Source of the DNA: Rhodococcus sp. IEGM 1409
Lineage (GTDB): Bacteria; Actinomycetota; Actinomycetes; Mycobacteriales; Mycobacteriaceae
Reading direction: 5' to 3'
NCBI RefSeq assembly: GCF_030056735.1
Contig: NZ_JASHKN010000014.1
Location: 62,001-126,000, forward strand
Length of the DNA: 64,000 bases
Shown here: positions 1 through 64,000 of the stretch, one piece after another
How positions within the stretch are numbered: position 1 is the first letter of the stretch
Layout of the letters: every line of letters begins with the position of its first letter
Made by a program: the position numbers and the translations under genes
Notes under the pieces: model-generated
Databases searched by the model: none
Told to the model about the DNA's origin: nothing
What the model saw: only the letters and a program-made list of their open reading frames with translations

Positions 1-9
1 ACTCGGAAG

Positions 10-41
10 GGGCGTCCACTCGTAACAGCGAGTGGGCGCCC
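10..41 (+). terminator. Rho-independent-type terminator of an upstream gene
   Basis: A 13-bp stem (arms 10-22 and 29-41, one G-U pair) closes a 6-nt loop and is followed by a T-containing run. It probably ends a plus-strand gene that lies before the window. Confidence 0.75.
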
Positions 42-50
42 TTATTCGTC

Positions 51-86
51 TCTTGTGCTGCAACGACTTCTTGTGCTGTAACGACA
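51..86. repeat. Imperfect 18-bp tandem direct repeat
   Basis: Two adjacent 18-bp units (51-68 and 69-86) share the core tcttgtgctg followed by yaacgac. They lie between two terminators that face each other. No coding or regulatory role is evident. Confidence 0.7.
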
Positions 87-87
87 A

Positions 88-125
88 AGGCGCCTAGCCC
101 GAGACAAAACTCGGAACAGGCGCCT
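88..125 (-). terminator. Terminator downstream of the 32-aa peptide gene
   Basis: The palindromic 8-mer aggcgcct is repeated at 88-95 and 118-125. A nested ccgag/ctcgg pair lies inside, and Ts follow in the minus-strand direction. The hairpin sits 11 bp beyond the stop codon of the small ORF and supports that ORF as a separate transcript. Confidence 0.7.
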
Positions 126-136
126 CTGGTGACGTT

Positions 137-235
137 TTACGGGACCTCGGGGGTTTCGGGGTCGGAAGAGAAGCCGGAAAGTAGTTCGATCAACTTCTGG
201 ATCAGTTCGAGCGGGTTCAGATCTTCGAGGCTCAC
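137..235 (-). CDS. 32-aa acidic amphipathic peptide
   Basis: This short ORF reads from a GTG start, VSLEDLNPLELIQKLIELLS, and ends in a Pro/Glu-rich tail. A strong ribosome site (AAGGAG, at 245-250) stands 8-9 nt before the GTG and a terminator follows the stop, so it looks like a real gene. The first 22 residues would form an amphipathic, acidic helix. There is no signal peptide. In size and character it resembles the two small peptides near 39.4 and 39.8 kb, and generally the short PorA/PorH-type pore peptides of Corynebacterium, but no family assignment can be proved by eye. Transcription may start in 236-350. Confidence 0.6.
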   Translation of the reverse strand: MSLEDLNPLELIQKLIELLSGFSSDPETPEVP

Positions 236-350
236 GGTAAAGACTCCTTCGCTGTGGAACTACTTGATTCGGACATTTCAGAACATACGTCATGTCCAAC
301 CGTCGCGGGAGAGCTATCGGCGAAAATCTCTGGATCCCAAAGATTTAGGA

Positions 351-1004
351 CTAAAGTCGGATGCTTCGGTGCCTGGAGAACGCGATTGCTGCCGTATCCG
401 GGCGTAGCTCTTCACGTTTCGCGGCGATGGGTGATCGTGCCATCAAAATGGCTGCGACACAGGCCCATACCAGAGCGATCAGGATGCCGGCTATCACTCC
501 GAAAAGGCCGCTCAACTCGGCGGCGAGTGCACTGGCAACGATCGCAGCAACCCCGACAAATCCCAGACCGGCAACCACCGGACGCCACTGCGGGGCGGAG
601 ATCAGGATCGCCGAGCAGTACAGAGCGGTCGCCGCGGCCACGTGACCGCTGGGCAACAGGGCCTGGGGCACATCGGTGAGCCAGGAACCGAAAGCGGCGT
701 TGGTGAGATTGGCGCCCATCCCGAGGAGCAGGATCGCGCCGATGCCATAGGGGAGTCCGCGGACCATCGAGACGACGGCCAAAGCGGTAGTGGCTGCGAG
801 TACAGCGGTGACGTCGAATCGGCCTACCGTCCACTCGGCAAGTGCGCGTACCTGTTCCGGGACGCTCACGCCGGGCGAGGTGGGTTGCACAAAATACAAG
901 ATGCCCAACGCTACAGCGGCGATCGCAGCAAGGGCGAGGAAGCGGGGAGTCGCGGAGTGGGTGGGGTGCTGGGTGGAGGTCGAGACGGTCACGAGTACCA
1001 GCAT
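351..1004 (-). CDS. PAP2-like (phosphatidic acid phosphatase-related) membrane protein
   Basis: The 217-aa protein has about five or six hydrophobic segments, from residue 21 to 190. The motif LLPSGHVAAATALY (residues 117-130) matches the central PSGH signature of PAP2 phosphatases/haloperoxidases. The third family motif (SR-x5-H-x3-D) is not visible after it, so catalysis is doubtful. An alternative GTG start lies four codons downstream. The gene follows the MFS gene by 29 bp on the same strand and may end that transcription unit. A membrane lipid phosphatase role is inference only. Confidence 0.65.
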   Translation of the reverse strand: MLVLVTVSTSTQHPTHSATPRFLALAAIAAVALGILYFVQPTSPGVSVPEQVRALAEWTVGRFDVTAVLAATTALAVVSMVRGLPYGIGAILLLGMGANLTNAAFGSWLTDVPQALLPSGHVAAATALYCSAILISAPQWRPVVAGLGFVGVAAIVASALAAELSGLFGVIAGILIALVWACVAAILMARSPIAAKREELRPDTAAIAFSRHRSIRL

Positions 1005-1033
1005 CCCTGGTGAGTCTGTGCCGATCGTGAGGA

Positions 1034-2239
1034 TCAGCTGTGAGGTCGGTGGGCGGTCGGAGAATCGCGCCGAACGACACCCGCACAACCCGCTGCGACC
1101 AGGACGCATGCAAATGGGATCAACATTGCTGTGGTGAGAGGCACAAGCTTGGTGACCCACCCGATGGTTGCCGGGCCGGCGAGGAATCCGATGTATCCCA
1201 TCCCGACGACACGAGACATGTTGGTACCAGCCGAACCTGAGCCGAGATTTCCCGCGGTGGTGAAGATCTGCGGAATGCATCCAGAGAGGCCAGCGCCGAA
1301 CAGTGCCCAGCCGAGCAATGTCAGCGGTAGCCAACCGGACACCACGACAGTCAGCATGCCGACGGACGACAGCAACGCGCCGTAGCGAACCACAGCCACC
1401 GGGCCGACCGCTGCGCTGATTCGATCCGCGGTGAACCGTCCGACGGTCATCATCGCTGAGAACGCACCGAACGACAGTGCAGCAACGGCATTCGAGACAC
1501 CCAGATCTTCCTTGACCTGCAGCGCACTCCAGTCGTTTGCCACTCCCTCGGCCAGCATCAGAACAAAGGCGAGGGTTCCGAGCGCAAGCACGCGAGCCGA
1601 GAATCGGCCGTGTGTCTTTCCGGCAGTCAAGGCCGTTTCGGCGTGCACGTCGAGGTGGGGGAGCAGGGGCCGCGAGCACAGCCAGAGCGCCAGCAGACCG
1701 ATTGCCGACGCGATGCTGAGCGTGACGTACGGCGGAAAATCCAGTGCGAGAGTGCCGAATCCGATGACGGACCCCAATACGCCGCCGACGGAGAACATGC
1801 CGTGAAAGGCCGCCATGATCGGGCGCCGGTACAGCTGTTCGGCTTCGACCGCCTGCGAGTTCATCGACACGTCCAATGCGCCGTTCGCGAAGCCGAACAC
1901 CACAAGGGCAGCGCCCAGTTGCCAGGTGTTCGTGGCGAACCCCGGGCCGAGAGTGGCGAATGCCAGCCCGCTGCCCGCCAGGATGACCATGTGCCTGCTG
2001 CCGTATCGATCCGCGAGCGGGCCGCTCAATTGCATACCGGCGATGGCTCCGACTGCAAGAAGGAGAAGCAGTGAGCCGAGCGTCGAGTGACTGATTCCCA
2101 CACGGTGTTCGATGGACGGGATGTGGACGACCCACATCGCGAGGAGAAAGCCGTTGATGCCGAAAATGCCGAAGATGCCGGCCCGGGCGCGTACCAGGGC
2201 GGAGGTGGGGACTGCGCGGTCGGTGGGGTTGACGCTCAC
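1034..2239 (-). CDS. MFS transporter
   Basis: A 401-aa major facilitator protein with about twelve hydrophobic helices. The loop 2-3 signature appears as GPLADRYGSRHMV near residue 73. The GTG start was chosen because an AAGG-type ribosome site precedes it and the conserved membrane region begins about 15 residues later. It starts 10 bp after the E2 stop and so is probably co-transcribed with the branched-chain dehydrogenase genes. The family resembles FucP/YbjJ-type permeases with the motif NGALDVSMNSQAVE. The substrate cannot be read from the sequence. Confidence 0.8.
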   Translation of the reverse strand: MSVNPTDRAVPTSALVRARAGIFGIFGINGFLLAMWVVHIPSIEHRVGISHSTLGSLLLLLAVGAIAGMQLSGPLADRYGSRHMVILAGSGLAFATLGPGFATNTWQLGAALVVFGFANGALDVSMNSQAVEAEQLYRRPIMAAFHGMFSVGGVLGSVIGFGTLALDFPPYVTLSIASAIGLLALWLCSRPLLPHLDVHAETALTAGKTHGRFSARVLALGTLAFVLMLAEGVANDWSALQVKEDLGVSNAVAALSFGAFSAMMTVGRFTADRISAAVGPVAVVRYGALLSSVGMLTVVVSGWLPLTLLGWALFGAGLSGCIPQIFTTAGNLGSGSAGTNMSRVVGMGYIGFLAGPATIGWVTKLVPLTTAMLIPFACVLVAAGCAGVVRRDSPTAHRPHS

Positions 2240-2249
2240 TCGTACCTTT

Positions 2250-3449
2250 TTACAGGTGTGACAGCAACAGGTCCGGGTCCGTGAGCATCTCTGCGACAAA
2301 TGAGAGGAATTTGGCGGCCTGCTCACCGCTCAGTACGCGGTGGTCGAACGTCAACGTCAGTGTCACGACGCTCCGCACTTCGATCTTGCGCCCGATCACC
2401 CACGGGCGCTCGCTCACCGAGCCCAGGCAGAGGATGACGGCTTCTCCCGGATTAAGGAGCGGCATGCCGCCGTCGACACCGAAGACTCCGACATTGGTGA
2501 TCGTGACGGTGCCACCGGTCAGGTGATGGACATCGGTCACTCCCGCGCGGGCAGCGACAGTCAATTCGGTCACCGCGCGTGCGAGTTGGACCAGGCTCAG
2601 GGCCTCGGCGCTCTTGATGTTGGGCACGGACAGCCCGCGCTCGGAGGCGACGGCGATGCCGAGATTCACGTGATCGTCGATGACGGCGTCGCCGCGAGCC
2701 TCGTCCCAATGCGCGTTCACCATCGGATGCGACGCGATGGCCGCCACCAATGCCTTGGCCGCGAGAGTCAGCGGAGTGAGGGACAGTCCGGTGAACGCGT
2801 CCGAGGAACGGAGCCTGTCGAGCAGTCCCATCGAAGGCGTGACATCGGCGGTGAGGAAGACGCTGGCCTGCGGAGCGCGGGTGCTGGCAACCATCGCCGA
2901 CGCCATCCGATTCCGCATGCCGGACGAGGCCAGGCGTGTCGCGTTATTCGAAGGCGCCTTCAAGCCAAGCGCGCCTGCGACGTCAGCCGCCGTGACGGCA
3001 CCGTCGAATCCGCTGCCGGTGATTTCGCTCAGCTCGATGCCGGACTCGCGGGCCGCGCGCCGCGCCGAAGGGGTTGCGGGCCGTCGCTCGGGTGTCGGTA
3101 GGGGCTGGGGGTGCGGCGCGATCCTGCTCCGTCGCCGGCTCGGTTGCTCGGCGGTGGGTCCGTACCCGACCAGCACACTCGGAGACTGTGGATCACGCAG
3201 ATCGGCAGACCCCTCGATACGGATGATCGGAGTGCCGACGGGAACGGTAGTGCCAGGTTCGACGAGGAGTTCTCCGACAACGCCGACATACGGTGACGGC
3301 AGTTCGACAAGAGCTTTGGCCGTCTCTACCTGGGCGAGAACTTGATTGAGTGCCACAGTGTCGCCGACCTTGACCGTCCACTCGATCAGATCGGCGGAAG
3401 TCAGGCCCTCGCCGAGATCCGGCAAACGGAATTCGTGCGCCGTACTCAT
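2250..3449 (-). CDS. bkdC: Branched-chain 2-oxoacid dehydrogenase E2 (dihydrolipoamide acyltransferase)
   Basis: This is the 399-aa core of the dehydrogenase complex, which moves the acyl group from E1 to CoA. A lipoyl domain occupies residues 1-80, with the lipoylated lysine in VETAKALVEL. A Pro/Arg linker follows, then a peripheral-subunit-binding domain (about 125-165, TPSARRAARESGIEL) and the C-terminal catalytic domain. The usual catalytic HRxxDG motif reads DHRVLSGEQ here, with Ser in place of Asp. The start codon overlaps the E1beta stop by 4 bp. Only one lipoyl domain is present. Confidence 0.9.
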   Translation of the reverse strand: MSTAHEFRLPDLGEGLTSADLIEWTVKVGDTVALNQVLAQVETAKALVELPSPYVGVVGELLVEPGTTVPVGTPIIRIEGSADLRDPQSPSVLVGYGPTAEQPSRRRSRIAPHPQPLPTPERRPATPSARRAARESGIELSEITGSGFDGAVTAADVAGALGLKAPSNNATRLASSGMRNRMASAMVASTRAPQASVFLTADVTPSMGLLDRLRSSDAFTGLSLTPLTLAAKALVAAIASHPMVNAHWDEARGDAVIDDHVNLGIAVASERGLSVPNIKSAEALSLVQLARAVTELTVAARAGVTDVHHLTGGTVTITNVGVFGVDGGMPLLNPGEAVILCLGSVSERPWVIGRKIEVRSVVTLTLTFDHRVLSGEQAAKFLSFVAEMLTDPDLLLSHL

Positions 3450-4423
3450 GCCGCCAGCGTTCGGTCGAGCGCCGCGAGGATCCGGTCGGCGTCCGGAAGG
3501 TGAAACTGCTCGAGCTTGGCGGGCGGATAGGGGATGTCGAATCCGGTGACCCGCAGGATCGGCGACTCTAACTGGTAGAAGCAGTGTTCCGCGACGTGTG
3601 CTGCGATTTCGGCGCCGACGCCGAGAAACTTCGCCGCCTCGTGGACGACGACCAGCCGGCCAGTCTTGTTCACCGATGTCTCGATCGTGTCGAAGTCGAC
3701 GGGGGAGAGCGAACGCAGATCTACCACTTCCAGATCATGGCCTTCTTCTTCGGCGATCCGCGCGGCGTCGAGTGCGGTGGCGACCATGGATCCGTACGCA
3801 ACCAGTGTCGCATCGTTTCCTGAGCGGGCGACGCGGGCACGGTGAAGCGGAAGTTCGGGCGCGGCATCGATATCCACGTCGGCGGCGTCCCAGTAGCGCC
3901 GTTTGGGTTCGAGGAAGATCACCGGGTCGTCGGCGGCAATCGATTGTCGGATCATGTGAAATCCGTCGATCGGATTGCTCGGGTACACCACCCTCAGTCC
4001 CGCGGTGTGAGCGAAGTAGGCTTCCGGCGACTCCGAATGATGTTCCACCGCACCGATTCCGCCGCCACTGGGAATTCGAATCGTCAGCGGTGCTGTCATG
4101 GCGCCTCGGGTACGGTAGTGGATCTTTGCCACCTGCGAGACGATCTGATCGAAAGCCGGGTAGACGAAACCGTCGAACTGGATCTCGCAGACCGGCCGGT
4201 ATCCGCGCAGAGCCAAGCCGAAAGCTGTTCCCACGATCCCAGATTCGGCGAGCGGCATGTCGATTACCCTGGTATCGCCGAAGTCCTTCTGCAGGGCGTC
4301 GGTAACCCGGAATACGCCGCCGAGACGGCCGACGTCCTCGCCCATGATCACCACGCGACGATCGTCTTCGAGTGCGCGTCGCAGGCCGGTGTTGAGCGCG
4401 GTCACCAGATTCATGACGGTCAT
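3446..4423 (-). CDS. bkdB: Branched-chain 2-oxoacid dehydrogenase E1 component, beta subunit
   Basis: A 325-aa transketolase-like beta subunit that pairs with the upstream alpha subunit to decarboxylate the 2-oxoacids from valine, leucine and isoleucine. It opens with the pyrimidine-domain motif GEDVGRLGGVFRVT and contains AESGIVGTAFGLALRG and a C-terminal transketolase domain (EEEGHDLEVVDLRSLSP). Length is normal for the family. It overlaps E1alpha and E2 by 4 bp each, so translation is coupled. A pyruvate or acetoin dehydrogenase beta subunit would look similar. The branched-chain assignment rests on overall resemblance to actinobacterial Bkd proteins. Confidence 0.88.
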   Translation of the reverse strand: MTVMNLVTALNTGLRRALEDDRRVVIMGEDVGRLGGVFRVTDALQKDFGDTRVIDMPLAESGIVGTAFGLALRGYRPVCEIQFDGFVYPAFDQIVSQVAKIHYRTRGAMTAPLTIRIPSGGGIGAVEHHSESPEAYFAHTAGLRVVYPSNPIDGFHMIRQSIAADDPVIFLEPKRRYWDAADVDIDAAPELPLHRARVARSGNDATLVAYGSMVATALDAARIAEEEGHDLEVVDLRSLSPVDFDTIETSVNKTGRLVVVHEAAKFLGVGAEIAAHVAEHCFYQLESPILRVTGFDIPYPPAKLEQFHLPDADRILAALDRTLAA

Positions 4424-5508
4424 GACAGTGCCCCTTCCATGCTGCCCAGATACGCTCGATGCTCTTCGCGTTCAGCGTCGATCAAGGGGTGTGCCTCGAC
4501 GTAGACGTGATCGAAGAGCGCTGACGGGGGTGGATCGGTGAGTGCGATGGTTGCGCGTCGCAGTCCAGCGGCGAGGTCGTCGGCGGCCGCCGTGATGGTG
4601 GTGAGTTCTTTCTCATCGAGAAGGCCGTGATGGCCGAGGAGCAGACGCACTCGCTCCAGCGGATCGCGGTTTCTCCACTCCGACATATCCGTATCGGCGC
4701 GGTACCTGCTCGGATCGTCGGACGTCGTGTGCGGGCCCATTCTGCAGGTGATCGCCTCGATGAACGTCGGGCCGCTGCCCTCGCGTGCGCGATTGAGCGC
4801 CGAGCGCGTGACGGCGAGCACGGCAAGGACGTCGTTACCGTCGACGCGGATCGCCGGGATGCCGTAACCGATCGCCCGATGTGAGATGGGTGTGCGGGAC
4901 TGCAGGGACACAGGTTCACTGATGGCCCACTGGTTGTTCTGGCAGAAGAAGACAACGCCGACACGGAAACTGGCGGCAAATCCCATCGCCTCGGCGATGT
5001 CGCCCTGGCTCGTGGCGCCGTCACCGAAGTAGGCGATCGTCGCGATCTCGGCGCCGTCCAGATGTGCGCCCAGTGCGTATCCCGTGGCGTGCAGACCTTG
5101 GGAGCCGACGACGATCGCCGGATTGGTGACGTTGAATTGTGCTGGATCCCAGCCGGAATGGGAGATTCCGCGCCACATGGTCGTCAGCAGTTCGACGGGA
5201 ACTCCCCGGCAGTACGCGACGGCGTGTTCGCGATAGCTGGTGAAGGCGAAGTCGTCGAGGGCAAGCGCTCTCGCGGAACCGACCTGCGCGGCTTCCTGGC
5301 CGAGCATCGGAGCCCACAAACCTATTTCGCCTTGACGCTGAAGGGCAACAGCTTCGGTGTCGATTCGGCGACTCACGACGAGATCGCGATACAACGACAG
5401 CAGTTCGTCAGGTCCGATGTCTGTTATGAGACGGTCGAATTCGGGACGGCACACGCGTGCGCCGTTCGGTTGGATGAGTTGGACCGGATAATCGAGATTG
5501 TCGATCAT
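4420..5508 (-). CDS. bkdA: Branched-chain 2-oxoacid dehydrogenase E1 component, alpha subunit
   Basis: A 362-aa thiamine-diphosphate-binding alpha subunit. The ThDP motif runs from YFGDGATSQGD to QNNQWAIS (about residues 160-195). The substrate-channel region HTTSDDPSRYR is typical of E1alpha. The ATG is preceded by a GGTGAG ribosome site. It is the first gene of the operon E1alpha-E1beta-E2-MFS-PAP2. A 172-bp divergent intergenic region with an inverted repeat separates it from the APH-like gene. No E3 gene is nearby, so E3 must be supplied from elsewhere. Confidence 0.9.
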   Translation of the reverse strand: MIDNLDYPVQLIQPNGARVCRPEFDRLITDIGPDELLSLYRDLVVSRRIDTEAVALQRQGEIGLWAPMLGQEAAQVGSARALALDDFAFTSYREHAVAYCRGVPVELLTTMWRGISHSGWDPAQFNVTNPAIVVGSQGLHATGYALGAHLDGAEIATIAYFGDGATSQGDIAEAMGFAASFRVGVVFFCQNNQWAISEPVSLQSRTPISHRAIGYGIPAIRVDGNDVLAVLAVTRSALNRAREGSGPTFIEAITCRMGPHTTSDDPSRYRADTDMSEWRNRDPLERVRLLLGHHGLLDEKELTTITAAADDLAAGLRRATIALTDPPPSALFDHVYVEAHPLIDAEREEHRAYLGSMEGALS

Positions 5509-5598
5509 CTTCGCTCACCTCGGTTTCTGCTCATGCCCGGCGCGCCTCGTGAGTACGCCGCACAATCCCGATGTGTTGTATGCAGTTGTCGCTCTACC

Positions 5599-5615
5599 AT
5601 CAGGATCCCCCTGAT
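5599..5615. promoter_or_regulatory. Candidate operator (inverted repeat) between bkdA and the APH-like gene
   Basis: The dyad ATCAGG-N5-CCTGAT lies in the divergent intergenic region, about 90 bp before bkdA and 66 bp before the opposite gene. Its position fits a regulator binding site, but no regulator is adjacent. Confidence 0.4.
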
Positions 5616-5680
5616 TGGGAAATTCGCAAGTATTTCACTGCCGTATCAAGACCTGAACTGCGAACTGGCGAGTAACAAAC

Positions 5681-6757
5681 GTGTCCGTACGCCCAACCGA
5701 TCCGGCATCAACCGCTAGCATCGGTGCGGTGACTGCAGTCGGTTTGAACGAAGAAGCTGTTTCCGCGTGGATCGCCGAACTGGGGGTCGGCGCCACGACA
5801 CCACTGACTTTCGAGAGGATCGGTAACGGGCAATCGAACCTGACCTACTCCGTGACGGATGCGGGCGGAGGACGGTGGGTACTGCGCAGACCTCCACTGG
5901 GCACGTTGTTGGCGTCGGCCCACGACGTCGTACGTGAGCACCGCATCCTGTCCTCACTCCAGGGCACCAAGGTTCCGGTTCCCAAAATCCTCGGTATCAC
6001 CGAAGACCCGGAGATCACGGACGCTCCGCTGGTCCTGATGAGCTACATCGACGGCGTTGTGATCGACGGCGTCCCGGTGGCTCAGAAGTTGACCGAGGAC
6101 GAGCGTCGTGCGGTCGGGCTGGCGATGCCGAAAACCCTCGCCAGCATCCATGGGGTCGACCTGGAAGAGACCGGCCTCGACGATCTGGCCAGCCGCAAGC
6201 CCTTTGCCGAGCGTCAGCTCAAACGGTGGTCGGCGCAGTGGGAGAAGTCGAAGACCCGCGATGTTCCGGACGTCGACCGGTTGGCCGAGATTCTGCACCG
6301 AAACATTCCGGAACAGAGCGAAGTGACCTTGGTTCACGGCGACTTCCACCTCAACAACGTCATCACCGATCCGGTCGAGGGGCGCATCGTTGCCGTCGTC
6401 GACTGGGAGCTGTGCACGTTGGGGGAGCCCCTCGCGGATCTCGGTGCGCTACTCGCGTACTGGCCGGAAGCCGGCGACAAAGTTGCCGGTCCGTTCATGG
6501 CGTCCACGCTGGAAGGCTTCCCGAACCGGGAGGAGCTGGTCGCTGCCTACGTCGAGGCGACGGGCCGCGACGTGTCCGCCGTCGGATACTGGCACGTACT
6601 CGCGCTGTGGAAGCTCTCGATCATCGCCGAGGGCGTGCTGCGCCGGATCCTCGACGATCCGCGCAACAAGGCCGAGCACGGCGGGCCGACGGTCGCGCTG
6701 ATCGACGGAATCGTTGCACGCGCCGTCTTGACGGCAGATCAGCTCGGTCTGAGCTAG
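5681..6757 (+). CDS. APH-fold phosphotransferase family protein (FadE36/ACAD10-like kinase domain)
   Basis: A 358-aa protein with the aminoglycoside-phosphotransferase fold. The catalytic loop is VHGDFHLNNVI (about residues 221-231) and the metal-binding segment is VVDWELCTLGEPLADLG. The N-terminal part has IGNGQSNLTYSV and WVLRRPP, as in the stand-alone actinobacterial homologues of the ACAD10 kinase domain that sit near acyl-CoA genes. The GTG start has a weak ribosome site, and a second GTG 16 codons on (VTAVGLNEE) is possible. Its 3' end overlaps the converging thioesterase gene by 4 bp. The substrate is unknown. It is unlikely to be an antibiotic-resistance enzyme. Confidence 0.75.
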   Translation: MSVRPTDPASTASIGAVTAVGLNEEAVSAWIAELGVGATTPLTFERIGNGQSNLTYSVTDAGGGRWVLRRPPLGTLLASAHDVVREHRILSSLQGTKVPVPKILGITEDPEITDAPLVLMSYIDGVVIDGVPVAQKLTEDERRAVGLAMPKTLASIHGVDLEETGLDDLASRKPFAERQLKRWSAQWEKSKTRDVPDVDRLAEILHRNIPEQSEVTLVHGDFHLNNVITDPVEGRIVAVVDWELCTLGEPLADLGALLAYWPEAGDKVAGPFMASTLEGFPNREELVAAYVEATGRDVSAVGYWHVLALWKLSIIAEGVLRRILDDPRNKAEHGGPTVALIDGIVARAVLTADQLGLS

Positions 6758-7203
6758 CTTCCGGTCAAGCTCCCGGCTGCCGATCTGATGGTGGCCGGGA
6801 TCTCCACCGGCTTGCGGGTGTCAGCGTCGACGTAGACGTGTACGAAGCGTCCGCTGGCAGCGGGTTCCCAATTGCCGCCGTCGACCTCGTGGAATATCGC
6901 CAGGGAGTAGACGATGCTCTTGGTGCCCAGCTTTTCGACGGAGATGCCCACCTGCAACTGCTCGGGAAACGACAGTTCGCTCAGGTACCGGCACGACGTC
7001 TCGGCGACGACGCCGATGGCAGGCAGATTGCGGATGTCGGTTCCGGTGGAAGACATCAGCCAGGCGTTGACCGCCGTGTCGAAGTACGAGTAGTAGGTCA
7101 CGTTGTTGACGTGGCCGTAGTGATCGTTGTCGTCCCACCGCGTCGGGACGGGCCAGAGAACGGGAAACTCGCTGATCGACGGGGGCGTCTGCGCTGTGCT
7201 CAC
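6754..7203 (-). CDS. Hotdog-fold acyl-CoA thioesterase (4HBT/YbgC-like)
   Basis: A 149-aa single hotdog domain. The segment RWDDNDHYGHVNNVTYYSYF (about residues 21-40) contains the Asp and HxN features of 4-hydroxybenzoyl-CoA-type thioesterases. A C-terminal strand, SGRFVHVYVDADTRKPVEIP, follows. Such enzymes hydrolyse acyl- or aryl-CoA esters in the cytosol. The ATG overlaps the end of the BenE-like gene by 4 bp, which suggests a joint function, perhaps with aromatic acid or acyl-CoA intermediates. The substrate is not determined. Confidence 0.82.
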   Translation of the reverse strand: MSTAQTPPSISEFPVLWPVPTRWDDNDHYGHVNNVTYYSYFDTAVNAWLMSSTGTDIRNLPAIGVVAETSCRYLSELSFPEQLQVGISVEKLGTKSIVYSLAIFHEVDGGNWEPAASGRFVHVYVDADTRKPVEIPATIRSAAGSLTGS

Positions 7204-8438
7204 GGCTTCGACTGTAGTGAGGACTTTCGCGAGAGTGAGGGCAGGGTGGTGCCCTGTAGGACGGCACGCACGATCAGCCCCACTAACAGCGCCCAGAATG
7301 CCGAACCGATTCCCAGGATACTGACCCCGGATGCGGCGATCAGAAACGTGACCACGGCGCCTTCACGTTCGCTCGCCTCGCCCAGCGCCGAAGTGAGGGC
7401 ACCGGCAAGCGTTGCCAGGAGCGCCAGTCCGGCAACAGTTTCCACGACTCCGGCCGGTGCGGCGGCTACCAGAGCGGCCACCGCGGCCGCGCCGGCAGCG
7501 AGAACGAGATACGCCCAGCCTGCGGTGAAGGCAGCGATCCATCGGCGTTTGGGATCCGGATGCGCGGTAGGGGCGGCGGCCAGGGCTGCGCTGATCGCCG
7601 CGAGGTTGATCGCATGGCCACCGGCGGGAGCGCCGACGATGGTGCCGATACCCGTCACGATCATCGACGGTCGCCAGGGAACGGTGTATCCGAACGAATT
7701 CATCACCGCCACACCGGGAATGTTCTGCGAAGCCATCGTGACGATGTAGAGCGGAACGGCGATGCCGATCATCGCCTGCCAGGTCCACGACGGCGCGGTG
7801 AGATCGATGCGGGGGATCATGGCGCCGGCGTCGAGCATGCGATCCGACGTGACGAGGCTGATCCCGATCACGATCGCCGCGGTAAGAAACGCGAGCGGAA
7901 CCGCCCATCGCTTGGAGAAGCGTTGCGCCGCAAGCCAGACCAGGATGACCGGTGCAACCGCTGCCGGTGCGTCCCGGACCGCGATGATCGGCGCCAGACA
8001 CAGTGGCATCAGAACTCCGGCGAGCATCGCCTGTGCCAGGGGTGTCGGGATTGCCGAAATGACCCTTCCGAGCGTCGGCCACAGTCCGGTAAGAACGATC
8101 GCGATTCCGACGACGATGAATGCGCCGACCGCGGCCGGCCACCCACCCTCGACCGCTCCGGCGCCGGCCAGGAGAGCGGCACCGGGCGTCGACCACGCGA
8201 GGGTGATCGGCATCCGATACCGGCGTGAGAGCCAGAGCATTCCCAACGCTTGGGTCATGCACAGAACCAGCAGACCGGACGCCGCCTCGGCCGCGTCCGC
8301 ACCGACGGCGGCGAGGCCGGTGAGCACCACCGCGAACGAACTTGTGAAGCCGACGAGGGCTGTGACGATGCCTGCGCTCATCGGTTGTGAGTTGCTGCGA
8401 ACGGCTTCCGGTTCGGTGGTTTCTGTGGAGTCCGACAT
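7200..8438 (-). CDS. benE: BenE-family benzoate/aromatic acid membrane transporter
   Basis: A 412-aa polytopic membrane protein with about eleven or twelve hydrophobic segments. It carries family-typical stretches such as ITLAWSTPGAALLA (after the second helix), TPLAQAMLAGVLMPL, and FGYTVPWRPSMIVTG with GAPAGGHAINLAAI. BenE proteins are thought to import benzoate with protons. The first 20 residues are hydrophilic. The gene is coupled to the downstream thioesterase. The Lrp gene lies 36 bp upstream on the same strand. No benzoate dioxygenase genes are in the window, so benzoate as the substrate is only a family-based guess. Confidence 0.8.
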   Translation of the reverse strand: MSDSTETTEPEAVRSNSQPMSAGIVTALVGFTSSFAVVLTGLAAVGADAAEAASGLLVLCMTQALGMLWLSRRYRMPITLAWSTPGAALLAGAGAVEGGWPAAVGAFIVVGIAIVLTGLWPTLGRVISAIPTPLAQAMLAGVLMPLCLAPIIAVRDAPAAVAPVILVWLAAQRFSKRWAVPLAFLTAAIVIGISLVTSDRMLDAGAMIPRIDLTAPSWTWQAMIGIAVPLYIVTMASQNIPGVAVMNSFGYTVPWRPSMIVTGIGTIVGAPAGGHAINLAAISAALAAAPTAHPDPKRRWIAAFTAGWAYLVLAAGAAAVAALVAAAPAGVVETVAGLALLATLAGALTSALGEASEREGAVVTFLIAASGVSILGIGSAFWALLVGLIVRAVLQGTTLPSLSRKSSLQSKP

Positions 8439-8474
8439 GGTCAGTGATTCTGCCCGACCACCTCGGGGCGCGAA

Positions 8475-8948
8475 TTACCTGTCCGGCCGAATGGGTGAGG
8501 TGACCGCTTTGCCGTAGATGAGGTGCGTTTGGGCGTGCCAGACCTCGGGGTGTGCGGCGAGGTGGTCGATCAATACTCGTTGTAGATGAGCACTGTCGCG
8601 GACCGCGACGTGGAGGAAGAAGTCTTCCGGGCCCGAGACGTTGAAGAGGGCAAGGGTTTCCGGCAATGCGAGCGCGTCGGCCGTGAAGCGATCGACGAGG
8701 TCGCGTCGATGCGGTCGCAACTGCACGGCGATGATCGCCTGCATCGACCGACCCACCGCAGCCGGGTCGACAATCGCATGGATACCGCTGATCGTCCCGT
8801 TGGCACGGAGGCGTCGTACGCGCTCGTGGCACGAGGACGTCGCCAAGCCGACACGATCGGCTAAAACCTTGTTGGTGATCGACGCGTCGTTCTGCAATTC
8901 GGCCAAAATCTTCCAGTCCACCGGATCCAGAGGCTCATTCTTCGTCAT
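8475..8948 (-). CDS. Lrp/AsnC-family transcriptional regulator
   Basis: A 157-aa protein when started at the ATG of MTKNEPLDPVDWKILAELQ. An N-terminal winged HTH (about 8-60, ITNKVLADRVGLATSSCHER) is joined to an AsnC/RAM effector domain (about 70-145, with GPEDFFLHVAVRD). The frame stays open upstream for 39 more codons, to a TTG inside the divergent lysE gene, and that extension encodes a striking CSCQEC cysteine cluster. It is divergent from the LysE exporter across 102 bp, the classic layout for an Lrp-type regulator sensing an amino acid and controlling its exporter. The benE gene downstream may also be its target. Confidence 0.85.
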   Translation of the reverse strand: MTKNEPLDPVDWKILAELQNDASITNKVLADRVGLATSSCHERVRRLRANGTISGIHAIVDPAAVGRSMQAIIAVQLRPHRRDLVDRFTADALALPETLALFNVSGPEDFFLHVAVRDSAHLQRVLIDHLAAHPEVWHAQTHLIYGKAVTSPIRPDR

Positions 8949-9050
8949 CTGCCGAACTATATCCGGAGTCGTTTTGAACTTCCCGGATCCAGTTGCACAC
9001 TCCTGGCATGAACATGTGTCTCGAATCAGCTCGGGTGTGAGGTATTTCGG

Positions 9051-9674
9051 ATGAGTGTCGGTCAATGGCTTGCTTTCGGCTCCCTGCTATCCATCGTCCT
9101 GTTCACGCCGGGACCGGATTTTGTCCTGATCCTGCGTCATTCTCTGGCGGATCGACGGACCGGCGCAGTGGCAGCTGCCGGCGTGATCTCGGGGCTGTTC
9201 GTTCACACCGCTGCGGCGTCACTGGGTCTTTCGGCCCTCGTCGCGACCCGTCCGCAGTTGCTCTCCGCGCTGACGTACGCCGGGGCGGCATACCTCACCT
9301 GGCTCGGCATCTCCGCGATCCGAAGTGCATTCAAAGCCCGAGCCTCGGACGAGGGAATTCCGGCGGCAAAGGAACCGATCGCCGCCACCACGGCGTTTCG
9401 CTACGGATTCCTGTCGAACTTGCTGAACCCGAAGGCGTTGCTGTTCTTTCTCGGGCTACTCCCGCAGTTCATCGAGCCGGGTGAAGGCGCAGGGCTGCGC
9501 ACGTTGATGTTGGCGGGCGCGACGGTGGTCGCCGCGGCGTTGTGGTGGGCGATCGTGGTGGTGCTGGCGGCCGGAGCCGGCAAGAAGCTGCGTCGTCCTG
9601 GCGTCGGCAAGAGGATCGATGTGGTGACGGGCGTGTTGTTGGTGGGCCTCGGTGCCTTCTTCGGGGTTGCATGA
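9051..9674 (+). CDS. LysE/RhtB-family amino acid exporter
   Basis: A 207-aa inner-membrane protein with about six helices. The hallmarks TPGPDFVLILRHSL (residues 16-29) and the segment NLLNPKALLFFLGLLPQFI (about 124-142) define LysE/RhtB translocators. It probably exports an amino acid or derivative with proton exchange. A GAGG-type ribosome site precedes the ATG. The divergent Lrp gene is the probable regulator. The substrate cannot be deduced. Confidence 0.88.
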   Translation: MSVGQWLAFGSLLSIVLFTPGPDFVLILRHSLADRRTGAVAAAGVISGLFVHTAAASLGLSALVATRPQLLSALTYAGAAYLTWLGISAIRSAFKARASDEGIPAAKEPIAATTAFRYGFLSNLLNPKALLFFLGLLPQFIEPGEGAGLRTLMLAGATVVAAALWWAIVVVLAAGAGKKLRRPGVGKRIDVVTGVLLVGLGAFFGVA

Positions 9675-9696
9675 GAGTTCGTGTCAGGATGGGCTC

Positions 9697-10533
9697 ATGA
9701 CACTTCCCGTGCTGATCGACGTCGAAGAACTGTCCGCCCTCGTCGAGGCCGGCGCCTCGCCGCGTTTGCTCGATGTCCGATGGGCGCTGGGTGATTCGAA
9801 CGGCGAGCAGCATTTCCGCGAGGGCCATATTCCTGGTGCCGTATTCGTGAACCTCGACGAGGAACTTGCCTCGCCGCCGTCGGCGGAAATGGGAAGGCAT
9901 CCGCTGCCCAGTCTCGAAGACCTGCAGGACGCTGCGCGGCGTTGGGGAATCGACGACGGTGATTCGGTGGTGCTCTACGACGCCACCGGCAACACGGCCG
10001 CTGCCCGCGGTTGGTGGCTGCTGCGGTGGGCCGGGCTCTCGGACGTCCGACTCCTCGACGGCGGGCTACCGACCTGGGAGACCGCGGGACTGCCGTTGGC
10101 GGCCGGAATCGGTGAGTCGGTCACTCCAGGCAACGTGACTTTCACCGGCGGCAACATGCCGACTGTCGACATCGACGGCGTCGGCAATTGGATGGGTGAG
10201 GGCGGTGTCCTTCTCGACGCCCGAGCAGGGGAGCGTTACCGCGGTGAGGTCGAGCCGATGGATCCCGTCGCGGGGCACATCCCCGGTGCGGTGAGCGCGC
10301 CGACCGCAGAGAACATCACCGTCGACGGAAGGTTCCTGGATGCGGACGGCCTGCGTGAGCGGTTCGCCGGCCTGGGCGTCGGAGACAGAGTGGCGGTGTA
10401 CTGCGGATCCGGAGTGACCGCAGCGCACGAGATTGCGGCGCTCGCGATCGCAGGTTACGACGCGACGCTGTTCCCGGGCTCGTGGTCACAGTGGTCGAAC
10501 GACAGCACTCGCGGCGTCGAAACCGGAGCCTGA
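9697..10533 (+). CDS. Two-domain sulfurtransferase (3-mercaptopyruvate/thiosulfate sulfurtransferase)
   Basis: A 278-aa protein with an inactive N-terminal rhodanese domain (about 5-125, GHIPGAVFVNLDEE) and an active C-terminal one (about 150-275). The catalytic loop YCGSGVTAAHE has the CGSGVTA form associated with mercaptopyruvate sulfurtransferases rather than the CRKGVTA form of rhodanese proper. It would transfer sulfane sulfur to cyanide or thiols. The ATG was chosen over an in-frame ATG 15 codons upstream because a GGATGG ribosome-like site stands before it. It starts 22 bp after lysE. Confidence 0.88.
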   Translation: MTLPVLIDVEELSALVEAGASPRLLDVRWALGDSNGEQHFREGHIPGAVFVNLDEELASPPSAEMGRHPLPSLEDLQDAARRWGIDDGDSVVLYDATGNTAAARGWWLLRWAGLSDVRLLDGGLPTWETAGLPLAAGIGESVTPGNVTFTGGNMPTVDIDGVGNWMGEGGVLLDARAGERYRGEVEPMDPVAGHIPGAVSAPTAENITVDGRFLDADGLRERFAGLGVGDRVAVYCGSGVTAAHEIAALAIAGYDATLFPGSWSQWSNDSTRGVETGA

Positions 10534-10534
10534 G

Positions 10535-10996
10535 TCAGCTTTTGGTGCGATCGATGAATGACGGCACGAGGAACCACAGTGCCGTGAACATGATCGCGGC
10601 GCACGCTGCCAAGACCTTGGCGGCAACTCCGCCGACGGCGACCTCGGCGATCAACAGGACCGTGCCGGTCATGGAGGCGGCGAGAAAAGCTATGCCGCAC
10701 AGGACGAATCGGTTGGCGATGGGCAAGATGTTCTCACGGTGCCCACGACGGAACAGCACACGGTGCCAGACAGCGGGCGCCATCAGGAACCCGAACGAGA
10801 TGGCAACAAGTATCACGGTCACCAAGTGGATGCCGCGGATGTACGTCGAAGCCTCCTCGTAGCGTTCGGTGAATGCCACGGCCAGCAGGAAGGCGAACAG
10901 GATCTGCACACCCGAGAGCGCAACGCGCAGTTCTTGCAACAGCTCGTTGAAGTTTCGCGCCAGTTGTCGAGGCGGAGTCTCCCCGGTCTCGTTCAC
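10535..10996 (-). CDS. DUF6328-type four-helix membrane protein
   Basis: A 153-aa protein with a hydrophilic N-terminus (ETPPRQLARNFNELLQELRVA) and four hydrophobic helices (about 30-50, 60-80, 95-115, 120-143). The pattern matches a conserved actinobacterial membrane family of unknown function. The GTG start (VNETGE) was preferred because upstream residues are low-complexity Arg/Ser. It lies 13 bp downstream of the shikimate dehydrogenase-like gene, probably in one operon, and converges with the sulfurtransferase gene. Confidence 0.65.
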   Translation of the reverse strand: MNETGETPPRQLARNFNELLQELRVALSGVQILFAFLLAVAFTERYEEASTYIRGIHLVTVILVAISFGFLMAPAVWHRVLFRRGHRENILPIANRFVLCGIAFLAASMTGTVLLIAEVAVGGVAAKVLAACAAIMFTALWFLVPSFIDRTKS

Positions 10997-11009
10997 GGTG
11001 GCGTGGTTC

Positions 11010-11828
11010 CTAGGCCCGTGAGTATTCCGACGCTCGCTGGATCTGCTCCGCGCTCGGACGCACACCGGTGTAGAGAACGAACTGCTCGGCCGCCTGAAGG
11101 GCGATGACCGATGCTCCGGTGATCGCCGTCTTGCCGAGTTCGGTGGCCAACGCGATCAATGGTGTGTTCGCGGGCATCGCGACGACGTCGAAGACGACCT
11201 CGGCTGCACGAACTGCGTCTTCGGGAAATGACAGTGCATCTGCTTCCGCGCCACCGGACATACCGATCGGGGTCGCGTTGATCAGCACACCGGGACGCAA
11301 CTCGCCCAGATCGGCCTGCCAGTCGAAGCCGTACTGCTTCGCGAGCGCTGACCCTACTTCCTGGTTGCGTGCGATCACCGTGACGTCGGTGAAACCGGTG
11401 TCGCGCACCGCAGCGACGACGGCTTTTGCCATGCCGCCGCTTCCGGCGACAGCGACGGACAGGCTCGTGTCGACGTCGTTGTCACGCAGCAGATCGGCCA
11501 CCGCCTGATAGTCGGTGTTGTAGGCGTGCAGCACTCCGGACTCGTTGACGATCGTATTGACGGAGTCGATAGCACTGGCCGAATCGTGCATGACGTCGAT
11601 GTGCTCGATGACCTGTTCCTTGAACGGCATCGACACCCCGCATCCTCGAATCCCAAGTGCGCGTATGCCGCCGATCGCGGCGGGCACGTTTTCGGTGGTG
11701 AAGGCTTTGTAGACGAAGTTCAGGCCCAATTCCTCGTAGAGGTAATTGTGAAACCTGGTGCCGATATTGCTCGGTCGCCCGGAGAGCGACATGCACAGCA
11801 GCGTGTCCTTGTTGAGGTCGACGGTCAT
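11010..11828 (-). CDS. Shikimate/quinate dehydrogenase-like NADP oxidoreductase (SDH-L type)
   Basis: A 272-aa protein with the shikimate dehydrogenase fold. The N-terminal SLSGRPSNIGTRFHNYLYEE and VSMPFKEQVIEHID contain the substrate-site Ser and catalytic Lys. AVAGSGGMAKAV (about 120-131) is the nucleotide-binding loop. The ending resembles the SDH-L branch (Haemophilus HI0607 type) rather than canonical AroE, so its role may be outside aromatic amino-acid synthesis. The ATG is preceded by GGGAAC. A 54-residue upstream extension of the frame was rejected as non-protein-like. It is divergent from the molybdopterin oxidoreductase gene. Confidence 0.82.
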   Translation of the reverse strand: MTVDLNKDTLLCMSLSGRPSNIGTRFHNYLYEELGLNFVYKAFTTENVPAAIGGIRALGIRGCGVSMPFKEQVIEHIDVMHDSASAIDSVNTIVNESGVLHAYNTDYQAVADLLRDNDVDTSLSVAVAGSGGMAKAVVAAVRDTGFTDVTVIARNQEVGSALAKQYGFDWQADLGELRPGVLINATPIGMSGGAEADALSFPEDAVRAAEVVFDVVAMPANTPLIALATELGKTAITGASVIALQAAEQFVLYTGVRPSAEQIQRASEYSRA

Positions 11829-11955
11829 TGTTCCCACTCTAATCGCGACGACGGGGTAGTTCTCGAGGGAGGAGTGCACCCATCCGGATGTCCTGCAGCG
11901 CCGAATGCCGGGTATCCGATCGAAGCACCACTCGCACCGACAGAGCCGAGACGAC

Positions 11956-13530
11956 ATGGTCACACAGAACATCGACGAGCACCCGAGCACCGAATCTCGT
12001 CCACCGCGTCGTAGGTGGGCTGCTCACGCGATCTCCGGAGTGTTGGCCGCGGCCGTCGTCCTGGGCATCGGTGAACTGGTGGCGCTGCCGATCAACCCGG
12101 ACGCGTCGCCCTTCTACGCAGTCGGTGCAACCACCGTCGACCGAACCCCGGCATGGGCTCGCGAGTTCGCGATCGACACCTTCGGTACCAACGACAAACC
12201 GGCGCTGTTCATCGGAATGTCGATATTGATCGTTCTGCTCGGCGCGGTGGCCGGACTGCTGGAACGGCGACGCCGTCCGATCGGCAGTCTCATCCTCGTT
12301 CTGCTGGGTGCGGTTGGCGTGTATGCGGCGATGCAACGCCCGACCGCCGATGCGATGTATGTATTCCCGACGCTGGTCGGTGTGGTGGCGGGCGTCGCAA
12401 CACTGCGGTTGCTGATCACACAACTCGAGGTGCCGCTCTCGCCGGGCGTCGCCGACTCGTGGTTGCCTCGTCGTCAGTTCCTTCTGCTGGCAGGTGCGGC
12501 GTTGGCAGTGGCTGCGGCGGCGGGCGCGGCCGGAAAGTTCGTGGGACAGCGAATCGCCGGCGCGGTGGCGAATCGTGAAGACTTCGTCGTGCCCACCGCC
12601 GCTGACCCGGCGCCGCCGATTCCGGCGGGTGCGGATATCGGGATTTCGGGTGCATCGACGTACATCACGCCGAACGACGACTTCTATCGAATCGATACCG
12701 CGCTCCTTGTTCCGCAACTGACGACGGATTCGTGGGAACTCCGAATTCACGGAATGGTGGACCGAGAGATGACGTTGTCGTTCGACGATCTGGTGGCGCG
12801 AACGCCGATCGAGCGAGTGATCACGCTGACCTGCGTTTCCAACGAGGTGGGTGGCGTACTGGCCGGGAACGCAAAGTGGATCGGTTACCCCATGAAGGAT
12901 CTGCTCGACGAAGTCGGTGTCCATCCCGACGCTGACATGCTCCTTTCGACCAGCGTCGACGGCTTCACGGTCGGGACTCCCGTCGAGATAGTCACCGACG
13001 GCCGTGACGCGATCCTCGCCGTGGCGATGAACGGTGAGCCGTTGCCGTTCGAGCACGGTTATCCCGTTCGGCAGGTGGTTCCGGGGCTGTACGGTTTCGT
13101 GTCCGCCACCAAGTGGGTGACGGAGTGGGAGTTGACGCGTTTCGACAAGGTCGAGGCCTATTGGACCCAGCGCGGTTGGGGTGCGCAGGCACCGATCAAG
13201 ACGTCGTCGCGCATTGAGGTACCGGCAGCTTTGGCGCCGATCGAGCCGGGACAGGTGCTTGTCGCCGGAACTGCTTGGGCGCAGCATCGCGGGATCGAGA
13301 AGGTCGAGGTTCGCGTCGACAACGGTGACTGGCAACCGGCGACGCTAGCTCAGGAGTACTCGATCGACACGTGGCGTCAATGGTCCTGGATGTGGGATGC
13401 GGGCTCAGGCTTGCACACGGTGCAGGTCAGAGCGACGGACTTGGACGGGAATGTTCAGGTGGAAGAGCGCACTCCGCCGATTCCCGGTGGAGCCACGGGA
13501 TGGCACACCAGGTCGTTCACCGTGAAGTGA
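11956..13530 (+). CDS. Membrane-anchored molybdopterin-dependent oxidoreductase (sulfite-oxidase/YedY fold)
   Basis: A 524-aa protein. Four hydrophobic helices fill residues 20-155. A Tat-like PRRQFLLLAGAALAVA (171-186) then introduces another helix, and the molybdopterin domain spans about 235-430, with a C-terminal Ig-like dimerisation domain to 524. The predicted Mo-ligand Cys is C293, in ITLTCVSNEVGG. GYPVRQVVPGLYGFVSATKW is typical of the family. The catalytic part should lie outside the cytoplasmic membrane. The substrate is unknown: sulfite, nitrate or methionine sulfoxide are alternatives. The 3' end overlaps the converging TetR gene by 14 bp. Confidence 0.85.
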   Translation: MVTQNIDEHPSTESRPPRRRWAAHAISGVLAAAVVLGIGELVALPINPDASPFYAVGATTVDRTPAWAREFAIDTFGTNDKPALFIGMSILIVLLGAVAGLLERRRRPIGSLILVLLGAVGVYAAMQRPTADAMYVFPTLVGVVAGVATLRLLITQLEVPLSPGVADSWLPRRQFLLLAGAALAVAAAAGAAGKFVGQRIAGAVANREDFVVPTAADPAPPIPAGADIGISGASTYITPNDDFYRIDTALLVPQLTTDSWELRIHGMVDREMTLSFDDLVARTPIERVITLTCVSNEVGGVLAGNAKWIGYPMKDLLDEVGVHPDADMLLSTSVDGFTVGTPVEIVTDGRDAILAVAMNGEPLPFEHGYPVRQVVPGLYGFVSATKWVTEWELTRFDKVEAYWTQRGWGAQAPIKTSSRIEVPAALAPIEPGQVLVAGTAWAQHRGIEKVEVRVDNGDWQPATLAQEYSIDTWRQWSWMWDAGSGLHTVQVRATDLDGNVQVEERTPPIPGGATGWHTRSFTVK

Positions 13531-14152
13531 CGGGGAAATCCGAATGGGGTTCGGTATACAGGCGAACGACACGCTGAGCCATCCATCCGGCGATCAGGGT
13601 TCGCAGGCCGAAGTCGAAGGTGTCGTCGGTTCGGAGTGGGGTCGTAGCCTCGCGCGTGATCTCGCTCGGGTTGGAGGACTGGGTCCACGCGACATCCGGC
13701 GTCGACAGTTTCACGACTGATCCGAGAACCAGACTGTCGAGTGTGGAAATTGCGTGGCGAGTGTCGGTCGGATCGAAACCACCGTCCGAAAATGCTTGAA
13801 CCAGTGCAGTATCGATTGCGAAGGTCACCTCGGTGCGGACGCTTCGTGTCATCAGCAGCGGGATGAGGCGCCAGTGCTCGACCGCAGCTCGGCGATAGGC
13901 CCACCCCCATGTGCTGATCCGCTCGCTCCACCCGGTGGGTGGTTGCGGGACCGAGATCGACGACATCACGCGGATGCGCATGAGTTCGACGATCTCGGAT
14001 CGACCTGAAATGTGTGAATAGAGCGAAGACGGAGTCACGTTCAGTTGCTTGGCGATCCCGGGCATGGTGAAGTCGCCGGTCGCGTCGACAGCATTCAGAG
14101 CCGCGTCGGTGATGTTCCCCCTGGACAGTATCGGCTGGGTAGGACGCGGCAT
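13517..14152 (-). CDS. TetR-family transcriptional regulator
   Basis: A 211-aa protein. The N-terminal HTH is DFTMPGIAKQLNVTPSSLYS followed by HISGRSEIVELMR. A C-terminal all-helical ligand domain resembles the TetR_C class (GWSERISTWGWAYRRAAVEH). The ATG is supported by an AGGAG ribosome site. An in-frame ATG 29 codons upstream lies in a region without protein character. It is divergent from the amidohydrolase gene across 158 bp that contains an inverted repeat, so it probably represses that hydrolase and itself. Confidence 0.85.
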   Translation of the reverse strand: MPRPTQPILSRGNITDAALNAVDATGDFTMPGIAKQLNVTPSSLYSHISGRSEIVELMRIRVMSSISVPQPPTGWSERISTWGWAYRRAAVEHWRLIPLLMTRSVRTEVTFAIDTALVQAFSDGGFDPTDTRHAISTLDSLVLGSVVKLSTPDVAWTQSSNPSEITREATTPLRTDDTFDFGLRTLIAGWMAQRVVRLYTEPHSDFPVTSR

Positions 14153-14243
14153 CGATTCTCCTGGTGAGGGATTCGTCGGCAATCTCGGACTTGATCGATT
14201 GATGACAACTCCTTGATTTCGGGAGCCGATATGCATCATACTA

Positions 14244-14260
14244 ACCGAACCCTATTCGGT
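14244..14260. promoter_or_regulatory. Candidate TetR operator
   Basis: The inverted repeat ACCGAA-N5-TTCGGT lies in the region between the divergent TetR and amidohydrolase genes, 51 bp before the latter. Its size and position fit a TetR-family operator. Confidence 0.5.
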
Positions 14261-14310
14261 ATGTCGGCGGATTCTTCCGGCGATCGGTACACGTCGGAGG
14301 AACATTCAAT

Positions 14311-15543
14311 ATGTCTGTCGTATGGCTGACCGGTGCAACGATCATCGACGGTACGGGCGCCGACCCCATCGAGAACTGCCCTGTTGCTGTGGAAAGCGGA
14401 CGCATCAGTGCGATCGGTGGCACGCCGCCCGAGGGAGCGGAGGTGCTGGACTGCGCCGGGTTGACGATCACGCCCGGACTGATCGACGCACACGTTCATC
14501 TCGGTGGATCGAGTGATCTCGCACCGAGCCTGCGGCGTCAGATCTCGGTAGCCGAGCTTGCCGCAGACATGTTCGCGACCTGCGCGTCGACCCTCGACGG
14601 GGGATTTACCACCGTTCGTGACTGCGGCGGAATCGACGGTGGACTCGCCGGAGTTGTCGCCTCAGGCAAGATTCCGGGACCGCGGATCATTCAGTGCGGC
14701 CCGATCCAGTGCCAGACCGGCGGACACGGACACCTGGCAGCCGAGTGGGAGCCGACTTCGGACTGGTCCGATCATGACATCCCAGGATTGCGTTGTATGT
14801 CTCTGCTTTCCGACGGTCCGCACGAAATGCGTAAGAACGTTCGCGAGACGTTCCGCAGAGGTGCGGACTTCCTCAAACTGTGCGTCACCGGGGGAGTGGT
14901 ATCGACTCATGACAAGCTCACCGACACGCAGTTCACGGTCGACGAGATCGAAGTTGCAGTCGAAGAAGCCAATGCGCGCGGTACGTATGTCACGGTGCAT
15001 GCCCACAACAACGAGGGAATCCGGAACGCGGTCACTGCCGGCGCCAAATGCGTCGAGCATGGCTCCGATATCGACGACGAGACCGCCAAGTTGATGGCCG
15101 AGCACGACGTCGCATTGGTGCCGACGTTGGCTGTGGTTCAGGTGCTCTCGGACAGTGCGGCGTCAGCGGGTCTGCCCGAATCGATTTCGGCTCGCATCGG
15201 AAAGATGATGCAGGGGCAGATCGACGGGCTCCTCGCCGCGCGAAATGCCGGGGTCAGAGTGGGGCTGGGATCCGACCTCATCGGTACCGATCAGACGGGC
15301 CGTGGGATGGAGCTGGTCCTGCGCGCGAAGGTCGAAACACCCATGGATGCACTGGTTTCCGCTACTCGGATCAACGCCGACATTCTCGGAATCGCCGACG
15401 AGGTCGGCACCATCGAAGTCGGCAAGTTCGCCGACCTCGTTGCCTTCCGTGGCAATCCGTTGACGGATCCCTCCATCTTTGCCGATCGTGAGCGGATCGC
15501 ACTCGTCATTCAGAGCGGCCGAGTGGTGAAGGACTGCCGCTAG
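14311..15543 (+). CDS. Metal-dependent amidohydrolase (imidazolonepropionase/prolidase-like)
   Basis: A 410-aa amidohydrolase-superfamily enzyme. Metal ligands are visible in order: DAHVHLG (about 60-66), a candidate carboxylated Lys in FLKLCVTGGV (about 188), VHAHN, EHGSDID and GLGSDLIGTD. The N-terminal beta-sandwich WLTGATIIDGTG and the C-terminal VGTIEVGKFADLVAFRGNPL complete the fold. It would hydrolyse an amide or ester, as in Xaa-Pro dipeptidase-like or carbamate-hydrolysing relatives. The substrate is not evident. The divergent TetR gene is the probable regulator. Confidence 0.85.
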   Translation: MSVVWLTGATIIDGTGADPIENCPVAVESGRISAIGGTPPEGAEVLDCAGLTITPGLIDAHVHLGGSSDLAPSLRRQISVAELAADMFATCASTLDGGFTTVRDCGGIDGGLAGVVASGKIPGPRIIQCGPIQCQTGGHGHLAAEWEPTSDWSDHDIPGLRCMSLLSDGPHEMRKNVRETFRRGADFLKLCVTGGVVSTHDKLTDTQFTVDEIEVAVEEANARGTYVTVHAHNNEGIRNAVTAGAKCVEHGSDIDDETAKLMAEHDVALVPTLAVVQVLSDSAASAGLPESISARIGKMMQGQIDGLLAARNAGVRVGLGSDLIGTDQTGRGMELVLRAKVETPMDALVSATRINADILGIADEVGTIEVGKFADLVAFRGNPLTDPSIFADRERIALVIQSGRVVKDCR

Positions 15544-15544
15544 A

Positions 15545-16246
15545 TCAGCAGCGAGTGGCAAGATCCGTCAGGGCCGAATGATCAGCTCGGCTGACCGGTA
15601 GACCATAGGAAATCGCGACGGTCAAGTACTTGCCGGCGTAGAAGCATCGGTACGCAGGATTGGGCGGCAACCAGTCGCTGGGCGTGCTGTCGCCTTTTGA
15701 CTGGTTGTCGGGGCCGTTGACGGCCAACAGGTTCAGCGACATGTCGTTCGCGAACCTCATCCGCAGCGCAGGCGTCCAGGAGTTCGCGCCGAAGTCCCAG
15801 GCCGCGGCGAGCGGGAAGACATGGTCGATTTGGACGGACTTGGCCTGGCTGCGTTCGAATTCGATGTGATCACCGGAGTACGGGTCGGTCATCACCCCGG
15901 ACAGTACGACGCAGTCACGCGTACCCGGTTTGAACACCACGCCCGAGAGATCGTGGGCCAGGACGTTGTTGCGGGTATCGCACCCGTCGTGGCCACCTGG
16001 CGCGTCCTGGTCGTCGGACCAAGCGGGGCCGAAGACGCAGGCTTCGCCGTTACCGCAGCCGCGCTCGTATCCACCCGGATGTGGGCGGTTGTTCACGATT
16101 GCGGTTCGGGACAGCAACTCTTCGAGTTCCGATCGCGTCGGGCTGCCAGGGGCCGAATCGAGACGCTCGTCTCCGAACCATCCGCAGGACGCGACGAGAC
16201 ATACGAGCACGAGCGCCGACAGGATCGCAGATAGCCGTGCAATCAC
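15545..16246 (-). CDS. Secreted lipoprotein with HNH/DUF1524-type nuclease domain
   Basis: A 233-aa protein from a GTG start. The N-terminal segment SAILSALVLVCLVASCGW is a lipoprotein signal with the lipidated Cys near residue 21. The C-terminal half has SVQIDHVFPLAAAWDFGA, then NDMSLNLLAVNGPDNQSKGD. This Asp-His...Asn...Asn-x-x-K pattern matches HNH (DUF1524/GmrSD-type) nucleases of secreted actinobacterial proteins. Four extra cysteines (GCGNGEACVF, DGCDTR) may form disulfides. It would act outside the cell, perhaps in nucleic-acid scavenging. It ends 1 bp from the converging amidohydrolase gene. Confidence 0.8.
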   Translation of the reverse strand: MIARLSAILSALVLVCLVASCGWFGDERLDSAPGSPTRSELEELLSRTAIVNNRPHPGGYERGCGNGEACVFGPAWSDDQDAPGGHDGCDTRNNVLAHDLSGVVFKPGTRDCVVLSGVMTDPYSGDHIEFERSQAKSVQIDHVFPLAAAWDFGANSWTPALRMRFANDMSLNLLAVNGPDNQSKGDSTPSDWLPPNPAYRCFYAGKYLTVAISYGLPVSRADHSALTDLATRC

Positions 16247-16299
16247 CTGTGCCCCCGCCCGTCGTAGACGGTGATTGAACCATCGCGGGCTGACAGAAA

Positions 16300-17220
16300 T
16301 CAGCCGAACTCGATCACCACTTTGCCGGCGGCATGGCCGTCCTCGACTGCAGCGAGCGCGTCACCGGCGTTGGAGAAAGGGTAGCGACCGGACACGGACG
16401 GGTTCAGGGTCCCATCGGCCACGAGTGCCGCCACCTCTGTGAATACTGCTGTGGTCCTTCGACGTTCGACTCCGCCGCCGCCGAGTCGGCTTGCCGCCAG
16501 GGGATCGGCGATGCTCAGGATCGGCGCGCCCGATCGCGCGAGCGCGGCGCCGCGGGTGAGCGTGTCCCCGCCGACCAGGTCGAAAACCGCGTCCACTCCG
16601 ACTGGGGACAACGCGGACACTTCGTCTGCGAATCCGTCTCCCGACGCAACCCAGCGTGCTCCCGCTTCCTCGATCGCGGTTCTCTTGCCCTCACTCGCGA
16701 CACCGATCACGTTGATGCTCCGCGAGAGCGCAAGCGCGATCGCGCTGCGACCCACGCCGCCGCCGGCACCGAGGAGCAGAAGTGTTGCTCCGGGCTTCAG
16801 CCCGAGACCGTGGAGAGCGTCGTAGGCCGTTCCCGCCGCAACCGTCAGCACCGCGGCATCCGCCCACGGCACGGTAGGCGGCTTGTGTGCTGTTGACGAG
16901 ACGTTGAGCAATGTCGACTCGGCGTAGCCGCCGAAGCCGGTGGCGGTCGCGCCGAACACTTCGTCGCCGACCTCGAACTCGGTGACCCGCGGACCCACTC
17001 CGATGACAACACCGGACACTTCGCGTCCCAGAACCGCAGGCAGTGTCACGGGCACGGTGTCTTTTCGCGTACCAGCGCGAACCTTCCAGTCGGCTGGATT
17101 GACGCCCGCGGCTCGGACCGACACCAGCAGTTGTCCCGCACCGGGCGGTGGCAGGGTGACGTCGAAGTAGGACTGTGTGTCGGGGCCGCCGTACTCGATA
17201 AAGCCGTATGCCGTCGTCAT
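16300..17220 (-). CDS. NADP-dependent zinc-free alcohol dehydrogenase/quinone oxidoreductase-like protein
   Basis: A 306-aa medium-chain dehydrogenase. A GroES-like domain (LVSVRAAGVNPADWKVRAGT, then LGREVSGVVIGVG) precedes a Rossmann fold with LLLGAGGGVGRSAIALALS (about 150-168). The catalytic zinc ligands of alcohol dehydrogenases are absent, as in QOR-type NADPH:quinone or enone reductases. Length is typical. It stands alone, with short flanking gaps, and is divergent from the SNF2 helicase gene. The substrate is unknown. Confidence 0.85.
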   Translation of the reverse strand: MTTAYGFIEYGGPDTQSYFDVTLPPPGAGQLLVSVRAAGVNPADWKVRAGTRKDTVPVTLPAVLGREVSGVVIGVGPRVTEFEVGDEVFGATATGFGGYAESTLLNVSSTAHKPPTVPWADAAVLTVAAGTAYDALHGLGLKPGATLLLLGAGGGVGRSAIALALSRSINVIGVASEGKRTAIEEAGARWVASGDGFADEVSALSPVGVDAVFDLVGGDTLTRGAALARSGAPILSIADPLAASRLGGGGVERRRTTAVFTEVAALVADGTLNPSVSGRYPFSNAGDALAAVEDGHAAGKVVIEFG

Positions 17221-17299
17221 GCCTGCCAGCCTATTGCCCCGCTAGGCCGGCAGGGTGGTGAGGAGCAGTGGTGTCGGTGGCACCTGATTGGATGGTCGG

Positions 17300-20116
17300 A
17301 TGCTGCATGGACTCTGGTCACCGGGATCGGGGCTCAAACTGTGGGTCGACGGGCACGATGGTGCCGGGACCGACGATCCTCGTGATCCGGTCAGCGCTGT
17401 CCTGCATCGCAAGTTCCGTCATCGTGTGAATGTCGCTATGCCGCCCGTGCCTGGCGGGCCATTGCAGAGTGAGTACGCGGCCGTTGCGTTGGCACCGCCG
17501 GACGCAGTCGATCTCCTGCTGCGGTTCAAGGCCGACGACCAGCGAATCGCCGGCGACCTCCACTTTCTCGTGCACGTGGCGCGAGGGATCGACCGTTGGG
17601 TACGTGCTGGGCGAGTGGTACCGGCTCTGACGCGGGCCGAAGGCAGTTGGTGGCCGCGCTGGCAGTTGTCGGTAGGGGAACGCCAGCGCGCCTGGATCGG
17701 TGAACTGGTAGTTGCCATGCCGCCGGTACAGCGGGCCCTCGGCTCGCCGAGGGCGACGATCGAAGACATCACGAACGAATTCACGGACCCGATCGTCCGC
17801 CGTGTTCTCGGTGGCTCGGTGCCGGTGATGCAGACCCCGCTGTGGCAGGCAGTGCTGTCCGGAGACGCTTTCGACGAAGCGTCGGTACGAGCGGCTGAGG
17901 GACTCTCCGAATGGGGGTCGACGTTCACCGCCGGAGAGCCGGACCTGGTTCTGCGACTGATCGAACCGGAACTTGACGACAATTCCGATCCGGACGACGA
18001 AGCGCTGTGGCGTCTTCAGGTGTGTCTACGTCCCGAAGGCGAAGCGCCCGAGCGTGTTCGACTGCACCGTGCCGATCCCAAACGCATCCAACTCGGCAGC
18101 CGCAAGCTCGAAGAGGCGATCAAAGCCTACCCGCGTTTTCGCGACGTGCCGCGGGACGAAGACAGTCTCGACCTGTTGCTGCCCACTCCTGTCGTGATGG
18201 ACCTGGTCGGACACGGCGCGATCGTATTGCGGGAGCGAGGGATCACGCTACTGCTCCCGCGCGCCTGGAACGTGGTATCTCCCTCACTGCGTGTGCGGGT
18301 GACCACGGCGGCATCTCCGATCGTGGCGGAGAATCGCACGGTCGGTATGGATCAATTGTTGGAATACGATTGGGAATTGGCGCTCGGAGACAAGGTGCTC
18401 ACCGCCGAGGAAATGAACCGACTCGTCGACGCGAAGTCCGATCTGGTCCAGTTGCGCGGTGAGTGGGTTCAAGCAGACAAAGACGTGCTTGCCCGTGCGG
18501 CTCGTTTTGTCAATCAGCGGCATTCGAGCGGGGACCGAGCGATTGTCGATCTGATCAAGGATTTGATCGCCGACGACCTCAAAGATCTGCCGGTCGAGGA
18601 AGTGAAGGCAACCGGATGGGCTTCCGCATTGCTCGACCAGTCGGTGGCTCCGCAGCAGGTCGCGGTGCCGTCGACGGTCAATGCGACTTTGCGTCCGTAT
18701 CAACGACGCGGTCTCGACTGGTTGGCATACATGAGTGCGCTGGGGCTCGGTGCGGTATTGGCCGACGACATGGGTTTGGGTAAGACGCTGCAACTGCTGG
18801 CGTTACTTGCGCACGAGACGTCCAAGACAGCAACGCTTTTGGTGTGCCCGATGTCGGTGGTCGGAAATTGGCAGCGTGAAGCGGCGCGATTTGTGCCGAG
18901 TCTGCGTGTCTACGTTCATCACGGTTCGGACCGCGCTACGGGGCCAGAGTTGGAACAGGCAGTTCGTGAGAGTGATCTGGTGATCACCACCTACGCCCTC
19001 ATGACTCGCGACGTCGCGGCGCTCAAGGATCTCGACTGGCGCCGCGTGGTGCTCGACGAAGCTCAACACATCAAGAACGCCAAGACATCTCAGGCGCGCG
19101 CTGCTCGGAGCATTCCCGCGGACCATCGAGTTGCTCTGACCGGAACGCCGGTGGAGAACCGACTGGACGAATTGCGGTCCATCCTCGATTTTGCCAATCG
19201 CGGGGTGCTCGGCTCGGAGCAGATGTTCCGCAAACGGTTTGTCGTACCGATCGAGCGGGAAAAAGATCAACTTGCCGTCTCCAGACTGCGAGCCGTCACG
19301 TCACCATTTGTGCTGCGGCGGGTGAAGACTGATCCCTCCGTGATCGCGGATCTACCCGAGAAACTGGAGATGACCGTTCGAGCGAATCTCAGTGAGGAAC
19401 AGGCCGCGTTGTACCGCGCGGTGGTGGACGAGATGATGGCGCAGATCAAGGGGACGGAAGGCATGAAGCGTAAGGGTGCCGTCCTGTCTGCGCTGACCAA
19501 ACTCAAACAGGTGTGCAATCATCCGGCGCACTTCCTGCGCGACGGATCGCCGATGATGCGCCGCGGGCAACACCGTTCGGGAAAACTCGGTCTGGTCGAG
19601 GACATCGTCGAGTCGGTCACCGCCGACGACGAGAAGGTTCTGCTCTTCACACAGTTTCGTGAGTTCGGGGAATTAGTGGTGCCGTACCTGGCCGACCGGT
19701 TCACCACCGATGTTCCGTTCCTGCATGGCGGAGTGTCGAAAGCCGGAAGGGACGCCATGGTCGAGGCATTCCAAGGTGAAGGCGGACCGCCCATCATGGT
19801 GCTCTCGCTCAAGGCCGGCGGCACCGGTCTGAATCTCACGGCGGCCAACCACGTGGTTCACCTGGACAGATGGTGGAACCCCGCGGTGGAGAACCAGGCG
19901 ACGGACCGCGTCTTCCGCATCGGCCAGAGAAAGAATGTGCAGGTGCGCAAAATGGTGTGCGTCGGAACTTTGGAAGAGCGGATCGACACGATGATCGCGA
20001 GCAAGAGCGAACTCGCTGAACTTGCCGTCGGAACGGGTGAGAACTGGGTGACGGAGATGAGCGTCGAGCAACTGGATGAGTTGTTGCGACTCGGCGACGA
20101 CGCGGTAGGCGAATGA
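17300..20116 (+). CDS. SNF2-family DEAD/DEAH helicase
   Basis: A 938-aa SWI2/SNF2 ATPase. The N-terminal half (1-440) is the SNF2-associated region found in bacterial members. The helicase core has LADDMGLGKTLQLLALLA (motif I, about 486-503), VVLDEAQHIKN (motif II), LTGTPVENRLDEL (motif III) and the C-terminal RWWNPAVENQATDRVFRIGQ (motifs V-VI, about 857-876). It should remodel protein-nucleic-acid complexes. The ATG before LHGLWSPGSGLKLWVDGHDG was preferred to a TTG four codons upstream. Its stop overlaps the SWIM gene by 4 bp, so the two are translated together. Confidence 0.92.
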   Translation: MLHGLWSPGSGLKLWVDGHDGAGTDDPRDPVSAVLHRKFRHRVNVAMPPVPGGPLQSEYAAVALAPPDAVDLLLRFKADDQRIAGDLHFLVHVARGIDRWVRAGRVVPALTRAEGSWWPRWQLSVGERQRAWIGELVVAMPPVQRALGSPRATIEDITNEFTDPIVRRVLGGSVPVMQTPLWQAVLSGDAFDEASVRAAEGLSEWGSTFTAGEPDLVLRLIEPELDDNSDPDDEALWRLQVCLRPEGEAPERVRLHRADPKRIQLGSRKLEEAIKAYPRFRDVPRDEDSLDLLLPTPVVMDLVGHGAIVLRERGITLLLPRAWNVVSPSLRVRVTTAASPIVAENRTVGMDQLLEYDWELALGDKVLTAEEMNRLVDAKSDLVQLRGEWVQADKDVLARAARFVNQRHSSGDRAIVDLIKDLIADDLKDLPVEEVKATGWASALLDQSVAPQQVAVPSTVNATLRPYQRRGLDWLAYMSALGLGAVLADDMGLGKTLQLLALLAHETSKTATLLVCPMSVVGNWQREAARFVPSLRVYVHHGSDRATGPELEQAVRESDLVITTYALMTRDVAALKDLDWRRVVLDEAQHIKNAKTSQARAARSIPADHRVALTGTPVENRLDELRSILDFANRGVLGSEQMFRKRFVVPIEREKDQLAVSRLRAVTSPFVLRRVKTDPSVIADLPEKLEMTVRANLSEEQAALYRAVVDEMMAQIKGTEGMKRKGAVLSALTKLKQVCNHPAHFLRDGSPMMRRGQHRSGKLGLVEDIVESVTADDEKVLLFTQFREFGELVVPYLADRFTTDVPFLHGGVSKAGRDAMVEAFQGEGGPPIMVLSLKAGGTGLNLTAANHVVHLDRWWNPAVENQATDRVFRIGQRKNVQVRKMVCVGTLEERIDTMIASKSELAELAVGTGENWVTEMSVEQLDELLRLGDDAVGE

Positions 20117-20886
20117 GTCCGCGCGGTAAGGGCCCCGATTTCAGCGAGTACACCGGGCCGCGGAGACGAGCCCCTGCGCCGGTCAAGCCCCGTCCCGCGT
20201 TCGGGAGGACGTTCTGGGGCAAGGCTTTTGTCCGCGTCGTCGAAGAAATCGGCGACAAACCTCGTGTCACACGTGGGCGTACGTATGCGCGTTCGGGCCA
20301 GGTCTTGGCGCTCGACATCGAACCGGGAGTGGTGACCGCCGAGGTTCAGGGCAGTCAATTGCAGCCTTTTGTTTCCACGCTGTCGATCGACACCCTTGAT
20401 CAATCGGATATCGACGACATCATCACCAAGATCCGCCGCGTGCCGGGAAGCCTTGCCTCGCTGGTGTCCGGCACGGTCCCGGACATGCTTGCTGCTCAGC
20501 TGATACCGGACGGGCCGTCGGCTTTCCGCTTCGACTGCACCTGCCCCGATGTCGGTTGGCCGTGCAAACACGCTGCGGCCGTGGCGTTCTTGACTGCCGA
20601 GCGAATCGACACCGATCCGCTGAGGTTGCTGAGACTTCGCGGGGTCGATCTGGAGCAGTTGATCGGGGGCGTGGAAGACGAGTCGACTGTTCCGGTGGAC
20701 GTCGAGAATTGGTTCGGAATCGCCGCTGCCCTGCCGGCGCTACCGAAGGTGCCTTTTCGTGCGGCGATCGACGATCTGGATATCAGGCGCTTGCGCGAGG
20801 CGGTTGCGGCACTGGGATTGGACATGGCTCAGCAGAATGTCGCCTTGGACGAGATACGGTCCATCTACCGACGGTTGGACGATTGA
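20113..20886 (+). CDS. SWIM zinc-finger protein coupled to the SNF2 helicase
   Basis: A 257-aa protein with a SWIM motif FDCTCPDVGWPCKHAAAVAF (about 137-156), which gives the CxC...CxH zinc ligands. The N-terminus is Pro/Arg-rich (GPRRRAPAPVKPRPAF) and may bind nucleic acid. The C-terminus is helical, with acidic stretches. Pairing of a SNF2 ATPase with a SWIM protein is a recurrent bacterial arrangement, and the 4-bp overlap implies a fixed stoichiometry. The biological process (repair, transcription or defence) is not known. Confidence 0.85.
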   Translation: MSPRGKGPDFSEYTGPRRRAPAPVKPRPAFGRTFWGKAFVRVVEEIGDKPRVTRGRTYARSGQVLALDIEPGVVTAEVQGSQLQPFVSTLSIDTLDQSDIDDIITKIRRVPGSLASLVSGTVPDMLAAQLIPDGPSAFRFDCTCPDVGWPCKHAAAVAFLTAERIDTDPLRLLRLRGVDLEQLIGGVEDESTVPVDVENWFGIAAALPALPKVPFRAAIDDLDIRRLREAVAALGLDMAQQNVALDEIRSIYRRLDD

Positions 20887-20944
20887 AATCGGACCACTCC
20901 GGACTGGTGCTAGTTTCCTGTCGTGAATTCCAGTATCGTTTATT

Positions 20945-20954
20945 GGACCGGTCC
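20945..20954. promoter_or_regulatory. Palindrome upstream of the GntR regulator
   Basis: A perfect 10-bp palindrome, GGACCGGTCC, lies 91 bp before the GntR start, and an ACCA-N8-TGGT dyad lies just upstream (about 20892-20907). Both contain the GGTC/GACC halves typical of DasR-type (dre) sites, so autoregulation is possible. Confidence 0.35.
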
Positions 20955-21035
20955 GGTCGGGACCTGCCTGCGATTTCATATCGTTGTCGTCGGCGAATAG
21001 ACGGCTATTCATTTCTCGGAGGGACAGTCGCTGTG

Positions 21036-21785
21036 ATGCCCGTTCATTTGCGCGACAGCGCAATACCCAAACACGAACAGTTGCGCACCATTCTCCTGCG
21101 CAAGTGCACCCAAGAACTCCAGCCTGGTGACTTGATGACCAGCGAGCGAAACCTGATGCAGGACTACGGCGTCAGTCGGATCACCGTTCGCGAGGCCATC
21201 GGGCAACTGGTCAATGACGGACACCTCGTTCGCGTGCGTGGCAAGGGAACCTTCGTTGCGCACCGTGCCGTCCAGTCAAAGCTGCACCTTGCATCCTTCA
21301 CCGAGGAAATGCGCGCCCAGGGGCACCATCCCACGACAGTGGTCCTGGTCAGCGAACAGGGGCCTGTCCCCGAAAGTACTGCTGCCGCACTGAATATGAG
21401 ACCGGGTTCCGACGGTTATCACGTCAAGCGCTTGCGCCTCGCCGACGGCGAGCCAGTGAGTGTCGACGACGGCTGGTTCAATCCGGAACTGTTGCCGGGT
21501 CTGCTCGACATGGACTTGACGGGTTCGATCTACCGGGCGACCGCTGACAAGTACGGCAAGCCGATCGATCGGGCAGAACAGACGGTCAGTGCAGACGGCG
21601 CCAGTACGGAGATCGCGACTCTCCTCGGTACTCGTAAAGGCGCTCCGGTCCTGTACTTCGATCGAGTGTCGTTCAGCGAGATCGCACCGGTCGAGCACAC
21701 TCGTAGTTGGTACCGATCCGACCGCTACCAGTTGCAGATGGAAGTCCAGGGTCAAGCGCGGCCCAAAACTCGCGGCGACCAGTAA
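21036..21785 (+). CDS. GntR/HutC-family regulator (DasR/NagR-like)
   Basis: A 249-aa regulator. A winged HTH (about 10-75) contains RNLMQDYGVSRITVREAIGQ and VRGKGTFVAHR, and a UTRA effector domain fills about 90-240. The gene is followed at once by GlcNAc PTS and catabolic genes, so it is probably the GlcNAc-phosphate- or glucosamine-phosphate-responsive repressor, like DasR of Streptomyces. A GGAGGG ribosome site ends 12 nt before the ATG and 9 nt before a GTG one codon upstream (21033), so the GTG may be the real start. A terminator separates it from the converging EIIA gene. Confidence 0.85.
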   Translation: MPVHLRDSAIPKHEQLRTILLRKCTQELQPGDLMTSERNLMQDYGVSRITVREAIGQLVNDGHLVRVRGKGTFVAHRAVQSKLHLASFTEEMRAQGHHPTTVVLVSEQGPVPESTAAALNMRPGSDGYHVKRLRLADGEPVSVDDGWFNPELLPGLLDMDLTGSIYRATADKYGKPIDRAEQTVSADGASTEIATLLGTRKGAPVLYFDRVSFSEIAPVEHTRSWYRSDRYQLQMEVQGQARPKTRGDQ

Positions 21786-21811
21786 TTGTTCGGTAGTCAT
21801 CGATCGAAACG

Positions 21812-21847
21812 AAAGGGCGGGCACACCTTTCGGTGCGCCCGTCCTTT
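21812..21847. terminator. Bidirectional terminator between GntR and EIIA genes
   Basis: A 16-bp stem with two G-U pairs and a tttc tetraloop has A and T runs on either side. It can end both the GntR transcript and the converging EIIB-EIIA transcript. Confidence 0.8.
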
Positions 21848-21850
21848 GCG

Positions 21851-22309
21851 TTACGCCGACCAGTCGAACAGCGTGTCGCCTGTGGTGACGTCGCTACCGA
21901 TCGAAGGGGATTCGACGGTGTCCGGCTTGGAATCCATCACCACTACCGGGCAGATCGCCGAGTAGCCGGTGGTGTCGATGTCCGCTGGATCGAAGCTGAC
22001 GACGGGATCACCCGCATTGACGGTGTCACCCTCGGCGGCGATGAGAGTGAATCCGTCGCCTTCGAGTTTGACCGTGTCGATGCCGATATGGACCAGCACG
22101 CCGGTGGCCTTCTCGCCGAAGATCACAAATGCGTGGGGGTGAAGTTTGAGGATCTTCCCGCTGATCGGCGCGACAACGGTGAGCGGCCCCTGATCGCGGG
22201 CAGGTTCGATGGCGACGCCCGAGCCGACCATCTGCTGAGCGAACACCGGGTCCGGGACGTCTGCCAGTGCGACGACCCGGCCGGGCAGCGGGGCGAGGAC
22301 GACCGTCAC
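21851..22309 (-). CDS. crr: PTS sugar-specific EIIA component (glucose/GlcNAc type)
   Basis: A 152-aa EIIA domain. The phosphorylated His lies in GVLVHIGIDTVKLEGDGF (about residue 80), with the second family His in LKLHPHAFVIFGEKAT. It accepts phosphate from HPr and passes it to EIIB. The GTG start overlaps the EIIB stop by 4 bp, so an EIIB-EIIA unit is transcribed away from the EIIC gene. In other bacteria these domains are often fused with EIIC; here they are separate proteins. Confidence 0.9.
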   Translation of the reverse strand: MTVVLAPLPGRVVALADVPDPVFAQQMVGSGVAIEPARDQGPLTVVAPISGKILKLHPHAFVIFGEKATGVLVHIGIDTVKLEGDGFTLIAAEGDTVNAGDPVVSFDPADIDTTGYSAICPVVVMDSKPDTVESPSIGSDVTTGDTLFDWSA

Positions 22310-22536
22310 AGGATGTCCTCGATGTCCTCTGCAAGGGTGTCTGCCTCGGGTCCCACGATGACCTGGACGACCGTTCCGGCCTTGAGTACGCCGTGTGCGC
22401 CGGCAGCCTTGAGCGCGGCTTCGTTCACCTTCGCGCCGTCCTTGACCTCGGTGCGTAGGCGGGTGATGCACGCTTCGATCTCGACGATGTTCTCCGCGCC
22501 GCCGAGGCCCTTGATGATTGCTTCCGCTTTCGACAT
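22306..22536 (-). CDS. PTS GlcNAc/glucose-specific EIIB component
   Basis: A 76-aa single EIIB domain. The phosphorylated Cys lies in VEIEACITRLRTEVKDGAKV (about residue 23), the usual C-[IT]TRLR motif. An AGGAG ribosome site precedes the ATG. It is the first gene of the EIIB-EIIA pair and is divergent from EIIC across a 328-bp regulatory region. It transfers phosphate from EIIA to the incoming sugar bound in EIIC. Confidence 0.92.
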   Translation of the reverse strand: MSKAEAIIKGLGGAENIVEIEACITRLRTEVKDGAKVNEAALKAAGAHGVLKAGTVVQVIVGPEADTLAEDIEDIL

Positions 22537-22643
22537 TTGCTGCTCCTGATTGTCGGGTTGGTCGTGATCGTTGAACGGTCGTACAGGTGGGCTGACTAGT
22601 TGCTGGTCAAGGCTATCCCGGTTACGTGTGTCACATCTTGGTG

Positions 22644-22690
22644 TTGACAACTCGCCTCGACCAGGTAAAACTACAACTGGTTATGACCGG
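22644..22690 (+). promoter_or_regulatory. EIIC promoter with dre-like (DasR-type) operator
   Basis: TTGACA (22644-22649) and TAAAAC (22666-22671) form a good -35/-10 pair, 16 bp apart. ACTGGTTATGACCGG (22676-22690) begins 4 bp after the -10 and closely matches the Streptomyces dre consensus ACTGGTCTAGACCACT. The rest of this 328-bp intergenic region (22537-22864) holds a weaker GACTAG-N3-CTGGTC dyad at 22594-22608, on the EIIB side, and otherwise nothing recognisable. Confidence 0.6.
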
Positions 22691-22864
22691 ACAGTACCCG
22701 TTGGAAGTCCGGCTCCACAACAGTTTCGACAAAACGGTTTCGGCCTCACCTCCGAGCGTGAACCGCGACCTGCATTTTCACGAAACCTGCACGTGCACGA
22801 CACCCGAATTTCCAGAACCAGTGGCCGATCGCGACGCGGCCCGGCGAACGAAGAAGGTCCTTTG

Positions 22865-24208
<1,344 letters not shown>

Positions 24209-24210
24209 AC

Positions 24211-24480
24211 ATGGCGATCGCAACCACGACAATCGGATCCCGCGTCGGACTCCACGCACGACCCGCAGCGCTCTTCGCGCGCGCCGCGGCCGACCTACCG
24301 GTCGTCGTCACCATCTCGCTCGGCGACGGCGAACCCGTCGACGCCTCCAGCATGTTGTCGGTCATGACTCTCGGTGCCGCATTCGGGGATTCGGTGACCT
24401 TGCGAGCTGACGGTGACGGCGCCGATGCCGCGGTCGGTTCGCTCGCAGAGCTTCTCGCTTCGGAACTGGACGAAGCTTGA
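24211..24480 (+). CDS. ptsH: PTS phosphocarrier protein HPr
   Basis: An 89-aa HPr. The phosphorylated His is in GSRVGLHARPAALFARAA (His15) and the regulatory-type Ser lies in DASSMLSVMTLG (about 46). An AAGGA ribosome site precedes the ATG. It carries phosphate from EI to EIIA. Its stop overlaps the EI start (TGATG). Confidence 0.95.
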   Translation: MAIATTTIGSRVGLHARPAALFARAAADLPVVVTISLGDGEPVDASSMLSVMTLGAAFGDSVTLRADGDGADAAVGSLAELLASELDEA

Positions 24481-26153
24481 TGACGGCGAGTGTGGACAAC
24501 CGCATTGCGGGTATCGGAGTGAGCGCTGGTTCGGTATGTGCGCCGTGGCTGCGATTCTCCACGCCCGAACCGACCTCGGCGTCGGATCGGGTTACGGGCA
24601 GCCCCGAGGCGGAGCTGATCAGAATCCGAGAGGCACTGGACGCCGTCGCGGAGGAATTGCTCACGCGTGCACAGTCCGTCGAAGGTGTTCCGGCGGAAAT
24701 CCTGACGACCTCGGCTGCGATGGCGCGCGATGCGGGCATCGTGAAGGCGGCCAAGGCAAACCTGGAGTCCGGGTTGCCGACCGCTCACTCGGTGGCGATC
24801 GCCTTCGACGCGTTCTGTGAAAAACTCACAGCGCTCGGCGGATACATGGCCGAGCGGGCAACCGATTTGCGTGATCTCGGACAGCGAGCCGTTGCCGTGC
24901 TCCGCGGTGAGCCGATGCCCGGAATTCCCGCTCCGGGTCACCCGTACATCCTGGTGGCGCGCGACTTGGCGCCGGCGGATACGGCGACGCTGGGTGAGAG
25001 TGACGTGGTCGGACTGTTGACCGCGGAAGGAGGCCCGACCAGCCATACGGCTATCTTGGCGAAGTCGCTCGGAATCCCGGCCGTGGTCAACTGCTCGGGA
25101 ACCGATCAGCTGACGGAGGGGAAACTCCTCATCCTCGACGGCACCACCGGGACGGTCACCATCGATCCCTCGGAAGAAATGCGCGAGCGCGCTGTCCGTG
25201 AAGCATCGTTCGTGGCTGAGCAATCGGCTTCGGCACGTGGTCCGGGGCGCACGCGCGACGGATTCGCGGTGAGATTGTCGGCCAACATCGGAACCCTCGA
25301 GGACGCCGCGCGGGCCGGGGCGGCGGATTGTGAGGGCGTCGGACTGTTCCGTACCGAATTCTCGTATCTCGGGCGGCACGACGCTCCTTCGGTAGAGGAG
25401 CAGGCCCAGACGTACACGTCGGTGCTCGAGTACTTCGCCGGACAGAAGGTAGTGGTCCGCACTCTCGATTCGGGTTCGGACAAGCCGTTGCCGTTTCTCG
25501 ATCTCGGAGGCGAAGAGAATCCGGCACTGGGCGTCCGTGGGTTACGAGTGGGCACGGTCTATCCCGACACACTGATCAGTCAGCTCGACGCACTTGCCGC
25601 CGCAGGAAACGCGACGGGCGCCGACCTGTGGGTGATGGCGCCGATGGTGGCGACGGCCGACGAAGCGAAAGGATTTGCAGCCCTTGCGCGTTCGCGGGGT
25701 ATCGGCAAGGTGGGAGCGATGATCGAGATTCCAGCTGCCGCTTTGCGGGCGAGGGATCTCCTCGAGCATCTCGATTTTGTCAGTATCGGTACCAACGATC
25801 TGAGCCAGTACACCTGCGCCGTGGATCGTATGGCCGGGAGCCTGGCGCAGCTGCTCGATCCGTGGCAGCCGGCGGTCCTCGATCTGATCGCGATGGTCGG
25901 CCAGGCGGGCGCCGACGCCGGGAAACCGGTTGGCGTGTGCGGCGAATCCGCGTCGGATCCGCTGTTGGCTCCGGTTCTGGTCGGGTTGGGCGTCACGAGC
26001 CTGTCGATGTCGGTCCCGGCGTTGGGCGCTGTGCGCTCTCAATTGGCGTCACTCGATCTGGAGGTGTGCAAGGACATGGCCGCAGCGGCGCGGGGCGCGC
26101 GAAACCCGATCGAGGGTAGAGCGGCCGTCGCGCGGATTCGCGAGTCCGCATGA
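24480..26153 (+). CDS. ptsI: PTS enzyme I (phosphoenolpyruvate-protein phosphotransferase)
   Basis: A 557-aa enzyme I. The phosphorylated His is in GGPTSHTAILAKSLGIPAVV (about residue 186). The PEP-binding domain has EGVGLFRTEFSYLGR and the C-terminal catalytic signature GTNDLSQYTCAVDRMAGSL. It starts the phosphate chain PEP-EI-HPr-EIIA-EIIB. The family length is about 550-575. It overlaps HPr and NagA, so the general PTS proteins of this organism appear to be encoded inside a GlcNAc operon. Confidence 0.95.
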   Translation: MTASVDNRIAGIGVSAGSVCAPWLRFSTPEPTSASDRVTGSPEAELIRIREALDAVAEELLTRAQSVEGVPAEILTTSAAMARDAGIVKAAKANLESGLPTAHSVAIAFDAFCEKLTALGGYMAERATDLRDLGQRAVAVLRGEPMPGIPAPGHPYILVARDLAPADTATLGESDVVGLLTAEGGPTSHTAILAKSLGIPAVVNCSGTDQLTEGKLLILDGTTGTVTIDPSEEMRERAVREASFVAEQSASARGPGRTRDGFAVRLSANIGTLEDAARAGAADCEGVGLFRTEFSYLGRHDAPSVEEQAQTYTSVLEYFAGQKVVVRTLDSGSDKPLPFLDLGGEENPALGVRGLRVGTVYPDTLISQLDALAAAGNATGADLWVMAPMVATADEAKGFAALARSRGIGKVGAMIEIPAAALRARDLLEHLDFVSIGTNDLSQYTCAVDRMAGSLAQLLDPWQPAVLDLIAMVGQAGADAGKPVGVCGESASDPLLAPVLVGLGVTSLSMSVPALGAVRSQLASLDLEVCKDMAAAARGARNPIEGRAAVARIRESA

Positions 26154-27391
26154 GTACGTCAGGCTCGGCCGCTGTTATCGATCCGATCGTGTTGCGGGGA
26201 ACGGTGATCGGATCGCCGATCGGCAAGATTCACGACGGGGTTGTCGTCGTGGACGGGGAGAAGATCAGCTGGGTCGGCTCGGCTGCGGACTACGTCGCGT
26301 CGGCGCCCGTCTCGGCCATTCCGGAACGTACCGACTCGTTGATCATGCCTGGACTGATCGATGTCCACAGTCACGGCGCAGCGGGTGCTGGTTTCCCGAA
26401 CACCGATGCAGAGGGAGCGAGCCGCGCCGCAGCGCACCATAGTGAGCACGGCACGACCGGAATGTTGGCCAGCCTGGTCTCCGCACCCCGCGCAGATCTG
26501 GTGCGGCAAGCAACGATGCTCGCCGATCTGGTCGAACGCGGAGAACTCCTGGGTATCCACCTCGAGGGGCCGTTCATCAACGGCCTCCGCTGCGGTGCCC
26601 AGGATCCGGCGGCGATCATTCCCGGCGATCCGGTTCTGCTCGAAGCCGTGTGCGACGCCGCGCGGGGGACCGTACGGTCCATGACTCTGGCTCCCGAGAC
26701 CGAGAACTTCGCAGAGTTGCTCGCGATCATGCGTCATCGCAATATCGTGCCGAGTTTCGGTCACACCGATGCCGGCGCGGCAACGACGTCGGCGCGCATC
26801 GATGCTGCAGTACACGGGGAGTGGGCCGGTGAGATCAGCGCAACGCACCTCTTCAACGGGATGCCGCCGCTGCACCATCGATCGCCGGGCCCCGTTGCGG
26901 CGTGCCTGGCGGCGGCGGCGCGAGGCGAGATGGTGGTGGAACTGATCGCGGACGGAGTGCATCTTGCTCCCGAGACCGTGTCGATGGTCTTTGATGCTGT
27001 CGGGCCGGACCAGATCGCCTTGGTCAGTGATTCGATGGCCGCTGCCGGAATGGATGACGGCGACTACCAACTCGGTGCTCTCGACGTCACGGTTCACGAG
27101 GGAGTCGCACGGCTCGCGACCACCGACGGCAGTTCCGGTGCCATCGCCGGAGGGACTGCACGATTGCTCGATGTGGTGCGTAGCACCGTATTCGACGGTG
27201 GAGTCGCTCTCGAAGACGCGGTCGCAGCAGCAACTCGGAGCCCGGCGCGTCTGCTGGGGCTTGGCGACCTGATCGGATCGCTGGCCGTCGGCGCTCGCGC
27301 CGACATTCTGGTCACCGATCGTCAATTGCGCCTGGGGCGTGTACTACTCGGCGGAAAAACCGCCGGACAGGAAGAATCATGGAAATCGTAA
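26150..27391 (+). CDS. nagA: N-acetylglucosamine-6-phosphate deacetylase
   Basis: A 413-aa amidohydrolase that removes acetate from GlcNAc-6-phosphate. Metal-site and family motifs appear in order: GLIDVHSHGAAGAGFPN, GIHLEGPFINGLRCGAQDP, PSFGHTDAGA, ATHLFNGMPPLHHRSPG and LVSDSMAAAGM. The ATG overlaps the EI stop by 4 bp and its own 3' end overlaps nagB by 13 bp. It acts in the cytosol on the PTS product. Confidence 0.93.
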   Translation: MSTSGSAAVIDPIVLRGTVIGSPIGKIHDGVVVVDGEKISWVGSAADYVASAPVSAIPERTDSLIMPGLIDVHSHGAAGAGFPNTDAEGASRAAAHHSEHGTTGMLASLVSAPRADLVRQATMLADLVERGELLGIHLEGPFINGLRCGAQDPAAIIPGDPVLLEAVCDAARGTVRSMTLAPETENFAELLAIMRHRNIVPSFGHTDAGAATTSARIDAAVHGEWAGEISATHLFNGMPPLHHRSPGPVAACLAAAARGEMVVELIADGVHLAPETVSMVFDAVGPDQIALVSDSMAAAGMDDGDYQLGALDVTVHEGVARLATTDGSSGAIAGGTARLLDVVRSTVFDGGVALEDAVAAATRSPARLLGLGDLIGSLAVGARADILVTDRQLRLGRVLLGGKTAGQEESWKS

Positions 27392-28158
27392 TTCTGCCGA
27401 CACCCGCGGAGGTCGACTCGACCGTCGCGGACATCGTCGAAGGGTATGTCAGAGCCGGGGCGACGACGCTCGGGCTCGCAACGGGGTCGTCGCCGATCGG
27501 AACTTATCGTGAATTGGCAGCGCGGCATCGCGACGCCGAACTCGACTTCTCGCTGGCCGGCGCCTTCCTGCTCGACGAGTACCTCGGATTGCCGAAACGC
27601 CATCCGCAGTCGTACTACTCGGTGATTCGGTCGGAGTTCGTCGATCACGTCAACCTGGATCCGGCGATGGTGTCCAGCCCCAACGGTGAAGCGCCGTGCC
27701 CGGAGAAGGAGATCGCCCGGTACGACCAGAGCATCGCGGCGGCCGGGGGAGTGGACGTGCAGTTGCTCGGCATCGGCACCGACGGCCATATCGGCTTCAA
27801 CGAGCCAGGATCGTCTTTGACGTCGCGCACCCGCGTGAAGACACTGACCGAACAGACCAGGATCGACAATGCGCGGTTCTTCGACGGTGTGGACGACGTC
27901 CCGCACCACGTGCTCACCCAGGGGCTCGGAACCATCAGCGATGCACGGCATCTGGTGATGATTGCGACCGGAGAAGGAAAAGCTGATGCGATCGCGGCCG
28001 CCGTGGAAGGTCCGTTGTCTGCATTCTGCCCGGCCTCGGTGATGCAGTTGCACCGCCATGTCACCGTCGTGATCGACGAAGCCGCGGCCAGTTCGCTCGA
28101 GCTTGCCGACTACTACCGGTACGCGCTCGAACACAAGCCGTCGTGGCAGTCCTTCTGA
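27379..28158 (+). CDS. nagB: Glucosamine-6-phosphate deaminase
   Basis: A 259-aa NagB that converts glucosamine-6-phosphate to fructose-6-phosphate and ammonia. Motifs are LGLATGSSPIGTYREL (substrate phosphate loop), FLLDEYLGL and LLGIGTDGHIGFNEPGSSL, with the catalytic Asp and His. Length is typical for the non-allosteric short form. It completes the path from GlcNAc import to glycolysis. Confidence 0.94.
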   Translation: MEIVILPTPAEVDSTVADIVEGYVRAGATTLGLATGSSPIGTYRELAARHRDAELDFSLAGAFLLDEYLGLPKRHPQSYYSVIRSEFVDHVNLDPAMVSSPNGEAPCPEKEIARYDQSIAAAGGVDVQLLGIGTDGHIGFNEPGSSLTSRTRVKTLTEQTRIDNARFFDGVDDVPHHVLTQGLGTISDARHLVMIATGEGKADAIAAAVEGPLSAFCPASVMQLHRHVTVVIDEAAASSLELADYYRYALEHKPSWQSF

Positions 28159-28159
28159 C

Positions 28160-28879
28160 ATGACCGTTTTGGAACTGGCTGTGCAGGACGTGCGGGGGGC
28201 GAGGATCGCGCGTTCGGTAGGAGCAACTCGGGTCGAGGTGTGTGCTGCCCTCGGCCCGACGGGGGGAGTGACGCCCAGCATCGGAGTGATCGAGGCAGCG
28301 TCGGAAGTGGGGATCGCGGTTCACCCGCTGATCCGTCCGCGCGCCGGAGGTTTTGTGTTCTCACCCGACGAAGTGTGGGTGATGGAGCACGACGTCCGTG
28401 CTGCTGCGGCGGCGGGAGCTGCCGGCATCGTGATCGGCGCGCTGACGGAGGACAATTCGATCGACACCCTCGTGCTGCGCCGCATCATCGGATGCGTGGA
28501 CCGGGCGAGGGTCGAGGTGACGGTGCATCGTGCGATGGACGTGGTGACCGACCGTCTGACCGCGCTGGACGAGCTGATCGATCTTGGCGTGACCCGCGTG
28601 CTGACATCCGGGGGTGCGGACACTTGCAGTGAGGGGCTCGAAGAGATCGGACGAATGGTCGACCATGCCGCGGGTCGCATTCAGATCATGGCGGGTGGCG
28701 GAATATCCGTCGACGACATCCCGGCGATCGCTGCCGTCGGCGTCGATGCGGTGCATCTCTCGGCGCGCAAAGTTGTCGCAGTGTCCGGCGGACCTGGTGG
28801 GGGATCGGATGGATACGACGTCACCGATGCCGAAGTCGCGCGGGATGCTGCGTTAGCGCTACGCGCTGTGAGTGCTTAG
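28160..28879 (+). CDS. cutC: CutC-family protein
   Basis: A 239-aa TIM-barrel protein that starts 1 bp after nagB. Motifs VEVCAALGPTGGVTPSIG, VHPLIRPRAGGFVFS, VTVHRAMDV and RVLTSGGA are those of the CutC family. CutC was linked to copper homeostasis, but its reaction is not established. Placement at the end of a GlcNAc operon suggests a role in amino-sugar metabolism here, which is inference. Confidence 0.88.
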   Translation: MTVLELAVQDVRGARIARSVGATRVEVCAALGPTGGVTPSIGVIEAASEVGIAVHPLIRPRAGGFVFSPDEVWVMEHDVRAAAAAGAAGIVIGALTEDNSIDTLVLRRIIGCVDRARVEVTVHRAMDVVTDRLTALDELIDLGVTRVLTSGGADTCSEGLEEIGRMVDHAAGRIQIMAGGGISVDDIPAIAAVGVDAVHLSARKVVAVSGGPGGGSDGYDVTDAEVARDAALALRAVSA

Positions 28880-28920
28880 AGACCCCTGGGACTCCTTAAC
28901 CACTCACGGCGCTTGGGCTC

Positions 28921-28951
28921 TAGACATACATGGACATCCAACTATAGGATG
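28921..28951 (+). promoter_or_regulatory. Candidate promoter and operator of the valine catabolic operon
   Basis: TAGACA (28921-28926) and TATAGG (28943-28948), 16 bp apart, form a plausible promoter. The dyad CATCC-N7-GGATG (28935-28951) overlaps the -10, and the octamer TAGACATA recurs at 28953-28960. A repressor site is likely, but its regulator is not in the window. Confidence 0.45.
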
Positions 28952-29011
28952 GTAGACATATTCACTGCTGCCTCCTGGGCGGTCCATACGAGCAAGGAAC
29001 GGGTTAGCACA

Positions 29012-30544
29012 ATGGTTGAAAATGCGACGGTTGAAAATGCGACGGTTCACGAGTTGACGCACTTCGTCGGTGGCAAGCGTGTTCCCGGGACCTCTGATCG
29101 ATTTGCAGACGTGTTCGATCCCAACACCGGCAAGGTGCAGGCCCGCGTCCCCCTCGCGAGCAAGGCCGAGACTGAAGCCATCATCGCCAATGCCGAAGAG
29201 GCGCAGCTGGTGTGGGCAGCGTTCAACCCGCAGAAGCGCGCCCGCGTGCTGATGAAGTTCCTGCAGCTCGCTCAGGCCGAGATGGATTCTCTGGCCCGCC
29301 TCCTTTCGTCCGAGCACGGCAAGACCGTCGCCGACGCCAAGGGCGACATCCAGCGCGGCCTCGAGGTTATCGAGTTCGCCGTCGGCGCTCCGCACTTGCT
29401 CAAGGGTGAATTCACCGAGAGTGCCGGCACCGGCATCGACGTGTACTCCATGCGTCAGCCGCTCGGCGTCGTTGCCGGAATCACGCCGTTCAACTTCCCC
29501 GCGATGATCCCGCTGTGGAAGGCCGGCCCCGCCCTCGCCGCAGGTAACGCCTTCATCCTCAAGCCCTCCGAGCGTGACCCTTCCGTGCCGCTGCGCCTGG
29601 CCGAACTGTTCCTCGAGGCCGGACTGCCCGCCGGCGTGTTCAACGTGGTCAACGGTGACAAGGAAGTTGTCGACGTCCTGCTCACCGACGATCGCATCAA
29701 GGCTGTCGGCTTCGTCGGCTCCACGCCGATCGCTCAGTACATCTACGAGACGGCCGCAGCTCACGGCAAGCGCGCACAGTGCTTCGGTGGCGCCAAGAAC
29801 CACGCGATCGTCATGCCGGACGCCGACCTCGACGAGGTTGCCGACGCCCTGATCGGTGCCGGCTATGGCAGCGCCGGCGAGCGTTGCATGGCCATCTCGG
29901 TTGCTGTTCCCGTCGGCGAGGAGACAGCGGACGCCCTCGTTGCGAAGCTGAAGGAGCGCGTCGCGAAGCTCAAGATCGGTCGCAGTGACGACGAAGGCGT
30001 CGATTTCGGTCCCCTGGTCTGCCAGGATGCTCTCGACCGCGTCAACAACTACGTGCAGATCGGCATCGACGAGGGCGCAACGGCAGTCGTCGACGGCCGC
30101 GGCTTCACTCTCGAAGGCCACGAAGGCGGATTCTTCGCCGGCGCAACCCTGTTCGACAACGTCACGTCGGACATGCGCATCTACAAGGAAGAGATCTTCG
30201 GACCCGTCCTTCAGGTGGTACGCGCTGCAGATTACGAAGAGGCACTGCGTCTGCCGACCGAACACGAGTACGGCAACGGCGTCTCCATCTTCACCCGCGA
30301 CGGCGACACCGCGCGTGACTTCACCGCTCGCGTCAACGTCGGCATGGTCGGCGTCAACGTGCCGATCCCGGTCCCGATCGCCTACCACACCTTCGGCGGC
30401 TGGAAGCGCTCCGGATTCGGTGACCTGAACCAGCACGGCCCCGACTCCTTCCGCTTCTACACCAAGACCAAGACCGTGACGCAGCGCTGGCCTTCCGGCA
30501 AAAAAGAAGAGACCAACCACTTCGTCATCCCCACGATGAACTGA
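29012..30544 (+). CDS. mmsA: Methylmalonate-semialdehyde dehydrogenase (CoA-acylating)
   Basis: A 510-aa aldehyde dehydrogenase that converts methylmalonate semialdehyde to propionyl-CoA at the end of valine breakdown. Motifs are GVVAGITPFNFPAMIPLWKA, FILKPSERDPS and VGFVGSTPIAQYIYETA, with the catalytic Cys in GSAGERCMAISVAVPVG. The general-base Glu of ordinary ALDHs is replaced, as usual in MMSDH (FGGAKNHAIVMPDAD). The N-terminus carries a 5-residue duplication, VENATVENAT. It leads the operon mmsA-acd-HIBCH-mmsB-echA. Confidence 0.93.
   Translation: MVENATVENATVHELTHFVGGKRVPGTSDRFADVFDPNTGKVQARVPLASKAETEAIIANAEEAQLVWAAFNPQKRARVLMKFLQLAQAEMDSLARLLSSEHGKTVADAKGDIQRGLEVIEFAVGAPHLLKGEFTESAGTGIDVYSMRQPLGVVAGITPFNFPAMIPLWKAGPALAAGNAFILKPSERDPSVPLRLAELFLEAGLPAGVFNVVNGDKEVVDVLLTDDRIKAVGFVGSTPIAQYIYETAAAHGKRAQCFGGAKNHAIVMPDADLDEVADALIGAGYGSAGERCMAISVAVPVGEETADALVAKLKERVAKLKIGRSDDEGVDFGPLVCQDALDRVNNYVQIGIDEGATAVVDGRGFTLEGHEGGFFAGATLFDNVTSDMRIYKEEIFGPVLQVVRAADYEEALRLPTEHEYGNGVSIFTRDGDTARDFTARVNVGMVGVNVPIPVPIAYHTFGGWKRSGFGDLNQHGPDSFRFYTKTKTVTQRWPSGKKEETNHFVIPTMN
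29015..29044 (+). repeat. Perfect 15-bp tandem duplication at the start of mmsA
   Basis: The 15-mer gttgaaaatgcgacg occurs twice head to tail directly after the start codon. It encodes VENAT twice, and a third partial unit (gtt) follows. It keeps the frame. Confidence 0.95.
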
Positions 30545-30558
30545 TCGGAACACTTTTC

Positions 30559-31719
30559 ATGTTTACTCTGACCGATGACGAGCGGGCGATTCGCGACACT
30601 GCCCGCGACTTCGCGGCCGAGCATCTGGCGCCCAACGCAGTGGAGTGGGATCAGACCAAGCATTTCCCGGTGGACGTCCTCCGTAAGGCGGCGTCCCTGG
30701 GGATGGGCGGTATCTACATTCGTGAAGACGTGGGTGGCAGTGAGCTGAGCCGCGTCGACGCTGCCCGGATCTTCGAAGAGCTCGCCAAGGGTGATCCGTC
30801 GATCGCCGCGTACATCTCCATCCACAACATGGTCACGTGGATGATCGACCAGTTCGGGGATGACGACCAGCGCCACAAGTGGGTGCCCGGACTCTGCTCG
30901 ATGGACCAACTGGGCAGCTACTGCCTCACCGAACCCGGTGCGGGCTCGGATGCTGCGGGCTTGAGTACCAAGGCCGTTCGCGACGGTGACGACTACATCC
31001 TCAACGGCGTCAAGCAGTTCATTTCCGGCGCAGGCACTTCCGACGTGTACGTCGTGATGGCGCGCACCGGATCTGCCGGTGCCAAGGGCATTTCGGCGTT
31101 CATCGTGCCCAAGGATTCACCTGGACTGTCCTTCGGTGCCAACGAGGTCAAGATGGGCTGGAACGCGCAGCCCACTCGTCAGGTGATCTTCGAAGACGTG
31201 CGCGTTCCCGCCGCCAACATGCTCGGTGAAGAGGGCAGCGGATTCCGCATCGCCATGAAGGGTCTCAACGGCGGCCGGTTGAACATCGCCGCCTGCTCGG
31301 TCGGCGGGGCCCAGGCAGCGCTCGAGAAGGCCGTCGCATACCTGGTGGACCGCAAAGCTTTCGGTTCGGCACTGATCGAATCGCAGGCCCTGCAGTTCCA
31401 GCTCGCCGACATGCGCACAGAACTCGAAGCGGCCAGGACACTGCTGTGGCGCGCCGCCGCAGCACTCGAAGACGGAGCGTCCGACGTCGTGGAGCTGTGT
31501 GCGATGGCCAAGCGCTTCGCGACCGACACCGGATTCGACGTTGCCAACAAGGCTCTCCAGCTTCACGGCGGGTACGGCTATCTTGCTGAGTACGGGATCG
31601 AGAAGATCGTTCGCGATCTTCGGGTTCATCAGATCCTCGAAGGCAGCAACGAGATCATGAGGGTGGTCATCGCGCGCAGCGTTGTCGCATCAGGTCAGGG
31701 AAAGCAGGGAGCAGCATGA
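30559..31719 (+). CDS. Acyl-CoA dehydrogenase, probably isobutyryl-CoA dehydrogenase
   Basis: A 386-aa FAD flavoenzyme. Features are YCLTEPGAGSDAAGLSTKAV (FAD/substrate loop), FISGAGTSDVYVVMART, the helical C-terminal domain, LHGGYGYLAEYGIEKIVRDL and the catalytic Glu in HQILEGSNEIM. Overall it is like ACAD8/AcdH. In this operon it should oxidise isobutyryl-CoA to methacrylyl-CoA. It starts 14 bp after mmsA and overlaps the next gene by 4 bp. Confidence 0.9.
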   Translation: MFTLTDDERAIRDTARDFAAEHLAPNAVEWDQTKHFPVDVLRKAASLGMGGIYIREDVGGSELSRVDAARIFEELAKGDPSIAAYISIHNMVTWMIDQFGDDDQRHKWVPGLCSMDQLGSYCLTEPGAGSDAAGLSTKAVRDGDDYILNGVKQFISGAGTSDVYVVMARTGSAGAKGISAFIVPKDSPGLSFGANEVKMGWNAQPTRQVIFEDVRVPAANMLGEEGSGFRIAMKGLNGGRLNIAACSVGGAQAALEKAVAYLVDRKAFGSALIESQALQFQLADMRTELEAARTLLWRAAAALEDGASDVVELCAMAKRFATDTGFDVANKALQLHGGYGYLAEYGIEKIVRDLRVHQILEGSNEIMRVVIARSVVASGQGKQGAA

Positions 31720-32774
31720 GCGACGAGCTCGAGGTATTGATCGAAAAGCGTGACGGACTGGGGCTCATCACCCTCAACCGTCCCAAGGCGATCAACGCCC
31801 TCAACCACTCGATGGTCAAGGCGATGGCCAAGGCACTCGAGGAATGGAAGTCCGACGACGACGTCAAGGCCGTCGTACTCACGGGCGCCGGCGAACGTGG
31901 TCTGTGCGCGGGCGGCGACATCGTCTCGATCTACCACGACGCCAAGGACGGCAAGACCGGTTCGCTCGACTTCTGGCGTGAGGAGTACATCCTCAACTCC
32001 GAGATCGCGAACTACCCCAAGCCGTACGTTGCGATCATGGACGGGATCGTCATGGGCGGCGGCGTCGGAGTGTCCGCACACGGCGACATTCGCATCGTGA
32101 CCGAGCGTTCGATGATCGGAATGCCAGAGACCGGAATCGGTTTCATTCCCGACGTCGGCGGAACGTACCTGCTCTCGCGCGCTCCTGGTGAACTCGGAAC
32201 GCACATCGCGCTCACCACGGCGCGACTGAGCGCCGGGGATGCCATCGCAGCAGGCTTCGCGGATCACTTCATCCCGTCGGAGAACATCGAGACGTTCATT
32301 GCCGCTCTCGCGTCGTCTTCGGTTGCCGAGGCCGTAGCGCAGTACGCGGAGTCGGCTCCGGTGTCGGAGCTGTTGGCCCAGCAGAGCTGGATCGACGCCG
32401 CGTACTCGGCAGACGATGTGTCCACCATCGTGGAGCGTCTTCGCGCAAGTGGAATCCCCGATGCGGAGAAGGCCGCGGAGCAGATTCTCGGCAAGTCACC
32501 CATCGCACTGTCGGTGACCCTGCGATCACTGCGCCATGCCAAGAACGCAGCAGGCCTGGAAGAAGTCCTCAACGAGGAGTTCCGGGTCTCGACGGCTGCG
32601 CTCGCCTCACACGATCTGGTCGAGGGCATTCGCGCCCAGGTCGTGGAGAAGGACCGAAACCCGAAGTGGTTACCGGCAACTCTCGACGATGTCACGGCAG
32701 AATCCGTCGACGCCTACTTCGCCCCGCTGGGCGACAACGAGCTCGGACTCGCCCCCCAACTGCAAGGCAACTGA
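31716..32774 (+). CDS. 3-hydroxyisobutyryl-CoA hydrolase (crotonase superfamily)
   Basis: A 352-aa crotonase-type protein, longer than enoyl-CoA hydratases and typical of HIBCH. LTGAGERGLCAGGDI and MGGGVGVSAHGDIRI form the oxyanion hole. PETGIGFIPDVGGTYLLSR carries the catalytic Glu, and the extended C-terminus (SVTLRSLRHAKNAAGLEEVL) is HIBCH-like. It should release 3-hydroxyisobutyrate for MmsB. It overlaps the acyl-CoA dehydrogenase gene by 4 bp. Confidence 0.88.
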   Translation: MSDELEVLIEKRDGLGLITLNRPKAINALNHSMVKAMAKALEEWKSDDDVKAVVLTGAGERGLCAGGDIVSIYHDAKDGKTGSLDFWREEYILNSEIANYPKPYVAIMDGIVMGGGVGVSAHGDIRIVTERSMIGMPETGIGFIPDVGGTYLLSRAPGELGTHIALTTARLSAGDAIAAGFADHFIPSENIETFIAALASSSVAEAVAQYAESAPVSELLAQQSWIDAAYSADDVSTIVERLRASGIPDAEKAAEQILGKSPIALSVTLRSLRHAKNAAGLEEVLNEEFRVSTAALASHDLVEGIRAQVVEKDRNPKWLPATLDDVTAESVDAYFAPLGDNELGLAPQLQGN

Positions 32775-32797
32775 TCACCGCCGAAGGAGCATCACTA

Positions 32798-33691
32798 ATG
32801 AGCACCATTGGATTTATCGGACTCGGTCACATGGGTGGCCCGATGGCGGCCAATCTCGTCAAGGCCGGACACAAGGTCGTCGGTTTCGATCTGGCACCTG
32901 CGGCGCTGGAGCAGGCAGTCAAAGACGGTGCATCGGTAGCGGATTCGGCAGTCGACGCCGTTCGCGGTGCCGACGTCGTGATCACGATGCTGCCGAGCGG
33001 TAAGCACGTTCTCGGACTGTACGAAGAGCTGCTGCCGGGGGCAACACCGGGCACGCTGTTCATCGACTGTTCCACCATCGACGTCGCCGATGCCCGCGAG
33101 GCACACGACAAAGCCGAAGCAGCCGGTCACCGCAGCGTCGACGCACCGGTCTCCGGCGGAGTCGTCGGGGCAACGGCAGGCACTCTGGCATTCATGGTCG
33201 GCGGTTCCGAAGCGGACTTCCAGGCCGCGTCACCGTTGCTGGACGTGATGGGCCGCAAGGTTGTTCACTGTGGCGACGCCGGTGTCGGCCAGGCTGCCAA
33301 GATCTGCAACAACATGATCCTCGGCATTTCGATGATTGCGATCAGCGAGGCGTTCGTGCTGGGTGAGAAGCTCGGTCTGAGCAACCAGGCGCTCTTCGAC
33401 GTGGCGTCCAACGCCTCGGGACAGTGCTGGGCACTGACCACCAACTGCCCGGTACCGGGACCGGTGCCCACCAGCCCGGCCAACAACGACTACCAGCCTG
33501 GCTTTGCCGTCGCGCTGATGGACAAGGACCTCGGTCTGGCTGCAAATGCGCTGCGCACCAACGGCGTCGATGCTGAGATCGGGCTCAAGGCCGCCGAACT
33601 CTACAGTCGCTTCCATACTGCGGGCGGTGGCGGTCAGGACTTCTCTGCCATCATCAACGACATCCGTGACCGTTCGACCGAAGGACAGTAG
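32798..33691 (+). CDS. mmsB: 3-hydroxyisobutyrate dehydrogenase
   Basis: A 297-aa beta-hydroxyacid dehydrogenase that makes methylmalonate semialdehyde, the substrate of MmsA. Motifs are [16 protein letters not shown] (NAD loop), [20 protein letters not shown] (substrate loop) and [13 protein letters not shown], with the catalytic Lys. GAAGGAG precedes the ATG. Its stop shares one base with the next start codon. Confidence 0.93.
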
Positions 33692-34467
33692 TGACCGACT
33701 TCAACACCATCATCCTCGAGCGTAAGGGTCGCGTCGGCGTCATCACGCTCAACCGCCCGAAGGCTCTCAACGCACTGAACTCCGAGCTGATGAACGAGGT
33801 CGTCGCTGCGGTTGCCGACCTCGAAGCGGACAACGGCATCGGAGCCATCCTGATCACCGGTTCCGAGCGCGCATTCGCCGCCGGCGCCGACATCAAGGAA
33901 ATGCAGTCCAAGACGTACATGGACGCATACGTCGAGGATTTCTTCACCCCGTGGGACCGCGTCGCAGCAGCTCGCAAGCCGCTGATCGCCGCTGTCTCCG
34001 GATACGCCCTCGGTGGTGGCTGCGAGCTGGCGATGCTCTGCGATTTCATCATCGCTTCGGATACCGCGAAGTTCGGTCAGCCGGAGATCAAGCTCGGTGT
34101 CATTCCGGGTATCGGTGGCTCGCAGCGCCTTACGCGCGCCGTGGGCAAGGCCAAGGCAATGGAACTGTGCCTCACCGGCCGCAACATGGACGCAGAAGAA
34201 GCCGAGCGCGCAGGCCTGGTCGCCAGGATCGTTCCGGCCGCCGACTTGCTTGACGACGCCTTGAAGACCGCAACCACCATCGCCGAGATGTCGCTGCCGA
34301 TTGCGATGATGGCCAAGGAAGCAGTCAACCGCTCCTTCGAGACCACCCTCGCCGAGGGCGTCCGCTTCGAGCGTCGGGTGTTCCACTCGACCTTCGCCAC
34401 GGAGGATCAGAAGGAAGGCATGGCCGCATTCGTGGAGAAGCGGTCGGCCGAATTCAAGCACCGCTGA
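33691..34467 (+). CDS. Enoyl-CoA hydratase
   Basis: A 258-aa crotonase. [12 protein letters not shown] and [19 protein letters not shown] carry the oxyanion hole and first catalytic Glu. [20 protein letters not shown] carries the second. It would hydrate methacrylyl-CoA to 3-hydroxyisobutyryl-CoA, filling the remaining step of the valine pathway encoded here. GTG start with AGGA before it. The stop codon lies inside the first unit of a 16-bp tandem repeat. Confidence 0.92.
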
Positions 34468-34516
34468 GCTCAGGTACCGCTGAACTTCAATACCGCTGAA
34501 CTTCAATACCGCTGAA
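34460..34516 (+). repeat. 16-bp tandem repeats spanning the end of the enoyl-CoA hydratase gene
   Basis: Units at 34460-34475, 34476-34491 and 34492-34507 all begin accgctga; the second and third are identical (accgctgaacttcaat). A fourth partial unit begins at 34508 and merges into the left arm of the following hairpin. The first unit contains the stop codon of the hydratase gene. Confidence 0.9.
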
Positions 34517-34562
34517 ACTGCCCTCACACTCGTCGAGAGTGTGAGGGCAGTTTCAGCGGTAT
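34506..34562. terminator. Perfect 26-bp inverted repeat with 5-nt loop (bidirectional terminator)
   Basis: Arms 34506-34531 and 34537-34562 are exact reverse complements around the loop gtcga. It lies between the converging valine operon and the MarR gene, so it can end both transcripts. The stem is far longer than the 8-16 bp of the other terminators in the window. Confidence 0.85.
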
Positions 34563-34573
34563 CTGTGGTCAGT

Positions 34574-35107
34574 TCACCATTTGGTGGGCACGCCGCCGGT
34601 GTCGAAGTCGCCGGCTGTCTTGCGAAGCTCAGTGAGGATCGTCACCAATTGTTCGAGCTTGTCCTGCTGGAGTCCGGGGTGAGCGAACACCTTGCTGTTG
34701 AGCATTTCGGTCGCTTCGAGAGCCAATGCGCGACCCGCGTCGGAGATCTCGATGAGCGTCGCGCGTCGATCACTGGGATGCGGGACCCGCCTGACCAGCT
34801 CTGCTTTCTCCAAACGGTCGACTGCATTGGTGACACTGGTGGGATGAACCTGGAGGCGGGCACTTGCCTTGGCCATCGGGAGCGCACCCGACCTGGTGAA
34901 GGTGAGAAGCGTCAGCAATTCGTAGCGGGCGAAGGTCAACCCGAGCGGCTTGAGTACCTCTTCGACCCGCGCCATCATGATCTGCTGTGCCCGCATCACC
35001 GACGTGACCGCAGCCATACCGTCGGCGACGTCACTCCACCCGTGCTCCGTCCACTGACGATGCGCCTCTTCGATGGGGTCGAGGGGGAGCGGTGCGGGGG
35101 GAGACAT
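34574..35107 (-). CDS. MarR-family transcriptional regulator
   Basis: A 177-aa regulator (181 aa if the ATG four codons upstream is used). The winged HTH reads LPMAKASARLQVHPTSVTNA and VRRVPHPSDRRATLIEISDA (about 85-125). Helices at both ends form the dimer interface. It converges on the valine operon and lies 85 bp before the mraY-like gene on the opposite strand, so it may control mraY or itself. The ligand is unknown. Confidence 0.85.
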   Translation of the reverse strand: MSPPAPLPLDPIEEAHRQWTEHGWSDVADGMAAVTSVMRAQQIMMARVEEVLKPLGLTFARYELLTLLTFTRSGALPMAKASARLQVHPTSVTNAVDRLEKAELVRRVPHPSDRRATLIEISDAGRALALEATEMLNSKVFAHPGLQQDKLEQLVTILTELRKTAGDFDTGGVPTKW

Positions 35108-35192
35108 AAGGTCGATCATCCCATGCTGGCAAGCGGTCGGGTGCCTTGTCTGATTGTGTGTCGCAGCCGCTTACGTCTGTAGAGTCCCACGG

Positions 35193-36269
35193 GTGATTTC
35201 AATCCTCGTCGCGGGTGGCGTCTCGTTGTTCGTCGCTCTCTTCCTGACTCCGTTTCTCATTCGTGTGCTTTCGCGGCAAGGGCTCGGGCACGAGATTCGG
35301 ATCGAGGGTCCGCAGAGTCACCAAGGCAAGCGTGGCACCCCGTCGATGGGCGGGATCGCGATCATCGCCGGCATGTGGGCGGGATACCTGGCGGCACACA
35401 TCATCGGTTTCGGCTCGCGGCTTCCACGTCTGTCTGCGTCCGGTTGGCTGGTTCTCGCGCTGGCGACGTCACTGGGAATCGTCGGCTTTCTCGACGACTT
35501 CATCAAGATCCGCAAGAAGCGCAACCTCGGGCTCAACAAGACGGCAAAGACCGTCGGTCAGCTGGCGAGCGCCATCATCTTCGGCATTCTGTTCCTGCAG
35601 TTCTCCAACAACAACGGAGTCACCCCAGGTAGCCAGTACCTGTCCCACGTTCGTGACATCTCGGTGTTCTCGATGGGGGCCATCGGCTTTGTGGTCTTCT
35701 TCTGCATTCTGGTTTTTGCCTGGTCCAACGCCGTCAATTTCACCGACGGTCTCGACGGTCTCGCGGCCGGCTCGATGGGCATGATCCTGGGGACCTACGT
35801 CGTCATCGCCGGCTGGCAGTACCGGAACTCGTGTGTCCTCGAGCCCGCCGCCGGATGCTACGACGTTCGTGACCCTCTCGATCTCGCTATCGTCGCTGCC
35901 GCAGCAGGCGGGGCGTGCCTCGGCTTCCTCTGGTGGAATGCCGCCCCGGCTCAGATCTTCATGGGCGACACCGGCTCCTTGGCACTCGGCGGCCTGGTGG
36001 TCGGCCTGTCCGTCACGACGCACACCGAGCTGCTGATGGTCATCATCGGCGCCCTGTTCGTGGCTGAGATCCTGTCGGTGATTATCCAGGTTCTGGTGTT
36101 CCGATCGTCCGGCCGACGCGTATTCAAGATGGCCCCGATCCATCATCACTTCGAGTTACTCGGCTGGCCGGAAACCGTCGTGATCGCAAGATTCTGGATC
36201 TTCGTCGCGATCTCGTGCGTCCTGGGACTCGCCACCTTCTACAGCGAGTGGTTCTCCGCTGCCGGTTAG
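35193..36269 (+). CDS. mraY: MraY-type phospho-N-acetylmuramoyl-pentapeptide transferase, outside a cell-wall cluster
   Basis: A 358-aa polytopic enzyme that forms lipid I on the inner face of the membrane. All hallmarks are present: [64 protein letters not shown] and [13 protein letters not shown]. Length and sequence look close to mycobacterial MraY. The GTG start (VISILVAGG) fits the family N-terminus. It has no mur or fts neighbours: MarR lies upstream and a Bcr/CflA exporter converges with a 4-bp overlap. It is therefore likely a second copy, although the main dcw cluster cannot be seen here. Confidence 0.88.
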
Positions 36270-37534
36270 ACCGGTTCACTCTTTCGGGTTGTAGCCAGAA
36301 GAGCGATCAGACCCAGCGACACACACGCCGTCATCGTGACGGCCAGGGCGGTGCTGGTGTTTCCCAGTAGCCCGACGGCGGGCGCGATGGCCGCGCCGAC
36401 GCCGAACTGAAACGCACCGAGCATTGCCGCAGCAGTACCCGCCGCTTCGCCGTGACGAGCGAGAGCCAGTGCCGGGGCGTTGGGGAGAACAAAGCCGATG
36501 GCGCCGGCCATGACCCACAGTGCGATCACGAATCCGGTGAGCCCGCCCAGTTCGAGGACTGCGACAGCGATGACTACAGCGCCGGATACCACCGCCGCGA
36601 CAAGGGCCCACTTGGTGATCTGCTGAGGAGTCCACCGGTCGAGCAGTCGGACGTTGACCTGCGAAGCGCCGATCAACGCGATCGCGCCCGCACTGAAGAG
36701 CAGTGCAAACTCCTGCTGGTTGAGGCCGTACTGGTCCTGATAGACAAATGAAGCACCGGAGACATACGCGAACAACGACGCCATGCCGACGCTGGAGACG
36801 AGCGTCAGCACCATGAACGTGCGGTCACTGAGCAGCGAACCGTAGGTACGGAGAACCGACTTCAGTCCGCTCGGGCGACGCTTTTCCCGCGGCAGTGTTT
36901 CGGCGAGACCGAACGCACCGATCATCGCCGTGCCGACGCCGATCAATGCCAGGACGACGAAGATCCCGCGCCAGTCGAGGGCGACGAGGAGGGCGCCGCC
37001 GATGCTGGGCGCCAGGATCGGTGCCACGCCCAGCACAAGCATCAGCCGGCTCATCACGACGGCAACGGTGTTACCGCTGTAGAGGTCGCGGACGATCGCC
37101 ATTGTGACCACTGCCGCGGCTGCCGCGCCCATGCCCTGGAACACCCGCAGGATGCCGAGGACCGCGATGCTCGGTGCGAAGACCGCCAGCAGCGACGCCA
37201 GGATGTGCACGCCGATTCCGGCGAGAAGCGGCTTCTTACGGCCGAGAGTGTCCGAGAGCGGCCCCACCAACAGTTGGCCGAGCGCGAGGCCGATGAGGGT
37301 TCCGGTGATCGTCAGCTGAACCGTTGACGACGAGACCCCGAGATCGGCGCCGATATCCGGCAGCGCGGGCAGGTACATGTCGATGGTGAAAGGCCCGAGC
37401 GCCGTCATGGAACCGAGGGCCAGGATCTTTCCGACGCTCGGTTTGCGGTCGACACTGCTCGTGTCCAGCGGGGCCGTCTCCAGGGGCGGGGCTGCCTTTA
37501 CTGGCGGGGCAACGGCGGTGTTATCGGCGCTCAT
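36266..37534 (-). CDS. Bcr/CflA-family multidrug MFS exporter
   Basis: A 422-aa, twelve-helix exporter. [20 protein letters not shown] is the Bcr/CflA helix-1 signature, followed by [19 protein letters not shown] (loop 2-3) and GRVFQGM-like [20 protein letters not shown]. The cytosolic N-terminus (1-40) is Pro/Ala-rich. AGAAGG precedes the ATG. The gene ends within the mraY stop region. The 233 bp upstream (37535-37767) to the tRNA show no gene. Drug export is a family-level inference. Confidence 0.88.
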
Positions 37535-37767
37535 GAAACCTTCTGGGTTGTCTGGGTCTGGCGAACTGCTCGGGCGTTCGGGCGAATCCGGGCCGCAATT
37601 CGTATGACCTGCGCCCACCGAGGGAGTCAGCATCGAGACTGACCGATTTGTTCCCGAAGGGCCCGCAGTTTTCCCAGAGACTGGAACGCTTGGTGGGATT
37701 GCACTCGAATCATGCTGAGCGGAACTGTGGTTCGACGCCGTCGCTCGGGGCAGAGTTACGCAGTGAC

Positions 37768-37838
37768 GCGGGTGTGGCTGAGTGGCTAGGCACCGGCCTG
37801 CAAAGCCGTTCACACGGGTTCGAGTCCCGTCATCCGCT
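37768..37838 (+). tRNA. tRNA-Cys (GCA)
   Basis: The cloverleaf folds with a 7-bp acceptor stem (GCGGGTG/CATCCGC), a D arm with GGCTGAGTGGCTAGGCA, an anticodon loop CTGCAAA with GCA at 37800-37802, and a T arm with GGGTTCGAGTCCC. The CCA end is not encoded. Confidence 0.95.
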
Positions 37839-37847
37839 CGTGTCGGA

Positions 37848-37874
37848 GACCGGCAGGCATTTCGCCTGCCGGTC
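37848..37874 (+). terminator. Terminator after tRNA-Cys
   Basis: An 11-bp perfect stem (gaccggcaggc and its complement) with loop atttc begins 9 bp after the tRNA. Confidence 0.85.
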
Positions 37875-37937
37875 CCTCTTGTGTGGTCCCGGTTCACAGG
37901 GTCCGCTGCGATAGTCTGGGCTGCCGGAGCGGACCAC

Positions 37938-37958
37938 ATGAGTGAGGCACTGAATTGA
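37938..37958 (+). CDS. Putative 6-aa leader ORF overlapping the methyltransferase start
   Basis: ATG-AGT-GAG-GCA-CTG-AAT-TGA encodes MSEALN. A GGAGCGG ribosome site stands 5-8 nt before its ATG. Its TGA overlaps the TTG start of the methyltransferase by 2 nt, which would let terminating ribosomes restart there. It may be chance, but it supplies the ribosome site that the TTG start otherwise lacks. Confidence 0.35.
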   Translation: MSEALN

Positions 37959-39289
37959 TTTCGGGACAGGACCTGCGATCGCGGCGCATGGACGTGGGGA
38001 TCAGTCAGTTCCAGTTCGCCCGTGAAGCCGGAGTCTCGTCGGCCGTTGTCTCCGCGTGGGAACTCGACAAGGCGTATCCCAAACCACCGGTGGAGCTAGC
38101 AGTTCTCACGGCCCTCACCGCGTTGGAATCCGCGAAGCGTGAGGGTACGTATGCGGCCCCGCGGAAGCGATCGTGCGGTAGTACCCGTGCGCGTCGAGCG
38201 ACACCGGTCAACGACCCCGCCTCGGTGGCCGGGCGTGCGGTCGCAGGGGCAGGAAGCGGAGGCCCAACCATACTGACGGCGTTCTCCGGTTGTGGCGGTA
38301 TGGCCGAAGGCTTTCGGATGGCGGGGTTTTCGGTGGAGGGATACATCGAAGTCGTGCCGGAGGCGCGCGCGACCTTCGATCGGAACTTCCCCGGCGCGAG
38401 GTGCCTCGGCGAGGACATCCGGGCCATCGACGAAGCCCGTGTGAAAGATCTTCTGGCACAAGTGGACATCGATGTGTTGGCCGGGGGACCGCCGTGTCAG
38501 GGCTTCAGCCTCGCCGGCCGACGCGACCGCGACGATCCGCGCAACCATCTCTTCCGGAACCTGCTCGAGCTCGCCGAACTGGTGAAGCCGAAGGTCTTGG
38601 TGATGGAGAACGTGCGACTGCTGCTCAGCATGAAGGACCCGGACGGCGGGATGGTCATCGACCGGATTCTCGGCGAGATGGCTGCACGCGGTTACGAAGC
38701 GTCGGTCAACACGGTGAATGCGCAGGATTACGGGGTCCCGCAGTTCCGGGAGAGAGTATTCATCGTGGCGACCCGCCGCGACAGTGGTATCGGGCCACTG
38801 CGTTTCCCGCCGAAGACTCATGGCGTGAATGGTGTTGCGCCGCTGAGGACTTTCCGCGATGCCACCGTCGATCTAGCCCCGCTGGAATCCGGGCAGGCCT
38901 GCGAGACGGACCCGCTGCACTGGGCCGTCGAGCATCCCGAGCACGTCTTGCGGTGGTTGCGTGATGTGCCGGAAGGGATGTCGGCTCACGACAACGAAAA
39001 TCCGTCGATGCGACCATCCTCGGGCTACAACACGACGTACAAGCGACTGCGGTGGGACGAGCCGGCGTCGACGGTCGGAACCACCTTCGGGATGATCTCG
39101 GCTTCCCGCAACGTGCACCCGAAACACACGCGATCCTTGACCGTTCGAGAAGCTGCTCGCCTCCAGACCTTCCCCGACGACTACGTCTTCGAAGGCAAGT
39201 GGGGAGCGGTGCGCACGATGATCGGCAATGCCGTGCCGCCGCAACTGGCTTCGGCGCTGGCAGGAGAGATCAAGAAGGCGCTCGGCTGA
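37955..39289 (+). CDS. Cytosine-C5 DNA methyltransferase with N-terminal HTH domain
   Basis: A 444-aa protein. Residues 1-55 form an Xre/Cro-type HTH (QFQFAREAGVSSAVVSAWEL). A basic linker follows, then a full C5-methyltransferase: motif I TAFSGCGGMAEGFRMAGF (about 109), motif IV GGPPCQGFSLAGRRDRDDPR with the catalytic Cys, motif VI VLVMENVR, motif VIII QFRERVFIVATR and motif X MIGNAVPPQLASAL. N-terminal HTH methyltransferases often repress their own gene. No restriction endonuclease gene is adjacent. The TTG start keeps the HTH intact, whereas the next ATG would truncate it. Confidence 0.92.
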   Translation: MISGQDLRSRRMDVGISQFQFAREAGVSSAVVSAWELDKAYPKPPVELAVLTALTALESAKREGTYAAPRKRSCGSTRARRATPVNDPASVAGRAVAGAGSGGPTILTAFSGCGGMAEGFRMAGFSVEGYIEVVPEARATFDRNFPGARCLGEDIRAIDEARVKDLLAQVDIDVLAGGPPCQGFSLAGRRDRDDPRNHLFRNLLELAELVKPKVLVMENVRLLLSMKDPDGGMVIDRILGEMAARGYEASVNTVNAQDYGVPQFRERVFIVATRRDSGIGPLRFPPKTHGVNGVAPLRTFRDATVDLAPLESGQACETDPLHWAVEHPEHVLRWLRDVPEGMSAHDNENPSMRPSSGYNTTYKRLRWDEPASTVGTTFGMISASRNVHPKHTRSLTVREAARLQTFPDDYVFEGKWGAVRTMIGNAVPPQLASALAGEIKKALG

Positions 39290-39306
39290 GGTAAGGCGCC
39301 GACGGA

Positions 39307-39335
39307 AAATGGGGCCGACAATGTCGGCCCCATTT
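39307..39335. terminator. Bidirectional terminator between the methyltransferase and the 27-aa peptide gene
   Basis: A 14-bp perfect inverted repeat (aaatggggccgaca and its complement, separated by one base) lies between converging genes, 18 bp after the methyltransferase stop and 37 bp after the peptide stop on the other strand. Confidence 0.8.
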
Positions 39336-39371
39336 CGAGTTACGCCCTGGCAGGGGTGTGGTGCAAGCGAA

Positions 39372-39455
39372 TCAGCTGAGGTTGAGCTTGGCGATCAACG
39401 GCTGGACGACCTTGATGATGTCGATGACGGCGCTGAGGGTGTTGATGGAACCCAT
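39372..39455 (-). CDS. 27-aa hydrophobic amphipathic peptide
   Basis: The peptide begins MGSINTLSAVIDIIKVVQPL and ends IAKLNLS. It has two Lys and one Asp, no signal sequence and a periodic I/V/L pattern suggesting an amphipathic membrane-active helix. A perfect GGAGGA ribosome site (39463-39468) lies 7 nt before the ATG, and a terminator follows. It resembles phenol-soluble-modulin-like peptides in form, and the PorA/PorH pore peptides of Corynebacterium in size and taxon. Neither relation can be proved without a search. Confidence 0.65.
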   Translation of the reverse strand: MGSINTLSAVIDIIKVVQPLIAKLNLS

Positions 39456-39475
39456 GTTTCGGTCCTCCGTGTCGT

Positions 39476-39545
39476 ATGTACAGGTGTGTATGTACAAGGT
39501 TGTGTCTGCGTGGTGTTTCTGTACGACCTTGTGTCGCAGACACAA
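39476..39545 (-). promoter_or_regulatory. Repeat-rich leader of the 27-aa peptide gene
   Basis: The 229-bp gap between the two peptide genes holds a 17-bp dyad, TTGTGTC-GCA-GACACAA (39529-39545), and two direct copies of ATGTACA (39476-39482, 39490-39496) 14 bp apart. These could be regulator sites or a folded 5' leader. No clear -10/-35 pair was identified. Confidence 0.45.
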
Positions 39546-39638
39546 ATTAGCAAACTGGACGCTTGTTTGGGTTGAAATGACCACTTTGCGCTGAAGTTGC
39601 CGAAGAGTTCACGGTTTGTTCAGGGACGGAAACAAAAA

Positions 39639-39668
39639 ACAGGCCGGACTCCCCGAAGTCCGGCCTGT
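39639..39668 (-). terminator. Terminator of the 38-aa peptide gene
   Basis: A 12-bp perfect stem (acaggccggact and its complement) with a 6-nt loop is followed on the minus strand by a T6 run, a textbook Rho-independent terminator 16 bp past the peptide stop. Confidence 0.9.
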
Positions 39669-39684
39669 CGATGACGCTTTGCGA

Positions 39685-39801
39685 TCAGCTGAATGCCGAA
39701 AGTGCGCTGATGAGGCCGATGCCCGCAACTGCGACCTTGAGGACACTCAAGACGTCTTCGAGCTTGACACCCTCGGGCAATACGTTTTCGACAGACTCCA
39801 T
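39685..39801 (-). CDS. 38-aa small peptide with hydrophobic C-terminus
   Basis: The peptide begins MESVENVLPEGVKLEDVLSV and continues with a Val/Ala/Ile/Leu-rich stretch ending SALSAFS. The N-terminal half is acidic and the C-terminal half hydrophobic. A GAAGGA ribosome site (39808-39813) stands 6 nt before the ATG, and a strong terminator follows. It has the same strand and general form as the 27-aa peptide. The MEsVeNvL start recalls Corynebacterium PorA, but this is impression only. Ser residues at the end could be acylation sites, as in O-mycoloylated PorA/PorH. Confidence 0.65.
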   Translation of the reverse strand: MESVENVLPEGVKLEDVLSVLKVAVAGIGLISALSAFS

Positions 39802-39891
39802 GTTGGATCCTTCATATGTTGGGGTCGTGGTCCAGTGCCACTGCAAGGAAGATACCCAATCGTGACCACCTGTGAAACCCCGGCGCGAAGA

Positions 39892-40539
39892 TCACAGTTG
39901 TGTTGCGCCGGACTCACTGGCCGTCGCGACCACGGTGGCTGCCACTATTTGCTCCACGCTGATGCCCGCTGCCGGTAGGCAGTGGTAGAAAATTCGTTCG
40001 CAGAGGTCGACCATCTCCCCGCGCTCGAGCGTCGGCTCGTCGATCCAGTTGACGACGATTTCCTCCATGAATGCCTGCCACCCGGCGATTGTCGCCTCTA
40101 CGGTCGCGTTCGATTCGATGCCCAGATTCGTCAGCGCAGCGACGATCCACGTGGTGAAAGTGCGGCGCATGCCGCGGTAGATCGTGCGCATCCGGACGTC
40201 GCCACTGCCGGCCATACGCATCACGGCGAGGTAAATGGTGGGGTGCTCGATAACGGCGTCGACGAAAGTTTCGATACCTGAACGCAGCTGGGACGTGATG
40301 GGTAGCTCGGGATCCGGTCGCATTCGATCTTCGAGATCGGCCGAGGCAGCCTCGAGGATGGCGTTCTGGAAGCCCTTCTTGTTTTTGAAGTAGTGGAACA
40401 GCAATGGCGGTGAGACGCCGGCCTCGGCCGCAACTCGGTCCATCGACAGCTGATCAAAAGGCTCGGTCCGCAACATGTGCACTGCCACCTCGAGGATTTG
40501 CCTCTGACGGTCTTCGGGGGAGCGGGGGACGGCAGCCAT
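39892..40539 (-). CDS. TetR-family transcriptional regulator
   Basis: A 215-aa regulator. The HTH LSMDRVAAEAGVSPPLLFHY with FKNKKGFQNAI covers about 30-60. The C-terminal ligand domain (TSQLRSGIETFVDAVIEHPT) is typical. It is divergent from the D-aminoacylase-type gene with 97 bp between the start codons. It lies 90 bp beyond the 38-aa peptide gene on the same strand and could control either side. Confidence 0.86.
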   Translation of the reverse strand: MAAVPRSPEDRQRQILEVAVHMLRTEPFDQLSMDRVAAEAGVSPPLLFHYFKNKKGFQNAILEAASADLEDRMRPDPELPITSQLRSGIETFVDAVIEHPTIYLAVMRMAGSGDVRMRTIYRGMRRTFTTWIVAALTNLGIESNATVEATIAGWQAFMEEIVVNWIDEPTLERGEMVDLCERIFYHCLPAAGISVEQIVAATVVATASESGATQL

Positions 40540-40572
40540 TCCGACATCTTATGTATTCGCTCGGAAGGTTCA

Positions 40573-40600
40573 TTGACTTTTACTCAACGCTGTCTATAAC
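40573..40600 (+). promoter_or_regulatory. Promoter of the D-aminoacylase-type gene
   Basis: TTGACT (40573-40578) and TATAAC (40595-40600), 16 bp apart, form a good promoter 36 bp before the GTG start. The direct repeat ACGTGAGG follows (near 40599 and 40615) and may bind the divergent TetR protein. Confidence 0.6.
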
Positions 40601-40636
40601 GTGAGGTAACACATACGTGAGGCGAGGAGTCCGACA

Positions 40637-42427
40637 GTGTCTGCTTTCGACATCGTGGTCAACGACGGGTTGTGGTTCGACGGGACGGGGGCTCCAGGTC
40701 TGCGTCGTAATCTCGGAATTCGAGACGGCGTGGTCGCGGAGGTGTCCACGACGCGCCTGGAGATCGGACCGGACACCGAAGTGATCGACGCGGCCGGCAA
40801 ATGGGTTCTCCCGGGCTTTGTCGACGTCCACACGCACTACGACGCCGAAGCCTTGGTCAGTCCAGGGCTTCCGGAATCGGTTCGCCACGGCGTCACGACG
40901 GTCGTGCTCGGCAATTGCTCGCTGTCGACGGTGTATTCGACCCCGCGCGAGATCGCGGACCTGTTCAGCCGAGTCGAAGCAGTTCCCCACGATGCGGTGC
41001 TGAGCATCCTCGAAGCGAACAAGACTTGGAGCGGCCCCACCGCTTACACCGCCGCACTCGACGCGCTCCCGCTCGGACCCAACGTCGCGGCATTCATCGG
41101 TCACTCCGACATTCGCACGCACGTACTCGGATTGGGGCGAGGCACAGACAAGAAGGTCAAGCCGAGCCGCTCGGAACTCGGCCGGATGGGCTCGATGCTC
41201 GAGGACGCCATCGATGCGGGGATGCTGGGCCTGTCGTCGATGACCAATGCCCTCGACAAGATCGACGGCGACGAATACCGTTCTCGCTCTTTGCCGTCGA
41301 CGTACGCGCGGTGGAAGGAGTTCCGATTCCTCAACCGTATCCTTCGTGATCGCGGAAAGATCTTGCAGAGCGCTCCGACCATCAACCTGTATCCGAACGT
41401 CGCGGCGTTCTTCGCCGAGAGTTCCGCGATCGGACGCAAGAAGCCGCTCAAGACTTCGCTGCTCTCCGGTGCGGATTCGAAGGCCTACCCGGTGATCGTG
41501 TACTTCATGCTCGCTGCGGCCCCACTGCTGAACCGTTTCGCCAAGACCGATTTCAAGTGGCAGCATCTTCCGGTTCCCTTCACGGTCTACGCGGACGGAA
41601 TCGACCTCGTCGTGTTCGAGGAGTTCGGTGCCGGCGCCGCCGCTTTGCATCTCAAAGACCAGGTGGAGCGCAACAAGCTGCTCCAGGACGAGTCGTACCG
41701 GCGTGCATTCCGTAAGGACTACGACAACAAGTTCTCGCCGCGCATCTGGCACCGCAATTTCTACGACGCCGTCATCGTCGGTTGCCCGGACGAGACGTTG
41801 ATCGGCAAGAACTTCGGTCAGGTCGGAGACATCCGGGGAGTGCACCCGGTGGACGCGTACCTCGACTTGGTGGTCAAGTACGGGCGAGATCTTCGTTGGC
41901 GCACCACCATTGCGAATCATCGTCCCAAGTTTGCGAAGAAACTCGCCGCGAGTTCCGGCGTACAGATGGGCTTCGGCGATGCCGGCGCGCATCTGCGCAA
42001 CATGGCGTTCTACAACTACCCGGTGCGACTCCTCAAGCGTGTGAAGGACGCCCAGAGTGATCGCAAGCCGTTCCTGACCGTCGAGCGCGCAATCCATCGC
42101 CTGACGGGTGAACTGGCGGACTGGTACGGCATCGATGCCGGGCATCTACGCCAGGGTGACCGCGCGGACTTCGTTGTCATCGACCCTGCCGGGCTCGACG
42201 AGTCGGTCGACGGGTTGTTCGAGGCAACCGTCCCCGAGTACGGCGGGATCAGCCGAATGGTCAACCGCAGCGACGATGCAGCCGTCGCGACCGTGATCAA
42301 CGGCCGACTCGTCTACAGCGACGGTGAATTCGTCCCGGGATTCGGAACCGAAAAGACGGGCCAATTCCTGCGCGCCGGCGAAAAGGCTCCGGTTGCGGGT
42401 GTCGCGAAGACTAGCGTGGCGTTATGA
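40637..42427 (+). CDS. N-acyl-D-amino-acid deacylase family amidohydrolase
   Basis: A 596-aa amidohydrolase. DVHTHYDAEALVSPGLPESV is the D-aminoacylase metal-site signature; GHSDIRTHVLG and GFGDAGAHLRNM supply further ligands. The end, DWYGIDAGHLRQGDRADFVV, is the usual C-terminal sandwich. It is longer than the roughly 480-aa classical D-aminoacylases because of central insertions seen in actinobacterial members. GAGGAG precedes the GTG. The natural substrate is unknown. It overlaps the alpha/beta hydrolase gene by 4 bp, and the two are probably co-regulated by the TetR protein. Confidence 0.85.
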   Translation: MSAFDIVVNDGLWFDGTGAPGLRRNLGIRDGVVAEVSTTRLEIGPDTEVIDAAGKWVLPGFVDVHTHYDAEALVSPGLPESVRHGVTTVVLGNCSLSTVYSTPREIADLFSRVEAVPHDAVLSILEANKTWSGPTAYTAALDALPLGPNVAAFIGHSDIRTHVLGLGRGTDKKVKPSRSELGRMGSMLEDAIDAGMLGLSSMTNALDKIDGDEYRSRSLPSTYARWKEFRFLNRILRDRGKILQSAPTINLYPNVAAFFAESSAIGRKKPLKTSLLSGADSKAYPVIVYFMLAAAPLLNRFAKTDFKWQHLPVPFTVYADGIDLVVFEEFGAGAAALHLKDQVERNKLLQDESYRRAFRKDYDNKFSPRIWHRNFYDAVIVGCPDETLIGKNFGQVGDIRGVHPVDAYLDLVVKYGRDLRWRTTIANHRPKFAKKLAASSGVQMGFGDAGAHLRNMAFYNYPVRLLKRVKDAQSDRKPFLTVERAIHRLTGELADWYGIDAGHLRQGDRADFVVIDPAGLDESVDGLFEATVPEYGGISRMVNRSDDAAVATVINGRLVYSDGEFVPGFGTEKTGQFLRAGEKAPVAGVAKTSVAL

Positions 42428-43269
42428 CTTCACCGGCGGATCGCCTCACCTCGTACTCCCGGTCCGGACTGACCTTCGACGTACGCGACGAAGGGCCGGT
42501 CGACGGTCCGGTCGTGGTCCTCCTGCACGGTTTTCCGCAGGATTCGAGCTCGTGGGATCAGCTCGCACCGCTGCTGCACGCCCGCGGCTTCCGTACCGTC
42601 GCACCGGATCAGCGAGGATACTCACCAGGCGCCCGGCCGAAAGCGCGCTGGGCGTACCGCGGGTCCGAGCTTGCCGCAGATTCTGTCGCATTGATCGACG
42701 CACTCGGTGTGGGGAAGGTGCACCTGGTCGGCCACGACTGGGGTGCCGCCGTGGCATGGCAGGTAGCTGCCGAGCGGCCCGATTTGCTCAATACCGTTAC
42801 CGCGGTGTCGGTTCCGCATCCACTTGCATTCGTCAAGGCAATGGTGACCAGCACACAGGGACTGAAATCGTGGTACATGGGGGCGTTCCAATTGCCCTTC
42901 GTTCCCGAGAAGGTTCTGTCCTCCACGTCGGCGGGTGAGAAGTTCCTGATTTCGAGCGGACAGACGCCGGAGAACGCACGGCGCGATCTGAACGCCATGC
43001 TGGCTCCCGGACGACTGCGCGGGGGTCTGAACTGGTACCGCGCGATGTGGATGACCAAGCCGAACCCCGCAAGTGCCCGGGTCACCGTGCCGACTTTGCA
43101 TGTGTGGAGCGACGGCGACGCTGCCATCGGGCCCAAGGGTTCTGCGCTCACCCCCGCGTTTGTCGACGGTCCGTACCGGTTCGAAGTTCTCAGCGGCGTG
43201 AGCCACTGGATTCCGGACGAGGCCCCGGAGGAGTTGGACCGACTGCTGGGAGAACATCTCAGTAGCTGA
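42424..43269 (+). CDS. Alpha/beta hydrolase, epoxide-hydrolase-like
   Basis: A 281-aa alpha/beta hydrolase. HGFPQDSSSWDQL is the oxyanion-hole segment and LVGHDWGAAVAWQVA places Asp as nucleophile (GHDWG), as in soluble epoxide hydrolases and haloalkane dehalogenases. The catalytic His lies in LSGVSHWIPDEAPEEL. SDGDAAIGPKG probably gives the acid. Epoxide hydrolysis is the best guess. It ends with a terminator 15 bp past its stop. Confidence 0.85.
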   Translation: MTSPADRLTSYSRSGLTFDVRDEGPVDGPVVVLLHGFPQDSSSWDQLAPLLHARGFRTVAPDQRGYSPGARPKARWAYRGSELAADSVALIDALGVGKVHLVGHDWGAAVAWQVAAERPDLLNTVTAVSVPHPLAFVKAMVTSTQGLKSWYMGAFQLPFVPEKVLSSTSAGEKFLISSGQTPENARRDLNAMLAPGRLRGGLNWYRAMWMTKPNPASARVTVPTLHVWSDGDAAIGPKGSALTPAFVDGPYRFEVLSGVSHWIPDEAPEELDRLLGEHLSS

Positions 43270-43283
43270 CCGAGTTTCGATCA

Positions 43284-43313
43284 CTGAAGCCCCGCCGATC
43301 GGCGGGGCTTCAG
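43284..43313. terminator. Perfect 30-bp palindromic terminator
   Basis: A fully self-complementary 30-bp sequence (arms of 15) lies between the converging alpha/beta hydrolase and sulfotransferase genes. Confidence 0.85.
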
Positions 43314-43342
43314 TTGTCAGTAAGGTTGTCGGCCAGCGGGTG

Positions 43343-44482
43343 TCAGCGAGTTCCGAATCGCTCTTCCACCTGCTCCTTCGTCAGTCCGAACTCCTCGAGC
43401 GTGTACTTGTGCGAAGGTTTGCGAGCACCCGAGCGGCTTTCCTCGTGCATGGCCTCCATCGACTGCTGCGCGGCAGATGTCAACGAGATGTCGAAGTGCG
43501 CGTAGATGTTCTCGACGGTGCCCAGTGGATCGGTGACGAAGTCCTGATAGTCGACGTCGATGAACTGTGCCGGATTGTGGTGTGCACGTGCACTGTCGAA
43601 CTGCTCGAGACCCCTGGCCCACAATTCGAGCTGACTTTCGCCGATCACCTTGTCGGTGAACGTGTTCGACCAACCCTCTGTCGCCTGGGCGGCCAGGCTG
43701 CACACCGATGGAATGATCGTGGTAGGGGAGCGGTGAGTCTGAATGACCAGCGCGTCGGGGTACGCCTCCATCAATTCGTCGAGCGCAAACAGGTGGCTCG
43801 GGTTCTTGAGGACCCACCGTCGATCCTGATCGGGCAGACCGATCAGCTGCAGGTTCTTCTTGTGTCGGGCATAGGCGTTCGACCACTCCTGGTCCTTCAG
43901 CCACGCGGAGTACGTGGGTAGATTCGCCAGGCACTCGTAAGACACGGACTTGAACGTCTGACGTAGGAGTTGCCAGCACTCTTCGACTTCACTGGCTGAC
44001 ATGTAGTGCACGCCCATGAATTCGGGATGCTCGACGTGGTGTTGCCCGAACGTCTCCTCGATCTTCGCGAAGACCGGGTTCGATTCCCACGTATCGCGAG
44101 GCGGGCGAGGCTGGGGGAACTCGGTCAGCCACATCTCGAGGCCCTGGTGAGCCGGGTCGACCGTGAGGAGGCGGTGCAGCGCAGTGGTGCCGGTGCGCGG
44201 CAATCCGGTGACGAAGATCGGACGCTCGATCTTGACGTCGGCGTGTTCCGGATGCTCCTTCCATGCCGATTCACTGAGTAGACGTGCCACCAGCGCGCCG
44301 CGCAGGAATACCCGAGAGATCTTGCTGCCGAAGGGGGTCAGATCCTCGTCACGGTCGTAGGACTCGAGGAGTACCGACAGAGCCTCGGTGTAATCGTCGA
44401 CGCCGAAGTCCGTCAGTCCGGTCATCCGTGTCGCCGAGGCGTGGAGATCCTCGACGGTGCCGACATGAGTGCGTTCAGTCAT
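43343..44482 (-). CDS. PAPS-dependent sulfotransferase (Rv3529c-like)
   Basis: A 379-aa sulfotransferase. The 5'-phosphosulfate loop is FVTGLPRTGTTALHRLL (about 98-114) and a 3'-phosphate-binding region is WVLKNPSHLFALDELMEAYP with QTHRSP. The C-terminal YTLEEFGLTKEQVEERFG is typical of mycobacterial and rhodococcal Stf-like proteins. GGAG stands before the ATG. It follows the SDR gene by 7 bp, third in the operon DUF1214-SDR-sulfotransferase. The order matches M. tuberculosis Rv3531c-Rv3530c-Rv3529c as I remember it, part of the KstR cholesterol regulon. The acceptor is unknown; a sterol or its breakdown product is likely. Confidence 0.85.
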   Translation of the reverse strand: MTERTHVGTVEDLHASATRMTGLTDFGVDDYTEALSVLLESYDRDEDLTPFGSKISRVFLRGALVARLLSESAWKEHPEHADVKIERPIFVTGLPRTGTTALHRLLTVDPAHQGLEMWLTEFPQPRPPRDTWESNPVFAKIEETFGQHHVEHPEFMGVHYMSASEVEECWQLLRQTFKSVSYECLANLPTYSAWLKDQEWSNAYARHKKNLQLIGLPDQDRRWVLKNPSHLFALDELMEAYPDALVIQTHRSPTTIIPSVCSLAAQATEGWSNTFTDKVIGESQLELWARGLEQFDSARAHHNPAQFIDVDYQDFVTDPLGTVENIYAHFDISLTSAAQQSMEAMHEESRSGARKPSHKYTLEEFGLTKEQVEERFGTR

Positions 44483-44489
44483 GGTGCTC

Positions 44490-45272
44490 CTAGTGATGGA
44501 ATTCGCCGCAGTTGACGTCGATACATTGGCCGGTGATGGCGCTGGCCATCGGAGACGCGAGGAAGATCGCCGCATCGGATACTTCGTCGGTCGTCGGCAG
44601 GCGCTTGAGGTCGGTGTTCGAGGCGGTGTGCTCGTAAATCTGTTCGACGGTCATGCCGAACTTCTCCGCCTGGTGCGCGAAGTAACCCTTGAGGGTGTCG
44701 CCCCAAATATAGCCGGGTGCAATCGAATTGACACGAATTCCTTGCGGACCGAGCTCGGTGGCCAGAGACTGCGACATGGCGAGCAGCGCCGATTTTGCCA
44801 TCTTGTAGCTGCCGTACCGCTCTTGCGAGTGGCGCAACACCATCGAATTGATGTTCACCACGGAGCCGTCCGACTCTGCAAGTGCCGGCGTGAACAGCTG
44901 GGTCAGACGAAGCGCCCCGAGCACGGTCAGTTCGATGCTGTCGCGGATGTGCTGGTAATCGGTGCGAGCCAACGGTTTCATCGAGGGTATCGAGAATGCA
45001 TTGTTGATCAGCGTGTCGACTTTGCCGTAGGCGGCAATGGATTCGGCCACCAGATTCTCGGCGGAAGCCTGGTCGGTGATGTCGGTGGCCACGGTGACTG
45101 CGCGCCCACCGGCATCGACGATTTCTTTTGCGACGTCGTCGAGTCTCGATTGTGTGCGCGCTGCGAGAACAAGACTCGCGCCGGCCGACGCACAACGAAG
45201 GGCCAAAGCGCGGCCGAGGGCCGGACCGACTCCGGAGATGACTACTACACGGTCTTCGAGCAATGCGGTCAT
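44490..45272 (-). CDS. Short-chain dehydrogenase/reductase (Rv3530c-like)
   Basis: A 260-aa SDR. The cofactor loop is a variant, SGVGPALGRALALRCASAGA (about 14-33). NNAFS is the structural motif. The catalytic Ser/Tyr/Lys lie in INSMVLRHSQERYGSYKMAK, with Y-x3-K at about 153-157. It probably oxidises or reduces a hydroxyl/keto group on the pathway substrate. It starts 2 bp after the DUF1214 stop, so the three genes are one operon. Confidence 0.88.
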   Translation of the reverse strand: MTALLEDRVVVISGVGPALGRALALRCASAGASLVLAARTQSRLDDVAKEIVDAGGRAVTVATDITDQASAENLVAESIAAYGKVDTLINNAFSIPSMKPLARTDYQHIRDSIELTVLGALRLTQLFTPALAESDGSVVNINSMVLRHSQERYGSYKMAKSALLAMSQSLATELGPQGIRVNSIAPGYIWGDTLKGYFAHQAEKFGMTVEQIYEHTASNTDLKRLPTTDEVSDAAIFLASPMASAITGQCIDVNCGEFHH

Positions 45273-45274
45273 GA

Positions 45275-46441
45275 TTACCCCAGCATTCGGTTGTCGATGG
45301 CGGCCTGGCGCTGGGCAATTCGCGCTGCCCAGTCCTCGGCGGTGATGGCGTTGGTGTCGAAATGCGGCAGGTGGTTCGCAATATCTTCGACTGGAACGAT
45401 GTCGACGGTTGGGCCGTCCTCGGGCGTCAGCTCACGGGAGACTCGCTGCCAACGGAACTGAAGAATGCCGCGCGGATGCCCGACGGTTTCGATCCAGTTG
45501 GTGACACCGGGGTTTCTCTCGCTGACCACCATTCGGACCATCCCGTCCGGATCCACCTGCGCCTGGCCGTTGTTGAGCGAAGTCTGGTGGTTGACGTAGT
45601 CCAGTGAGATGTACCAGAGGCTGCCGAGTTGGAATCCCAGATACGGTGCGTCCGACGCCGGGACGGTGATGATCATCGCCTGGTCATCGGTGAGTTCGTA
45701 ATGTCCTACCGACGAGTACTGCGTCGCCAGTCCGCCCGGAGTCAGACGCGGTTCGGTCATGGTGTTGACCGTGAGCTTGAGGTAGAACCACTCCGGAAAC
45801 TGCAGCCACGTCTTGACCCGGGTGACCAGGGCCTTCCCTGCCCGTGCATACCGTTTCTCGGTCTCTTCGGCGGTGAGCGGCGGCGGCGCGATCCCGATCG
45901 AATCGGTGCGCTCGATGCGGATCACGCCGCGCTGCTGACTCCAGTCGCTGTAGACCTCGCGCACGACCAACTGCGAGGATCCTGGCGCCAGGGTGTAGTA
46001 GTTGGCTCGGCCGTCGGCAGGGCCGGGGCCGAACCAAGCGACGAAGTTACCGTCCTCGCCTATCTCGAGTTCGCGGTCGTCGAAGGCGATCTCGCTTCCG
46101 GGAACGTTCGAGTTGGTGTAGTTCCCGCTCAGCACCTGGAAGCTGAGATCGGCTGTGGTGCCACGCTTTCCGGTGACCTTGTATTCCTTGTCGTCGTTGA
46201 TGCGAGCGCCGAAGTACAGGGTGTCCGGGTTGTCGAGGCCCATCTTGGTGAACGGTCCGGTGCCCTGGATGAAACTCGGATGGGTCCTTTCGCTGGCCCA
46301 CGCGGCATGCGTCGTCGCGATGATTCCGCCGGCCAGATATTGGTATCCCTCCAGTAGATCCTGCTCGGATCTGATGTGCGGCGCAGTCTCGATCAATTTC
46401 TCGGCTTCGGCGATCGCTTCGGCAAACGGGTCCGTCAGCAC
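45275..46441 (-). CDS. DUF1214-domain protein (Rv3531c-like)
   Basis: A 388-aa protein whose central and C-terminal parts (YSVGHYELTDDQAMIITVPA, GFQLGSLWYISLDYVNHQTS) resemble DUF1214. No catalytic motif is recognised and there is no signal peptide. GTG start with GAGGAG before it. It is the first gene of the SDR/sulfotransferase operon. Its promoter carries a KstR-type box and the GGTACA palindrome shared with cysD. Function unknown; the setting suggests steroid or side-chain metabolism. Confidence 0.8.
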   Translation of the reverse strand: MLTDPFAEAIAEAEKLIETAPHIRSEQDLLEGYQYLAGGIIATTHAAWASERTHPSFIQGTGPFTKMGLDNPDTLYFGARINDDKEYKVTGKRGTTADLSFQVLSGNYTNSNVPGSEIAFDDRELEIGEDGNFVAWFGPGPADGRANYYTLAPGSSQLVVREVYSDWSQQRGVIRIERTDSIGIAPPPLTAEETEKRYARAGKALVTRVKTWLQFPEWFYLKLTVNTMTEPRLTPGGLATQYSSVGHYELTDDQAMIITVPASDAPYLGFQLGSLWYISLDYVNHQTSLNNGQAQVDPDGMVRMVVSERNPGVTNWIETVGHPRGILQFRWQRVSRELTPEDGPTVDIVPVEDIANHLPHFDTNAITAEDWAARIAQRQAAIDNRMLG

Positions 46442-46487
46442 GCTGGCTCCTCACAGTTCCGACTATGTCGCCGGCCCAGAGCGTCGT

Positions 46488-46503
46488 GGTACAAATATGT
46501 ACC
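46488..46503. promoter_or_regulatory. GGTACA-N4-TGTACC operator, DUF1214 side
   Basis: The dyad GGTACA-AATA-TGTACC lies 47 bp before the DUF1214 start. The same dyad with spacer TAAA occurs before cysD. Being next to an iclR gene, it may be the binding site of that regulator. Confidence 0.7.
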
Positions 46504-46528
46504 TATGGGGTAGATGTTTGGTATTCCG

Positions 46529-46558
46529 ACAATAGAACGCGTTCTAGGGAGTGGTCAA
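46529..46558 (-). promoter_or_regulatory. DUF1214-operon promoter with KstR-type box
   Basis: On the minus strand TTGACC (46553-46558) and TATTGT (46529-46534), 18 bp apart, flank and overlap the perfect 14-bp palindrome TAGAACGCGTTCTA (46533-46546). This matches the KstR consensus TnnAACnnGTTnnA. The -35 overlaps the iclR start codon. The same design recurs before cysD. Confidence 0.75.
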
Positions 46559-47493
46559 TGGGTGGACCTGAGAAGGCGCCTGACGAGGGTCGCTCGAGGG
46601 GGAGGCAATCGCCTCCCACCGAACGTGTGGTTCAGGTGCTCGACTACCTCGTCGGCCGCCCTGACCAGCGGTTCGGGCTGTCGGAACTCGCCCGCGCGCT
46701 CGAGATCAGCAAGCCGACCTGCCTGGGAATTCTCACGGCCCTGGCTGACCGTGGGTACCTGACACGGGACGAGGCGTCGAAGACCTACGGGCTCGGCCCT
46801 GCCTTGATCGCGGCCGGACGTGCAGCTCAGCGAGGATTTGCCGTCGGACCGATAGCACGCACCCACCTCGAGAAGGTGAGTGCGGACTTCGGGACGACAT
46901 GCACGGCGTCCGGTGTGATCGGTGATCAGATCAGCGTGCTCGAAGTGACCGGGCCGATCGGCGCGCGTCGCACCGCCAAGGTTGGTCAGGTGTACCCGTT
47001 CGCTCCGCCGGTCGGACTGATGTACGTCCTCTGGGGTTCGGATCACGACATGGACAGTTGGCTGAGCAAGGAGCCGAGCTTGCCGGTGCGCTTGGATCGC
47101 GAGCGTCTGTGGAACGTGGTCCGCGAGTGTCGCGCCGCGGGGTATCTGGTCGAGAGTCTGGACCCGGTCGGGCAGCGACTTCACACGCTGATGGCGGGCG
47201 TCGCGACGCATGATCTTCCGCCGGAGGTGCGTGAACTGCTCGGTGAGATGGTGTCGAGCCTGGGCGAGAGGGTGTACCTCGGGCGCGATATCAGTTCTGA
47301 CGACGAGCATCCCGTCAGTCTCATCGCGGCCCCGACTTACGACGCCGAAGGGCATCAGGCGCTGGTGCTCACGCTGTATGTGGGCGGGGCGATTACGGGC
47401 GCCGAGATCGAGCGAAGGGCCGCGGCGCTGGTTGTGGCGGCGGACGCGGTGACGGCGGAAGTTGGTGGCCGGAGTCCGGATCGCGGTCTGTGA
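46558..47493 (+). CDS. IclR-family transcriptional regulator
   Basis: A 311-aa regulator. The N-terminal winged HTH (about 22-80) contains RFGLSELARALEISKPTCLG and YLTRDEASKTYGLGPALIAA. The IclR effector domain is C-terminal and contains VGQVYPFAPPVGLMYVLWGS. GGGAG precedes the ATG. The gene stands between the DUF1214 operon (divergent) and cysD (same strand). Both neighbours carry the GGTACA-N4-TGTACC dyad, so it probably controls both, perhaps in answer to a sterol-derived ligand. Confidence 0.88.
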   Translation: MGGPEKAPDEGRSRGRQSPPTERVVQVLDYLVGRPDQRFGLSELARALEISKPTCLGILTALADRGYLTRDEASKTYGLGPALIAAGRAAQRGFAVGPIARTHLEKVSADFGTTCTASGVIGDQISVLEVTGPIGARRTAKVGQVYPFAPPVGLMYVLWGSDHDMDSWLSKEPSLPVRLDRERLWNVVRECRAAGYLVESLDPVGQRLHTLMAGVATHDLPPEVRELLGEMVSSLGERVYLGRDISSDDEHPVSLIAAPTYDAEGHQALVLTLYVGGAITGAEIERRAAALVVAADAVTAEVGGRSPDRGL

Positions 47494-47510
47494 CGTTTGA
47501 TTGTCGGTCA

Positions 47511-47540
47511 TTGACCTTTGGGTAGAACGAGTTCTATTCT
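47511..47540 (+). promoter_or_regulatory. cysD promoter with KstR-type box
   Basis: TTGACC (47511-47516) and TATTCT (47535-47540), 18 bp apart, flank and overlap the palindrome TAGAACGAGTTCTA (47523-47536), which fits TnnAACnnGTTnnA. The box starts 6 bp after the -35, exactly as in the DUF1214 promoter. Confidence 0.75.
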
Positions 47541-47567
47541 GTGATTGCGTTCAATTTAGAACCAGTC

Positions 47568-47585
47568 CGGTACATAAATGTACCG
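47568..47585. promoter_or_regulatory. GGTACA-N4-TGTACC operator, cysD side
   Basis: The dyad CGGTACAT-AA-ATGTACCG has 8-bp perfect arms and lies 53 bp before the cysD start and 31 bp after the KstR-type box. It copies the dyad before DUF1214. Confidence 0.75.
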
Positions 47586-47638
47586 ATGCGGTGACGAAGT
47601 TCCCGCAACGGAGTCAGTGATGCTCAGGAGCGAAAGAC

Positions 47639-48565
47639 ATGGCAACACTCCAGACCCCGCCCGCCTACGAGTTGTCGCATTTGCGAGCACTCGAAGCGGA
47701 GGCGGTCCATATTTTCCGCGAAGTCGCAGCGACTTTCGAAAAGCCGGTCCTCCTGTTCTCCGGAGGTAAGGATTCCGTCGTGATGCTGCACGTAGCGGCC
47801 AAGGCATTCTGGCCTGCGCCATTGCCGTTCGCCGTGATGCACGTCGACACCGGTCACAACTTCGACGAGGTGATCGAGTTCCGTGACCGCACTGTCGATC
47901 GCTTCAGCCTGCGGCTTGTCGTCTCCAGTGTGCAGGACGACATCGACGCCGGACGCGTCATCGAGGACACCGGAGTCGGTTCCAGTCGCAATCGCCTGCA
48001 GACGCACGCGTTACTGCGCGGAATTCGCGACAACAAGTTCGACGCCGTGTTCGGTGGTGCTCGCCGCGACGAAGAGAAAGCGCGAGCCAAGGAGCGGGTA
48101 TTCAGCTTTCGGGACGAGTTCGGGCAGTGGGATCCCAAGGTGCAGCGACCTGAACTGTGGAACCTGTACAACGGCAAACACCGTAAGGGCGAACATATTC
48201 GGATCTTCCCCCTCTCCAATTGGACAGAGCTCGACATCTGGCAGTACATCGAGAGCGAGCAGATCGACCTTCCCGGCATCTACTACGCCCATCGGCGTGA
48301 AGTAGTTCCGCGCGACGGAATGTTGTTGGCGCGCACCCGCTTCCTCGAGCTTCGCGCAGGTGAGGAGTCCTACGAGGCGTTGGTGCGCTTCCGTACGGTC
48401 GGCGACGCAACGTGCACCGGGTGCGTCGAATCGTCGGCCGAAACCCCGGCCGCCGTCGTGGAAGAGGTTGCTGCGAGCCGTATCACGGAGCGTGGCGCAA
48501 CAAGAGCTGATGACCGTATTTCCGAAGCAGGCATGGAAGATCGTAAGAAAGAGGGGTACTTCTGA
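47639..48565 (+). CDS. cysD: Sulfate adenylyltransferase subunit 2
   Basis: A 308-aa PP-loop ATP pyrophosphatase that forms adenosine phosphosulfate from sulfate and [23 protein letters not shown] is the PP-loop (about 39-58). [40 protein letters not shown] and [14 protein letters not shown] are typical of CysD. AGGAG-type ribosome site before the ATG. Stop and next start share one base. No cysH or sulfite reductase genes follow, so its product is directed to PAPS rather than visibly to reduction. Confidence 0.93.
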
Positions 48566-50409
48566 TGCCGCAACTGCTGAGAGTCGCTACGGCGGGCAGT
48601 GTCGACGATGGTAAATCCACACTCATCGGCCGGTTGCTCTACGACTCCAAATCCATCTTCGAGGACCAGCTCGAGGCGGTGGAACGGAGCAGTCGAGAAC
48701 GCGGAGACGAGTACGCCAACCTCGCGTTACTGACTGACGGATTGCGCGCCGAGCGCGAACAGGGCATCACGATCGATGTGGCCCACCGGTATTTCGCGAC
48801 CCCTCACCGCAAGTTCATCATCGCGGACACTCCCGGGCACGAGCAGTACACCCGCAACATGGTGACCGGTGCTTCGACGGCAGATCTCGCCCTGATCCTG
48901 GTGGATGCACGCAAAGGAGTGCTCGAACAGACGCGGCGCCATGCCTTCTTGTCGACTCTCCTGGGGATTCCCCACCTCGTGCTGTGTGTGAACAAGATGG
49001 ACTTGGTGGACTGGTCTCAGGAACGATTCGAGGAGATCAAGGAAGAATTCCGGCAGTTCGCGATCAAATTGGACGTCCACGACCTGACGTTCATTCCGGT
49101 CTCGGCGCTGTTGGGAGACAACATCGTTGCCCGGACCGAGAACATGTCGTGGTACGACGGGCCGTCGCTGCTGCACCATCTGGAGCAGGTGCACATCGCC
49201 TCGGATCGCAACTTGATCGACGCTCGGTTTCCGGTGCAGTACGTGATCCGTCCGCAGAAGCAGACCGACGCCGACCTCCACGATTTCCGTGGCTACGCGG
49301 GAACGGTGGCCAGTGGGGTCTTCAAGCCAGGCGACGAAATCGTGGCGTTGCCTTCTGGATTCACGTCGACGGTGAAGGCTGTCCACGGGCCGGGCGGCGA
49401 CGTGATCGACGAGGCGTTTGCGCCCGCGGCCGTGTGCATCGAGCTGACCGACGATCTGGACGTCAGCCGTGGGGACCAATTGTGTCGGCTCAACAACCGG
49501 CCGCAGGTCGGGCAGGAAATCGATGCGATGGTCTGTTGGCTGACCGAACAGACCACACTGTCGGAGAACAATCGCTACTCGTTGCTGCACACCACGCGCT
49601 CCACGAAGGCACAGATCGTACGGCTCGACTACCGGCTGGACGTCAATTCCCTGCACCGCGACGAGAAGGCAGAATCTCTGTCCCTCAACGAGATCGGTCG
49701 CATCTCGATCAAAACGCAACAGCCGTTGATGTTCGATCCCTACCGCCGCAACCGCGTGACGGGCAGCTTCATTCTCGTAGACGAGACCACGGGCAATACC
49801 GTCGCAGCCGGAATGATCAACGGTCCCACGCTCAAGGAATCACGCGTCGTCTGGCACAGTTCGGAGGTCTCTCGCGAGGAACGGGCGACTACCGGCGGGA
49901 CCGTGTGGCTCACCGGTCTCTCAGCCTCGGGTAAGTCCACGATCGCGGTGGAACTCGAGCGCCGGTTGGTGGCCGCGGGTATCCCGGCGTACCGCCTCGA
50001 CGGCGACAACCTCCGACACGGCCTGAACGCGGATCTGGGTTTCAGCGCCGAGGACCGGGCGGAAAACGTTCGCAGGGTCGGCGCCGTGGCGCAGCTGTTC
50101 GCCGATTCCGGCGCAGTGGCAGTGGCCTGCCTTATCAGTCCGTACCGCGAGGATCGTGATCGAGTGCGCGCAGCCCACGAAGCTGCTGGACTGAAGTTCG
50201 TCGAGGTTTATGTCGACACGCCGATCGAGCAGTGTGAAGCCCGAGATCCCAAGGGAATGTATGCCAAAGCCAGAGCTGGGGAAATCAAGGGATTCACGGG
50301 GGTCGACGATCCCTACGAAGCCCCGAACAGTCCAGAACTGGTGATTCGGCCCGAAGACGGAACGCCTACCGAACTTGCACTGCGAATTATGGAAGTGTTG
50401 GACCGGTGA
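48565..50409 (+). CDS. cysNC: Bifunctional sulfate adenylyltransferase GTPase subunit / APS kinase
   Basis: A 614-aa fusion. Residues 1-430 form the CysN GTPase: [20 protein letters not shown] (P-loop), [17 protein letters not shown] (G3) and NKMDLVD (G4), with beta-barrel domains. About 440-614 is APS kinase: [20 protein letters not shown], then [20 protein letters not shown] and [15 protein letters not shown]. It drives APS synthesis by GTP hydrolysis and phosphorylates APS to PAPS, the sulfonate donor needed by the sulfotransferase nearby. It overlaps cysQ by 4 bp. Confidence 0.94.
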
Positions 50410-51560
50410 GCGAACCCACACACAGCCGACTTGCCGACGAGGCACTGGCAGCGGAATTGGCGCAAGCAGCCGGCGCGATCCTCTTGGGGATCCGAGCCGA
50501 GGGCCTGGGCGTCGACGACGGTCGTGAGCTGGGACGACGGGGCGACAAGGCCGCCGATTCCTACATCCTCGACCGGTTGGCGGCCGAGCGGCCGGGCGAT
50601 GCCGTGCTCTCGGAAGAATCTGCCGACGATCGCACTCGTCTGGAGGCGTCCCGGGTCTGGATCATCGATCCGCTGGACGGCTCCAAGGAATACGGACTCC
50701 CGGATCATTCGGATTGGGCAGTGCACGTTGCGCTTTGGGAGCGCGGTAGCGGAATTACCGCAGCCGCGGTTGCTCAGCCGGCGCTCGGAGCGGTGTACTC
50801 CAGTGGCGACGAGGCCGATTCGGTTCCCGTGAACTCACCGCTCCGCGTAGTAGTCAGCGGATCGCGGCCGCCCGCATTCACCGAAGCGGTGGCAGCCGAA
50901 CTCGGGGCCGACGTGGTGCACATGGGGTCGGCCGGCGCCAAGGCGATGGCGGTGGTGCGCGGCGACGTCGACGCTTACCTTCACGCCGGTGGGCAGTGGG
51001 AGTGGGATTCGGCGGCACCGGTCGGCGTCGCGCAGGCGGCGGGACTGCATTGCAGTCGCATCGACGGTTCGCCGTTGCTCTACAACGAGTCTCATCCCTA
51101 CCTGCCGGATCTCGTGATCTGCCGACCGGAGTTGGCTGAGGCGATCGTCGGCGCAATTGCCAAGCACTCCAAGGAGTCCGCGGTCAGCGGGCGCGTCGCC
51201 ATGGCGCGTGAATACGTGAACGCTTTGCTCACTCATGACGCAACGAAGGTCCGATTCGCCGCCGACGCCTGGCGGGTCGAGAACGGTCAGCGAACCGGTG
51301 ATACCGGCGCTTTCATCAGCAACGAGCTCGAACAGGGGCAGCAATATCGCGGAATCGTGGCGATTCGTGAACTCGCGCTGCGTGAGTGGGGTGAGAGCGT
51401 CGTAGCGCGGTATCTGCTGGACCTCGGAACGCCTGGCCAATCACCGGCCGTGACGGTCTTCGTCACCGAGTACTTCGCCATTCCTGCAGGAGAGATCGCC
51501 AGCATCATGGCTATTATCGAACCACACGAATCCGAAGCGAAAGAGGCTGGCACACAATGA
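50406..51560 (+). CDS. cysQ: 3'(2'),5'-bisphosphate nucleotidase (CysQ) fused to an NTF2-like domain
   Basis: A 384-aa protein. Residues 1-255 form an inositol-monophosphatase-type enzyme: metal motif [20 protein letters not shown] (about 83-102), upstream LSEESADD, and [20 protein letters not shown] near the end. It would hydrolyse PAP, the inhibitory by-product of sulfotransferases. Residues about 260-384 ([20 protein letters not shown] onward) are an extra domain resembling SnoaL/NTF2-like folds, not usual in CysQ. It overlaps both neighbours by 4 bp. Confidence 0.88.
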
Positions 51561-51928
51561 CACCGGACAAGCTGATCACCGAATTCTGTGCACTCTGGGC
51601 ACACGCCGACGTCGCGAAGATCGTCGAGTACTTCACCGATGACATCGTCTACCACAACATTCCGATGGAACCCGTCGTCGGGCGCGAGGCCGTCCGAGCT
51701 TTCATCGAACAATTTGTCGGTGCCTTCGGAAACATCGACTTTCAGATCAAGCGTCAGGTCGCGGACGGCAGCGTGGTGATGAACGAACGCGTCGACGTCT
51801 TCACCATCAACGGCGCCGAGGTAGCGCTCCCGGTCATGGGGGTATTCGAAGTCGAGGGCGGGAAGATCAGCGCCTGGCGCGACTATTTCGACATGGCGCC
51901 GATCAACGCGGCAGCCGGCCAGGCCTGA
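51557..51928 (+). CDS. Limonene-1,2-epoxide-hydrolase-like (SnoaL/NTF2 fold) protein
   Basis: A 123-aa single-domain protein. [20 protein letters not shown] supplies Arg and Asp, and [10 protein letters not shown] supplies the second Asp, matching the Arg/Asp/Asp triad of limonene epoxide hydrolase. M. tuberculosis EphG (Rv2740), of the same family, acts on cholesterol 5,6-epoxide, which fits the steroid theme of this locus. Its start overlaps cysQ by 4 bp, so it belongs to the cysD-cysNC-cysQ operon. The activity itself is inferred. Confidence 0.8.
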
Positions 51929-51937
51929 TCGGGGCCG

Positions 51938-53089
51938 CTACTCCGCGATGACGGCGTGCGGGTAGTCCGCTGAGCGGTGCTGGAACCGTGTGATGGCCGG
52001 ATTCACGATGACGCCGTCACGGATTTCGATGGCCCGATCGACGGTCTCGTCTGCCTTCCATGCCGTCTCTCCCGCCATCACGGTGGGCAGGTAGGGGAGA
52101 AGAGACTCGCTGATTTCCCACGATGCCGAGTTCCACAGGTACGACGGACTGTGGTCGACACCGTAGTAGGTGATGTTGTCACCGACGATGAAGGTCGGCT
52201 CGGCAAACGAGGTGGGGCGAGCCCAACTGAAGCCCATGCCTTCGTCGCACGACACGTCGACGATGAGGCTGCCGGGTTGGAAGTCCATGAGGTCTTCCTC
52301 GGTCAGGAAAGTCAGTGGGGCGTCGGTGTTCTGCAGTACGCAGTTGACGACGATGTCGTGCTCGGCCAAGAATCCGGGCACCGGCACGCTGTGATTGTCG
52401 AGCATCACGTGGCTGCCACGGACGTCACCGTTGTTGTTGTCGAAAGAGACCATGCGCGCCGAGTGAATAGGGGAGCTGACGGCGGTGACTCCACGCTGGG
52501 TGAGGACGTCCACTTCGTGGATGCCGTGCGCCTTGAGCGCTGTGACCGCGCCGCGTGCAGTGGCTCCGAAACCGATCACGGCAGCAGTGAGACGGCGGCC
52601 GTAGTCTCCGGTGGAACCGATCAACTGCAGGGCGTGCAGTACCGAGCAATAGCCGGCGAGCTCGTTGTTCTTGTGGAACACATGCAGATTGAACGATCCG
52701 TCGCTGTGCCAGAAGTTCATGGCCTCGAAGGCGATGAGAGTCAGTTTCTTGTCGATCGCGATCTGTGTCAACTCGGTGTCCTGGACGCAGTGCGGCCAGC
52801 CCCAGAGAACCTGACCGGATCGCAGTTCGGCGAGGTCACGCACCAACGGCTTCGGTAGCAGAACCACATCGGTTTCCGCCAAAATCTGCTTGCGCGTGCG
52901 GATTCCGGCAACCAGGCGCGAGAGGTAGTCGTCGGAGTAGCCGAAGGGGTGGCCGTAGCCCTCTTCGAGGTAGATCCGAGAGCGTAGTTCGGCATCGATG
53001 CGATCGAAATGCGCAGGATGGATCGGCAACCGGCGTTCTGCCGGTTTGCTCGACTGTCCGATGACTCCAAGGGTGCGTGCGTTGTTCAA
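51938..53089 (-). CDS. Alanine dehydrogenase/PNT-family protein (N5-carboxyethyl-ornithine synthase-like)
   Basis: A 383-aa protein with an AlaDH/PNT N-terminal domain (VIGQSSKPAERRLPIHPAHF, then IYLEEGYGHPFG) and a Rossmann domain with AVIGFGATARGAVTALKAHG (about 168-187). It lacks some canonical alanine dehydrogenase residues and looks closer to the carboxyethyl-ornithine synthase group, which reduces imines of pyruvate with amino acids. Start is TTG with a poor ribosome site. It converges on the sulfonation operon with a 9-bp gap. The substrate is uncertain. Confidence 0.7.
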   Translation of the reverse strand: MNNARTLGVIGQSSKPAERRLPIHPAHFDRIDAELRSRIYLEEGYGHPFGYSDDYLSRLVAGIRTRKQILAETDVVLLPKPLVRDLAELRSGQVLWGWPHCVQDTELTQIAIDKKLTLIAFEAMNFWHSDGSFNLHVFHKNNELAGYCSVLHALQLIGSTGDYGRRLTAAVIGFGATARGAVTALKAHGIHEVDVLTQRGVTAVSSPIHSARMVSFDNNNGDVRGSHVMLDNHSVPVPGFLAEHDIVVNCVLQNTDAPLTFLTEEDLMDFQPGSLIVDVSCDEGMGFSWARPTSFAEPTFIVGDNITYYGVDHSPSYLWNSASWEISESLLPYLPTVMAGETAWKADETVDRAIEIRDGVIVNPAITRFQHRSADYPHAVIAE

Positions 53090-53322
53090 TTGTGTATCTC
53101 TCGATAGGAGCAGGTAGAGATGTCAGGCAGGAGCCTGAGGGACGAGCAGAAGCCGCAGAAACGCTGGCAGATTGCCTCGGCCAGGACCGCGTGAAAGCGT
53201 GCTGGCTGCGCTGCTGTCGATCGCCGACGGCAACAGAAAGGCGCGTCGGTATGTGCCCAGTCTAGTCCGGAACGGCCCTCGCCTGGTGGCCGGGCGCTGT
53301 GTGGTGCTCCTCTGACGTACGG
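53090..53322. other. Intergenic region before the AlaDH/PNT gene
   Basis: No gene was found in these 233 bp. A minus-strand TAGACT (about 53263-53268) may be the -10 of the AlaDH/PNT gene, which would give a leader of about 170 nt. Small hairpins exist, but no known riboswitch or T-box could be recognised. Confidence 0.4.
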
Positions 53323-53700
53323 CTACTGCTCGCGCAGGCGTGAATCCAGCACGGCCAGTTGAATTTTGCTGGCATCCGCGTGTACCTGGCGTCCTTTGTC
53401 GGTAACGTCGACGAAGACTCCGCGCCGGTCAGCCTCGCATAGTGCTCGCTGAACCAATCCGGCCTTCTCGAGACGAGCGACGCTGCGGGAGAGCGCGCTG
53501 GGACTCAGATACATCTCCGAGGCCAGCTCCTGCATGCGTGGACGCTCGCACGAGGCGTCCATGAGCCGGTCGAGAGCCTCGAAGTCGCTCATGCTCAGCC
53601 CATGCGCCGACTGCATCTGGCGATCGAGTTCGCTCGCGATGTCGTTGTAGCTGGTCGACAGCGAGCGCCAGGTGTTGCGCAATTCGGATTCCGACGTCAC
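53323..53700 (-). CDS. MarR-family transcriptional regulator
   Basis: A 125-aa regulator, slightly short for MarR. The winged HTH is MQELASEMYLSPSALSRSVA with LEKAGLVQRALCEADRRGVF (about 55-95). GTG start. It is divergent from the 14-helix MFS gene across 85 bp filled with TGCA palindromes, the usual layout for a repressor of a drug efflux pump. Confidence 0.85.
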   Translation of the reverse strand: MTSESELRNTWRSLSTSYNDIASELDRQMQSAHGLSMSDFEALDRLMDASCERPRMQELASEMYLSPSALSRSVARLEKAGLVQRALCEADRRGVFVDVTDKGRQVHADASKIQLAVLDSRLREQ

Positions 53701-53730
53701 GACCGCATTCTAGTTGAAGACCCGATTGCG

Positions 53731-53778
53731 TGCAATTGCATTAAATGCTTGTGCATTATGTGCATGTGCATCTATTCT
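53731..53778. promoter_or_regulatory. MarR operator cluster and efflux promoter
   Basis: A perfect palindrome TGCAATTGCA (53731-53740) is followed by repeated GTGCAT/TGCAT motifs to 53771. TATTCT (53773-53778), with an upstream TTGTGC (53749-53754), can serve as promoter of the MFS gene. The AT-richer sequence contrasts with the flanking genes. Confidence 0.55.
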
Positions 53779-53785
53779 CGCTGAC

Positions 53786-55315
53786 GTGACTTGCACAGAC
53801 TCGACACTCAAACCATTCGAATCGCCGGAATCCCCGGGTTCTAAGGAATCCGCGGATCCGGCCACAGGGGAGGGCTGGTCCCTCAAGCTGTGGGGCATCC
53901 TCGCGGTGCTCTGCCTCGTGTTGTTCCTCGACGGTCTCGATGTGTCGATGGTGGGCGTCGCTTTACCGTCCATCGGCAATGAACTGGGCCTGTCCACTAC
54001 TTCGCTGCAGTGGATCATCAACGGCTACGTCCTCGGATTCGGCGGCTTGCTGCTGCTCGGTGGACGTACTGCCGACCTTCTCGGACGCAGGAAGGTCTTC
54101 CTGATCGCGCTCGCCGTGTTCGCGATCGCCTCGCTGGTCGGTGGACTTGTCGACAACGGAACACTGCTGATCGCATCACGATTCGTCAAGGGACTCGCTG
54201 CGGCATTCACTGCGCCGACCGCAATGTCCATCCTCACCACGACGTTCAAGGAGGGGCCCGCCCGTAACCGTGCCTTGTCAGTGTTCTCGGTGTTCGGAGC
54301 CAGTGGTTACTCCTCCGGCTTGATCCTCGGCGGGCTGTTGACCAGCGCCGGTTGGCGATTCACGTTCCTGATGCCGGTTCCGTTTGCCGTCATCGCACTG
54401 ATCGGTGGGTACTTCCTCATTCCGCGGGACCGTCCCGCGGACGCCGGGGGGCACGACCTCGTCGGGGCCGTCACCCTGGTGACGGGAATGCTGCTCACGG
54501 TTTACACGATGGTCTCGGCTCCGACCCGTGGATGGGCGCACCCGATGACACTGGGATCGTTCGCCGTGGCCGCCGTGCTGCTCGCGACGTTCTTTTTCGT
54601 GGAGAAGAAGGTTGCGCATCCGCTTGTGCGCCTCGGACTTCTGCGCGTCGGCACCATCGTCCGTGCGAATCTGGCCATCATCGCGCTCTTCGGTTCCTAC
54701 CTGAGCTTCCAGTTCATGATGACGATCTTCCTTCAGTCCGCTCTCGGCTGGTCGCCGCTGAAGATGGCGATGGCGTTGCTCCCCGCAGGCATCATCGTCG
54801 CCTTCGGATCACCGTTTGTCGGACGGTTGGTCGACTTGTACGGCAGTGCCAAGCTCATCATCGCGGCACTGACGTCGCTGAGCGTCGGGTACCTCTGGTT
54901 CCTCTTCGCCGGCGGCGATTCACCGTCGTACGTCGTGGCGATTCTGCCGAGCGTCATCCTGCTCGGGCTCGGATTCGCATTGGGGTACACCTCGATCATG
55001 GCGCAGGCCACCTCGGGCGTCGACGACTCCGAGCAGGGCTTGGCCTCGGGTCTGGTGAACACGTCCGCTCAGGTCGGTGCGGCGCTCGTGCTCGCTCTGA
55101 CTACTGCCCTCGTGACCGCTGGATCGCACACCGCGTCCGGCGCCGGTACTGCCGGGTTCGAGCAGTTCCATCCCGGCCTGATTCTGGTCACCGGGGTCGC
55201 GCTGGTGGGCTTGGCGATCACCGTCTCGCCGCTCGTACGTGGGAGTTCGCTGCGGGGAAGATCAATGCGTGAAAGGCGCGCTGAGGAAGAAAAGGAGTTG
55301 GCCGAGGTCAACTGA
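53786..55315 (+). CDS. DHA2-type MFS multidrug exporter (EmrB/QacA-like)
   Basis: A 509-aa exporter with about 14 helices. LVLFLDGLDVSMVGVALPSI is the helix-1 signature of the DHA2 group, QWIINGYVLGFGGLLLLGGR follows, and RRADLLGRRK-type GRTADLLGRRKVFLIA is the loop 2-3 motif. The first 30 residues are acidic and soluble. The GTG start was taken because an upstream in-frame extension overlaps the operator region. Expression is probably released when the divergent MarR binds a drug or aromatic compound. Confidence 0.88.
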   Translation: MTCTDSTLKPFESPESPGSKESADPATGEGWSLKLWGILAVLCLVLFLDGLDVSMVGVALPSIGNELGLSTTSLQWIINGYVLGFGGLLLLGGRTADLLGRRKVFLIALAVFAIASLVGGLVDNGTLLIASRFVKGLAAAFTAPTAMSILTTTFKEGPARNRALSVFSVFGASGYSSGLILGGLLTSAGWRFTFLMPVPFAVIALIGGYFLIPRDRPADAGGHDLVGAVTLVTGMLLTVYTMVSAPTRGWAHPMTLGSFAVAAVLLATFFFVEKKVAHPLVRLGLLRVGTIVRANLAIIALFGSYLSFQFMMTIFLQSALGWSPLKMAMALLPAGIIVAFGSPFVGRLVDLYGSAKLIIAALTSLSVGYLWFLFAGGDSPSYVVAILPSVILLGLGFALGYTSIMAQATSGVDDSEQGLASGLVNTSAQVGAALVLALTTALVTAGSHTASGAGTAGFEQFHPGLILVTGVALVGLAITVSPLVRGSSLRGRSMRERRAEEEKELAEVN

Positions 55316-55338
55316 ATACTTGCTTCATCCGCGAATGC

Positions 55339-55375
55339 GCTCGGCCGCGTAGGAGAGACTCCTGCGCGGCCGAGC
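55339..55375. terminator. Bidirectional terminator
   Basis: An 11-bp outer stem (gctcggccgcg and its complement) and a 5-bp inner stem (aggag/ctcct), separated by single unpaired bases, lie between converging genes. Confidence 0.8.
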
Positions 55376-55388
55376 TGCTGTGCGGGAA

Positions 55389-57251
55389 CTACCGAGTGGC
55401 AGAATTCAGGGCTGTGTCGAAGCTCGTCGACGTAGCTTGTGAACCGAGAATCAAGGCAAGACGCACCAACATGGCTTCGCGATCAGCCGGTTCAGCCTGA
55501 TCGAGTGCGTTCGACAGTGCCAGCCAGACGTGTTCGCGGTGGCCTTCGTCGTCGATCACAGTGGGCGCGACCGACTGTGTCGCGTCGAAGTGCGTTGGCG
55601 CGGTGCCGGCAGTGAGGTGTTTGGCCACGTCGCTCAATTGCGCGGGATCGCTGATGCGGCACAGCACCAAGCCGTCGGGCCGAATCACGAAGATCTCGCC
55701 GACACGGGCGCCGAGGGCAGATGCGAGGTCACCTTCGACATCGGGAATCGTGGAGGCGGCAGTTCCCGCGGTGATCACCTGCACGGTTTCCGGTGCAGTA
55801 GTCTGAGCGAGAATTTCGGCCTGTTCGGCGAGTTCGGTCACCGCCTCAGCCGGCAGTCCGAAGGTCACTAGACCGAATCCAGTGCCGCGCAGACTGTTCA
55901 AGGAGACTGCCGAACCGTCGACCGAGGTCTGGACGATTCTGTCTTCCAACGGATCGCCGGGTAGCACCCCCTCGGTGCTCGGAGCCGTGGGCCACGTCAG
56001 TGGTGAGAGGCGGGCGTGCGTCGCACTCGACTGGCGAGGGTTGATCAGGTGCGCGAATTCGCTTCGGGTGGTGGCGAGTTCGAGTACGGCGTCGCGGGTG
56101 GTCCGGTAACCGTGACTGCCTGGGGACATGATGAGCGTCGACTTGCCTGCATTGTCGACGTTCTGCTGCCACGCGCTGCGACGTTCCTTCGAATAGGCGT
56201 CGAGGATGGCGGTATCGGAAGCTCTGTTGACGACGGCGGCCAGTTGCCACACCAGGGTCTCGGCGTCTTCCATGCCGGAGTTGAGTCCACGGACACCGAA
56301 GATCGGAACGAGATGCGCGGCGTCGCCGGCAAACAGGACGCGGCCGTGAGTGAAGTCTTCCAGGGCCAAGGCGTGAGCGCGGTAGAAGCCGAACCATTCG
56401 AGGGTCCAGGGGATGTCGCTCTGGAGCCATTCGAGGTGACGCGTGATGCGATCGCGGATGCGGTCTTCCTGCGTCTCGGCTTCTGGATCGTCCGACGCGT
56501 CGAGCTGGTAGTCGATGCGCCAGATGTCACGAGGCTGGCGGTGCATGATGATCGTGGAACCCGGGTTGCTGGGTGCGTCGAACCACACCAGACGCTCGGC
56601 CGGGAGTTCCGATTCCCAATGAATGTCGGCAATGACGTAGTTGCCTTCGTAGCTGTTGCCCTGCAAGCGGATTCCGCTGAGTTCGCGCATCTTGCTGCGT
56701 CCACCATCGGCAGCCACTACCCAGGCGGCACGCAGTTCGCGGGTTCCGAACGTGGTGTCGACGGTCAGAGACACCTCGTCCTCACCACGGGAGATGCCGG
56801 CGATCGATGACGACCAGTGGAAGTTCACGAGGGGATGAGCGAGCAACTTGTCCGTCATGATCTGCTCGAGCTCGGACTGCGACACGTTGACCATGGGGCC
56901 ACGCGCGTCGTGCTCGGCGGATGCCATGCGGAAGTGCAGTACTTCCTGATCACGATAGTAGCTCCGGCCACCCACCCACGGCAGAACTGTGTCTTCGAGT
57001 TCGGCACCGAAGCCCAGGCGTTCGGCAACTTCGAGGCTGTGCCGTGACACGCAGATCGCGCGACTGCCGAACGAGACCTGATCTGCCGCTTCGAGAATCG
57101 TGACGGGAATGCCGCGCTGTGCCAAGCCCATGGCTACGCCCATGCCGACGGGGCCGGCACCGACGATCACGACGGGAAGTGCGTCGGCCGAAGGCTCCGT
57201 GGACATGAAGTCCTCGGGTGCGTACTTCTTCGGATGAAAGTAAGTCGACAT
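55389..57251 (-). CDS. FAD-dependent aromatic hydroxylase (MhpA/PheA-like monooxygenase)
   Basis: A 620-aa class A flavoprotein monooxygenase. VVIVGAGPVGMGVAMGLAQR (about 27-46) binds FAD. VLFAGDAAHLVPIFGVRGLN (about 300) is the GD motif of aromatic hydroxylases. The C-terminal 170 residues form a thioredoxin-like domain as in phenol hydroxylases. It would hydroxylate a phenolic acid. A GTG two codons upstream overlaps the transporter stop (GTGA) and may be the true start. With the upstream transporter it forms a two-gene operon. Confidence 0.88.
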   Translation of the reverse strand: MSTYFHPKKYAPEDFMSTEPSADALPVVIVGAGPVGMGVAMGLAQRGIPVTILEAADQVSFGSRAICVSRHSLEVAERLGFGAELEDTVLPWVGGRSYYRDQEVLHFRMASAEHDARGPMVNVSQSELEQIMTDKLLAHPLVNFHWSSSIAGISRGEDEVSLTVDTTFGTRELRAAWVVAADGGRSKMRELSGIRLQGNSYEGNYVIADIHWESELPAERLVWFDAPSNPGSTIIMHRQPRDIWRIDYQLDASDDPEAETQEDRIRDRITRHLEWLQSDIPWTLEWFGFYRAHALALEDFTHGRVLFAGDAAHLVPIFGVRGLNSGMEDAETLVWQLAAVVNRASDTAILDAYSKERRSAWQQNVDNAGKSTLIMSPGSHGYRTTRDAVLELATTRSEFAHLINPRQSSATHARLSPLTWPTAPSTEGVLPGDPLEDRIVQTSVDGSAVSLNSLRGTGFGLVTFGLPAEAVTELAEQAEILAQTTAPETVQVITAGTAASTIPDVEGDLASALGARVGEIFVIRPDGLVLCRISDPAQLSDVAKHLTAGTAPTHFDATQSVAPTVIDDEGHREHVWLALSNALDQAEPADREAMLVRLALILGSQATSTSFDTALNSATR

Positions 57252-57253
57252 GG

Positions 57254-58564
57254 TCACGAGGCTTTCTGTGCGGCAGCAGGTTCCGGGAGCAACAAGATGG
57301 AAACCAGGCTGATCACGGCAATGATCACGAAGTAGGCAGTGATGGCGAACGAGGTGTCGAATGCGGCGTAGAGCGCAGTGGCGATCATCGGAGCCAGGCC
57401 GCCGCCGAGGATTGCGCCGATCTGGTATCCCAGTGACGCTCCGCTGTAGCGGATGTGTGCGGGAAACAATTCCGCGAACAGGGCAGCTTGTGGGCCGGCG
57501 CAGCAGCCGAGCGTGAAGCCGAGGGCGATCATCGATACGAGCATCACCGGAACGATCGCTGTGTCGATCAGCGGAAAGAACACCGCTGCCGCGACGACGA
57601 GGGCGATCGAACTGCGGATGTAGACGGTCCGGCGTCCGAGAGTGTCCGACTTGTGGGCGCTGAAAGCCATTCCCGCCATCCAGAACGGGCAGGATGCGAT
57701 GAGGAGAAACAGCATGGTGGTTTTGCTGAAGCCGAGTTCGGACTCGCCGTATTTGAGGACGTAAACCATGTACGCGTACGCAATTCCGTTGGTGGCGATG
57801 AAGGTTCCACCGGCGAGGAGCACAGTCTTCCAGTGTTTGGTCAGAACCTCGAGGATCGGCAGGGACTCCGCCGGCGTCTCGGACTTCGATGCGGTGAACT
57901 CGTTACTCTCCTCGAGTCCGAGACGGATCCACATCGCAACACCCACGAGAACTGCGCTGAGCAGGAACGGGATTCGCCATCCCCAGGAGGTGAAGGCGTC
58001 GTCGTCCATGAAGGCGGCGAGAGGGAGATAGACGAGGTTGGCCACCAGTACGCCTGCGGGAACACCGATTTGTGGTGCGCTGCCGTACAACCCCTTCTTG
58101 CCCTCCGGCGCGTTTTCGGTTGCGACCAGAACTGCGCCACCCCACTCGCCGCCGACACCGAGTCCTTGGACGAAACGCAGGGTCACCAGGAGTATGGGCG
58201 CAAAGACGCCGATGGCGGCGTAGTTGGGTAACAGACCGATGGCAACGGTGGCGCTGCCCATCAACATGAGCGAGGTGACCAACATGGATTTGCGTCCGAT
58301 GCGGTCGCCGAAGTGCCCCATCACGATTCCGCCGATGGGGCGCGCGACGAATCCGACGGCGAGGGTGGCAAAGGCGGCCAGGGTACCTGCCAGATCGGAC
58401 GTGCCGGGGAAGAACTGCTTGCCGAGTACGAGTGCGGCCGCGGTGCCGTAGATGAAGAAGTCGTACCACTCGATGGCGGTGCCGACAAAGCTGCCGAGGG
58501 CGGCCTTGCGCGCCTTGACCGTCGCGGCAGCGCGCGTAGCGGTCGGTGAGGCGATGGAGGTCAT
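57254..58564 (-). CDS. MHS-family (metabolite:proton symporter) transporter
   Basis: A 436-aa, twelve-helix MFS member of the MHS group (ShiA/KgtP/ProP-like). GTAIEWYDFFIYGTAAALV at helix 1, HFGDRIGRKSMLVTSLMLMG in loop 2-3 and RFVQGLGVGGEWGGAVLVAT are diagnostic. AAGG precedes the ATG. Coupling to an aromatic hydroxylase suggests uptake of an aromatic or related acid. The 128 bp before it (58565-58692) should hold the promoter. Confidence 0.88.
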   Translation of the reverse strand: MTSIASPTATRAAATVKARKAALGSFVGTAIEWYDFFIYGTAAALVLGKQFFPGTSDLAGTLAAFATLAVGFVARPIGGIVMGHFGDRIGRKSMLVTSLMLMGSATVAIGLLPNYAAIGVFAPILLVTLRFVQGLGVGGEWGGAVLVATENAPEGKKGLYGSAPQIGVPAGVLVANLVYLPLAAFMDDDAFTSWGWRIPFLLSAVLVGVAMWIRLGLEESNEFTASKSETPAESLPILEVLTKHWKTVLLAGGTFIATNGIAYAYMVYVLKYGESELGFSKTTMLFLLIASCPFWMAGMAFSAHKSDTLGRRTVYIRSSIALVVAAAVFFPLIDTAIVPVMLVSMIALGFTLGCCAGPQAALFAELFPAHIRYSGASLGYQIGAILGGGLAPMIATALYAAFDTSFAITAYFVIIAVISLVSILLLPEPAAAQKAS

Positions 58565-58692
58565 GAAGTGCCTTTCGAGATAAATGTGGCTTGAAGACAC
58601 AATGACGTGCGCCACAACACTTGAAAAGCGAAAGAATTGGAGGTTCTTGCACGGAAAATCCGCGGAAGGACTTTCGATGCCTGGTAGCGCGA

Positions 58693-59619
58693 CTATTGGG
58701 CGATGTCTGAGGGTGAAACGAATTCTATGAAAGCGCGTGCGACACGGCTCAAGCGCGTGTTCTGGTGCCAAGCGAGAACTACGTGCACCGACGGCACTGC
58801 GGGGGAAGAGATGGTCTTGACGACCACCTCGAGCCCCTCGTAGGTGACGTCCATCTTGGGTCGCTGGAGCAGCAGCGTCCAGCCGAGGCCGCGGCCGACA
58901 AATGCTCTCGCTGTCTCGAAGTTCGCAGTTCTGTAGGCAACCTTCGGGATGAATCCGCCTGCGCGACAGACGTCAAGCGCGTGTTTGGTGCTCGGCGGCG
59001 CGTCGAGGAGAACCATCGGATGCTCCGCCAGGTCCGGAAGATTGATCGGTCGCTCGGACCGCGCGAGCGGATGCTCGGCACCCAGGACGATCAAAGGTTT
59101 GCGGATTCCCAACGGGACTGTGCGCAGTTGTGGAGACAGATCCAGGTCGTAGGCGATCGCGAGGTCCAACTCGCCGTTCTCGAGATGTGTCTGGAGGCGA
59201 TTCTGGGTGTCCTCGCGGAACTCCACCAGCGCGTCAGGATTCTCACGGGTGAACCCGGCGATCATCGACGGCAACACCGTCGGTCCCAGAGCGGGATAAC
59301 AGCCGATCGCGATGGGGCCCGACACGGTTCCGCCGGTTCCCAGTGCGTCGGATTCGAGCTCGCCTGCCTGCTGAAGTAGTGCCCGCGCACGCACCAGGAC
59401 GGATTCACCGGTACGAGTCAGTTGAATGCCGAATGAGCGACGGCGAACGCACAGTTGAACTTTGAGCGCGCGTTCGAGTTCGGTGAGCGCCGCGGACAGG
59501 GCAGAGGGGGAGAGATGCAAGCGCTCGGCCGCTGCACTGATCGTTCCGGTCTCGGCTACCGCGACAAACACAGCAAGCTGACGCATCGTGTACGTAGGAG
59601 CAGGATCGATGCGAGGCAT
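58693..59619 (-). CDS. LysR-family transcriptional regulator
   Basis: A 308-aa LysR regulator. The HTH TISAAAERLHLSPSALSAAL covers about 20-39 and the periplasmic-binding-like effector domain about 95-300. It lies upstream of the transporter/hydroxylase pair on the same strand and is the natural candidate to activate it in the presence of the aromatic substrate. The binding site was not identified. Confidence 0.88.
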   Translation of the reverse strand: MPRIDPAPTYTMRQLAVFVAVAETGTISAAAERLHLSPSALSAALTELERALKVQLCVRRRSFGIQLTRTGESVLVRARALLQQAGELESDALGTGGTVSGPIAIGCYPALGPTVLPSMIAGFTRENPDALVEFREDTQNRLQTHLENGELDLAIAYDLDLSPQLRTVPLGIRKPLIVLGAEHPLARSERPINLPDLAEHPMVLLDAPPSTKHALDVCRAGGFIPKVAYRTANFETARAFVGRGLGWTLLLQRPKMDVTYEGLEVVVKTISSPAVPSVHVVLAWHQNTRLSRVARAFIEFVSPSDIAQ

Positions 59620-59711
59620 GAGATCGACAGTAGTCGGGTAGATGACCCAGAAACTTTTGGTGTGGCACCGTGAAGAGGCGAAGGATGAATCGCTGACCTG
59701 CGTCTTCGTGG

Positions 59712-59784
59712 TGCCCCCGGCAGGATTCGAACCTGCGACCTTTCGCTCCGGAGGCGAACGCTCTATCCCCTGAGCTACGGGGGC
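59712..59784 (-). tRNA. tRNA-Arg (CCG)
   Basis: The minus strand folds with acceptor stem GCCCCCG/CGGGGGC, D arm TAGCTCAGGGGATAGAGC, anticodon loop CTCCGGA (CCG at 59749-59751, reading codon CGG) and T arm GCAGGTTCGAATCCTGC. Discriminator A; no encoded CCA. Confidence 0.95.
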
Positions 59785-60027
59785 GCACCGAACTTTCGGT
59801 GTGCCGATTGGGCTGCGTTAGCGTAGCGCATCGCGGGGGGACAAGACCAAACCGGTCCCCGTCTCGGCATGGCGTCGTCGCCCTAGGCGATCGAGCATGC
59901 GGCCGGGGACCATGGTCGTCGAATCATCTGTACCGACTGACTCGGATGCTTTTTGCGCCTAGGCTCGCCTGTGAGTACAGGCTCGGGCGGACTGCTCGGG
60001 CAGCCTCGTGAGGTACGGGAGTCGTTG

Positions 60028-62397
60028 ATGACCGATCACCACTATTCCGAAGACCAACTCGCACTCGACCTGAAGTGGTGGGCAGCGGCCAACTACCTGA
60101 CCGTTGCGCAGATCTACCTGAAGGACAACACGCTCCTGCGGGAACCGTTGCGTGCCGAGCACATCAAACCTCGACTGCTCGGGCACTGGGGGACCAGTCC
60201 CGGTTTGTCGATGATCTACACGCTCCTCAATAGGCACATCGTCGTCACTGATGCGGACTGGCTGTACGTGACCGGTCCCGGGCACGGCGGTCCGGCGCTG
60301 GTCGCGTCGACGTATCTCGAGGGAACGTACTCGGAGATCTATCCGGAAGTGTCGGACGACGCCGAGGGCATCCACCGGATGTGTCGGCGATTCTCGGCTC
60401 CCGGCGGGGTGCCCAGCCACGTGAGTGTGCAGACACCCGGAAGCATTCACGAAGGCGGGGAGCTCGGCTACGCCCTTGCCCATGCGGCCGGCGCTGCCTT
60501 CGATCATCCGAACCTCGTGGTGGCTTGTGTGATCGGCGACGGCGAAGCGGAGACCGGGCCTCTGTCCGGTTCGTGGAAGCTTCCGGCGTTCCTGAATCCA
60601 CGACGCGACGGCGCGGTGCTGCCGATCCTGCACGTGAACGGCGCCAAGATCGCCGGGCCGACGGTGTACGGCCGCAGCAGTGACGAAGACATCCAGGCGT
60701 ATCTCGGTGGCCAGGGGTGGGCACCGATCGTCGTCTCCGGTGACGACCCCGACGTGGTGTTTCCTCAGCTGTATCAAGCGATCTCACAGGCGCACGAGAA
60801 GATCCGCGAGATGCAGGGTGCCGCACGCCGCGGAGAGGAATGGACGGGTTCGTGGCCGGCAATCGTGTTGCGGACACCGAAAGGATGGACCGGTCCGCAC
60901 GCCGTCGACGGAATTTTGGTCGAGGGCACACATCGTGCGCACCAGGTGCCGTTGTCCGGCGTGCGAACAAACGAGTCGCATCTGCGGCAACTCGAAGAGT
61001 GGATGCGTTCGTATCGGCCAGACGAGTTGTTCGACTCCAACGGATCACTGGTCGCGGAACTGGCGGCGCTCTCGCCGGCGGGTGACAAGCGTATGGGGAG
61101 CACCCCGTACGCGAACGGTGGACGACTTCGCGTCGATCTCCCGATGCCGCCGCTCGAAAGATATGCGCTTCCAATCGAATCCCCGGGTTCGACTTTCCAC
61201 GAGACGACGAGAGTGCTGGGCGAGCTTCTGCGCGACATCTACGCCGCCACGGAAACCGAAGACGGCGGCGGGATTTTCCGACTCTTCTGCCCGGACGAGA
61301 CGTCGAGCAATCGCCTCGGCGCCGTGTTCGAGACAACCGATCGCTGCTGGCAATTGCCGATCACCGACTACGACGACGGACTGTCCGCGGACGGACGCGT
61401 CATGGAGGTCCTCAGCGAGCACCTCTGTGAGGGTTGGCTCGAGGGGTATCTGTTGTCAGGCCGACACGGGATGTTCGCGAGCTACGAAGCGTTTGCGATG
61501 GTGAGTGTCTCGATGCTCATCCAGCACGCCAAGTGGCTCCAACACGCAGTCGACCTGCCGTGGCGGGCGTCCGTCGCTTCGCTCAACGTGCTGCTGACCA
61601 GTACTTGTTGGCGCAACGACCACAACGGATTCTCTCATCAGGGTCCCGGTATGATCGACGCCGTTATTCCCTTGGCTCCCAGTGTGATCCGTGTGTGGCT
61701 ACCGCCGGATTCCAACACCTTGCTCTCGATCTCGGATCACTGTCTGCGCAGTACCGACCACGTCAACCTGATCGTCGTGGACAAGCAACCGCACCTGCAA
61801 TACCTCACGCTCGAGCAAGCGCACGAGCACTGTGCGGCGGGGGCTTCGGTCTGGGAATGGGCCGGAACGGAAGCTCGCGGACAGGAACCGGACGTGATCC
61901 TGGCCGCGGCGGGAGACGTACCGACGCAGGAGATATTGGCTGCTGCACAGTTGCTGCGCGATCACACGCCGGAACTGGTCACCCGTGTCGTCAACGTCGT
62001 CGACCTGATGGCGCTGCTGACCCCAACCGAGCATCCACACGGATTCGGGGAGCGGGTCTTCCTCGATCTGTTCACCACGCAGACCGACGTCGTGTTCGCG
62101 TTTCACGGCTACTCGCGCGCGGTGCACGAACTCATCCACGGGCGTCCGAGTCCCGAGCGTTTCCACGTTCGCGGATTCAGTGAACAGGGCACAACCACAA
62201 CACCGTTCGACATGGTTGTCCTCAACAAGATGAGCCGCTACCACCTGGTGATCGAGGCGCTACGACGCTCCAAGCGCCGGCCGGCCGGCGCGTCCGAGTT
62301 GGCGGAGTTCTGCCGCACCCAGCTCGAAAAGCACTCGCGCTACATCGTCGAGCACTTCGAAGACATGCCGGAGGTAGAAAACTGGACCTGGTCCTGA
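60028..62397 (+). CDS. xfp: Phosphoketolase (xylulose-5-phosphate/fructose-6-phosphate)
   Basis: A 789-aa ThDP enzyme that splits xylulose-5-P or fructose-6-P into acetyl phosphate and a shorter sugar phosphate. YVTGPGHGGPALVASTYLEG, GGELGYALAHAAGAAFDHPN and GDGEAETGPLSGSWKLPAFL are phosphoketolase signatures. The ATG has a GGGAG ribosome site 6 nt before it; a GTG 19 codons upstream lacks one. No acetate kinase or phosphotransacetylase gene is adjacent. The 243 bp upstream to the tRNA hold only a possible GGGGAC/GTCCCC hairpin. Confidence 0.93.
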   Translation: MTDHHYSEDQLALDLKWWAAANYLTVAQIYLKDNTLLREPLRAEHIKPRLLGHWGTSPGLSMIYTLLNRHIVVTDADWLYVTGPGHGGPALVASTYLEGTYSEIYPEVSDDAEGIHRMCRRFSAPGGVPSHVSVQTPGSIHEGGELGYALAHAAGAAFDHPNLVVACVIGDGEAETGPLSGSWKLPAFLNPRRDGAVLPILHVNGAKIAGPTVYGRSSDEDIQAYLGGQGWAPIVVSGDDPDVVFPQLYQAISQAHEKIREMQGAARRGEEWTGSWPAIVLRTPKGWTGPHAVDGILVEGTHRAHQVPLSGVRTNESHLRQLEEWMRSYRPDELFDSNGSLVAELAALSPAGDKRMGSTPYANGGRLRVDLPMPPLERYALPIESPGSTFHETTRVLGELLRDIYAATETEDGGGIFRLFCPDETSSNRLGAVFETTDRCWQLPITDYDDGLSADGRVMEVLSEHLCEGWLEGYLLSGRHGMFASYEAFAMVSVSMLIQHAKWLQHAVDLPWRASVASLNVLLTSTCWRNDHNGFSHQGPGMIDAVIPLAPSVIRVWLPPDSNTLLSISDHCLRSTDHVNLIVVDKQPHLQYLTLEQAHEHCAAGASVWEWAGTEARGQEPDVILAAAGDVPTQEILAAAQLLRDHTPELVTRVVNVVDLMALLTPTEHPHGFGERVFLDLFTTQTDVVFAFHGYSRAVHELIHGRPSPERFHVRGFSEQGTTTTPFDMVVLNKMSRYHLVIEALRRSKRRPAGASELAEFCRTQLEKHSRYIVEHFEDMPEVENWTWS

Positions 62398-62418
62398 AAT
62401 TCAGGACCAGGCCCAGTT
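62380..62418 (+). terminator. Terminator overlapping the end of xfp
   Basis: A 19-bp stem with one mismatch (arms 62380-62398 and 62400-62418) includes the xfp stop codon in its left arm. It lacks a long T tract. Confidence 0.75.
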
Positions 62419-62435
62419 CGGGTCTGAACGTTCTC

Positions 62436-62485
62436 GGTTCAGTTCAGTTCAGTTCAGTTCAGTTCAGTTCGGTTCGGCTCAGTTC
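62436..62485. repeat. Pentanucleotide tandem array (RGYTC units)
   Basis: Ten 5-bp units: GGTTC, six perfect AGTTC (62441-62470), GGTTC, GGCTC, AGTTC. The last units cover the stop codon and final Asn codon of the DUF305 gene on the minus strand. A second in-frame TGA lies inside the array. Confidence 0.95.
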
Positions 62486-63198
62486 ATAGGCAGTGGCACG
62501 GCGCCGCGAGCTGCCAACATGTCGGTCATCAGCTTGGACTCGCTCTGCTGCGTGTTGACCATGGTCTGCGCCAGGCTGCGCACCGGACCCTCGGTGGCGT
62601 CAGCTGCTGCGTACTCCATCATCGGAAGCCCACCTTCGTGGTGACGAAGCATCAACTGCAGGAACAAGGTGTCGAGTTGCAGGCCTTCCGCTGCGCGGAG
62701 AGCTGCAAGGTCCTCGGGGGACGCCATGCCGGGCATGGTGTCGACCGGGCCCGAATGAGCCATGTCCATCGTGGCCGAAGTCCCGTGCGATCCGTGGCCG
62801 GAGCCCGAGTCGGACGACATCCACTCCATGTACGGACCCACCTTGGACAGCGGCTGATCCCACATGGTCAGCCACGCCTGCATCTGACCGAGCTGGTTCT
62901 GCTGCGTGGTCAAGATGTCGAACGCGAGCGTGCGCATGTCGTTGTCGGTGGACTTCGTCAGAGCGATCGACGCCATGTCCACTGCCTGGCTGTGATGCAC
63001 GCTCATGTCCTGTGCGAATCCGACGTCCACCGAATCCGATGCCGGAACGGTCAGTGACGACTTCGCGTCGGGTCCGAGGAGACTGGTAAATGCGCCCAAT
63101 GCAAAACCGACGGCGATCGCGCCGATCAGACCGATGATCAGCAGTGCGGTGCGCTGACTCGGCTTCGAAGACTGATCGGTGTTCTGGGAACTATCCAC
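62479..63198 (-). CDS. DUF305-family membrane-anchored protein
   Basis: A 239-aa protein with one N-terminal helix (ALLIIGLIGAIAVGFALGAF, 19-38) and an extracytoplasmic DUF305 domain of paired ferritin-like helices: FAQDMSVHHSQAVDMASIAL and FLQLMLRHHEGGLPMMEYAA, each with His-His and Met residues suited to metal binding. A Met/His/Ser/Gly-rich linker (GHGSHGTSATMDMAHSG) between them suggests copper. It overlaps the DUF3105 gene by 8 bp, and the pair is commonly found together in actinobacteria. Function not established. Confidence 0.85.
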   Translation of the reverse strand: MDSSQNTDQSSKPSQRTALLIIGLIGAIAVGFALGAFTSLLGPDAKSSLTVPASDSVDVGFAQDMSVHHSQAVDMASIALTKSTDNDMRTLAFDILTTQQNQLGQMQAWLTMWDQPLSKVGPYMEWMSSDSGSGHGSHGTSATMDMAHSGPVDTMPGMASPEDLAALRAAEGLQLDTLFLQLMLRHHEGGLPMMEYAAADATEGPVRSLAQTMVNTQQSESKLMTDMLAARGAVPLPMN

Positions 63199-64000
63199 CG
63201 GCGGGAATCTGCTCGTCGGTCGCCGCGGTAGCGCCCGCGCCGTCCATCTGGATGGCGTCGGGGCCCGGAGGCGTCGGATCGAACGGCGACGTCGACGGAG
63301 TGAACAGCGGATTGGTGCAGCTCGCGCCGACCTCGGGGTAGACGTTCGGGTTCTGGTTCAGCGCGGTGATGAACTGATCGATGCGATCGTCGTCGGCCTT
63401 GTCGATCTCGACGCGATGGCCCCACGACTGCAGAGAAATGGGGCTGCTCTGACCGGGGAACGGCGACATCAGCATGTAGGACTTGCCGTTGACGCGTCCG
63501 GCAAGGCTGTCGATCTGGTCCTGATCGACGAGATCAGGGTTGTACGTGATCCAGATGGCACCGTGCTCGAGCGAGTGGACGGCATTCTCGGTGCGGATCG
63601 GGTCGGCGTACACGGTTCCGGTGCAGTTCGCCCAGGTGGCGTCGTGCGGGCCACCGAACGGCGGGGTCTGGTCGTACGCGACGCGCTGAGCGGAATCGAC
63701 GTGCTGGCCCGCCGGGTATTCGATCTTGAGGACGCCGTCGATCTTGTCTGACGGATCCTTGTTCTCCGAGCTGTACTTGTACGGCTCGAGGGCTTGCCGC
63801 TCCTCGACCTTGGGCCACAGATTGATGCCGAGCACGGCGATGAGTGCGAGCACAGCCACACCGGCGCCGATCGACAGCCAGGGGATCTGGCGGGGAGCGG
63901 GGACGCCACCCTTGCCCTTCTTGGCCGGCCGACTGCTCTGGTTGGCGGCCTTGATGGCCTTGGCTGATTTGGCCCCGGAGTTCTTCTTGGGACCGCGACT
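63191..64000 (-). CDS. DUF3105-family membrane protein (5' end beyond window)
   Basis: The frame is open to the window edge, giving at least 269 residues. A Lys/Ala/Gly-rich cytosolic N-terminus (SRGPKKNSGAKSAKAIKAAN) is followed by a helix (SIGAGVAVLALIAVLGINLW) and a DUF3105 domain with YPAGQHVDSAQRVAYDQTPP, FGGPHDATWANCTGTVY and VHSLEHGAIWITY. The His residues and two Cys may bind metal. The domain lies outside the membrane. It precedes and overlaps the DUF305 gene, so the two probably act together. The start codon must lie just beyond position 64000. Confidence 0.82.
   Translation of the reverse strand, partial: SRGPKKNSGAKSAKAIKAANQSSRPAKKGKGGVPAPRQIPWLSIGAGVAVLALIAVLGINLWPKVEERQALEPYKYSSENKDPSDKIDGVLKIEYPAGQHVDSAQRVAYDQTPPFGGPHDATWANCTGTVYADPIRTENAVHSLEHGAIWITYNPDLVDQDQIDSLAGRVNGKSYMLMSPFPGQSSPISLQSWGHRVEIDKADDDRIDQFITALNQNPNVYPEVGASCTNPLFTPSTSPFDPTPPGPDAIQMDGAGATAATDEQIPAGG

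Follow-up and report, generated by a model that had tools for sequence, protein, structure and literature searches.

A conserved sulfotransferase and PAPS gene module with KstR-type and IclR-type boxes in Rhodococcus and related actinobacteria: a possible sulfonation branch of sterol catabolism

Genes dedicated to PAPS synthesis are already known to lie beside sulfotransferase genes. In rhizobia, nodPQ together with nodH represents a duplicated CysD/CysNC pair serving one sulfotransferase, with sulfation of the Nod factor placed under NodD; it differs from the locus described here by this NodD control and by having no link to sterols. In Bacteroides, a sulfotransferase likewise adjoins putative PAPS-making genes (BT_0411-BT_0415 and BT_0416), and the accessible part of the report describes how both genes tested were raised by cholesterol and how cholesterol sulfate was demonstrated as the product (PMC9417993). 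This cluster belongs to another phylum, and neither KstR/IclR-like control nor SDR/DUF partners are mentioned in that same part (PMC9417993). In Rhodococcus qingshengii IGTS8, the CysN2CD2-Stf0 locus (L028 on contig C56 here) also sets an ATP sulfurylase with a fused APS kinase beside a sulfotransferase, apart from the assimilatory CysN1D1-CysH set, and excerpts of the corresponding paper report that CysN2CD2 was raised in dibenzothiophene cultures while mentioning neither CysD3, CysN3 nor a 'third' (PMC8557817). L028 differs in that its sulfotransferase is of the Stf0 family (PF09037) and is accompanied by a sulfatase, and no full KstR or IclR-type box was found in the 19 kb scanned. In view of the Bacteroides and IGTS8 clusters, the original prediction overstated the lack of precedent for such dedicated genes.

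The sulfotransferase side of the locus resembles the Rv3529c-Rv3531c operon of the mycobacterial KstR regulon, of which its genes are probably orthologues. This operon likewise has a KstR motif before Rv3531c; according to the available sections of the source, that motif was positive in gel shifts, the MSMEG_5932/5933 motif was positive by RT-qPCR, and the palindrome at kstR shares bases with a putative -10 (PMC1995591). Rv3529c and Rv3531c appear just as conserved or hypothetical proteins in what is accessible of PMC6429209, and no role for Rv3529c-Rv3531c was found in the literature searched. A sterol-induced IclR gene, SRTF2, lies beside a ketosteroid dehydrogenase gene according to part of PMC7062782, not necessarily the iclR gene considered below, and the text available of PMC10398937 deals with a different operon, having kstR3. 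The accessible parts of PMC6063337 and PMC6469627 contain nothing on a KstR-controlled module of this kind, and those of PMC7807495 mention neither sulfotransferase, sulfate nor cysD. A search of the open-access literature, with subscription papers outside its scope, returned no description of the actinobacterial form under KstR/IclR control.

Genes and promoters of the Rhodococcus locus

The window, i.e. the whole 64,000-nucleotide stretch of Rhodococcus sp. IEGM 1409 DNA that was analysed, carries two operons separated by an iclR gene. The first, on the reverse strand, starts with a gene for a 388-aa protein (45275..46441), a putative partner, continues with a 260-aa short-chain dehydrogenase/reductase (SDR; 44490..45272, NF005909, E 7.7e-128) and ends with a 380-aa PAPS-dependent sulfotransferase of the Sulfotransfer_3 family (43343..44485; PF13469, E 5.8e-59). 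For the latter, 44485 is a better start than that of the longest ORF (44575), as alignments begin there. Its family score is matched by a PRxGTT loop that, together with R251 and S259, is invariant in 21 aligned rows, positions which we take to contribute to PAPS binding. It matches PDB 2zq5, presumably M. tuberculosis Stf1, at E 3e-163, and is the sole PF13469 match in the genome at E<=0.001. The best match of the SDR is 3ucx (E 1.8e-112), followed by 7-alpha-hydroxysteroid dehydrogenases from E 5.8e-33. The name 'DUF1214' given earlier to the 388-aa protein needs correcting: a Pfam search gave no match at E<=10, but a fold search with its structure model placed 6ans, 3u07, 3vb9 and 2p3y above background and matched VPA0106/VPA0735 more weakly. 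Both 6ans and VPA0106/VPA0735 are, we assume, DUF1254/DUF1214 proteins, and no function follows from these predicted similarities.

On the forward strand, the 311-aa IclR-family regulator (46558..47493; PF09339, E 8.9e-8) is followed by cysD, encoding the small subunit of ATP sulfurylase (47639..48565), and cysNC, encoding its GTPase subunit fused to an APS kinase (48565..50409; PF01583, E 3.7e-68). With CysD above the TIGR02039 cut-off and CysNC above that of NF004035, the pair has the make-up of a PAPS synthase. Next comes a 384-aa cysQ-type PAP phosphatase (50406..51560), nearest to 5djf, a 3'-phosphoadenosine 5'-phosphate phosphatase (E 6.7e-79). Its metal-site motifs EE, DPLDG and WD are invariant in 23 rows and it belongs to the Inositol_P family, yet TIGR01331, the top CysQ model of NCBIfam, scores below its cut-off (90.9 versus 228.8 bits); it is the one strong CysQ match genome-wide. 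The C-terminal extension of about 125 aa, for which five fragments gave no Pfam match at E<=1, forms an alpha+beta domain in the structure model. The operon closes with a 123-aa protein (51557..51928) formerly called epoxide-hydrolase-like, a description that can now be narrowed to the limonene-1,2-epoxide-hydrolase (LEH) family (PF07858, over cut-off, E 6.8e-22; 5aif, E 2.2e-26); aligned to 4xbt, it retains Y-x-N, R-x-D and WRDYFD, in which the Y-x-N, R-x-D and D positions are presumably catalytic. The families originally named for the sulfotransferase, SDR, IclR, CysD, CysNC and CysQ are all upheld by profile matches.

The two operons have closely similar predicted promoters, each reading TTGACC, 6 bp, a KstR-type box, a -10 at an 18-bp spacer and then an IclR-type box. 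On the DUF side (reverse strand), the predicted -35 TTGACC (46553..46558) precedes the putative KstR-type operator TAGAACGCGTTCTA (46533..46546), which overlaps the -10 TATTGT (46529..46534), and the putative IclR-type operator GGTACAAATATGTACC (46488..46503) lies downstream after a gap of 29 bp. On the cysD side (forward strand), the corresponding elements are TTGACC (47511..47516), TAGAACGAGTTCTA (47523..47536), TATTCT (47535..47540) and, after 32 bp, GGTACATAAATGTACC (47569..47584), the two operators again being motif matches. This shared architecture, in the same order and spacing, had been pointed out beforehand and is confirmed by reading the sequence, with both boxes well above chance in window and genome alike. 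The only matches to TNNAACNNGTTNNA in the window are TAGAACGCGTTCTA and TAGAACGAGTTCTA, for 0.25 expected, and the only exact IclR-type copies are GGTACAAATATGTACC and GGTACATAAATGTACC, a third match at 62373 having two mismatches. Across the genome (6.1 Mb), GGTACA-N4-TGTACC occurs in three exact copies, two of them at the module, and five sites have at most one mismatch versus one for a reversed-pattern control. The third exact copy (C33:303908, position 9909 of L029) falls within an ORF of 190 aa and shows no visible link to the module.

TAGAAC-N2-GTTCTA occurs nine times in the genome, against two for the control. Another perfect KstR box is found at kstR itself and further ones at kshB, hsaA and a ketosteroid-isomerase-like gene, these being assigned by reading translations. 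The genome also encodes orthologues of KstR and of the sterol pathway enzymes CYP125 and KshA, identified by matches to solved structures. A TnnAACnnGTTnnA operator at a promoter, the mark of that regulon, is present here (motif after the consulted part of PMC1995591).

Conservation of the module and its PAPS supply

The arrangement in which sulfotransferase-SDR-DUF and cysD-cysNC-cysQ flank iclR is found again in Rhodococcus, Prescottella and Speluncibacter, while versions short of one gene or another occur in Nocardia, Antrihabitans, Skermania, Amycolatopsis and Kutzneria; layout and boxes are kept across several families. The IclR regulator has a match at E<=1e-30 in 172 of 401 family genomes. 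Gene counts come from the best 80 of 353 loci, among which near relatives dominate, after exclusion of eight without flank: the LEH gene is a less constant member (present in 25 of 72 loci, absent in 47), and CysQ is absent at the site in 22 of the 68 loci having CysD.

Among these same best 80 of 353, the region to the left of iclR has a full KstR box (8/8) in 76 of 79 cases, the exceptions being L135 and L147 (5/8) and L111 (7/8), and an IclR-type box (GGTnCA-N4-TGnACC, at least 9/10) in all 79. The other set is similar, with a full left KstR box in 32/39 (L083, L085, L086, L089 and L100 reach at most 6/8 and two more 7/8) and an IclR-type box in 36/39. Taken together, 120 loci yielded 118 left regions, none coming from L099, a paralogue without the module, or L164, at a contig end; the KstR box is complete in 108 of them, for a mean of 0.14 in 50 mononucleotide shuffles, and the IclR-type box reaches at least 9/10 in 115 (0.60 in shuffles).

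Between iclR and cysD, within the best 80 of 353, the KstR box scores 8/8 in 37 and at least 7/8 in 64 of 74 regions, and the IclR-type box at least 9/10 in 41. No KstR-like box is found in the ten remaining regions; in five of these the genes are less than 30 bp apart, a spacing at which transcription of cysD may start from the promoter of iclR. When the nine regions shorter than 30 bp, five of which are within the 74, are excluded, 89 of 94 have a KstR box of at least 7/8 (2.68 in shuffles), 55 of them 8/8 (0.16), and 60 an IclR-type box (0.42). In the other set, 19/29 iclR-cysD regions have the IclR-type box. Some records are included twice in the 118 left and 94 right regions, and unique sequences give, for KstR and IclR-type boxes respectively, 95/104 and 101/104 on the left and 73/78 and 51/78 before cysD. 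Spacing is also kept: box starts are 43–47 bp apart in 99 of the 107 left regions with both boxes and 42–49 bp apart in all 55 such right regions, and a TTGACC-like element stands in the consensus of both promoters. The IclR-type box is thus a palindrome conserved beside orthologues of the regulator, as expected of putative IclR targets. The proposed comparison of boxes across relatives bore out their conservation over several families. Dual control of cysD does not extend to all of them: the listed loci of Nocardia, Amycolatopsis and Kutzneria have no IclR-type box between iclR and cysD.

A KstR match (E<=1e-60) was found in 41/41 genomes with the IclR orthologue versus 8/20 of the listed genomes without it, a comparison confounded by genus. 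Loss of the KstR box through loss of KstR is unsupported, as the 41 genomes with KstR include five whose left region scores at most 6/8.

The original prediction would have failed had the module's cysDNC been simply assimilatory, a case that was not encountered. The module is not linked to cysH or sulfite reductase; a separate sulfite reductase-cysH-cysD-cysN operon for assimilation lies on another contig, and its CysH carries the APS-reductase signatures CCALRKVAPL, SIGCAPCTS and KTECGLH (signatures from the part of PMC8557817 available), and no full KstR or IclR-type box was found in the 16 kb around it. The genome's second cysDNC adjoins an Stf0 sulfotransferase. At 13 comparison cysD loci, no KstR match above 6/8 occurs within the 400 bp ahead of cysD, and no full box of either kind was found across the 6.5–19 kb scanned. 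In at least L027, L028, L226, L227 and L228 other genes precede cysD, so those 400 bp are not the operon promoter and the whole-locus scan is the better control. On the strength of the separate cysH-linked cysDN operon and the box-free comparison loci, an assimilatory role for the module's cysDNC is rejected. Together with the boxes, their conservation and the one strong CysQ, this sequence evidence makes a dedicated, KstR-linked PAPS supply well supported.

PAPS is a soluble pool, and the sulfotransferase operon can do without a private supply: six Mycobacterium-like genomes arrange sulfotransferase-SDR-DUF-IclR likewise, four of them with a complete KstR box on the left, yet none of the six has a cysDNC that is linked to the operon or carries the boxes. 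In a CysD tree (43 rows from hand-picked loci), whose backbone is poorly resolved and for which the program issues a long-branch warning, the six unlinked Mycobacterium-like copies and an unlinked one from g20 make up a firm clade of seven (100/100).

What the module may sulfonate

The locus is probably a conserved, sterol-switched sulfonation module, the steroid acceptor being the least certain part of this reading. In the absence of sterol, KstR would sit on the boxes overlapping the -10 elements of the two operons, with the IclR-family regulator on those just past the predicted start sites, and both operons would be off; a sterol-derived ligand would free KstR and a second ligand IclR. The first operon would then provide the sulfotransferase, SDR and DUF partner and the second PAPS, through CysD and CysNC, with CysQ removing the by-product PAP, and the sulfotransferase would act on a hydroxylated metabolite arising in sterol breakdown. 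That KstR and IclR bind, that they act by repression and that events follow this order is what we infer. The original claim of a self-contained pathway thus holds for a co-regulated, self-supplied module, given its conserved layout, its boxes and the separate assimilation, while its steroid acceptor is still conjectural. With a confidence just short of even, we propose an unrecognised sulfonation branch in actinobacterial aerobic sterol degradation, by which KstR-controlled bacteria from Rhodococcus to Kutzneria would sulfonate a sterol-derived intermediate, many of them with a PAPS source and PAP removal of their own under a second, IclR-sensed signal, and which would give Rv3529c-Rv3531c a function.

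The same module might, with clearly lower probability, serve a non-steroid acceptor, such as an envelope lipid or quinone made when sterol is sensed, since membership of the KstR regulon does not define a substrate and the SDR and DUF partners point to none; a hydroxylase-plus-sulfotransferase route to S881 (sulfomenaquinone) proposed in Mycobacterium, as given in part of PMC6469627, offers a parallel. Against this, the KstR-like box on the donor operon is kept in Rhodococcus, Nocardia, Amycolatopsis and Kutzneria, whose envelopes differ, and the nearest solved SDRs after 3ucx are hydroxysteroid dehydrogenases, a weak match (E about 6e-33). It is unlikely that sulfonation is instead a transient activation within sterol catabolism, sulfate acting as a leaving group in an elimination or rearrangement, with PAP and sulfate recycled and no sulfated end product. 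The boxes of a catabolic repressor, the PAP phosphatase and the SDR would be equally compatible with such a step and with a conjugation, and profile matches reveal no exporter-like product among the module genes, but elimination chemistry has no sequence evidence, and the aerobic sterol pathway, as described, is not known to need a step of this kind. Finally, the cysD-cysNC-cysQ order occurs unlinked in Mycobacterium-like genomes, but that these genes form an ordinary sulfate-activation operon adjoining the sulfotransferase operon by chance is very improbable in the face of the separate assimilatory operon, the matched spacing of two boxes common to both promoters and kept in relatives, and the lack of these boxes at the 13 comparison loci.

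The preferred reading, a sterol-switched sulfonation module, bears on the mycobacterial operon as well. That relatives have a whole operon for making PAPS and recycling its by-product under the same operators suggests that PAPS-dependent sulfonation is what matters at operons of the Rv3529c-Rv3531c type. In strains used for steroid biotechnology, a sulfated by-product might escape the usual extraction. Should the acceptor prove to be a steroid, the sterol pathway as described would be without one of its branches.

A promoter architecture common to both operons

In the host genome (6.1 Mb, 58 contigs), the module comprises genes for the DUF protein (388 aa), an SDR and the sulfotransferase running leftward from 46441 (- strand), iclR rightward from 46558 (+ strand), and cysD, cysNC, cysQ and a limonene-epoxide-hydrolase-family (LEH) gene rightward from 47639 (+ strand). 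At this locus, the closest named relatives (best 80 of 353 in the named scan) are Rhodococcus qingshengii, Rhodococcus sp. P-2 and R. erythropolis, with IclR at 96-97%. As proposed in the original prediction, the promoters of the DUF gene and of cysD read alike in order and spacing: TTGACC, 6 bp, a perfect KstR-type palindrome and then GGTACA-N4-TGTACC. The final two bases of the palindrome are the first two of the predicted -10 (TATTGT or TATTCT; spacer 18 bp), and GGTACA-N4-TGTACC lies 29 or 32 bp beyond the palindrome in the two promoters. Since the DUF-side KstR box ends 11 bp before its start codon, iclR probably belongs to the same regulatory circuit.

The KstR pattern occurs in the window only at these two promoters (expected 0.25). 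Loose matches genome-wide carry little weight by themselves because there are 73 against 42 for a reversed-pattern control, while strict TAGAAC-N2-GTTCTA is found at nine sites versus two in the control. Two of the nine lie in the module and two more flank an acyl-CoA dehydrogenase gene adjoining kstR; the others include kshB, hsaA and a ketosteroid-isomerase-like gene (identities from translations read by eye). The whole 6.1 Mb holds three exact GGTACA-N4-TGTACC sites, and the module accounts for two.

The TetR regulator, amidohydrolase and alpha/beta hydrolase genes adjoining the sulfotransferase (39892-43269) were excluded from the module because they are neighbours in only some Rhodococcus loci. 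Further out (37955-39289), a translation read by eye resembles a DNA cytosine methyltransferase and has an XRE-like helix-turn-helix stretch at its N terminus.

Conservation of boxes and genes among relatives

At E<=1e-30, 172 of 401 family genomes (16 of 31 genera) have a match to IclR. When both intergenic regions were compared across relatives, as the original prediction had advised, both boxes recurred on the DUF-iclR side: among the best 80 of 353 in the named scan, the KstR box is complete in 76/79 regions and the IclR-type box (at least 9/10 positions of GGTnCA-N4-TGnACC) present in 79/79, with 32/39 and 36/39 in the family set. Of the 74 iclR-cysD regions from the same best 80 of 353 (69 of them at least 30 bp long), 37 have a complete KstR box and 64 one that matches at least 7/8 positions; the IclR-type box is present in 41/74 and both in 39/74, counts that are unchanged within 250 bp of cysD. 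The family set gives 25/29 (KstR at least 7/8) and 19/29 (IclR-type at least 9/10) there. In shuffled regions of the pooled set, the matching counts average between 0.14 and 2.7. Where both boxes occur, their starts are 43-47 bp apart in 99/107 left and 42-49 bp in 55/55 right regions. Thirteen cysD loci served as the control (six Mycobacterium-like ones, the host assimilatory and Stf0 copies, and five others); in these the KstR score before cysD is at most 6/8 and no full box of either kind occurs anywhere in the fetched stretches.

On the cysD side, Nocardia and Amycolatopsis have a KstR-like box one position short and no IclR-type box; the KstR score is 6/8 in Nocardia L166 and, within 250 bp of cysD, in Amycolatopsis L164. 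In Antrihabitans (four loci: L125, L130, L140 and L149) and Skermania (L155), the iclR-cysD gap is under 30 bp, and the near abutment suggests one transcript from the KstR-box promoter. In three Amycolatopsis loci (L160, L169, L148), the iclR-cysD interval holds, at about 9.9-10.4 kb, a SnoaL-like gene (~165 aa) that is divergent from cysD, and a 7/8 KstR-like box lies shortly before cysD.

Sulfotransferase and DUF genes lie beside iclR in 39 of 40 fetched family loci; 29 of the 39 also have cysD-cysNC, and 23 cysQ as well. Among the best 80 of 353 in the named scan, 72 loci with enough flank all encode sulfotransferase and DUF proteins, with an SDR above 180 bits in 65, cysD and cysNC in 68, cysQ in 46 and LEH in 25. 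Those with cysDNC include Rhodococcus, Prescottella, Speluncibacter, Antrihabitans, Skermania, Nocardia, Amycolatopsis, Kutzneria and Actinophytocola; those without include Actinomadura, Microtetraspora and Microbispora. A Mycobacterium-like genus (g29), which we take to be Mycobacterium, keeps the sulfotransferase operon and IclR in 6/6 loci and the left KstR box in 4/6, its cysD-cysNC-cysQ operon lying at a separate site without the boxes. By the CysD tree, linkage may be ancestral or later. In genome G012, a module-type cysD-cysNC-cysQ operon (L225, C41:90000-100000) stands apart from the sulfotransferase-IclR locus, beside another, divergent IclR-family gene (26% identity). Genome G064 has a second, more divergent module copy on contig C39 (L098; left KstR box 7/8) besides the closer one on C45. 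Three Rhodococcus loci (L113, L119, L145) have a luciferase-like (F420-type) oxidoreductase gene, read by eye, between cysQ and the LEH gene.

The box does not always accompany the repressor. Five family-set loci score at most 6/8 on the left although KstR is present in those genomes, so loss of the box does not depend on loss of the repressor; L135 and L147, among the best 80 of 353, score likewise. KstR is present in 41/41 genomes with the IclR orthologue versus 8/20 without, a contrast confounded by genus.

Enzymes of the module and sulfur genes elsewhere

The sulfotransferase aligns over nearly its whole length with PDB 2zq5 (E 3e-163), presumably M. tuberculosis Stf1, and its PRxGTT motif and later R and S are invariant in 21 aligned rows. 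For CysQ, which scores below the NCBIfam CysQ cut-off, the nearest match is the PAP phosphatase 5djf (E 6.7e-79), presumably from M. tuberculosis. The C-terminal extension of CysQ (51171-51560, ~125 aa) has no Pfam match and aligns in most Rhodococcus-group rows, not in two Antrihabitans rows or the Skermania row; the model predicts an alpha+beta domain, perhaps of NTF2/SnoaL-like type. The SDR is nearest to 3ucx, then to 7-alpha-hydroxysteroid dehydrogenases. The LEH protein aligns with limonene epoxide hydrolases, keeping the expected letters, and with 2bng, which we take to be an epoxide hydrolase acting on cholesterol epoxide. The fairly confident model of the DUF protein resembles 6ans closely and VPA0106/VPA0735 at a greater distance.

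Of three cysD genes in the host genome, one is grouped with sulfite reductase, cysH and a cysN lacking APS kinase; as this group has its own cysD and cysN, the reading of the module's cysDNC as simply assimilatory, named as a refuting outcome in the original prediction, finds no support. The CysH of that group carries all three APS-reductase signatures (as given in PMC8557817), which should make sulfate reduction independent of PAPS. The second lies with an Stf0 sulfotransferase (PF09037, E 9.9e-77), cysNC and a convergent sulfatase gene (L028, C56:252000-271000), matching the arrangement described in R. qingshengii IGTS8 (PMC8557817); no full KstR or IclR-type box was found in this stretch. 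The third is the module's own. The genome has two copies of APS kinase and, at E<=0.001, a single Sulfotransfer_3 enzyme, that of the module; the Stf0 protein taken alone scores 21.3 bits, below the cut-off of 27. The one strong CysQ match is also in the module, with two weak partial matches elsewhere. KstR, CYP125 and KshA are all encoded.

Proposed joint control by two repressors

Given inferred orthology, the sulfotransferase half is already known as a KstR target, since the motif before Rv3531c in M. tuberculosis was positive in gel shift and the MSMEG_5932/5933 site of M. smegmatis in expression (PMC1995591). The joining of both halves, in which a PAPS make-and-clear operon bears KstR operators and a further conserved operator accompanies the adjacent IclR gene across several actinobacterial families, was not found in searches of an open-access library. 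The original statement that no description of a CysDNC/CysQ dedicated to such a locus was known holds, as far as those searches reach, for the KstR/IclR form but not more widely: PMC9417993 describes a Bacteroides PAPS cluster adjoining a cholesterol sulfotransferase, a precedent for donor genes beside a sulfotransferase.

The simplest reading is that two repressors jointly control both operons, start sites, binding, ligands and acceptor being inferred. KstR would occupy the -10 of both, as described at the kstR promoter itself (PMC1995591), and IclR would bind a short way past the predicted start, where it would stop transcription at initiation or elongation. PAPS synthesis and PAP removal would require the release of both repressors, and the sulfotransferase would then act on a hydroxylated compound present under those conditions.
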